From contig JAJZHM010000011.1 of NCBI GenBank assembly GCA_021804485.1, positions 1-34,330 on the forward strand: a DNA stretch of 34,330 bases, read 5' to 3'. Made by a program: the position numbers and the translations under genes. This document shows positions 1 through 34,330 of this stretch, one piece after another; positions within the stretch are counted from its first letter, which is position 1, and every line of letters starts with the position of its first letter. The notes beneath the pieces were generated by a model. That model searched no databases and was not told the origin of the DNA. It worked only from the letters and a program-made list of their open reading frames with translations. This DNA is from Pseudomonadota bacterium (lineage in GTDB: Bacteria; Pseudomonadota; Gammaproteobacteria; Pseudomonadales; Moraxellaceae).

Positions 1-499
1 TGAGTTTTTTGTGGCCCGCTACCGGGCCCACTACGACGAACAAGGCATCGCACCTGAAACCCTGCAAGCCGTCCTCGCCCGTGAAAGTCTGGAACCGCGC
101 TGTGTCGATCTTCGTGTCCAAGCATTACACCTGTTTATGCAACATCCAGCGCTGATCCATCTAGCCGCTGCTGACCGTCGTGTTCGCCGACTGCTGGAAG
201 GCCACAGTCATGAGGCGGCAGAACACATTGATCCGGGCCTCTTTGAAACCGAGGCTGAACATCGGCTGCATCAGCGTATAGTCGACCTAAATCCGCAGTT
301 GAGTGCTCTGGTTGCTGAGGAGAACTATCAGCAAGCTCTGGAACGACTTGCTGATCTGCGCACTGAGGTCGATGGCTTTTTTGAACAGGTTATGGTTTTG
401 GTTGATCAGGGCAATGTACGCAATAATCGCCTTGGACTGCTGAAGCAACTGCACCATCAGCTGAGTTCTGTGGCTGACCTGTCACTGATTGGACGCTAA
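1..499 (+). CDS. glyS: Glycyl-tRNA synthetase beta subunit, C-terminal part (5' end outside window)
   Basis: This is the last 165 residues of GlyS, the beta subunit of the tetrameric alpha2beta2 glycyl-tRNA synthetase that charges tRNA-Gly in the cytoplasm. The frame is open from base 2 (E-F-F-V-A-R-Y-R...), so the GTG at 11 is internal and not a start. The visible part matches the helical anticodon-binding tail of the family: RYRAHYDEQG near the beginning, then FFEQVMVLVDQ and NRLGLLKQL before the stop, as in GlyS proteins that end in FFDxVMV...RLxLL. The stop is one base before the gmhB start, so the two genes are very probably co-transcribed; a glyS-gmhB pair also occurs in Pseudomonas. 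glyQ should lie upstream outside the window. Confidence 0.95.
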   Translation, partial: EFFVARYRAHYDEQGIAPETLQAVLARESLEPRCVDLRVQALHLFMQHPALIHLAAADRRVRRLLEGHSHEAAEHIDPGLFETEAEHRLHQRIVDLNPQLSALVAEENYQQALERLADLRTEVDGFFEQVMVLVDQGNVRNNRLGLLKQLHHQLSSVADLSLIGR

Positions 500-500
500 T

Positions 501-1061
501 ATGCCGATTTTGGTCTTGGATCGGGACGGTGTTATTAATAAAGATCGGGATGACTATGTCCGCACCGTAGAGCAATGGGTTCCTATCCCAGGCTCGATCG
601 AAGCGATGGCTCGACTTGTTCATGCTGGCTGGGATATTTATATTGCAACCAACCAGTCTGGCCTTGGCCGAGGCTATTACAGCGAGGCAGTCCTTCGTGC
701 TATGCATGAACATATGCGTATTCTGCTGGCTCGTCTTGGTGCCCGGGTTGAAGGCATTGTCTGGTGCCCCCATACCCCATCCCAGTCCTGTGATTGCCGT
801 AAACCGTTGCCAGGCATGCTCGACACCATTCGAGCTCTCGCCGGCCTCAACAGCTTGAGCGGAGTGCCGCTGATTGGCGACAGTATTCGTGACCTGGAAG
901 CAGCCGATGCACGCGCCATGAGGCCCTTTCTGGTTCGCACCGGTAAGGGCCAGATCAGTGAAGAGGAAATCTCCGCCAATCCACAACACTCCTTCCACCA
1001 GGTCAAGATCTACGATGATCTTGCTGCCTGGGCTGATGACTGGCTGATTAATCAGGGTTGA
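501..1061 (+). CDS. gmhB: D-glycero-beta-D-manno-heptose-1,7-bisphosphate 7-phosphatase
   Basis: GmhB removes the 7-phosphate from heptose bisphosphate in the ADP-heptose route that supplies the LPS inner core. The 186-residue protein shows the HAD phosphatase signature DRDGVIN with nucleophile Asp7 and acid/base Asp9, a second motif IATNQSG, the family's zinc loop (Cys-Pro-His ... Cys-Asp-Cys-Arg-Lys-Pro, near residues 92-107), and the metal-binding LIGDSIRDLEAA near residue 130. Length is normal for the family. I chose the ATG at 501, one base after the glyS stop, because the upstream TTG at 489 lies inside glyS and the protein begins properly at MPILVLDRDG. The end overlaps the convergent hydrolase gene by 14 bp. 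Confidence 0.96.
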   Translation: MPILVLDRDGVINKDRDDYVRTVEQWVPIPGSIEAMARLVHAGWDIYIATNQSGLGRGYYSEAVLRAMHEHMRILLARLGARVEGIVWCPHTPSQSCDCRKPLPGMLDTIRALAGLNSLSGVPLIGDSIRDLEAADARAMRPFLVRTGKGQISEEEISANPQHSFHQVKIYDDLAAWADDWLINQG

Positions 1062-2067
1062 TCAGCGTTTTCTCACTCCACATATTGGACTTAATCGGCA
1101 GTCCCTGGAAGAACCGATCAGCATCGCGGGAAGACTGCATCGGAACTTCTTCCATGGTCACATGTCCGCCCCATGGATAGATCACAATGGGCGCTGCAGG
1201 CAAATCATGATGCCAGCGTAACAAAAGCTTGCGCGGCACAAACTGATCTTTGGCACCCCACTCAATCATCATGGGGGTTTTAATCAACGGGATCATTTTC
1301 GCATAGTGTTCGGTTAGAGAAGCCTTACGCAGGGCGACCAGTGTTTTCATCATGGCCACCCGATTGCCCTGACGCTGGGAGAGATCGTAATAGCGCTCAA
1401 TAATTCCATCATTCAATCGGTCAGGGTCAGCATACACTTCGCGCGCCACATGGGTCACCAAGGCGCGTGGTGCTCCAAGATAGCTCAGATCACGAATCCC
1501 TGGGGTTGTCATGAAATTGATAATCGGCGGCAGTTTTTGCGGATACCCCAAGGGCTGAATCAGGACCATTTTGTCAATCCGTTCTGGATGGTGCAAGGCA
1601 TACATCCAGGCAATCATACCCCCTTGAGAATTGCCCGCCAGATCAAACCGATCCAGTTTGATCGCATCAACAAAGTCACTAAAAAACTGTTCCAGGTGCT
1701 CGGGGGAGTAATCATCTGAGCCCTTAAGGGGACCTGTAAGACCATTGCCCGGCATATCGAGCCGCACGATGCGGTAGCTACGACCCAGATAGTGTACCCA
1801 GCCATCCCAGGTCTGCATGGAGGCCATAACGGCATGCACCAACACCAGAGTTGGCCCGTCTGCATTACCTTCAATCCGATAATGTACAGGAGTCCCATCG
1901 ACCACGACAAACCGGGAAAAACGGTTGGCATAGCGAGCCTTGAGCACATCCATAGACTGATGGCCCATGCCCAGCGAGCTGCATCCCGTCATAACGATAA
2001 AGGACACTGCCAATAGAAAGCTGATCAAACGCCTTACCCGCATCTTCCCTGCGCCCAGGTCCGCCAT
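1048..2067 (-). CDS. Alpha/beta hydrolase lipoprotein (esterase/lipase-like)
   Basis: A 339-residue alpha/beta-hydrolase-fold enzyme. The start at 2067 is preferred because an AAGGA lies six bases upstream; the ATG at 2073 directly abuts it. The N-terminus has basic residues, a hydrophobic stretch and a lipobox-like M-T-G-C (Cys29) followed by Ser-Ser, which predicts export, lipidation and probably outer-membrane placement. The nucleophile elbow is GNSQGG (Ser147); the likely acid is Asp274 in WGAKDQF and the base His302 in GGHVTMEE. The oxyanion region is LVHAVMAS. Substrate is unknown: an ester of a hydrophobic acid is a reasonable guess given the neighbouring wax-ester synthase and lipase foldase. 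It is not a family I.1/I.2 lipase, which would carry GHSHGG. It is convergent with gmhB and divergent from the SDR gene. Confidence 0.85.
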   Translation of the reverse strand: MADLGAGKMRVRRLISFLLAVSFIVMTGCSSLGMGHQSMDVLKARYANRFSRFVVVDGTPVHYRIEGNADGPTLVLVHAVMASMQTWDGWVHYLGRSYRIVRLDMPGNGLTGPLKGSDDYSPEHLEQFFSDFVDAIKLDRFDLAGNSQGGMIAWMYALHHPERIDKMVLIQPLGYPQKLPPIINFMTTPGIRDLSYLGAPRALVTHVAREVYADPDRLNDGIIERYYDLSQRQGNRVAMMKTLVALRKASLTEHYAKMIPLIKTPMMIEWGAKDQFVPRKLLLRWHHDLPAAPIVIYPWGGHVTMEEVPMQSSRDADRFFQGLPIKSNMWSEKTLINPD

Positions 2068-2103
2068 AATCATTCCTTGTACACTTTTTAGCTACTGCGT
2101 TCC

Positions 2104-2109
2104 ATTATA
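2104..2109 (-). promoter_or_regulatory. Candidate -10 element of the lipoprotein hydrolase gene
   Basis: The minus strand reads TATAAT, a perfect sigma-70 -10 hexamer, about 37 bp upstream of the chosen start. Seventeen bases further upstream is TCGGTT, a poor -35 match, so the promoter would be weak or activator-dependent. The call rests on the hexamer alone. Confidence 0.35.
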
Positions 2110-2290
2110 GCCCTGATTTCAGTTGAAACCGAGCCATGCATACCGCCATGATTACCATAGAGCAACAAAGACATCAACCCGATGTCACCTATTGCGTTAG
2201 GATCGGTGAATTTGCCTGAAAAAATTGTCATGGAGGTCATTCTGTTCCCGTTCGGGCATGATAGTCTAGATGTCGAGGGAGGGAAGACCA

Positions 2291-3043
2291 ATGAACACAA
2301 TGAAAAAAAGGAAGGTCTGGATCACTGGGGCGAGCAGCGGTATTGGGCGGGCCCTAGCCATAGAACTGGCTGGTAAAGGTTATGATCTGGCGCTGACAGC
2401 ACGCAGGGTTGATCTGCTCAGGAGCTTACGAGATGAACTGCAGGGCTATCCGGTTCATATTGAGGTTGCCGAGCTTGATGTATCCCGGCCTGACGACATA
2501 CCGGACGTTCTGGAACGGCTGGTCGAAGCCTTGGGAGGACTCGATATTGCCATTGCCAATGCGGGCATTACTCATGTACACCGTACCGGCGATCTTCAGC
2601 ACATTGCAAAAGAATATCAGGTGATCCAGACAAACGTGATCGGCGCGATTGCCACATTGAATGCCGCTGCAGCGCAGTTTCTCAAGCAGGGACATGGCCA
2701 GCTTGTCGGAATTTCCTCGGTCGCAGCTTGGTTAACACTACCAGGCAGTGCGACTTATTGTGCTTCCAAGGCAGCCCTGACCGCTTGGCTTAATGCTGTC
2801 CGCGTCGAACTTGAACCACATGGAATTCAGGTTCTGAGCGTACATCCTGGCTTTATCGAAACGGATATCGCTCCCAACATGAAGCGCTATCCTTTTGTTA
2901 TTACGGCTGAATCCGCTGCCACATCGATTGCACAGGCACTCGGCACAACAACGCGAACACTGGTTGTGCCGCAATGGCCCTGGCAGTATCTTGTTCCTGT
3001 GCTGCGCCGGATTCCAGATCGTCTGTTGCAGCGCATGCTTTAG
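2291..3043 (+). CDS. Short-chain dehydrogenase/reductase (SDR)
   Basis: A 250-residue classical SDR, an NAD(P)-dependent oxidoreductase of unknown substrate. It has the dinucleotide-binding TGASSGIG (residues 12-19), NAG at 90-92, Asn115, the catalytic Ser143 in GISS, and Tyr156-x3-Lys160 in YCASK. Arg38-Arg39 after the second strand (LTARR) favours NADP(H). The start at 2291 is chosen over 2270 because a GAGGGAGGGAAG Shine-Dalgarno stretch sits just before it. The C-terminus is basic and amphipathic (VPVLRRIPDRLLQRML), which may let it contact membranes. The wax-ester synthase begins 15 bp downstream, so the two form an operon. It could reduce a fatty ketone, aldehyde or acyl intermediate, but it lacks the length of Acr1-type fatty acyl-CoA reductases. 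Confidence 0.88.
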   Translation: MNTMKKRKVWITGASSGIGRALAIELAGKGYDLALTARRVDLLRSLRDELQGYPVHIEVAELDVSRPDDIPDVLERLVEALGGLDIAIANAGITHVHRTGDLQHIAKEYQVIQTNVIGAIATLNAAAAQFLKQGHGQLVGISSVAAWLTLPGSATYCASKAALTAWLNAVRVELEPHGIQVLSVHPGFIETDIAPNMKRYPFVITAESAATSIAQALGTTTRTLVVPQWPWQYLVPVLRRIPDRLLQRML

Positions 3044-3058
3044 CAAGGAGGTTAGGAG

Positions 3059-4432
3059 ATGAAACCCTTAGGCCCAGTTGACCAGCTTTTCCTCTGGATG
3101 GAACGCCGCCAGCAACCCATGCATGTGGCCGGACTTCAGTTATTTACCTATCCTGAAGACGCAGGCCCCCGCTACGTCAGTGATCTTGCCGAGCAGTTGC
3201 GTGCGTTCAAAACACCTGTTTATCCCTTTAACCAGCGCCTTGAAACACGTCTGGGTCAGGCATTCTGGGAAGAAGATCACCAGTTTGATCTGGAGCACCA
3301 CTTTCGCCATGAGGCCTTGCCCAAACCAGGCCGGATTCGTGAACTTTTGGCGCTCGTGTCTGCCGAGCACAGCAATTTGCTTGATCGGGCCCGGCCCCTG
3401 TGGGAAGTTCACCTCATTGAAGGCATCCAGGGTAAACGTTTTGCTCTTTACAGCAAAATTCATCACAGCGTAGTTGATGGCGTCTCGGCCATGCGGATGG
3501 GGATGCGTGCCCTCTCCACTGATTCTGAAGAACGCAACTTGCCGCCACTATGGGCTCGGCCACAAAAGCGCCGGGAACTGACCCTGCCCAATGTAGCGGA
3601 TATGGCAACGGGTCTGGCCCGATTGACATCGGGGCTGGGGGCACAGGTTACGACCATGCCGACCGTCATTCGGGAAGTGATGCGCTCCATGCAAAAGGCG
3701 CGCAAGGACCCTGACTATGTCTCAGTCTTCCAGGCCCCGGAGTGCATTCTCAATACCCGCATCACCGGCTCAAGGCGTTTTGCAGCCCAGTCCTATTCGC
3801 TGTCGCGTATTCGGGCCATTGCCCGAGCCATGGACTGCACCATTAACGATGTGGTTCTCACCATCTGCGGGGGCGCTCTACGCGAGTACCTGATCAGTCA
3901 GCGAGCCTTGCCTGATCGCCCCCTGATTGCCATGGTTCCCCTTAACCTTCGCCAGGACGACAGTGTCGGGGGAAATGAGATTGCCATGATTCTGGCCAAT
4001 CTTGGGACCCATATCGCCGACCCAGCCCATCGGCTGCAGGTCGTACGTGCTTCGGTGCTCGACGCCAAACACCGTTTCAGCCAGATGACCCCAGCTGAAA
4101 TTCTTAATTATACCGCTTTGACTCTGGCACCGGGAGGAATGCATCTGCTCACCGGCCTGGCACCTTCATGGTTGGCATTCAACGTCGTTATTTCTAATGT
4201 ACCAGGTCCTAAGGAGCCGTTGTACTGGAACGGTGCGCGACTTCAGGGAATCTATCCGGTATCGATTGTGCTTGACCGCATGGCAATCAATATCACGCTA
4301 ACCAGCTATGTTGACTCTCTTGAGTTTGGCATCATTGCCTGTCGGCGCACACTCCCTTCCGTGCAGAGACTGCTGGATTATCTGGAAACCAACATCGTCG
4401 AACTGGAGCGCGCAGCCGGCATTATTCCTTAA
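3059..4432 (+). CDS. Wax ester synthase / diacylglycerol acyltransferase (WS/DGAT)
   Basis: A 457-residue bifunctional acyltransferase that joins acyl-CoA to fatty alcohols (wax esters) or diacylglycerol (triacylglycerol), making storage lipid at the inner-membrane face. The active-site motif HHxxxDG is intact as HHSVVDG (His135, His136, Asp140). Other family marks are PLWE (113-116), the N-terminal PVDQLFLWMERRQQPMHV, the TINDVVLTICGGALR segment in the second half, and NVVISNVPGP near the C-terminus. Length fits the AtfA family. A strong AAGGAGGTTAGGAG ribosome site lies directly before the ATG. The upstream SDR is in the same operon. The gene ends 16 bp from the convergent lipase foldase, with no room for a clear terminator. 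Confidence 0.95.
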   Translation: MKPLGPVDQLFLWMERRQQPMHVAGLQLFTYPEDAGPRYVSDLAEQLRAFKTPVYPFNQRLETRLGQAFWEEDHQFDLEHHFRHEALPKPGRIRELLALVSAEHSNLLDRARPLWEVHLIEGIQGKRFALYSKIHHSVVDGVSAMRMGMRALSTDSEERNLPPLWARPQKRRELTLPNVADMATGLARLTSGLGAQVTTMPTVIREVMRSMQKARKDPDYVSVFQAPECILNTRITGSRRFAAQSYSLSRIRAIARAMDCTINDVVLTICGGALREYLISQRALPDRPLIAMVPLNLRQDDSVGGNEIAMILANLGTHIADPAHRLQVVRASVLDAKHRFSQMTPAEILNYTALTLAPGGMHLLTGLAPSWLAFNVVISNVPGPKEPLYWNGARLQGIYPVSIVLDRMAINITLTSYVDSLEFGIIACRRTLPSVQRLLDYLETNIVELERAAGIIP

Positions 4433-4448
4433 GTTGGTACGAAGCGAC

Positions 4449-5492
4449 TCACAGCGCGCCTGCACTGCGGTTTGCAGGCGTTGCTGCTTGCTCCTGTTCC
4501 AAGGCATGCACCCGAATCTGCTCTTGGGGCGAAAACAAACTGCTGCGCAACTGATCCACCTGATTTTGCTGCTCATCAGGACTTAAGGCACTATTGTTCA
4601 TCAAGGCCGACCTTTGCTGCAAGAACTGCTGTACCTTGCCATCAAACTGGTTTTGAGCCTGATCCAAAGTTTCCAGACGGTCGGCAGCCGCGGCTCCTAC
4701 CAGATTTTCACGGATCTGGCGTAGCTGGGCAGCCGATCCATGGCGTTTCTTCCAATCAGAAGTCAAAGTCTGGAGCGACTCATACTGGATCTGAGGTTGC
4801 ATGGACTGACGCAACTGCATTGGCAAGGTATCGAGGGCCTCGGCAAGAGCCGATGCCTTAGCCTCAGGGCTCAGTTGGGTATTCTGCATGATCTGCATCC
4901 GGGTCAAGGTATACTGGTCATAAACTTCCTGTTCACCAAAGAACGCCTGCAGAACATCCGGTTCAAAATACTGTTTACGCAAACTCTGTAAAGCACTCAT
5001 GCGTCCTCGCAGAATCGCCAGATCCGGGTGAGGGCCGGTCGAACTATCGGGCAGATTCTGTGTGGCTTTCTTGTAGGCAATATATTCATCGAGAATATGC
5101 AGAGCTTGGGTTTCAGCTTGGGTCGAAAGGTGATGACTATGAATATAGGCCTTGATACGGTTCAGAATAATGCTGACCGGCTCTTCACCTTGGGCACTCA
5201 GAAAAAAATCAAACAGGTCGCGCAAGGCTCGGCTCAAAATCAGATGACCATTGGCATCCATCTGCAGACCATCCGGAACATCAGCTCCCTGCAAGCTGTG
5301 GGGCAGGGCCTCAAGACCGGTCACAAAGCGAGGCAAGGATGGTAAGGCGACCGTGTTCAGTGCCGCTGCAGACACTCCGGCTTGACCTGCATCAGCCGAA
5401 CGCTGCTCACGTTGCTGCAACACGATAAATAACAGCAACAGCGCCAAAGCAAGTACGAGCAACCAGCGGATCATGCGTACACGAGATTTCAT
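4449..5492 (-). CDS. lifO: Lipase-specific foldase (steric chaperone), LifO/LipB family
   Basis: A 347-residue inner-membrane-anchored periplasmic chaperone that folds secreted class I.1/I.2 lipases before type II export. It has a short basic N-terminus, one membrane segment (about residues 10-26), an Ala/Gln-rich linker, and then the helical foldase domain. The family motif RxxFDxxLSA is present as R91-D-L-F-D-F-F-L-S-A100, followed by GE. The remainder is Gln-rich helices (LRKQYFEPDVLQAFFGEQE; LSPEAKASALAEAL), including the FGEQE segment typical of the family. I chose the ATG at 5492 because AGGAA lies seven bases upstream; the TTG at 5498 is less likely. A lipA gene normally sits immediately upstream; none is present here, so the foldase appears orphan within this window. 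Confidence 0.92.
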   Translation of the reverse strand: MKSRVRMIRWLLVLALALLLLFIVLQQREQRSADAGQAGVSAAALNTVALPSLPRFVTGLEALPHSLQGADVPDGLQMDANGHLILSRALRDLFDFFLSAQGEEPVSIILNRIKAYIHSHHLSTQAETQALHILDEYIAYKKATQNLPDSSTGPHPDLAILRGRMSALQSLRKQYFEPDVLQAFFGEQEVYDQYTLTRMQIMQNTQLSPEAKASALAEALDTLPMQLRQSMQPQIQYESLQTLTSDWKKRHGSAAQLRQIRENLVGAAAADRLETLDQAQNQFDGKVQQFLQQRSALMNNSALSPDEQQNQVDQLRSSLFSPQEQIRVHALEQEQAATPANRSAGAL

Positions 5493-5671
5493 GTCCAATT
5501 TCCTGAATCTGATGATGGAGTAGCGTTATGGTTATTGGTGGCGATACACTCTGAGTCTCCCCAATCCAGAAGCTCATCGTCATGCATGGCGCAAAGCATA
5601 TCGATCCTGTCCCAAAGGTCAAGATTTTCCTCCTGAACGGTTCTGTGATGCTTCTTCTTGTCCTGCTGCAT
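5489..5671 (-). CDS. Possible small acidic ORF coupled to lifO (tentative)
   Basis: A 60-codon ORF whose TGA overlaps the lifO ATG as ATGA, the usual geometry of translational coupling. AGGA lies two bases before its ATG. The predicted peptide has a basic start (MQQDKKKHHR), an acidic helix-like middle (ENLDLWDRIDMLCAMHDDE) and a polar tail; no signal peptide and no family that I recognise. It is antisense to the beginning of the PEBP gene, whose own start is uncertain, so it may be only a shadow ORF. It is listed because of the stop/start overlap with lifO. Confidence 0.25.
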   Translation of the reverse strand: MQQDKKKHHRTVQEENLDLWDRIDMLCAMHDDELLDWGDSECIATNNHNATPSSDSGNWT

Positions 5672-6142
5672 TGTCCTGGAGCAGTGGCATTGCGACTTTA
5701 CAGTCCTGACCTGAGGCAAGGGGGCTGGTTTCAACCCAAACAGCTTTTTCATGGAGATGGCTGTACCGGCCTTAATCAACCTCCTGATCTGTACTGGACT
5801 GATATACCCAAGGGAACACGCAGTTTGGCAATAACCCTGTTCGACCCCGATGCGGCGAACGGGCAGGGGTGGTGGCATTGGATTGCCTTTAATATTCCGG
5901 CCGTTGCCCAGCATCTGGCCTCGCACCCTAAGGCCTTGCAAAGCGCTGAGAATGATTTTGGCAGCCAAGGCTATGGAGGTCCGTGCCCACCGATCGGGGA
6001 CGCACCACACCATTATCTTTTTACCCTGTTTGCCCTACCGCTATCGCCCCTGCCAGCCTTTAGCGACCGGAACACACTGATCCAATGGCTGAACCAGCAT
6101 GCGCTCGCAAAAGCAACCCTGGGTGGTCGTTACGGACGCTAA
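5582..6142 (+). CDS. Secreted PEBP/YbhB-YbcL family protein (Raf kinase inhibitor-like)
   Basis: A phosphatidylethanolamine-binding-protein fold of the bacterial YbhB/YbcL branch, about 186 residues. Family marks are LTLFDPDA followed by WWHWIAFNIP (the DPDAP...HW block), GSQGYGGPCPP (the GPxPP anion/ligand-site loop) and HHYLFTLFAL. A hydrophobic N-terminal stretch ending in PGAVA before LRLYSPDL predicts export to the periplasm. The start is uncertain: the ATG at 5582 gives a basic n-region before the hydrophobic core but has no good ribosome site; the ATG at 5648 would leave a very short signal peptide. The ligand and physiological role of these bacterial proteins are not firmly known. It is divergent from lifO. 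Confidence 0.85.
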   Translation: MHGAKHIDPVPKVKIFLLNGSVMLLLVLLHCPGAVALRLYSPDLRQGGWFQPKQLFHGDGCTGLNQPPDLYWTDIPKGTRSLAITLFDPDAANGQGWWHWIAFNIPAVAQHLASHPKALQSAENDFGSQGYGGPCPPIGDAPHHYLFTLFALPLSPLPAFSDRNTLIQWLNQHALAKATLGGRYGR

Positions 6143-6290
6143 GCGATCAACCAATCAGGACAGCTGAGAGCGCCGATCCGGACGAATGCCGTTCATCTTT
6201 GCCAAAAAACGCTTAGACGGGCAGGATCAGCGCAGAAACCTTAGCAACATACCCCAAGATTGTCATAACAATACAACAAGAGGCTGATCC

Positions 6291-7706
6291 ATGAATCGTT
6301 TGCTCACTATTGTGCTGTCCCTAATGATGTTATCACCCGCATGGGCTGCACTGCACAGTTCGGGTGGCTGGATGCGCGATGACCAAAATCGGGTGGTGAT
6401 GCTGCATGGCGTGAATGTAGTCTGGAAGTCCAGTCCCTATGTGGCACCAAACGCCTTGAACGGCTTTACCGCTCAGGATGCCGACTGGCTGAAGGCGCAT
6501 GGATTCAACTCGGTACGTCTTGGGGTGCTGTTCGCAGGTGTCATGCCTCAACGAGGTTCGATCAATAGCAGCTACCTGAATCAGGTAGACCGTATCGTGC
6601 AGTTGCTTGCAGAACGCGGAATTTACTCCTTGCTCGACTTCCATCAGGATCTTTACAACGAAAAATACAAGGGTGAGGGTTTTCCATCCTGGGCGGTCTA
6701 TGATTACGGTATTCCCAGTTTCTACAACCCTGGATTTCCCGCGGGCTATCTGACCTGGAATGTTGAAACCGCGTACCATAATTTCTGGTACAACACCAAC
6801 AACGTCTGGATGTATTATCAGCAGGCACTCATGGCGGTCGCACAGAAATGGGCCAACCAGCCTTATCTCGCAGGCTATGATGTCATCAATGAGCCTGCTC
6901 CGGGCTACGAATATGTCAGCTGCTTTCTGGCCCAGGGATGCAGTGACTTTGACCATATTCTGCAAAATTTTGAAACTAACATGCAGGCAGGTATCCGCCG
7001 TGTCGACCAAAAACATATCATCTGGGTTGAACCCAACATTCTTTTTGATTTTGGCATCCCCAGCTATCTGAATCAGTCCAGCAACTGGCAAGATAAAAAC
7101 AATATCGGCTTTTCATGGCACAACTACTGCCTGACCCAGTCAGCTGCCAATACTCTTGGTTTTCCTGCACCAGCTTCCTGTATGGATCCTGAATCTGCTG
7201 CGTTTTCGCATGCCCGCTCGACCCAGAGCCGACTTCAGTCTGCTTCATTTATGACAGAATTCGGCTCAAGTGACGACCTCGGAGATATTAGCCGGGTAAC
7301 GCAACTGGCGGATCAGAATCTCAGTAGCTGGAACTACTGGGCCTACAAAACATTTAATGATCCTACCGGTTCGGGTCAGACCGAAAGCATGTTCAGTAAT
7401 GACCAGGATACCGGTTCGGTCAAGACCGGCAAGCTGGCCTTACTTGAGCGCGCATATCCCCAGGCAACCGCAGGTACTCCGATCAGCTTATCGTTTGATC
7501 CGGCCAGTGGTAACTTTAGCTACAGCTATACGGCAGAACCTGCCAGCGGACCCACCGTCATCTATGTCCCCTCACTGCATTACCCCAATGGTTATTCAGT
7601 TTCTGTGCAAGGTGCCCAGGTGATCTCGGCCCCGAACAGCAGCAACCTGATGCTGCAGAACAATGGCACCGGTCAAACCGTTCAGGTTCATATTTGGGCT
7701 CGTTAG
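6291..7706 (+). CDS. Secreted GH5 glycoside hydrolase, endoglycoceramidase-like
   Basis: A 471-residue exported enzyme. Residues 1-19 form a Sec signal peptide (cleavage after PAWA). The TIM-barrel then shows VVMLHGVNVVWKSSPY, LKAHGFNSVRLGVLFAGVMP, LLDFHQDLYNEKYKGEGFPSWA, GYDVINEPAPG with acid/base Glu201, WVEPN, and the nucleophile Glu323 in FMTEFGSSDD. The combination DFHQDLY-GEGFPSWA-NEPxPG is that of GH5 endoglycoceramidases, which cut the whole glycan from glycosphingolipids, rather than cellulases. The last 85 residues form a beta-sandwich-like C-terminal domain (ISLSFDPASGNFSYSY...), as in that group. A ribosome site AAGAGG precedes the ATG. Exact glycan specificity cannot be read from the sequence; a related glucosylceramidase or beta-glucanase activity is possible. 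Confidence 0.88.
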   Translation: MNRLLTIVLSLMMLSPAWAALHSSGGWMRDDQNRVVMLHGVNVVWKSSPYVAPNALNGFTAQDADWLKAHGFNSVRLGVLFAGVMPQRGSINSSYLNQVDRIVQLLAERGIYSLLDFHQDLYNEKYKGEGFPSWAVYDYGIPSFYNPGFPAGYLTWNVETAYHNFWYNTNNVWMYYQQALMAVAQKWANQPYLAGYDVINEPAPGYEYVSCFLAQGCSDFDHILQNFETNMQAGIRRVDQKHIIWVEPNILFDFGIPSYLNQSSNWQDKNNIGFSWHNYCLTQSAANTLGFPAPASCMDPESAAFSHARSTQSRLQSASFMTEFGSSDDLGDISRVTQLADQNLSSWNYWAYKTFNDPTGSGQTESMFSNDQDTGSVKTGKLALLERAYPQATAGTPISLSFDPASGNFSYSYTAEPASGPTVIYVPSLHYPNGYSVSVQGAQVISAPNSSNLMLQNNGTGQTVQVHIWAR

Positions 7707-7731
7707 ACGTATTTAATCAGTAAGCCAAGTT

Positions 7732-7765
7732 ACCCCAGTCTTTGATTCAATACGAAGGCTGGGGT
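7732..7765. terminator. Hairpin between convergent GH5 and uvrD genes
   Basis: ACCCCAGTCTT and AAGGCTGGGGT form an 11-bp stem (one G-U pair) around a 12-base loop. On the plus strand it is followed by TTTAAG, a weak U-tract, so it is a plausible terminator for the GH5 gene; on the minus strand the tail is not U-rich. Its place between two convergent stops supports a bidirectional role. Confidence 0.6.
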
Positions 7766-7793
7766 TTAAGATAGAAAACAATATCAAGCACCA

Positions 7794-9977
7794 TCAGGCA
7801 CGAACAGGTTCCAGACGTGCATACTGCATCATCAGCCACTTACTGCCTTCCCGCCCAAAATTGATCTGCACTCTGGCCTGAGCGCCCTGACCCTCCATAT
7901 CCATAACCGTGCCTTCGCCCCAACGCGGGTGTCGAACCTGCATACCCAGATTCAGCTGTCCTTGCAGCGCTCCGGGATCTGGATCGGTTGAACGAAAGGC
8001 CGATACCGAATTTGATGTTGTCAGTACGGTATGCCCCTTGACCTGCTGCACAACATGCTCAGGCAACTCCTTAAGAAAACGGGAGGGAATCGTTATCTTC
8101 TCTGAACCAAACAGACGGCGTACTTCGGCATAACTCAAATACAGTTCGGACTGGGCCCGTGTCATGCCGACATAGCAAAGACGGCGCTCTTCCTCCAACT
8201 GATCATTATCAAGAGCCATATTGTGCGGAAAGAGACCGTCCTCCAGGCCGCTGATAAACACAACAGGAAACTCCAGTCCCTTCGCCGCATGCAAAGTCAT
8301 CAACTGAACAGCAGAATCTTGGGGGGCCGCACTGTCCTCGCCGGACTCCAGAGAAACATGGTCGAGAAAGGCAGCAGTCAGAGAGGCATGTTCTCCTTCT
8401 TCAGGATGATAACCCACAACAAATTCCCGAGCTGCCTGAACAAGTTCCAGTAGATTTTCTACCCGGTTCTGGGCTCGTTCATCATGTTCCCCGGCATAGA
8501 AGGTCTTGAGGCCGCTGGCTTCAAGCAAATGCTCCATCCGTTCATGAAGCGGAGCCTGCGCATCAGCACTCAGTTGCTGGATCAACGCAACAAACTCACT
8601 CAGTCGACTCGTTGCCCGAGGTGGCAGGACAGTCTTCTGTAGCGCACCTAAAGAAGCCTGCCACAGACTGATGCCCTGCTGCTGGGCAAACAGGCGCAGG
8701 CTATCGAGTGTCTTCTCACCTAGGCCACGGGGAGGCATGTTAATGATGCGTTCGAATGCTGTATCATCGTCTGGCAGAACAGCCAGTCGCAAATATGCCA
8801 TGGCTGTCCGGATCTCAGCCCGATCGAAGAAGCGTAGTCCACCGTGAATTCGATAGGGAATTGCCGCACTGACCAAAGCTTCTTCAAGAACACGCGACTG
8901 GGCATTGGATCGATAGAGCAGCGCACAGTCACGCCATGCGACACCCTGATCGCGCTTGCGAAGAATTGTCTGGGCAATGGCCCGGGCTTCATCCAGATCG
9001 TTAAAGGCCCGATAAAGTTGCACCTTATGGCCTTCGGGTCGATCCGTCCAAAGCACTTTACCCAACCGCCCAGAATTACGTTCAATAACCGCATTGGCCG
9101 CAGCAAGGATATGTCCGCTTGAACGATAGTTCTGTTCCAGTTTAATGACTTCCGCGAGGGGATAATCCCGTGAAAAATTACGGATATGATCCACACAAGC
9201 GCCCCGCCATCCATAAATACTCTGGTCATCATCACCCACAACGGTAAAAAAGGTGGTGGATCCGGTCAGTAATTTCAGCCAGGCATACTGAACATCATTG
9301 GTATCCTGAAACTCATCAACCAGCACATGCCGAAACCGCCTCTGATAATGCTCTCTTAAAACGATATTATTTTGCAGCATCTCCACGCAGCGTAGCAGGA
9401 TTTCAGCGAAATCAACCAGACCGGCGCGCTGACAATGCTGTTCATAATCGTCCATCAAGGTTTGCAAGGCATCCAGATGGGCAGGTTTCAGACCTTCGGG
9501 CAGATAACCTCGTATCCCTAATTCCTTACCTCGGTTGATCCAGTAGGCCAATTGACGGGGAGGCCACTCCTTTTCATCCATATGGCGGTTTTTGGCCAGA
9601 CGTTTGATAAGACGTTGCTGATCATCCGCATCAAGAATTTGGAACTCAGCTGGCAAGCCTGCTTCCTGAAAATGGGTACGCAACAGGCGGTGCCCCAGAC
9701 CATGAAATGTCCCAATCCAAAGGCCCTGCACAGGCCGGTCCAGCAACTGAACCAAACGTTCACGCATCTCATGAGCCGCTTTGTTGGTAAACGTTACGGC
9801 CAATACACTGTAGGGGGAAAGGTCATAATGGCTACAAAACCAGGCAAGGCGCTGAGTCAAAACCCGGGTCTTGCCTGAACCAGCCCCTGCCAGAACAAGA
9901 ACATGTTGCGTCGCCGAGGTCACTGCCTGCTGTTGGGCCGGGTTCAGGTTCTGGGTTAATTGCAAGGGCTGATCCAT
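7794..9977 (-). CDS. uvrD: DNA helicase II (UvrD), superfamily 1A
   Basis: A 727-residue 3'-5' helicase that removes incised strands in nucleotide-excision and mismatch repair. All SF1A motifs are visible: Walker A AGAGSGKT (30-37), TFTNKAAHEM, LVDEFQDTND (Walker B), GDDDQSIYGWRGA, LEQNYRSS, LMTLHAAKGLEF and EERRLCYVGMTRA. The length is close to E. coli UvrD (720), and the tail has the small Tudor-like end (VRHPRWGEGTVMDMEGQGAQARVQINF...) of UvrD/PcrA rather than Rep. AAGGTGAA precedes the ATG. It begins 12 bp after the mutM stop, so it is probably the last gene of the rpmB-rpmG-mutM-uvrD unit, which joins two DNA-repair functions to two ribosomal proteins. Confidence 0.95.
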   Translation of the reverse strand: MDQPLQLTQNLNPAQQQAVTSATQHVLVLAGAGSGKTRVLTQRLAWFCSHYDLSPYSVLAVTFTNKAAHEMRERLVQLLDRPVQGLWIGTFHGLGHRLLRTHFQEAGLPAEFQILDADDQQRLIKRLAKNRHMDEKEWPPRQLAYWINRGKELGIRGYLPEGLKPAHLDALQTLMDDYEQHCQRAGLVDFAEILLRCVEMLQNNIVLREHYQRRFRHVLVDEFQDTNDVQYAWLKLLTGSTTFFTVVGDDDQSIYGWRGACVDHIRNFSRDYPLAEVIKLEQNYRSSGHILAAANAVIERNSGRLGKVLWTDRPEGHKVQLYRAFNDLDEARAIAQTILRKRDQGVAWRDCALLYRSNAQSRVLEEALVSAAIPYRIHGGLRFFDRAEIRTAMAYLRLAVLPDDDTAFERIINMPPRGLGEKTLDSLRLFAQQQGISLWQASLGALQKTVLPPRATSRLSEFVALIQQLSADAQAPLHERMEHLLEASGLKTFYAGEHDERAQNRVENLLELVQAAREFVVGYHPEEGEHASLTAAFLDHVSLESGEDSAAPQDSAVQLMTLHAAKGLEFPVVFISGLEDGLFPHNMALDNDQLEEERRLCYVGMTRAQSELYLSYAEVRRLFGSEKITIPSRFLKELPEHVVQQVKGHTVLTTSNSVSAFRSTDPDPGALQGQLNLGMQVRHPRWGEGTVMDMEGQGAQARVQINFGREGSKWLMMQYARLEPVRA

Positions 9978-9989
9978 TTCACCTTCCGT

Positions 9990-10805
9990 TCAGGTCTGAC
10001 ACACTGGACACCACGTTGTCGAGCGTCCAACAATCCGCACCGTTTGAAGCGCGGCACCACAATCAGGGCACAATTTACCCTTGCGCCCATAAACCTTGAG
10101 TTGCAGCTGAAAGTAGCCCGTTTCGCCATGACCATGAACGTAATCACGCAGGGAACTTCCACCCACACGCAAAGCATGCTGCAACTGATCGGTCACTGCC
10201 GGAACCAGACATTCAACGTCTCCATGACTGAGCTGACCTGCTGGTTTTGCCGGATAAATACCTGCAGCAAAAAGGGCTTCCTGAGCATAGATATTTCCGA
10301 CACCGACCACGATCCGCTGATTCATCAGCAGCGCCTTGATGGATACCTGTTTATTTCTTGAATGTTGCCACAAATAGGCCTCATTCCAGTCGGACGATAA
10401 AGGCTCTACACCCAGATGCAGCAGCAGTGGATGATTTTGCCAGTCATCTCCAGTAAAAAGTATGGATCCAAAGCGACGTGGGTCATGATAACGCACATCA
10501 AGCGCGTTGAGTGACCAGAATACATGGTCATGAGGTCGAACAGGTGCCTCTGGCAGGCTAAGGCGTAGACTTCCAGACATGCCAAGATGAACCAGCATGA
10601 CCTTTTGATTGGACCAAAAGAAGAGAAGGTATTTGGCACGGCGGTCAATGGCTGTTATGGATTGTCCCAGACAGGACCGCAACGCCACTGAATCAACCGG
10701 CCATCTCAAGCGGTCATTCCTGATTTCCACACGTTCCAGAGGGTAGCCGACCACACGAGGAACAAGCCCCAGACGCGTGGTTTCTACTTCAGGAAGTTCA
10801 GGCAC
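9990..10805 (-). CDS. mutM: Formamidopyrimidine-DNA glycosylase (Fpg/MutM)
   Basis: A bifunctional base-excision repair glycosylase/AP lyase for 8-oxoguanine and ring-opened purines, 271 residues. The mature N-terminus PELPEVE supplies the catalytic Pro1 and Glu2 after Met removal. The helix-two-turn-helix region includes MNQRIVVGVGNIYAQEALF, and the C-terminal zinc finger has four cysteines (CPDCG near 247 and CPVC at 267-270). The start codon is GTG, fixed by the need for PELPE at the N-terminus; GGAG lies nine bases upstream. A perfect hairpin ends one base before this GTG and contains part of that ribosome site (see separate entry). The gene follows rpmG, as in the E. coli rpmBG-mutM operon. 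Confidence 0.96.
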   Translation of the reverse strand: MPELPEVETTRLGLVPRVVGYPLERVEIRNDRLRWPVDSVALRSCLGQSITAIDRRAKYLLFFWSNQKVMLVHLGMSGSLRLSLPEAPVRPHDHVFWSLNALDVRYHDPRRFGSILFTGDDWQNHPLLLHLGVEPLSSDWNEAYLWQHSRNKQVSIKALLMNQRIVVGVGNIYAQEALFAAGIYPAKPAGQLSHGDVECLVPAVTDQLQHALRVGGSSLRDYVHGHGETGYFQLQLKVYGRKGKLCPDCGAALQTVRIVGRSTTWCPVCQT

Positions 10806-10806
10806 G

Positions 10807-10834
10807 GGCTCTAACTCCAGAAACGGTTAGAGCC
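10807..10834 (-). other. Intercistronic hairpin between rpmG and mutM
   Basis: GGCTCTAAC and GTTAGAGCC form a perfect 9-bp stem around a 10-base loop. In the mRNA it begins six bases after the rpmG stop and ends one base before the mutM GTG. No U-tract follows, so a classical terminator is unlikely; the mutM Shine-Dalgarno GGAG lies across the loop and 3' arm. It may limit mutM translation, mark an RNA-processing site or act as a partial attenuator. Confidence 0.6.
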
Positions 10835-10840
10835 TCCTGA

Positions 10841-11008
10841 TTACTTGATCTTGGCTTCCTTGAACACAACATGCTGACGAATCTTCGGATCAAACTTCTT
10901 GATCTCAAATTTTTCAGGCATGGTTCGCTTGTTCTTGGTTGTTGTATAAAAATATCCCGTACCGGCAGTAGATACCAGACGGATTTTTTCACGAGCACCC
11001 TTGGCCAT
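10841..11008 (-). CDS. rpmG: 50S ribosomal protein L33
   Basis: A 55-residue ribosomal protein of the large subunit. The sequence runs [18 protein letters not shown], then [11 protein letters not shown] and [12 protein letters not shown], which is the cysteine-free L33 form of proteobacteria. The length equals that of the E. coli protein. GAGGAG lies eight bases before the ATG. It starts 12 bp after the rpmB stop and is clearly the second gene of the operon. Confidence 0.97.
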
Positions 11009-11020
11009 TTAAAACGCTCC

Positions 11021-11257
11021 TCAGATTTTTTCACCACGGGCACGAATGTCAGCAACAACTGCTTCAATACCCAGTTTATCGATAATACGCATTCCCTTGG
11101 GTGTCAGCCTCAGTCGTACAAAACGACGCTCACTCTCCAACCAGAAACGGTGGTAATGCAAATTAGGTTCGAACCGACGGTTCGTCTTGATATTGGAATG
11201 GGAAATATTGTGACCGGTGATGGGTCGCTTTCCAGTCACCTGACATACCTTGGACAT
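11021..11257 (-). CDS. rpmB: 50S ribosomal protein L28
   Basis: A 78-residue large-subunit protein beginning [17 protein letters not shown], followed by [14 protein letters not shown] and [17 protein letters not shown]. The start at 11257 gives exactly the usual length; the longer frame upstream to 11308 adds unrelated residues and is not used. It is the first gene of the rpmB-rpmG-mutM-uvrD unit and has a strong promoter about 90 bp upstream. Confidence 0.97.
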
Positions 11258-11348
11258 CTGCAATCTCCGCGCTACGTATCTGCATGCTTCGATCCACGGT
11301 ACCGTCACTCAGAGTGTCCGATGCAAGCCGTGGCGAACGAGGGCGTGA

Positions 11349-11377
11349 TTTATAACAGATGTTCCGAGTATTTGCAA
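11349..11377 (-). promoter_or_regulatory. Strong sigma-70 promoter of rpmB operon
   Basis: On the minus strand TTGCAA (11377-11372) and TATAAA (11354-11349) are separated by exactly 17 bases, and a TG one base before the -10 gives an extended -10 element. Transcription should begin near 11342, leaving a leader of about 85 nt before rpmB. The position fits the need for high expression of L28 and L33. Confidence 0.75.
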
Positions 11378-11401
11378 GGGCTTTCTTGGGACATGGCGTT
11401 G

Positions 11402-11435
11402 CTGGGGTGGAATGAGTGGGTTCCAGACACCCCAG
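11402..11435 (-). terminator. Hairpin after the GGDEF-EAL gene
   Basis: CTGGGGT and ACCCCAG form a 7-bp stem with an inner GGAA/TTCC pairing and a small bulge, 18 bp beyond the stop of the GGDEF-EAL gene and before the rpmB promoter. There is no U-tract, so termination would be imperfect. The same CTGGGGT/ACCCCAG arms occur in the hairpin at 7732-7765. Confidence 0.4.
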
Positions 11436-11452
11436 TGAACATGGCAAGAAAC

Positions 11453-14338
11453 TCAGGATGTCGATGAGCGAAGCATGCGCTTTAAAAAAGGAGCCAACTC
11501 AGATTCAGGTACAGGACGACTGACCAGATAACCCTGAATACCATCACATTGCTCAGCTTTGAGAAAATCCCGTATAGCCTCGGTCTCCACCCCTTCTGCC
11601 ATGACAGAGAGGTTCAGACTGTGCGCCATTGCAATGATGGCTTTCGTTATAGCCTCGTCATCTGGGCTAGTACTCAGGTCACGAATAAACGCTTGGTCAA
11701 TCTTCAAGGTATTGATCGGAAATTTTTTCAAGTAACTTAACGATGAATACCCTGTGCCAAAATCATCCAGAGACAACTCAATCCCCATATTCCTTAACCG
11801 ATGGAGCGTATCCAGCGTCCCTTCCGAATCTTCCATCAAGGACGACTCGGTCAATTCCAGTTCAAGGAGGTGAGGATCAACGCCGGTAATATCGAGAACC
11901 CGTTGGACGATCTGCAATAGAGTCCCTTTGCGCAATTGATGCGCCGAGACATTAACGGATGTCTTGATGCGTCCTACTCCAGACTCAATCCAGAACTGAA
12001 TCTGACGACACGCTTTTTCCAGCACCAGTTCAGAAATGGCTGATACCAATCCGCTTTCTTCGGCCATTGGCATAAAGTCGGAAGGAGCCAACAAACCAAG
12101 ACTGGGGTGATTCCAGCGCACCAAGGCCTCTACCCCCATCAGCTGATTATCTTTCAAGCTGATTTTCGGCTGATAATACACCACAAACTCGTCTCGAAAG
12201 ATGGCCTTGCGCAGCTGGCTTTCGAGATTGACTTGCTCAATGGAGGATGCGCGCAAATCCTCCGAATAGAACCGCCAGCTGTTACCTCCAACCCGTTTGG
12301 CTTGCTGCAGCGCGATATCAGCATGATTCAATAATGTCTGGGCATCAGCCCCATGTTCCGGATAGAGACTGATACCTAAGGAGCAGCCAAGCAGGATCTC
12401 ATGCTGTTCAATGCGAAAAGGCCTGCGAATCTCACCAACCACCCGACCACAAAAATCTTCCACATCACGCCGGCTCTTTAGTTCATCCAGAAACACGGCG
12501 AATTCATCACCGCCAAAACGAGCCAAACAATCGGCATCGACCCTTACTCTGGCTAAACGATTAGCAGCTTCTTTCAAGAGGGCATCACCAACTTCATGCC
12601 CCAATGAATTGTTGACCTGCTTAAAACGATCAAGGTCCATGAACAAGACTGCAAACTGCTTCTGACCCTCTTCAGCGGATTTTTTACGCTCCTCGAGCCG
12701 ACTTCTAAAGAGTTGCCGGTTGGCAAAACCGGTCAGCTTGTCGTAGTTATCAAGGTAGACAATCTGTTTTTCGGCCTCGCGCCGCGCCGTCACATCGGTA
12801 ATAAGACCAACATAGTGGCTGATTTGACCCCGCTCATCCCGTACCGAAGAAATACGGAGCCATTGCTGAAAAGATTCCCCATTCTTCTTATAGTCATTAA
12901 ACTCACTTTCCCAATGACCATCTCGCCGCAAAAAATCGGTAATCTGCTGATAAAAACGCCGCATTCCGGGCACACTATGGCACTCATCGATACGACAGTT
13001 CAAAACCTGTTCTTCGCTGATTCCATACAGACTGGCATAGTAAGGGTTGATTGCCAGAAAGCGAAAGTCCTCATCCAAAATGAATATCCCTTCTTCAGCG
13101 ACCCTAAAAACGGTTGCAGAAAGACGATCTTTCTCACGCGCATTGCGCTCCTGGGTAATATCACGCCGTATGCCCAACATACGCACCGCAACACCCTGCT
13201 CATTACGCTCAGTGACTCGTCCGCGATCCTCAACCCAGACCCAGAAGCCACGCTTGTGCCGAATACGGTAGGCGGCACGATAGTGGGGTGTACGCTGACG
13301 CATATGGGCGACCAGTGCGCGCAAAACCTTAAATGTATCTTCCGGATGCACAATCTGGCGAAGATTCTGAACCATTTCATGAAGTTCTGATTCTTCATAG
13401 CCAAGCAGAAGATCAAAATGTGAGTGGTGCAGAATATTCTCAGGGATCTGCCAGTCCCAGAAGCCAACCTCAGCGGCATCAATCGCCTGAGTCAAACGGT
13501 TTTGGCTGAGCAAGAGATCGACATTCAAGCGTCGGAGCGCCTCCGTTCGTTCCTGAACCTTGGCTTCCAAGGAGTGATTAATTTTTCCAAGCTCATCCTG
13601 GGCCAACGTCCGTTCATGAACTTCCATTGCAAGCATCTGGTTCATATCGACAATCTGATGCTGCGACTGATTAAGGGAACTGATCAGTTTCTCGCGAGCA
13701 ACTTCAATCTCCGCCGAACGTTTCTGCTCATGAAGAATCCTACTGGCAACAGCCCAAAGACATACTGCCAGCGCAACGAGCGCGCTTTCGATGCGCAACG
13801 AAACCCCCACCTGAAATCGTTGCAGCCAGAAGAGCGCCGGTGCCAGACTCAACAACAGATAAACACCATACTGGATGGATGAAAGCCTGCTTTCAGCAAG
13901 AAAAGCCAATGCCTGAATCAGAAAGAGCAGACTGAGAACAGGAATCTGTTCCACCTGATCCACTGGATTGATCCAGCCCGAGAACCAGTAACTCCCCCAC
14001 AATCCACCCAAAACAAGAGTATGCAGCCAGTTGCGGCTGCCGATTCTTCCCCACAGACCAAGCAGTCGCAAGCCGGCATAAAGAACACAACCGAACAGCC
14101 AGAGCCTCTGAATATCCTGAAGAAGCGGTTCATTCAAAAGACCGTTCAAGGCCAAAATGAACAGACAGATGATATTTACAAAAGGCCCAACCCAGCCCTT
14201 GCTCCGTTCTGAGCTTATCATAGCCTCCACGTGATTGAACGGTGCAGGTTCCGGATTTATTTGCCTCATGAGCCGTAACACTCGAGATGTTCCCCTATGT
14301 AGTGTAACACTGGTTTGAACGCTTTCGAGTCGATCCAT
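11453..14338 (-). CDS. Membrane PAS-PAS-GGDEF-EAL cyclic-di-GMP signalling protein
   Basis: A 961-residue protein. Residues about 50-200 hold five to six membrane segments, 205-275 a coiled coil, then two PAS domains (about 280-398 and 405-522, each ending in a PAC-like GxxRDIT or GLITDVT), a GGDEF domain with intact GGDEF at 609-613, and an EAL domain with EAL at 737-739, DDFGTGYSS at 858-866 and AEGVE at 914-918. The EAL catalytic set looks complete, so phosphodiesterase activity is expected. The inhibitory I-site position reads VDAD rather than RxxD, so product inhibition of any cyclase activity is probably lost. Such proteins set c-di-GMP levels for motility or biofilm. The start is uncertain: the ATG at residue 40 has GGAGG just before it. 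It is monocistronic and divergent from the small CLGC protein. Confidence 0.92.
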   Translation of the reverse strand: MDRLESVQTSVTLHRGTSRVLRLMRQINPEPAPFNHVEAMISSERSKGWVGPFVNIICLFILALNGLLNEPLLQDIQRLWLFGCVLYAGLRLLGLWGRIGSRNWLHTLVLGGLWGSYWFSGWINPVDQVEQIPVLSLLFLIQALAFLAESRLSSIQYGVYLLLSLAPALFWLQRFQVGVSLRIESALVALAVCLWAVASRILHEQKRSAEIEVAREKLISSLNQSQHQIVDMNQMLAMEVHERTLAQDELGKINHSLEAKVQERTEALRRLNVDLLLSQNRLTQAIDAAEVGFWDWQIPENILHHSHFDLLLGYEESELHEMVQNLRQIVHPEDTFKVLRALVAHMRQRTPHYRAAYRIRHKRGFWVWVEDRGRVTERNEQGVAVRMLGIRRDITQERNAREKDRLSATVFRVAEEGIFILDEDFRFLAINPYYASLYGISEEQVLNCRIDECHSVPGMRRFYQQITDFLRRDGHWESEFNDYKKNGESFQQWLRISSVRDERGQISHYVGLITDVTARREAEKQIVYLDNYDKLTGFANRQLFRSRLEERKKSAEEGQKQFAVLFMDLDRFKQVNNSLGHEVGDALLKEAANRLARVRVDADCLARFGGDEFAVFLDELKSRRDVEDFCGRVVGEIRRPFRIEQHEILLGCSLGISLYPEHGADAQTLLNHADIALQQAKRVGGNSWRFYSEDLRASSIEQVNLESQLRKAIFRDEFVVYYQPKISLKDNQLMGVEALVRWNHPSLGLLAPSDFMPMAEESGLVSAISELVLEKACRQIQFWIESGVGRIKTSVNVSAHQLRKGTLLQIVQRVLDITGVDPHLLELELTESSLMEDSEGTLDTLHRLRNMGIELSLDDFGTGYSSLSYLKKFPINTLKIDQAFIRDLSTSPDDEAITKAIIAMAHSLNLSVMAEGVETEAIRDFLKAEQCDGIQGYLVSRPVPESELAPFLKRMLRSSTS

Positions 14339-14444
14339 TGCGGATGTGTACTTTCATACGACTGAACTTAGAAATTCTCTGGATTTCAACAAGAATTCAG
14401 CTAGGATGGGTTTATGATCCATTTGTATCAGCGCGGAGCACATG

Positions 14445-15629
<1,185 letters not shown>

Positions 15630-15666
15630 TTAACTACGGCATCATGGCACAAAGCCAAAAATCTGA

Positions 15667-17112
15667 CTAGCGGAGAAAATAAGACTTCAAAAATTTATGT
15701 AAACCTTTATTGAAGGGAGGCAAAAAGTAGTGCAACGGATATATTCTGGACTTTTCAAGTACAGCTTTAGCATTAGAATAGGTCAGAAATCCTTCATGAG
15801 CATGATAGCGTCCCATACCTGATGCGCCAACCCCCCCAAAGGGCAAGTCTTCAATGCCGACATGACTAAGAACTTCATTGACTCCCAAACCACCTGAATG
15901 TGTCTGTTCAGAGACAAAGGCAATTCTTGATGGATGATGGTCAAAATAGTACAAAGCCAAAGGCCGTGGTCGATGGCGCACAAACTCCAAGGCTTCATCA
16001 AGGGAGGTCACTCCCATGACGGGCAAAATGGGGCCAAAAATCTCCTGTTGCATAACCAGCATCTCAGGAGTTACCCCCAGAATCAGGGTTAAAGGCATCT
16101 TCTGTGTTTGACTGAAATCCTCATGTCCTGGATTGATCTCCACAAGAGTGGCACCCTTTTGTCGGGCATCCTGGAGCAGATTTTTCAACCGGCTGTGCTG
16201 TTTTTCATTAATGATTGCCGTATAGTCCGGATTCTCCCGCATCGTGGGGTACATCGCTTGCACATGTTTTTGCATGGCTCGGACAAAATCCTGCAATCGT
16301 GAGTGATTACAGATTACATAGTCCGGCGCAACACAGGTCTGTCCAGCATTCCAGCACTTCCCAAAGGCGATCCTCCCGGCAGCAGTATCAACCGGATAGG
16401 AATCATGAATAATGGCAGGTGATTTACCACCCAACTCAAGCAGAACCGGCGTCAAATGTTCGGCTGCCGCTGCCATGATTTTTTTCCCTACCTCAGTCGA
16501 TCCGGTAAAAGTCAATTGATCAAAAGGCAGTCGGGCAAATGCCTCGGAAATTTCTCCGCGCCCCGCACAGACTGCAATAACATCAGGCGAAGCAACTTCT
16601 GCAAGCAAACAAGACATCACCGAGGCCGTAGCGGGAGTGAATCCAGACATCTTGATCATAACCCGATTTCCGGCCGCCACGGCCGCTGTCAGCGGCCCCA
16701 GAGCCAAAAATACAGGATAATTCCAGGGCACAATCACACCAACAACCCCCAAAGGCTGATAGACCACCCTTGCCTTGGCTGGAAGATGCAAGGGGTTTAC
16801 GGATCGTTTCTGAGGCCGCATCCACTGCGCCAGATGGCGTTCATGATACTTGATGGATTCAAGTGTAGTCATAACCTCCGCAAACAGCGTCTCATCACTG
16901 GAACGGTGTCCAAAGTCAGCTGAGACCGACTGGACTAGATCATCCTTGTAACGAAGTAAAGAAGTGCGTAATCGTTGCAGTACGAGCAGACGATCCTCGA
17001 GGGTTGGCATTGGATGGGCCCGGAAGCCGTTGCGCTGCGCATGAAAGACTCGCTGCATTTCAGCCACATCCGGATTCGTGGACATTTCGAGTACCACCAC
17101 ATGCGCCACCAT
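15667..17112 (-). CDS. Aldehyde dehydrogenase (coniferyl-aldehyde-dehydrogenase type)
   Basis: A 481-residue NAD(P)-dependent ALDH. The catalytic Cys260 lies in NAGQTCVAPDY, the general base Glu226 in LLELGGKSP, and the cofactor-site FTGSTEVGK at 202-210. PWNYP is at 129-133 and Lys154 takes the cofactor role in VMIKMSGFTP, where most relatives have KPSE. The C-terminus is long and hydrophobic/basic (YPLHYFLPPFNKGLHKFLKSYFLR), as in enzymes that act on long-chain or fatty aldehydes at membranes. 'Coniferyl aldehyde dehydrogenase' is the usual database label; an alkanal from wax-ester or alkane turnover is at least as likely here. A consensus promoter and a palindromic operator lie upstream, shared with divergent tetR. 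From memory, P. aeruginosa has a similar coaD-...-ALDH-TetR string (PA0363-PA0367). Confidence 0.93.
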   Translation of the reverse strand: MVAHVVVLEMSTNPDVAEMQRVFHAQRNGFRAHPMPTLEDRLLVLQRLRTSLLRYKDDLVQSVSADFGHRSSDETLFAEVMTTLESIKYHERHLAQWMRPQKRSVNPLHLPAKARVVYQPLGVVGVIVPWNYPVFLALGPLTAAVAAGNRVMIKMSGFTPATASVMSCLLAEVASPDVIAVCAGRGEISEAFARLPFDQLTFTGSTEVGKKIMAAAAEHLTPVLLELGGKSPAIIHDSYPVDTAAGRIAFGKCWNAGQTCVAPDYVICNHSRLQDFVRAMQKHVQAMYPTMRENPDYTAIINEKQHSRLKNLLQDARQKGATLVEINPGHEDFSQTQKMPLTLILGVTPEMLVMQQEIFGPILPVMGVTSLDEALEFVRHRPRPLALYYFDHHPSRIAFVSEQTHSGGLGVNEVLSHVGIEDLPFGGVGASGMGRYHAHEGFLTYSNAKAVLEKSRIYPLHYFLPPFNKGLHKFLKSYFLR

Positions 17113-17147
17113 GACTCCCCCTGATTGATCTAATTACAGATCGTGCA

Positions 17148-17176
17148 TTTTTAGAGTATTTACTCTAAACTGTCAA
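17148..17176 (-). promoter_or_regulatory. Sigma-70 promoter of the aldehyde dehydrogenase gene
   Basis: The minus strand has a perfect -35 TTGACA (17176-17171), a 17-base spacer and -10 TAAAAA (17153-17148). The start site would be near 17141, about 30 bp before the dehydrogenase ATG. Almost the entire spacer and part of the -10 are covered by the palindrome at 17150-17169, so a bound regulator would exclude RNA polymerase. Confidence 0.7.
17150..17169. promoter_or_regulatory. Perfect palindromic operator for the divergent TetR regulator
   Basis: TTTAGAGTATTTACTCTAAA is a perfect inverted repeat with 9-bp arms and a 2-bp centre. It lies between the aldehyde dehydrogenase and tetR starts and within the dehydrogenase promoter. 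Size and symmetry fit a TetR-family dimer site. It should repress the dehydrogenase and probably tetR itself. Confidence 0.7.
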
Positions 17177-17207
17177 CAAATGAATAATTTTAGGACCATA
17201 AAGCAAG

Positions 17208-17852
17208 ATGAAAACCCGAGACCGCATCCTGCTCATGAGCCTGAAAATGTTCAATGAACAGGGCGAACGTTCCGTCACCACCAATCATATTGCCGCGGCC
17301 TTGAACATGAGCCCCGGCAATCTGTATTACTACTTCAAGAACAAGGAGGCCATCATCTTTGAGCTTTTTTGTCATTATGAGTTAAGAACAAGGGCTTATC
17401 TCCGCGCAGATCCTGATCAACAACTCACCTGGTCAGATATCTTACGTTACTTCAAAGAGATTGCGCGCAACATCTGGGACTACCGCTTCCTGCATCGGGA
17501 CCTTGAGCAGCTTTTGGCCCATAACCCGCAATTGCTCGCACAATACCGGCTTTTTGCCCAGGATGTGATGAGCTCAGGCCGTCATATCATGCAGCTTATG
17601 AACAGTTCGGGGTTACTTCAGGCTAACGATGATGAGCTGGACGCCCTGATCATTAATACCTGGGTAATCGCAACCGGGTGGGCACCATTCCTACACGCCA
17701 CTGCCGTTTTCGGTCCACTTGGCACAGAACTAACTCAAGCAATGATTCATCGGGGAATTCGCCAAATCCTCTACCTGCTCAAACCCTATCTGAGTCAGGA
17801 TGCATTGAATGCTTTACCTGAGCTTCTGGAATATTACAACAAAATCTCCTGA
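17208..17852 (+). CDS. TetR/AcrR-family transcriptional repressor
   Basis: A 214-residue regulator with an N-terminal helix-turn-helix: RDRILLMSLKMFNEQGERSVTTNHIAAALNMSPGNLYYYFKNKEAIIFELF, the standard TetR DNA-binding block (residues about 4-52), where MSPGNLYYYFKNK is the recognition helix. The larger C-terminal half is helical and rich in aromatic and hydrophobic residues, a ligand and dimer domain. The effector is unknown; an aldehyde, fatty acid or acyl-CoA would suit its target gene. It is divergent from the aldehyde dehydrogenase with the palindrome between them, so local regulation is strongly suggested. No strong ribosome site is visible before the ATG. It converges on the histidine kinase gene with 33 bp between the stops. 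Confidence 0.9.
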   Translation: MKTRDRILLMSLKMFNEQGERSVTTNHIAAALNMSPGNLYYYFKNKEAIIFELFCHYELRTRAYLRADPDQQLTWSDILRYFKEIARNIWDYRFLHRDLEQLLAHNPQLLAQYRLFAQDVMSSGRHIMQLMNSSGLLQANDDELDALIINTWVIATGWAPFLHATAVFGPLGTELTQAMIHRGIRQILYLLKPYLSQDALNALPELLEYYNKIS

Positions 17853-17885
17853 AGCCAGAACTAGTTACTTCATATCAAACTGATT

Positions 17886-18593
17886 TTAGGGAATATGGAT
17901 AGAAAACACCCCGCCACCCAAAGTTCCACCATTTTGTACGCGAATAAAACCATGAACGCCATTACGTTGGTGCAATGCGGCAATCCGACCCGCAAAATAA
18001 AGGCCAAGTCCTGTGCTACCTGTAGACTGCTTGATTCCAAGCACATATCCAGCCTGACCGGCAAGCATGGCGGCCGGATATCCGACGCCATCATCCTCAA
18101 CAGATAGTACGGTAAAACCATCCTCAACATAGGCCCGTAATGCCACTTTCGAACGGGCATAGCGCACGGTATTAATGATGATATTGGCAATCACAGTACC
18201 CATCAGATCCCGATCAAAGAAAGCTTCAAAAACATCTTCTGCAAGTTGAATCTCCGAGTCAATGGAACGAGACTGGAGGAGCTCCTGATAGCGTGCGCGT
18301 TGCGCCTCAAGAAAATCCTCCAGATCCTGCCATTCCGGATGCAAAGGCAGCTGATTGACGTTCATCTTGTAGAGGCCAAGCAACTGCATGAGCATGCCAT
18401 TCAGGCGACCCGATTCATATTCAATAATGCCCCGCTCATGATTCCATGCCTGCTCAGGGGGCAATGCTTCAACCCAAGTCGAGAATGCCTGCAAAAACAT
18501 TCCCAGTGAATTTTTCATATCATGGACGGTCGAAGCGATTACCATCGAAAAATCGAGTTGGGAATCATCATCCTGGCCTTTTGATTCTGTCAT
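17886..18593 (-). CDS. Small sensorless histidine kinase (HisKA-HATPase)
   Basis: A 235-residue cytosolic kinase with no membrane segment and no sensory domain. The H-box VHDMKNSLG puts the phospho-acceptor at His24. The ATPase part shows an N-box (IIINTVRYA), G1 (VEDDGVGYP) and G2 (GSTGLGLYFA), so the catalytic core is complete but minimal. The start at 18593 is chosen because GAGG lies seven bases before the ATG; the TTG at 18599 is the alternative. It begins nine bases after the stop of the REC-TPR gene, and its ribosome site overlaps that stop, so the two are translationally linked partners. With no input domain of its own, it must receive its signal from another protein, possibly the TPR regulator or the upstream permease or Pst components. 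Confidence 0.9.
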   Translation of the reverse strand: MTESKGQDDDSQLDFSMVIASTVHDMKNSLGMFLQAFSTWVEALPPEQAWNHERGIIEYESGRLNGMLMQLLGLYKMNVNQLPLHPEWQDLEDFLEAQRARYQELLQSRSIDSEIQLAEDVFEAFFDRDLMGTVIANIIINTVRYARSKVALRAYVEDGFTVLSVEDDGVGYPAAMLAGQAGYVLGIKQSTGSTGLGLYFAGRIAALHQRNGVHGFIRVQNGGTLGGGVFSIHIP

Positions 18594-18602
18594 CACCAAA
18601 CC

Positions 18603-20216
18603 TCACTTGGAAATCAACCGACGCAGTTTTTGCATGCGCTCGTAACGGCTATCGCCTGGGGACATCTCTTTAAGATTATTGAGGAGTTGTGCAGCCTGAT
18701 TCTTATACTCGTTCGTCATTTCAGGCTGAATCTTACTGGCCTGAATAAGATTCTGCACCGCATTCAACACAATGGTAATATTTCTGGGCTGCAAGTCACT
18801 GGCCACTTGAAACGATTTGATTGCCTCGACAAATTGTCGTTTTTCATAAAGCGCTGCGGCCGCCTTATTAAGCTGCCGCGCCTGAGCAACCCGTGCCATC
18901 AGCTCAGCTGCACCACCCTGTTCGGTCAGCGATTGTAGAATTTTGGGATCATCCCCGTACATTTCAGCACAGGTATGCAGTAACTTCTGAGCTGTGTCTT
19001 CCTGGCCAACCTCTTTCAGCTGTTCAATAACATCGAGTGCGGCATCGGCAGAAAAGAAGTGCGGCATAGCAGCCATCGAATCGGTGGCCTTTTTAGCCCA
19101 CTGCTGAGCTTCCTTTTCTTTGCCGGAATTCTTCAGGGTAACAGCCTGTGCAAGGAAGCTGCGTGCCAGCACAGCCTTGTCTTCTGAATAATCCTTGTTT
19201 AGTTCAGAAAGCACCTTCAGAGTTTCTTCCTGATAACGACGGTCAAGGCTCGTACCTTCTTTACTTGCATGCTCATTCACCACTGAAACAAACTTGATGT
19301 AATTATCCGGAGATTTCAGGCATGAACCTCTGCCAAGTTCAACAGATTCCCGAAAGGCCTTAACTGCTGTTTCGAGATCACCATTGGTTCGCGCCAAATC
19401 ACCCAATTTCATCTGCCGACTCAAAGAGCGTGGAGATGTTTTCAATGCCTCCTGAATGGTCTGCTGTGCTGCTTCTTTCTGTTCCAGCATCAGCTGAGCT
19501 TCAGCAAGCACATCATAAAGAGCTGGCAACTGAGGAAATTGGTTAATAGCATCCTGCATCAAGATCTCAACTGCACCCGCATCTCCTTTGCGCAGCATTA
19601 GGCGACCTAACATGATGAGAGCCCAAGGTACGGGTCGTTGCGACACAACATCGCGAAGCAGAATCTCGAGGTCTTTATTGTTGCCCATATTTGCAAAGGC
19701 CAAAGCTTTTTTTCGAACAGCCATTGCCGCATATTTTCGGTGCGTGGTGATCAACTGGTCACATGCATGAACCATATCCTGCCAGGCTTCCCGAGCAGCG
19801 GCATCATTAACATTCGCCATGGCTTCCCGACGCTCTACCAGTTTATCGAGCCTTTGCAGCAATGCTGCCCGATTGAACGGTTTGGTGAGGTAGTCGTCCG
19901 GCTCGTATTCAACCGCACTCATGACCATGGCCAAGGAATTTTCTGCAGTTACCATGATAAAAATCGTGTGGGGACTCAGTAATTTCTCCAAGGTCAGCTC
20001 TTCCAGAACCTGCTGGCCGTTTTTACCAGGCCCCAAATTATAATCATGCAGGATAATGTCGTACTTCTTCTTACGACACATAGCGATGGCTTCTTCACCT
20101 GAGGCACCAACATCGACGTTGACTGCGCCAATCTGTCGAAGCATGGCCTTGACCGAGTTTCGGAACTCCGTGAAATCATCAACGACAAGAAAAGACTTTT
20201 GTGTGTAAGAAATCAT
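18603..20216 (-). CDS. Response regulator with C-terminal TPR repeats
   Basis: A 537-residue protein. The CheY-like receiver covers about residues 6-125: acidic pair Asp13-Asp14, phospho-acceptor Asp58 in ILHDYNLG, Thr90 in FIMVTAE and Lys112 in DYLTKPF, all present. The remainder (about 150-537) is helical with several TPR-like units (WALIMLGRLMLRKGDAGAVE; LYDVLAEAQLMLEQKEAAQ; RQMKLGDLARTNGDLETAV; and a late ALYEKRQFVEAIKSFQVA). There is no DNA-binding or enzymatic output domain, so output is likely by protein-protein contact. No convincing ribosome site is seen; AAGGG is 13 bases upstream. It is followed directly by the small histidine kinase and preceded by the permease with a hairpin across the junction. 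Confidence 0.92.
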   Translation of the reverse strand: MISYTQKSFLVVDDFTEFRNSVKAMLRQIGAVNVDVGASGEEAIAMCRKKKYDIILHDYNLGPGKNGQQVLEELTLEKLLSPHTIFIMVTAENSLAMVMSAVEYEPDDYLTKPFNRAALLQRLDKLVERREAMANVNDAAAREAWQDMVHACDQLITTHRKYAAMAVRKKALAFANMGNNKDLEILLRDVVSQRPVPWALIMLGRLMLRKGDAGAVEILMQDAINQFPQLPALYDVLAEAQLMLEQKEAAQQTIQEALKTSPRSLSRQMKLGDLARTNGDLETAVKAFRESVELGRGSCLKSPDNYIKFVSVVNEHASKEGTSLDRRYQEETLKVLSELNKDYSEDKAVLARSFLAQAVTLKNSGKEKEAQQWAKKATDSMAAMPHFFSADAALDVIEQLKEVGQEDTAQKLLHTCAEMYGDDPKILQSLTEQGGAAELMARVAQARQLNKAAAALYEKRQFVEAIKSFQVASDLQPRNITIVLNAVQNLIQASKIQPEMTNEYKNQAAQLLNNLKEMSPGDSRYERMQKLRRLISK

Positions 20217-20234
20217 CAGCGGATGTATACCCTT

Positions 20235-20258
20235 GCCAGACTAACATTATGGTCTGGC
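20235..20258 (-). other. Hairpin across the permease stop / response-regulator leader
   Basis: GCCAGAC and GTCTGGC form a perfect 7-bp stem around a 10-base loop. The permease stop codon lies in the loop, and in the mRNA the 3' arm is followed by AAGGG and then the response-regulator ATG 18 bases on. No U-tract follows. It may attenuate or protect the message between the transport genes and the two-component genes. Confidence 0.5.
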
Positions 20259-21320
20259 TAAAACTATAGCACTGACCATCCATGAAACCCATAAAAATGC
20301 AAAGGAATACATATGAAATCTCCATAATATTCCATGGGGTCTTCCCGGCCAGCGCAACATGATGATGTTGGCCAGAGAACCCGTAGCTATACCAAATCCG
20401 CCGGTATTAACGGCATACATCAATACCGGCACCGGTATGTGTGTATGCACCAACATTAAAGTTGCCGGTACATTGCTGATGATCTGGGAAAGGATGATAC
20501 CTGCCATCAACCCGGTTTGCTTTGTCCAGACAACGTGATCAAGCCAATATTGGATGTCTGGAATATTCTGCAACAGCGCGATATCCAGAAACATCAAAAA
20601 GAATATGTAGGCAAGTTCTGGCTTCCAATATTTGAGCCAGCGCGCATGGCGAACCAGAACAAGGAGCAGAATCCCCAACTCGCATCTCCAGAACTGATGA
20701 TCGGCCAATACAATAAACAAGATCAGCATCAGGACAAGCTCTCTGGCCTGAGTATGAACCCGCACGTGTTCGGCATGGAGATGTAGAGCAACAGCGTCCT
20801 TTCCTACCCTGTGCCACAACCAGACCAACAGTACAACCAGCAACGTCAATGTTAACGGCGCCATTGCTTCGACAAAGTGACTGACTGTCCAATGACTGGT
20901 CTGCCAGAGAATCACGTTCTGAGGATTCCCGAACGGGGTAATCATTGAACCAATATTGGCGGCACACGCCACACCAATCCACATCTTCCGGTCCGAAGCA
21001 GGACCTAAACGTACTTGGGCAAGCATCGGCAGTACAATCAAAAGAGCAACATCGTTGGTTAGGAGCGCCGCAAGCACACAGGTAAAAAGACAGATCAGCA
21101 AAATCCAGCTGCGCTCGTCCCTCACTTTCTGTACCCCATAACTGGCTACTGCCTGGGCCAGTCCTGTCTGTTGCAGGGCATGAACCATCAATAGCAAGCC
21201 AAGAACAGTGATCAATGATTGCCAGTCAAGACCATGAAGGGTTAGCCAAAAACTTTGGACTGAGAGGAAATAGAGCGCAATGCCAATGAGCATCAGCAAT
21301 AGAACCAATGGGTCCCGCAC
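20247..21320 (-). CDS. Ion-transporter-superfamily permease (ArsB/CitM/SLC13-like)
   Basis: A 357-residue inner-membrane protein with about nine to ten hydrophobic segments. The paired signatures TNDVALLIVLPML and GSMITPFGNPQNVIL are those of the ion-transporter superfamily (ArsB, CitMHS, NhaD, YbiR); the second half repeats the theme as SQIISNVPATLML and NTGGFGIATGSLANIIML. The substrate cannot be read: arsenite, citrate, sodium or another anion are all possible. It is short compared with ArsB (about 430). The start is a GTG with AGGGG nine bases upstream; that ribosome site lies in the arm of a hairpin. It sits 47 bp behind pstA where pstB is normally found, and 30 bp before the REC-TPR gene, which suggests a link to phosphate or arsenate handling, though this is inference. 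Confidence 0.82.
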   Translation of the reverse strand: MRDPLVLLLMLIGIALYFLSVQSFWLTLHGLDWQSLITVLGLLLMVHALQQTGLAQAVASYGVQKVRDERSWILLICLFTCVLAALLTNDVALLIVLPMLAQVRLGPASDRKMWIGVACAANIGSMITPFGNPQNVILWQTSHWTVSHFVEAMAPLTLTLLVVLLVWLWHRVGKDAVALHLHAEHVRVHTQARELVLMLILFIVLADHQFWRCELGILLLVLVRHARWLKYWKPELAYIFFLMFLDIALLQNIPDIQYWLDHVVWTKQTGLMAGIILSQIISNVPATLMLVHTHIPVPVLMYAVNTGGFGIATGSLANIIMLRWPGRPHGILWRFHMYSFAFLWVSWMVSAIVLARP

Positions 21321-21330
21321 GAATAGTAAC

Positions 21331-21363
21331 CCCTAAACCAACATGGTGGACAAACTTTTAGGG
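21331..21363 (-). other. Hairpin between pstA and the permease gene
   Basis: CCCTAAA and TTTAGGG form a 7-bp stem around a 19-base loop that itself can pair weakly (CCA/TGG). In the mRNA it begins four bases after the pstA stop, and the 3' arm contains most of the AGGGG ribosome site of the permease. No U-tract follows. It may reduce permease translation or mark partial termination. Confidence 0.45.
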
Positions 21364-21367
21364 ATTA

Positions 21368-22210
21368 TCAAGCATGCCGTTTAAATATCGCACGCGCAGC
21401 AAGATTCAGCAGCACAACGAACACGCTGATTAATGCAGCACCAGCCCAAGCCAGTGACTGCCAGTTGTCATACGGGCTCATGGCAAACTGGAAGATAACA
21501 ACAGGAAGATTGGCAAGCGGCTGATTCAGGTTCGCTGAATAAAACTGGTTGTTTAAAGCCGTAAAAAGAAGTGGTGCTGTTTCGCCACTGATACGTGCTA
21601 CAGCCAGAAGCACTCCTGTTACCACCCCATTACGCGCAGCGGGCAAGCAGATCATTAAAATTGTCTGACGCCGTGTCGCACCCAAGGCATATGCGCCTTC
21701 ACGCAGCACATCGGGCACCAGTTGCAGCATGTTTTCAGTTGTTCGAACCATGATAGGCAAGGCGATAATGGCAAGGGAAATACCCCCCGCCCATCCGGAA
21801 AAATGATGCATCGGCACCACAAAAATAACATAAACAAAAAGGCCAATAACGATTGATGGCGCAGACAGGAGAATGTCATTCACAAAACGGATAACCGAAG
21901 CAATGCGATGGTGCTTACCATACTCAGCGAGGTAGATTCCTGCGATAATGGCAACAGGGATCGCCATCACCGTACCCAAGCCTACCATTTCAAGACTTCC
22001 AACAATCGCATTCATCAGGCCACCTGGACCATCTGGAGGCGGCGTGATTTGGGTAAAAAGGTCCAGATTAAATGAGCCAAATCCTCGGGAAATAACCGTC
22101 AGTATAATCCAGAGCGGCAGTGCCATACCAATTAAGGTAATGATCCACGCGAACACCATGGCAAGCCTGTTGGTGAATTTTCTCTTTTTATCATACCATT
22201 GAGGACTCAT
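21368..22210 (-). CDS. pstA: Phosphate ABC transporter permease PstA
   Basis: A 280-residue inner-membrane subunit of the high-affinity phosphate importer. It has six membrane segments, with the first at about residues 15-38, and the ABC permease EAA-like loop near TENMLQLVPDVLREGAYALGATRRQTI, followed by LPAARNGVVTGVLLAVARISGETAPLLFTA, a conserved PstA block. Its ATG overlaps the pstC stop as ATGA, so the two are translationally coupled. The length is slightly below E. coli PstA (296). The expected next gene, pstB, is absent; a different permease follows. Confidence 0.95.
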   Translation of the reverse strand: MSPQWYDKKRKFTNRLAMVFAWIITLIGMALPLWIILTVISRGFGSFNLDLFTQITPPPDGPGGLMNAIVGSLEMVGLGTVMAIPVAIIAGIYLAEYGKHHRIASVIRFVNDILLSAPSIVIGLFVYVIFVVPMHHFSGWAGGISLAIIALPIMVRTTENMLQLVPDVLREGAYALGATRRQTILMICLPAARNGVVTGVLLAVARISGETAPLLFTALNNQFYSANLNQPLANLPVVIFQFAMSPYDNWQSLAWAGAALISVFVVLLNLAARAIFKRHA

Positions 22211-23181
22211 GCCTTTCTCTCCACCCGCATGATCAAAAGACGTGCTACAGCAAGCACAAGGAATGTTATGACAAAAAGAATCAGACCAAGACTCGTCAGC
22301 GCCGAGGCATGCAAAGGATCGGCGGCTTCAGCAAATTCATTGGCAATTACTGAGGCAATGCTGTTTCCAGAATCAAACAGCGCAAGCGAAATCTGATTGT
22401 TATTGCCGATCATGAAGGTTACCGCCATGGTTTCACCCAAGGCACGACCCAATCCAAGCATAATCCCGCCCACCAAGGCAATGCGGGTGTAAGGAACAAC
22501 GATATCCCACATCACCTCCCAGGTCGTACCGCCAATACCATAGCCTGCTTCCTTGAGTGAGAAGGGTACTACTTCAAAAACCTCTCGCATAACGGATGTG
22601 ATAAATGGAACGATCATCAAAGAAAGGATTAATGCCGAAGGCAACAGTCCAATGCCGATCGGAGGCCCCTGGAAAATGCTTTTTAAAAGCCAGATGTGTC
22701 CAAATACATCGGTCAGAAATGGCTGAACATGATTGGCCAGGATTGGAGCAAGAATGAAAAGCCCCCACATGCCATAAATAATGGAGGGAATGCCTGCGAG
22801 GAGTTCAATAACAGTAACCACAGGTCCGCGGAGGCGTCGGGGACAAAGTTCTGTAATGAAAAATGCAATAAAAAAACTGACTGGAACAGCAATCATGAGG
22901 GCAATGGCAGAAGTTACCAGCGTTCCATAAATTGCTGGCAAAGCACCATATTCATTGCTGACAGGATTCCACTCGGAGCTGATTAGAAAATGCCAGCCGA
23001 AGTGATCATAGGTTAATCGAGATCCGAGAATCAGGGAAACGACAATCGCCCCCAGAACACCAAGAACCAGAAGTGCTGTTCCAGTTACAAACCATTTAAA
23101 ACGTTGATCCCGAGCACGTTCCGCACTCAGCACATGATCTTCCCTGCTTTGATTTCCCTCTAAAAGCGACTGTTCAGACAT
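22207..23181 (-). CDS. pstC: Phosphate ABC transporter permease PstC
   Basis: A 324-residue partner permease of PstA. After a charged 30-residue N-terminus come six membrane segments. Conserved PstC stretches include PAIYGTLVTSAIALMIAVPVS, ELLAGIPSIIYGMWGLF, the EAA-like loop EVFEVVPFSLKEAGYGIGGTTWEV and ALGETMAVTFMIGN. AAGGAA lies six bases before the ATG. It follows pstS by 66 bp and overlaps pstA by four bases, giving the order pstS-pstC-pstA. Confidence 0.96.
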   Translation of the reverse strand: MSEQSLLEGNQSREDHVLSAERARDQRFKWFVTGTALLVLGVLGAIVVSLILGSRLTYDHFGWHFLISSEWNPVSNEYGALPAIYGTLVTSAIALMIAVPVSFFIAFFITELCPRRLRGPVVTVIELLAGIPSIIYGMWGLFILAPILANHVQPFLTDVFGHIWLLKSIFQGPPIGIGLLPSALILSLMIVPFITSVMREVFEVVPFSLKEAGYGIGGTTWEVMWDIVVPYTRIALVGGIMLGLGRALGETMAVTFMIGNNNQISLALFDSGNSIASVIANEFAEAADPLHASALTSLGLILFVITFLVLAVARLLIMRVERKA

Positions 23182-23247
23182 GCGACATTCCTTAGGGAAA
23201 CCTGACCACCGACCAATAGCGACCCGGTGATCAGGTTTGGCTGCATA

Positions 23248-24279
23248 TTACCAGACTTTGGCGCCTGACTTGTCTTTAACCGAATTGCTCCAGTCCAGCT
23301 CAATCATCTTGACAACATTTTCAGGCATTGGAACGTAATCAAGTTCCTTGGCCTGACTGACACCGTGTTTGAAGGACCAGTCAAAGTATTTGAATACATC
23401 CTTCAGTCGTGCTGCATTGTCTGTGACACGAGGAACGAGTGCGAAGGTCGCACCGGTAATCGGCCATGAGGTAGCACCAGGCTCATTGGTCAGAACTTCA
23501 TAAAAGTCCTGATCATGGGTCCAGTCTGCATAGGCTGCTGCCGCCTGGAATGTTGCAATCTCAGGCTTGACGGTCTTGCCATCACGGTTAATCAGCAGTG
23601 TATGGTCCATCTTGGCACCCTTGGCGTAGGCATACTCAACGTAGCCAATCGCACCATTGATGCGCTGTACGTAAGAAGCGACACCCGCATTTCCTTTACC
23701 GGCAACACCAACAGGCCAGTGAACATCGGTGTTATTTCCAACTTTTGTTGCCCACTCCTGATTCACCTTGCTCAGGTAGTTGGTGAAAATGAAGGTCGTA
23801 CCCGAAGCATCAGCACGACGCACGACAGTAATCGGCTCATCTGGCAACTTGGCATCTTTATTGAGTGCTGCAATTGCTGCATCATTCCAGGTCTTGATCT
23901 GGCCCAGATAGATTTTCGACAGTACATCGCCATTCAGACGAATTTCACCGGCGTGGAATCCTTTAAGATTGATGACCGGGACAACCCCACCCATAATGGC
24001 TGGGAACTGACTCAGGCCCTTGGCAACCAGATCATCATGCTTCAGGGGCATATCTGAGGCACCAAAATCTACAGTCCGGGATGTAATCTGCTTGATACCA
24101 CCGCCAGAGCCAATGGCTTGGTAGTTCAGGCCGACATTGGTCGCGCCCTTGTAGCTTGTAGCCCACTTGGCAAAAATGGGATAGGCAAAAGTCGATCCGG
24201 CACCCGTAATATCACCTGCCAAAGCAGCTCCAATGGAGGTAGCCAATGTCATGGCTAGGGTGAGTTTTTTCATCAGCAT
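23248..24279 (-). CDS. pstS: Periplasmic phosphate-binding protein PstS
   Basis: A 343-residue substrate-binding protein of the phosphate importer. A Sec signal peptide (MLMKKLTLAMTLATSIGAALA) is cleaved before GDITGAGSTFAYPIFAKW. Phosphate-site motifs are GAGSTFAYP, GSGGGIKQI, DFGASDMPL and RRADASGTTFIFTNYL, as in E. coli PstS. AGAGGA lies seven bases before the ATG. It heads the pst unit behind a candidate Pho-box promoter, so induction by phosphate starvation through PhoB is expected. Confidence 0.97.
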   Translation of the reverse strand: MLMKKLTLAMTLATSIGAALAGDITGAGSTFAYPIFAKWATSYKGATNVGLNYQAIGSGGGIKQITSRTVDFGASDMPLKHDDLVAKGLSQFPAIMGGVVPVINLKGFHAGEIRLNGDVLSKIYLGQIKTWNDAAIAALNKDAKLPDEPITVVRRADASGTTFIFTNYLSKVNQEWATKVGNNTDVHWPVGVAGKGNAGVASYVQRINGAIGYVEYAYAKGAKMDHTLLINRDGKTVKPEIATFQAAAAYADWTHDQDFYEVLTNEPGATSWPITGATFALVPRVTDNAARLKDVFKYFDWSFKHGVSQAKELDYVPMPENVVKMIELDWSNSVKDKSGAKVW

Positions 24280-24349
24280 GAATCTGTCCTCTGGTTATTC
24301 AATGGTACCTTATGAGTCTTAGACTATTCAGTCTCAGTGAATTGTCGTG

Positions 24350-24390
24350 ATTATATATGACACAATTATTACATTCACGGCATATTCACA
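24350..24390 (-). promoter_or_regulatory. Candidate Pho box and -10 of pstS
   Basis: The minus strand carries TGTGAAT, four bases, then CGTGAAT (24390-24373), two 7-bp direct repeats with the 11-bp period of PhoB half-sites (consensus CTGTCAT), and a perfect TATAAT (24355-24350) 17 bases later. The half-sites deviate from consensus at two to three positions and the gap to the -10 is longer than in E. coli pstS, so the match is moderate; the gene context raises its likelihood. Confidence 0.45.
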
Positions 24391-24400
24391 CAGGATGGGT

Positions 24401-25345
24401 CTAGAATCCTTGCTCCTGGAGCATCCAGAAGAGCAGAAGAAAGGCAGACTCTCCAGCCAGCATGTTCCATGACCATTTTTTATGTGCCAAAAGGATGCCT
24501 GTTGCCATCATGCTGATGATCAGTGCCAAGATCATTGTACTGTTAATGTACCATTGTCCGATGAGTATATTTATGGCTGTCAGAACGGATGCTTGGTAGA
24601 CCAGAGCGCCAGTTATGTTGGCAATGGCTGCTGTTTCGCGCCCGCGCAGCACCCATAGAATACTATTCAGCTTCTCAGGAAGTTCAGTTGCAAGCGGACT
24701 AAATACCAAAGCCATCATCAGTTCATTACCCAGAAAAGAATGAACCTGATGTAGTGCATCAACGAAGTATGAACTCGCGGTCGTCAGGGCAACGATTAGA
24801 AAAAACATTCGACTTGCAAGTATCCAGATTTTTTTCTTAGGGATGCTTTCCCTTTTTGATTTCTGCTGTAATCGGTCTTTTTTGCTTTTTTTCAAAATGC
24901 CACGCAGACGTGCAGCATAGAGGCCCAGCAGTACAACGGCACCTGTAACCTGAATTATATGGTGGTTGTGCAGGAACGAAAGGATCAATCCAAAGGAACA
25001 GAACGCAATAAACCACTTAAGATCTGCATGAATTTCATTAGGGACATGTAATTGCGCTCCGACGCCTTTTTTCAAACGCAGAACAATTCCGATAATAGCG
25101 AGCGCTAGGGTGCTTAAAATAAGGAACGACCCTACGGTCGCTCCCAAGGCAATCTGGGTGTTGTGGTGTACCACCAAGGCCATTAATGGCACGAGAGTCT
25201 CTGGCAGGGTTGTAGCCACTGCAGCAAAGACCGAACCGATTACATGCTGGTCGAGTCCGTATACGTCACCCAATTCATCCAGTGTACGGGTAAAGGCCTC
25301 AGCACAGATTCCTATAACAACAATTAAAGCGACAAGTTCAATCAA
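24401..25345 (-). CDS. CaCA-superfamily cation exchanger (sodium/calcium antiporter-like)
   Basis: A 314-residue membrane protein with two inverted alpha-repeats: VIGSVFAAVATTLPETL with GATVGSFLIL in the first half, and MALVFSPLATELPEKLNSILW in the second. The Pro-Glu pairs hold the ion-binding glutamates of the family. A basic cytosolic loop (KKSKKDRLQQKSKRESIPKKK) divides the halves. The ion (Ca2+, Na+, H+) is unknown. The apparent start is TTG, as no ATG or GTG is available after the upstream stop; the protein is complete from there. It lies 36 bp behind nuoN, in the same reading frame, and very probably shares the nuo transcript. A link between complex I proton pumping and cation exchange is an inference. 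Confidence 0.8.
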   Translation of the reverse strand: MIELVALIVVIGICAEAFTRTLDELGDVYGLDQHVIGSVFAAVATTLPETLVPLMALVVHHNTQIALGATVGSFLILSTLALAIIGIVLRLKKGVGAQLHVPNEIHADLKWFIAFCSFGLILSFLHNHHIIQVTGAVVLLGLYAARLRGILKKSKKDRLQQKSKRESIPKKKIWILASRMFFLIVALTTASSYFVDALHQVHSFLGNELMMALVFSPLATELPEKLNSILWVLRGRETAAIANITGALVYQASVLTAINILIGQWYINSTMILALIISMMATGILLAHKKWSWNMLAGESAFLLLFWMLQEQGF

Positions 25346-25381
25346 CCTATTTCGCCCAATATACCCAGCATAGAGCCCTGT

Positions 25382-26851
25382 TTATCCACGTGCGCTAAAC
25401 GTATGCTGCATTAACCACATCAATGCGTGCGGGTATACCCCAAAGGCTAGAACGAGAAAAGCAACCCCAAGAACCATCAACCCTCCAGCATGCTCACCCC
25501 AGTGCATATCAGCATCAAACGAACGCATCCCTGGAGTGACCAAGAACAGAGTGACCATGGTTCGCAAATAAAAATATACGCCGATCGCACTGCCGAGCAA
25601 CAGAAAAATCAGCAAATAAAACTGCTGGGACATGATGGCACCCAATGAAACGTAAAACTTTCCGATAAATCCTGCGGTGAAAGGAACCCCGGCAAGAGAA
25701 AGGAGTGTTACAGTAAATACCGAGGTCAGCAATGGACGCCGCCAGAACAAGCCCCGATAATCCTGCAAACTGTCGGCATCACGGATTTCATCGGATCGAG
25801 ACATGAGCGCAATGACGCCAAAAGAACCAATAGCCGTTACGCTGTAAACAGTCAAATACATGCCTACGATGTAAAAAGCCTGCATCGGTTGTCTTATAAA
25901 CATCAGAACACCAATCATCATATAGCCAAAATGGGCAATCGATGAATAGCCCAGCATACGCTTGATATTGCTTTGCTTGAGAGCAAGCAGATTACCGGCC
26001 AACATTGAGGCAGCAGCCATGACGGTTAGGGACAATACCAAAGGTCCTGATCGCATGACCTGCATGGTGGGGGTAGCAAGAAGCCGCAAGAGTACCGCCA
26101 TCACCACGACTTTACTGGTTGTTGCCAGAAAAGCTCCCACAGGTGCTGGAGCCCCCTCGTAAACATCGGGTGTCCACATATGAAAGGGAACGAGGGACAA
26201 CTTGAAGGCAAAGCCGACCATGACAAGTAAGGTTGCAGCAACATCAAGGTATATAGCATTTTGATCGGGCATGCCTGTGAAACGCAGGGATGTAAAGCTC
26301 AGATCACCAAACTGTGCATAGAGCAGGGCCATACCAAACAACATAAAACCCGAAGATGCTGCGGAAAGAACCATATATTTAACCGCTGCTTCCAGACTGT
26401 ATTTTTTGGTATAGGTGTAACCAATCAGACCATAAAGAGACAGCGACAGGGTTTCCAGACCAATAAACAGCGATACCAGATGAATGGAACACACCATAAT
26501 CATTCCACCCAAAGCCGCTGTAATCATGAGAAGGTAGATTTCTTCACGATTTTTTTGAAAGCGCTCAATATAGGCATGGGTCAGTGTCAGGCAGGCGAGG
26601 GTCGTAAAAAGCGTAAGTCCCATAAAAAATATCGACGTGCCATCGATCAGAAAAAGTGGTGTAACTGCTATAGGAACTACTTTATAGGTCCAATACAAGG
26701 ATACAAATGCAATATTTAGCCCCAAAACTCCTAGGGCAGGATTGAACCAAGGATGTCTTTTGACTGCAATAAACAGCATCAGTAACACGACCGTTGCTGC
26801 TACCAGCAGGATGGGCAAAAATGCCTGAATCATCTGGCCTGTAATTTCCAT
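25382..26851 (-). CDS. nuoN: NADH-quinone oxidoreductase subunit N
   Basis: One of three antiporter-like proton-pumping subunits of complex I, in the inner-membrane arm. The 489-residue protein has about 14 membrane segments. Typical regions are LVSLFIGLETLSLSLYGL (with the conserved TM5 Glu), FAFKLSLVPFHMWTPDVYEGAPAPV (TM7 Lys and the broken helix), LALKQSNIKRMLGYSSIAHFGYM and GVPFTAGFIGKFYV. Length matches E. coli NuoN (485). It starts three bases after the nuoM stop. Confidence 0.97.
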   Translation of the reverse strand: MEITGQMIQAFLPILLVAATVVLLMLFIAVKRHPWFNPALGVLGLNIAFVSLYWTYKVVPIAVTPLFLIDGTSIFFMGLTLFTTLACLTLTHAYIERFQKNREEIYLLMITAALGGMIMVCSIHLVSLFIGLETLSLSLYGLIGYTYTKKYSLEAAVKYMVLSAASSGFMLFGMALLYAQFGDLSFTSLRFTGMPDQNAIYLDVAATLLVMVGFAFKLSLVPFHMWTPDVYEGAPAPVGAFLATTSKVVVMAVLLRLLATPTMQVMRSGPLVLSLTVMAAASMLAGNLLALKQSNIKRMLGYSSIAHFGYMMIGVLMFIRQPMQAFYIVGMYLTVYSVTAIGSFGVIALMSRSDEIRDADSLQDYRGLFWRRPLLTSVFTVTLLSLAGVPFTAGFIGKFYVSLGAIMSQQFYLLIFLLLGSAIGVYFYLRTMVTLFLVTPGMRSFDADMHWGEHAGGLMVLGVAFLVLAFGVYPHALMWLMQHTFSARG

Positions 26852-26854
26852 GAC

Positions 26855-28417
26855 TTAGCGTACTCCATGCAAGGTTGGCAACTGGATGACCGGTTCATAG
26901 AACCCACCGTGCACAATGTTACTCATCGCAGCAATTGCTGTAGAGGAAGTGTTCAGAAAGGATTGTGGATAGAGGCCTAGCCATACCATAACCACGACCA
27001 AGCTCAGCAACATGGCATATTCCCGTCCGTTCATGGCTTTTAATTCTTCATCTGCAGTGGTAGGCCCAAACAGTGCCCTCTGGATTAATGCCAAGGTATA
27101 GATAGCAGCAACGATCATGCCCCCACTTGCCACAACAGTAACCACATGGTTAACGGTAAATGTCCCGATCAGAATCATGAACTCCCCGACAAAATTGCCA
27201 AGTCCTGGAAGCCCAACACCGGCGGCGGCAAAAAAGAGCACCAGTGGAGGGATCCCCCTGATTCGTGTCCACAAGCCACCCATATAACGAAAGTCTCGGG
27301 AGTGCAGTCGCTCGTATAACTGACCCGACAGGATAAAAAGTGCCGCAGCAGAAATACCATGAGCAAGCATTTGCATGACAACCCCTTGGGTTGCGACCAT
27401 ATTAAAGGAATAGATCCCGATCAGCACAAACCCCATATGCGAAACCGAGGTGTAGGCAATGAGCCGTTTGATATCCGTTTGTCGAAATGCCAGGAATGCA
27501 CCATAAAAAACGCCAAGAATACCAAGCCACATGGCGATTGGTGCAAACTCCCGGGAAGCATCCGGAAACAGGGGTAAGGCAAAACGCAGAAATCCGTATC
27601 CTGCTGTCTTCAGGAGAATGCCGGCAAGGTCAACCGAACCTGCTGTTGGTGCCTGTGAATGTGCATCGGGTAACCATGCATGCAGGGGAACAACGGGCAG
27701 CTTTACCGCAAAGGCAATGACAAACCCTAACATCAGGATCCATTCCAGATGCATGTTGGTTTTTAGCAACGGCGCCAATGTCAGGAGGTCCTGGTATTCA
27801 AAACTGGGCTTGTGATGAACCTGTGCGTAAATAACTGCCATGGTTATAATCGAGAAAAGCATGAGCAATCCGCTTGCCTGGGTGTAAATAAAGAACTTCG
27901 TGGCCGCGTAAATTCGCCCCTTTCCTCCGGGCATGTTATGGCCCCAGAGTGCAATCAGGAAAAACATGGGTACCAGCATCATTTCCCAGAAAAAGAAAAA
28001 CAACAGCATGTCCAGTGCGAGAAACACGCCAACAACACCCGAGATAATCCACAAAAGATTAAGATGGAAGAAGCCAACATGCTGTTGTACTTCACTCCAT
28101 GAACACGCAACGGCCAACGTTCCAAGAAATCCCGTGAGCATGATTAAAAGGAGTGACAGTCCATCCAGACCAAGGTGAATGGATGCTCCTAACTCAGGGA
28201 ACCAGGCGAGCTGGTACTCATAAGTCCAGTGCGGCATTCCGCCCAACGGTGTAACTAAGGTGTAATCGCCATGCATCCAGAGGTCGACACTGAATGCCAG
28301 GGTAAGAACCATACTCAGCAACGCAATCCAGCGTGGAAAAGAACTATTGACCTTTTCCCCCATCCAGCACAGGAAGCCGCCAATGAAGGGAATCAGAATC
28401 AGATTGAGTAACATCAT
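26855..28417 (-). CDS. nuoM: NADH-quinone oxidoreductase subunit M
   Basis: The second antiporter-like pump subunit, 520 residues and about 14 membrane segments. Diagnostic stretches are FFFFWEMMLVPMFFLIALWG (TM5 Glu), FAVKLPVVPLHAWLPDAHSQAPTAGSVDLAGILLKTAGYG, FRQTDIKRLIAYTSVSHMGFVLIG and GLPGLGNFVGEFMIL. A GGAAGG ribosome site precedes the tandem ATGs at 28417 and 28414. The gap to nuoL is 15 bp. Confidence 0.97.
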   Translation of the reverse strand: MMLLNLILIPFIGGFLCWMGEKVNSSFPRWIALLSMVLTLAFSVDLWMHGDYTLVTPLGGMPHWTYEYQLAWFPELGASIHLGLDGLSLLLIMLTGFLGTLAVACSWSEVQQHVGFFHLNLLWIISGVVGVFLALDMLLFFFFWEMMLVPMFFLIALWGHNMPGGKGRIYAATKFFIYTQASGLLMLFSIITMAVIYAQVHHKPSFEYQDLLTLAPLLKTNMHLEWILMLGFVIAFAVKLPVVPLHAWLPDAHSQAPTAGSVDLAGILLKTAGYGFLRFALPLFPDASREFAPIAMWLGILGVFYGAFLAFRQTDIKRLIAYTSVSHMGFVLIGIYSFNMVATQGVVMQMLAHGISAAALFILSGQLYERLHSRDFRYMGGLWTRIRGIPPLVLFFAAAGVGLPGLGNFVGEFMILIGTFTVNHVVTVVASGGMIVAAIYTLALIQRALFGPTTADEELKAMNGREYAMLLSLVVVMVWLGLYPQSFLNTSSTAIAAMSNIVHGGFYEPVIQLPTLHGVR

Positions 28418-28432
28418 AATTTTGCCACCTTC

Positions 28433-30283
28433 CTAGTGCATCAATACAAAAACAATCATTACCAACACTACCACACCCGTCGCCATGACCGTCGTGTTGA
28501 CCTTCATCTTTCCATTCTGGGTCGCGCTCAAACCTTTGTTGGCCCATACCGACAATGCCGGTAGTGTGTTAATGAGCTGGTCACCGGGGTCTTTGCGAAG
28601 AATCCAGGTCATTGCCAAATAGGTTTTGATGAAGATCATGCGATAAAGCCAGTCAAATCCCCAGGCGTTCAGCCAAAGCAGGGCTATACGTTTACCAATG
28701 GCTGATTCCGCTACCTTGGCAATAAGTTTCCTGTTGCCCAAAAATAGTGCAGCCGCAATCCCAAGGCCGGTAAGTCCGACAGCAACGGAAAGAAGTTCGA
28801 TTTGTTCCTTACCGGCGTGAAGATTGAGTAATCCAGCCTCAGGCAAGACACCCTGCAGCGGCGGATGGATGCCTGCGCCAATGAAGGTGGAAAGCACCAT
28901 CAGAATACCTAGGGGTAGCCAATAGGTTACACCGTGAATTGCGTGCGCATGTCCATGCTCTTCACCGTGAAATACAATGAAAATCATTCTGAATGTGTAG
29001 ACTGATGTCAGAAACGCTCCTAACAGACCGCAGTAGAACAGTCCCATATGATTCTGCGCCACAGCTTGCCATAGGATTTCATCCTTGGAATAAAAGCCGA
29101 CAGTGATCCATGGCAGTGCTGCCAGAGCGCCACCACCAACCAGAAAACAGGCATATACGAAGGGAATTTTTCGCCATAAACCGCCCATCCTGAATATGTT
29201 CTGTTCATGATGACAAGCAATAATGACAGCTCCCGAGCCCAAAAAGAGGAGTGCCTTGAAGAATGCATGCGCCATCAGGTGAAATATGGCAGCACTCCAT
29301 GCGCCAACACCGAGCGCAAGAAACATGTAGCCGATCTGACTCATGGTAGAGAATGCCAGTACGCGCTTGATATCCTTTTGAGCCAATGCTGCAAAACCCG
29401 ACATGAGCAAGGTCGCCGCTCCAATGATCCCAACCAGCTCAAGCGTGTCGGGAGCCAGTTGAAACAGTACATGGGTTCGTGCAATCAGATATACCCCAGC
29501 GGTTACCATCGTTGCCGCATGAATCAATGCAGAAACCGGGGTAGGACCTGCCATGGCATCAGCCAGCCAAGTCTGAAGAGGCATCTGGGCTGATTTGCCA
29601 ACGGCCCCGCCCAGTAAAAGTAGAGTTGCCACATTCATAACACCAGCTCCTACAGCAAAATGCTGAGGCGCCAGTTGGGCTAGTTGCTGAATATCCAGTG
29701 TGCCAAGCTGTTCGTGCAACAGGAACAGGCCAAGGGCAAGAAAAACATCACCGATACGCGTTACTATGAAAGCCTTTTGGGCTGCCTGTCCGTTGGCAGT
29801 AACCTTGTAATAAAAACCGATCAGCAGGTACGAGCAAAGTCCAACCCCTTCCCAACCCATGTAAAGCGTGACCAATGAGCTTCCTGTAACCAGCACAACC
29901 ATGCTGGCAACAAAAAGATTCATGTAGGAGAAAAATCGACTGTAACCATCTTCACCCCGCATGTACCAGGACGCAAACACATGAATCAGCAGACCAACTC
30001 CGGTAATGACACCCAACATGGTGTAGGCCAGACCATCCAGGTACAACGACAGATCGATCTGTAGGCCAGGAACATTAACCCAGGTCCATAGTGGGGCATA
30101 GACGCTGTATCCCGCCGGATGAGCGAGAAAAGACATCCCCGTCACCACGACCGAAGCAAAACTTGCAGCCATGGCACCTATGGCTACCGTTGCAACAGTA
30201 TTTTCTGAAAGCCTTCTGTTGCCAAAGGACAAGATCAGAAAGCCAATCAACGGAGCCAGGAAACTCAGAATAATCATGTTCAT
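28433..30283 (-). CDS. nuoL: NADH-quinone oxidoreductase subunit L
   Basis: The distal pump subunit, 616 residues, with about 16 membrane segments and the long lateral helix that braces the membrane arm near the C-terminus. Conserved regions are [21 protein letters not shown] (TM5 Glu), [62 protein letters not shown] and the [16 protein letters not shown] block. Length agrees with E. coli NuoL (613). The ATG overlaps the nuoK stop by four bases. Confidence 0.97.
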
Positions 30284-30603
30284 CCATGCATCTCACTTGC
30301 TGAATCCACGTTCAGCGTCTTGAATCTGCGGTACAACTGTAATACCAGCGCCAACCCAATGGCCGCCTCACTGGCAGCCAACGTCAGGATCAATATGAAC
30401 ATCACCTGACCATCAGGACGAGCCCAACGACTTCCTGCGACGACAAACGCCAGTGCACAGGAATTCATCATGATTTCAAGAGACATAAGTATGAAGAGGA
30501 TATTACGTCGAACCAGAAGTCCTGCCATACCCATTGTAAAAAGTACGGAGGCAAGCATAAGCCCCTGTTCCATCGGTATTGAATGCATTAGCATTTTCTT
30601 CAT
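30280..30603 (-). CDS. nuoK: NADH-quinone oxidoreductase subunit K
   Basis: A small three-helix membrane subunit, 107 residues. Diagnostic regions are [28 protein letters not shown] with the conserved proton-path Glu in TM2, and [21 protein letters not shown] with the Glu of TM3. The ATG at 30603 overlaps the nuoJ stop as ATGA. An ATG at 30594, nine bases after GGAGGA, would give a length nearer to the usual 100-102 and is a good alternative. Confidence 0.95.
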
Positions 30604-31109
30604 TCCTCCCTGTCTTCAGTTCGGCCAAGGTGCCATGCAGCCACCATTGCTGCGAGCAAAAGCATTGAAGCCAGTTCTACCGCAAGTACATAGGGACCAA
30701 AAAGTACCTTGCCTACGCTCTGTGCCGACACATCAGAACGAACCATGGCATGTGGTTCCTGACCGGACAGCAACATCAGCAGCATCACAAGCAAAGCTCC
30801 AGCAAGAAGCGTTGGCCCAATCCAGTATTTAAGCTTCAGATCAAGTCGTTCCTGATCAATGATATTTTTTCCCAGATTCAGCATCATGACTACAAACACG
30901 AACAGAACCATGATGGCCCCTGCATAGACAATGACTTCCAGTGCGCCCGCAAAAGGAGCTCCAACATTGAAAAAGACCATCGCTACAGAAATAAGGGAAA
31001 GAACCAGATAAAGCAGCGCATGCACTGGATTACTTCCAGTAATCACCCTCAGGGTTGAAAAAACAGCAACGGCTGACGCTGCGTAGAAGGCCCAAGCTGA
31101 TACATCCAT
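30600..31109 (-). CDS. nuoJ: NADH-quinone oxidoreductase subunit J
   Basis: A five-helix membrane subunit of complex I, 169 residues from the ATG at 31109. GGAG lies eight bases upstream, and [16 protein letters not shown] begins where family members begin; the longer frame upstream to 31196 runs into nuoI and is not used. Conserved pieces are [22 protein letters not shown] and [22 protein letters not shown], which holds the pi-bulge helix TM3 that moves during coupling. It starts 16 bp after nuoI. Confidence 0.95.
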
Positions 31110-31125
31110 CCTCTGTTCTCCGTGA

Positions 31126-31659
31126 TTAAGGCAAGAGCCCTTTAACATCGACTGGTTTCGACTCTTTTGCACCGGAGCCTTTTGGTTTTCCAGCAATTGC
31201 CAAGCCAGCCACCCGATAGAAATTATATTCAGGATACTTACCAGGGCCTGAGATCAGCAGATGCTCTTTTTCATAAACCAGATCCTGACGCTTGTATTCA
31301 GACATTTCAAAATCCGGTGTCAGCTGAATGGCAGTTGTCGGGCACGCTTCTTCGCACATCCCGCAGAAAATGCATCGTGAAAAATTGATGCGAAAAAATT
31401 CGGGATACCAGCGACCATCATCACGCTCCGCCTTCTGCAATGAAATACATCCTACAGGACAGGCTACGGCGCAAAGGTTACAAGCAACACAACGCTCTTC
31501 TCCATCGGGATCACGTGTCAAAACAATACGTCCACGATACCTGGGGGGAAGGTAGACTTCCTGTTCAGGATACTGAATTGTGTCTCTTTTACGAAAGGCA
31601 TGAGAGAACACCATGACCATACTGCGGAGCTGGGAATAAATGCCTGCAAGCAAATTCAT
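31126..31659 (-). CDS. nuoI: NADH-quinone oxidoreductase subunit I (2[4Fe-4S])
   Basis: The ferredoxin-like subunit that passes electrons to the last cluster before quinone, 177 residues. Two full cluster motifs are present: Cys57-x2-Cys60-x2-Cys63-x3-Cys67 ([12 protein letters not shown]) and Cys96-x2-Cys99-x2-Cys102-x3-Cys106 ([12 protein letters not shown]). The N-terminus is an amphipathic membrane-associating helix. The ATG at 31659 follows GAGGA by seven bases; the longer frame up to 31722 overlaps nuoH and is rejected. It begins 10 bp after the nuoH stop. Confidence 0.96.
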
Positions 31660-31669
31660 CGTGGGGTCC

Positions 31670-32692
31670 TCACGGCGCAAAAGGTACGTGTGCAGTCCAA
31701 AGAATACAGGCTGCGGTGCCAACCAGATTGATTAAGGTAAGGGGCAAACAGACTTTCCAGCCAAAATCCATGATCTGGTCGTACCGCGGCCTGGGCAATG
31801 CTCCCCGAACCAGAATAAAAAGACAGACAAAAACAAAAGTCTTGAATGAAAACCAGAACAGCGGCCAGTCCATGAACGAACCAAAAGGTGACAGCCATCC
31901 ACCAAAGAACAAGGTGGAGATCAGCGCTGAGACAAGTAACACACCGACGTACTCACCGACAAAGAACATGCCAAATTTCATACCGGAGTACTCGGTATGA
32001 AAACCAGCGGCCAGTTCCTGCTCCGCCTCTGGCAAGTCAAAGGGACTGCGATGCGCTACAGCAACCCCGGCAATGGCAAACGTAAAAAAGCCAAGGAATT
32101 GTGGAACAACAAACCAGACGTGCTGCTGAGCCAGGACGATATCACGCAGGTTGAACGACCCCGTCATGGCCACGATCCCCATGAGCGAAAGCCCCATGAA
32201 TACTTCATAGCTGACGGTTTGGGCCGTTGTTCGAACCCCACCAATCAGGGAATATTTACTGTTGCTTGACCAACCGCCCAGCATGGCCGCATATACGGCA
32301 AGACCAGCTACGGCAAAGAAAAAGAGAAGACCGACGTTCATGTTGACGACAACCCACCCCGGGGTTATGGGCACAATGGCAAACACAAGCAGAAGCGCAC
32401 CCATTCCAATCCCAGGAGCAAGCCAGAAGCTAAACTTGTCAACAAAAGGTGGGGTCCAGTCTTCCTTGAAAAAGATCTTAAGCATGTCCGCCACAACCTG
32501 ACCCAAACCAAAGGGACCCACACGATTGGGACCATAGCGATCCTGCCAGAGCGCCAGTAACCGACGCTCAAGCCAGGGAAGTACTGCAGCAACCAGTACA
32601 GGTACAAGCAGGATAACAATTGCCTTAAGTACCGCAATCAGGATGGTTAGAACATCAGGACCGAGCCATTGTTGCAGCATGTTCATGTTCAT
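31670..32692 (-). CDS. nuoH: NADH-quinone oxidoreductase subunit H
   Basis: The membrane subunit that forms most of the quinone chamber, 340 residues with eight to nine helices. Conserved segments are [60 protein letters not shown] (acidic channel), the quinone-site loop [27 protein letters not shown] and [23 protein letters not shown]. The ATG at 32692 overlaps the nuoG stop as ATGA. The ATG at 32686, seven bases after AGGGAG, is an equally good choice and changes only two residues. Confidence 0.96.
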
Positions 32693-34330
32693 ACTCCCTT
32701 GATTTCTACCCAGCGTTCCTGAATCTCGGGAGCAATTCCACGAGGCCAACCCACACAATTTACGGGGAACGCATCACTGTACCGGGTTGCCAGTCTGATC
32801 AATTGTCCATCAACCTCTATGACCACTTCTGTTTCAGAGCCCTGTTGTACTGCCGATGAGTGCAACAGTACATAGGCCTCTGGAATACGCTGGCTGAGAA
32901 CATCTGAACGGGCAGACATTGCCTCGCTTCCAAAGATATGATGGATGTAGACGACTTCCTTACATTCTGGCTTGCATCCTGACTTTTCTTCAAGGCTAGA
33001 TGACGGATTCAGGTAGTTCATGCTCACCTGATTTTCCAGAAGGCGAACCCCCGGATCACCTGCGCGCAGATGCCCCCCCACTTCATCCTGGAACTTGTTC
33101 CATGCAGACGGTGAATTCCAGCCGGGCGCCCACGCAAAGGGAATAAGTGCACCTGGCTCATCAGGACCAACATACCCTTCCATGGAAAATGCCAGTGCGG
33201 TTTCCTGATCCTGCGGCTGTCTTGGCTCATGAACCGAGATATGGGCGCGCATCGCCGTACGACCCGAGTAGCGTCTCGGTTCACGGGCAATTTTCATCAG
33301 TCCATTCACACGGAAGGCAGCATTCGGTGCTGCATGAACGATTCCTGCAAGGGCTGGATAACTGGCAGAAACGGATTCAACCGCAGCGTCAATGCTCATC
33401 CAGTCAACCGCCTGCTGGTCACGTACCTGTTTCAGTGCATGCAGCCAGCGCCATCCTTCACGAATCTGTCGCTCTGGATGATGATAGGAAGGCTCAAATA
33501 CCTTATAAAACCGCTGGGCACGTCCTTCCATATTAACCACGGTCCCATCCGTTTCCACAAAACTTGCTGTAGCCAGAACAACATTTGCCCTTTGCACAGT
33601 CTGCGTACGCTGATGGTCAAGGACGATCAGATTTTTGAGTCCCTGAAAGAGTTGTTCGGCACGTTGACTACCAAACAGGGTAAACAGATCCTGCTCCAGC
33701 ACAACCAGGGTATCAACCAAGCCATCCTGAACCCATTGCATGAGCTCAGAGCCATCATGACCACCCATCATGGCAAGGCCCATACTGTTCACTTCCGGAA
33801 CAACAAGCGCCAGTTGCGGTGTTTTGTTACGGGCCAATAACGCAAGCAAAAGCTGCTGTGTCGCATCAAGCAATTCCATGCGGCCTGCGGACACGCCTGC
33901 GACCAGCAGCGGACGTTCCGCAGCCAGCAGATCGGCTGCGATCCGGGCAGCACAAGCCTGTTGTTGGGCACTCAGACCAGGTACAGCAGGGGCACCAGGA
34001 TCAACAATATGCGCAGCTGCGAATACCAGACGTGCTTGTTCTTGTGGATCAGCAATCACATTCTGAAGGGCAATATCACTCAATCGGGTATTAATCACAT
34101 CAAGGATGTGTACCGGACTTAGTTCATGCTGAGCAATGTTCTTTACTGGCTCAGCATTCCAGTCGGGCACTTTACGCTCAGCAGCAAGCTTAACCGCACG
34201 AGTCTTGGCCGCTTGTCGAAGGGCCAAGGCAACCCGGGGAGCTGTCTGGGTCACGTCCTCACCAACAATCAGAACACTGTCTGCAGACTCCATCTGCCTT
34301 AGGGTTGCAACGTCAACACCTTTTAACTGC
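32689..34330 (-). CDS. nuoG: NADH-quinone oxidoreductase subunit G, C-terminal part (5' end outside window)
   Basis: The frame remains open to the window edge, so the Met at 34293 is internal (preceded by G-V-D-V-A-T-L-R-Q). About 546 residues are visible, the molybdopterin-oxidoreductase-like body of NuoG; the N-terminal iron-sulphur domains lie outside. Recognisable regions are [24 protein letters not shown], the [19 protein letters not shown] block typical of NuoG, and a long C-terminal part ([46 protein letters not shown]) of the gammaproteobacterial type. It heads the visible nuo series; nuoA-F are expected upstream. Confidence 0.95.

Follow-up and report, generated by a model that had tools for sequence, protein, structure and literature searches.

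pstSCA apart from pstB: probable half of a split phosphate importer, with a permease and a REC-TPR/kinase pair as neighbours

The window (the whole 34,330-nucleotide stretch of DNA analysed here) carries six minus-strand genes in the order pstS-pstC-pstA-permease-REC-TPR-kinase (Table 1), and both pstB and phoU are missing from the interval that pstS and the kinase gene enclose. The preliminary description gave order and spacing correctly: 47 bp between pstA and the permease gene, 30 bp between the permease and REC-TPR genes, and nine bases between the REC-TPR and kinase genes, counting from the kinase ATG at 18593. A scan found 16 terminator-like sites (8.3 expected) and 10 promoter-like sites (12.2 expected). 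None of the terminator-like sites falls in these three gaps; one, whose T tail is poor, is located within the 3' end of the permease gene (20431-20399). A CaCA-type exchanger gene, outside the importer, flanks pstS on its upstream side; the genes beyond it read by eye as nuoN and nuoM.

Table 1. Features of the pst locus and its surroundings (window coordinates)
Feature	Coordinates	Strand	Evidence
Small histidine kinase	17886..18599 (TTG; ATG possible at 18593)	-	HATPase_c 35.8 bits
REC-TPR response regulator, 537 aa	18603..20216	-	Response_reg 72 bits, plus TPR families
Remnant kept in G002, remaining permease gene gone	20175..20308	-	blastn 81% over 134 columns
CitMHS/DASS-type anion permease, 357 aa, GTG start	20247..21320	-	Pfam CitMHS 91.1 bits (cut-off 31.9)
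pstA, permease subunit	21368..22210	-	TIGR00974 280 bits (cut-off 193)
pstC, permease subunit	22207..23181	-	TIGR02138 304 bits (cut-off 196)
pstS, phosphate-binding protein	23248..24279	-	NF008171/PRK10918 407 bits (cut-off 339); TIGR00975 369 bits, above cut-off
Pho-box-like site, 77 bp from pstS ATG	24357..24374	-	19.4 bits, top of window; next 10.3
CaCA-type exchanger, upstream of pstS	24401..25345	-	Na_Ca_ex 77.9 bits

The identity of the window genes is far beyond chance. PstS, PstC and PstA score above the curated cut-offs of TIGR00975, TIGR02138, TIGR00974 and NF008171; the narrower E. coli-type models for PstC (NF008435, 398 bits, cut-off 502) and PstA (NF008430, 383 bits, cut-off 439) stay below theirs. 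In what follows G000 is the window's own genome, G001 and G002 belong to the same genus, and G004, G006, G019 and G021 to the two closest sister genera. Between G000 and G002 the dN of pstA is 0.05 with a dS of 2.15, so some ATPase must serve PstA; because dS was incomputable in five of the 10 comparisons and above 2 in the remaining five, dN alone is usable.

Of 38 genomes, 35 have a PstB above the TIGR00972 cut-off, as do 13 of 14 controls; the other three of the 38, all from the window's own genus, are 91-95% complete. The top match in the window's genome reached 146 bits against a cut-off of 343, and a sister-genus PstB used as query against the genus genomes gave at most 39% identity among the matches listed. 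A fragment at the start of contig C18 (31 bits over 74 positions) was set aside as another ABC ATPase on account of its low score. PstB lay within 0.5 kb of a pstA-like match on the same contig in 31 of the 35 PstB-bearing genomes, the places being compared by eye. The exceptions are G004, G006, G019 and G021, from the two genera with the closest PstA (76-79%). In the 100% complete G006, the contig with pstA measures 107 kb and that with pstB 53 kb, and both genes are over 10 kb away from the closer end. Since all four exceptions fall in the two closest sister genera, the pst operon is split in this lineage; the split would date to the ancestor of the window's genus and these two.

The preliminary description held that pstB must be elsewhere, and the sister genera support this: in all four, pstB stands directly before phoU at a second locus, in the same block as ubiA-phoB-phoR-hisC2 (on a single contig in G019 and G006, on two contigs in G004 and G021). 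The genome-wide search for pstB, phoU, phoB and phoR returned all in the window's genome except pstB: PhoU (contig C120, 231 bits) and PhoR (405 bits) are above cut-off, and an OmpR-family PhoB-like regulator was called from Response_reg and Trans_reg_C together with its position. Contig C120 reads ubiC, ubiA, phoB, phoR, hisC2, phoU and ends 102 bp before phoU; its phoU and phoB products are 76-84% and 79-82% identical to those of the sister genera. Read by eye in three frames, these 102 bp show no PstB C-terminus, so either the pstB-phoU gap is longer (it is about 50 bp in G004 and 110 bp between the listed frames in G012) or something else precedes phoU. In G001 the contig stops 190 bp past ubiA, short of phoB, where the corresponding ubiA-phoB gap in G000 is 210 bp; G002 has no ubiA match. 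PhoU, PhoR above cut-off and a second hisC copy are likewise missing from G001 and G002, so these two may really have lost the block. The same gene missing from three assemblies would be a coincidence if gaps fell at random. We consider an assembly gap the most likely cause of the absence of pstB from the genus assemblies; that pstB of the window's genome, a gene not itself seen, lies elsewhere is well supported, and it most likely belongs to the second locus.

A predicted Pho box may link the two loci, and the phosphate connection earlier proposed for this region is supported for pstSCA itself. Our matrix was trained solely on sites upstream of phoB and pstB in the sister genera, chosen by their match to the E. 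coli Pho-box consensus; training excluded every pstS site and the phoB site of the window's genome. In G004 and G019 we took the second-ranked pstB site (9/14) and passed over a higher-ranked one (11/14), because the former is of the type seen in G006 and G021. With this matrix the site before pstS is the best in the window, and the untrained own phoB site (18.1 bits) ranks first in its contig; over 20 mononucleotide shuffles of the window the best score averaged 12.8 bits and peaked at 17.5. The pstS sites of G004 (11.4 bits), G006 (11.5) and G021 (13.2) lie within the range reached by such 34-kb shuffles, and in G001 the pstS site (11.4) is outscored by an intragenic one in the sequence searched there (12.1). 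As an untrained control the plain consensus was run on 300 shuffles of each upstream region, and in most regions shuffles often reach the observed score. For pstS this happened in 14 of 300 for the window's own 220 bp region, 9 for G012, 63 for G004, 174 for G006 (where the start codon used is probably too far upstream), 197 for G021 and 290 for G001; for phoB in 53 (own) and 1 (G004); and for the best-ranked pstB site in 7 (G019), 11 (G004), 112 (G006) and 189 (G021). The counts were 300 for the own permease gene, 270 for the own REC-TPR gene, 242 for the own phoU and 241 for the G002 REC-TPR leader. Neither consensus nor matrix found a Pho-box-like site before the permease or REC-TPR gene, or outside genes at the REC-TPR/kinase pair of G001. 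PhoB may control pstSCA through the predicted box before pstS, whose form matches some of the E. coli PhoB ChIP sites tabulated in PMC10294691.

The permease is a fast-evolving gene linked to pst. It lies directly behind pstA in G000, G001, G004 and G019 and does not adjoin pstA in G006 and G021; in G002 it has been deleted, leaving a scar of which the part at 20247-20308 corresponds to permease 3' coding sequence. The pst gene cluster is rearranged between congeners. On the refuting condition set in the preliminary description, a different gene order in most relatives, the count is three of seven: among the genomes in the three closest genera, the full order from pstS to the kinase gene is present in G000, in G004 and in G019, whose contig begins inside pstA. 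The G002 contig ends inside pstC, which puts its pstS promoter outside the assembly. All three NCBIfam matches of the permease (MamN, DASS, NhaD) are far below their cut-offs (32 against 198.6 bits for TIGR00785, DASS), and among solved structures it matches yeast Pho90 alone at E<=1 (E 4e-5, residues 31-168). The predicted structure (mean pLDDT 38.5) is too poor for use. We reject the arsenate reading of this protein because its Pfam and NCBIfam matches at E<=0.001 include no ArsB family; none of the eight window proteins scanned was assigned to an ars family.

In the REC-TPR regulator, D13, D14, D58 and K112 are invariant across nine aligned homologues, and the profile scan called no DNA-binding domain. 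The kinase has no Pfam HisKA match and no called sensor domain; its motifs HDMKNSLG, EDDGxGYP and GSTGLGL are conserved in four aligned sequences. We take these to represent the phospho-acceptor His and the N, G1 and G2 boxes of a kinase, and the REC residues to be the Asp, the acidic pair and the Lys of a receiver; on this motif reading the two are a two-component kinase/response regulator pair. The kinase model (mean pLDDT 45.0) is too poor for use; two long helices precede its ATPase part, resembling a kinase dimerisation domain, an observation worthless at such confidence. Among the matches listed, the REC-TPR gene adjoins a kinase gene in all 10 loci read, and the pair adjoins pst in four of them and lies away from it in six, one of these being in the congener G001 and the other five in other families. 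Seven Lachnospiraceae loci (30-38%; out of 10 in that set) were excluded, and neither receiver-domain-only matches nor a 69-residue C-terminal fragment in G004 (contig C88) were counted. The permease and REC-TPR genes are some 850 bp apart in G004 and G019. The scanned neighbours of the five distant pairs (a glutamate synthase domain, rpiA, DctM, yfbR, an M18 peptidase, a W/Y-type tRNA synthetase, slp and a Porin_4 protein) include none that is phosphate-specific by name. Around them, the pst/pho query set matched only an ABC ATPase of G035 (27% identical), receiver domains (with PhoB as query) in G025 and G035, and hisC in G025 (51% over 166 residues). We found no paper on a REC-TPR protein with a histidine kinase, which does not prove that none exists.

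We favour, with a probability of roughly 0.8, the reading that pstSCA encodes the periplasmic and membrane components of a single, ordinary PstSCAB-PhoU importer, whose pstB lies at a second locus broken or missing in the genus assemblies, and that the permease and the REC-TPR/kinase pair are separate. The operon would have split in the ancestor of the three genera, leaving pstB in a block ubiC-ubiA-phoB-phoR-hisC2-phoU-pstB. By binding Pho boxes upstream of pstS, phoB and pstB, PhoB would have both halves made together under phosphate shortage, with PhoU and PhoR linking the complete transporter to PhoB in the usual way. The permease would be a separate anion transporter, probably carried in the pst transcript. 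The pair would be a cytosolic module of its own, with phosphotransfer from His26 to Asp58 and the TPR part as protein-binding output, VieB-like at most and abutting the pst operon by happenstance. A variant for this PiT-less lineage, in which the pst operon acquired a weakly Pho90-like secondary anion permease, driven by the Pho box upstream of pstS and acting beside PstSCAB as a PhoB-induced phosphate or arsenate carrier, with the pair, where it abuts, tuning the response under the same promoter, seems unlikely to us.

A possible objection is that pstB was truly lost in the genus and that PstSCA is powered by an ABC ATPase borrowed from another importer. The lack of any PstB above cut-off in the three genomes, the low identities obtained with the sister query and the missing C-terminus before phoU speak for this. 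Two of the three assemblies, however, end inside the very block that bears pstB in the sisters and the third lacks both block and ubiA, while the window's genome keeps phoU, phoR and phoB and its pstA is under purifying selection; chiefly because of the contig ends we hold true loss to be improbable. That pstSCA is a decaying remnant in the genus, with phosphate entering by another route, is barely credible: pstB is unseen and the cluster is rearranged between congeners, but the frames are intact, pstA shows the low dN given above, the Pho-box-like site is retained, and a PiT-type transporter (PF01384, the one other route searched) is absent from all seven genomes of the three genera, G012 giving the only match among eight searched.

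The preliminary description saw in the permease, regulator and kinase a phosphate- or arsenate-signalling unit standing in for PstB-PhoU. The tight same-strand gaps, the recurrence of pstA-permease-REC-TPR-kinase in G004 and G019 and the match to Pho90, a low-affinity phosphate transporter, lend this some appeal. Yet PhoU and PhoR exist elsewhere in the genome, so nothing needs replacing. A coupling role is further opposed by the pairs found apart from pst (among the matches listed) beside genes not phosphate-specific by name, by the deletion of the permease in G002 and its absence beside pstA in G006 and G021, by the wide permease-REC-TPR gap in G004 and G019, and by the want of a Pho-box-like site before the permease or REC-TPR gene or outside genes at the G001 pair. 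The claim thereby loses its main ground and we regard it as highly unlikely; the permease and the signalling pair look like separate neighbours, not a substitute for missing parts.

On the favoured reading of a split importer, this is a lineage with the importer ATPase and PhoU apart from the rest of the importer, beside phoB-phoR, the two halves apparently held together by a shared Pho box rather than a shared transcript. It also carries a warning: where genomes are fragmentary, an apparent "pstSCA without pstB" can come from contig ends, the same block being cut or empty here in three assemblies of one genus.

The system resembles the E. coli-type PstSCAB-PhoU with PhoBR in its PstS, PstC and PstA above the TIGRFAM cut-offs, in the PhoU, PhoR and PhoB-like regulator of the genome and in the Pho-box-like sites before pstS and phoB; it differs in that the sister genera have pstSCA and pstB-phoU as two loci and that pstB of the window's genome is not visible. 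The permease shares with DASS/CitMHS permeases a CitMHS match above cut-off, and a weak sequence match to yeast Pho90, which has 881 aa rather than 357. VieB-type auxiliary regulators inhibit their partner kinase depending on REC phosphorylation; the regulator here recalls VieB of Vibrio cholerae in domain layout only, REC then TPR without DNA-binding output. According to PMC4352251, VieB is a REC-TPR auxiliary protein acting together with VieA on the hybrid kinase VieS, whereas the partner here is a small kinase with no called sensor. A parallel for the split is Caulobacter crescentus, where, according to PMC11208175, pst genes likewise occupy more than one locus under PhoB, with pstS apart from pstCAB-phoUB; in that species the part set apart is the binding protein, with the ATPase remaining beside the permeases, whereas here it is the ATPase that is separated.

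Most likely the window, from a lineage with a split pst operon, encodes half of an ordinary phosphate importer. Reading frames and family matches agree with the preliminary description on the identity, strand and spacing of all six genes. The role proposed there for the genes behind pstA, a signalling unit in the place of PstB-PhoU, is unsupported; of these neighbours, the permease is most likely accessory and the signalling pair independent.

A profile search of 38 genomes found PstB over the family-model cut-off in 35, but in none of the three genomes of the window's own genus examined (its own genome, G001 and G002); with a sister PstB as query, the matches listed were all ABC ATPases sharing 39% identity or less. 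Taken alone, these searches look like a genus without PstB. The own assembly is 94% complete (2.44 Mb in 175 contigs, the window being contig C175). Relatives, however, point to a different explanation. Match positions compared by eye place pstB <0.5 kb from a pstA-like match in 31 of the 35 PstB-bearing genomes; the exceptions are two genomes in each of two sister genera (G004 and G019; G006 and G021), whose PstA proteins are closest to that of the window (76–79% identity). All four have pstB immediately before phoU, in a block ordered ubiC-ubiA-phoB-phoR > < hisC2-phoU-pstB > thioesterase-MFS (MFS named by eye), found on a single contig in G019 and G006 (phoU-hisC2 spacing ~1.6 kb in the latter); in G004 and G021 the block is divided between two contigs and the joint is inferred. 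The more distant relative G012 (PstA 67–68%) has the usual pstSCAB-phoU order. Since pstB is apart from pstA only in the four closest genomes and G012 is undivided, we infer that the operon probably split in an ancestor shared by these genera. The hisC-type aminotransferase gene between phoR and phoU, present in the own genome and all four sister genomes, is a second one; another hisC-like copy lies elsewhere in this lineage.

The earlier expectation that pstB must lie elsewhere is sound: the sister genera hold it at a separate phoU locus, and the corresponding own contig, C120, ends 102 bp before phoU. A genome search for pstB, phoU, phoB and phoR gave no pstB match over the cut-off. On C120 it recovered phoU, phoR and a PhoB-like gene, arranged as in the sister genomes (ubiC, ubiA, phoB, phoR, hisC2, phoU). 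The ubiA contig of G001 ends 190 bp behind ubiA, before any phoB, and the G002 assembly gave no ubiA match, so the pstB-bearing block of the sisters is cut or absent in all three own-genus assemblies. On the other side, those 102 bp hold no PstB C-terminus; the gap there would therefore exceed the ~50 bp between pstB and phoU in G004, which counts against pstB preceding phoU.

Joint PhoB control of pstSCA and pstB is likely in the own genome, as predicted from Pho-box-like sites. The scoring matrix was trained on eight sister-genus sites, four each from the phoB and pstB upstream regions, excluding own-genome sites and any pstS site. Its top site in the window scored 19.4 bits, 77 bp before the pstS ATG (runner-up 10.3 bits; own phoB site 18.1 bits); a plain-consensus control was weaker. 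The pstS sites of relatives all score lower (G001 and G004 11.4, G006 11.5, G021 13.2, G012 15.5). The window site has the same form as PhoB ChIP sites of E. coli, for example the ones listed at yibT and csrA (PMC10294691). Neither matrix nor consensus scan found a comparable site before the permease or REC-TPR gene.

Permease orthologues immediately follow pstA in the own genome, G001, G004 and G019, the only ones of 149 family genomes with matches >100 bits (26 match at E<=0.001). Judged by sequence the permease is fast-evolving: own and G001 copies share 37% identity, against 79% for PstA. The CaCA exchanger upstream of pstS evolves as fast (37% to G001; pstS 77–78%). In G002 the permease gene is gone, and the 307 bp pstA-REC-TPR interval, with the REC-TPR start, is still similar to the window's permease/REC-TPR junction. 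Of the solved structures, only yeast Pho90 matches the permease at E<=1, and no PiT-type transporter (PF01384) was found across the three genera (seven genomes: the own genome G000 plus G001, G002, G004, G006, G019 and G021), leaving room for a possible phosphate role of the permease; G012 has a PiT-type transporter.

Coordinates of features discussed in the text
Feature	Sequence	Positions
Top Pho-box-like site	window	24374-24357
CaCA exchanger	window	24401-25345
Permease 3' end (~62 bp) and REC-TPR leader	window	20175-20308
coaD, aldehyde dehydrogenase, TetR	window	17208-17852 and 15111-17112
hisC-type gene between phoR and phoU	L051 (own C120)	12085-13143
REC-TPR homologue	L138 (G034)	6636-8257

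The REC-TPR and kinase genes are adjacent in all ten loci read (window, G001, G002, G004, G019, and G025, G028, G029, G034 and G035 of other families), with phosphotransfer residues conserved in alignments of both proteins; the G034 homologue comprises two overlapping frames, a REC and a TPR part, ahead of the kinase gene. The pair adjoins the pst cluster in four of the ten loci (window, G002, G004, G019). G001 has the pair with coaD, aldehyde dehydrogenase and TetR, and pst with nuo on a different contig; the joint of the two blocks therefore lies between permease and REC-TPR, genes ~850 bp apart in G004 and G019. The same three genes accompany the pair in the own genome and G002; TetR and aldehyde dehydrogenase adjoin the kinase gene in G019 and pstS in G006 and G021. 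To our knowledge, the nearest described parallel to the pair is VieB. Its domain layout, the one feature compared, is like that of the window REC-TPR protein. VieB, itself a REC-TPR protein, is described as binding and inhibiting its kinase (PMC4352251).
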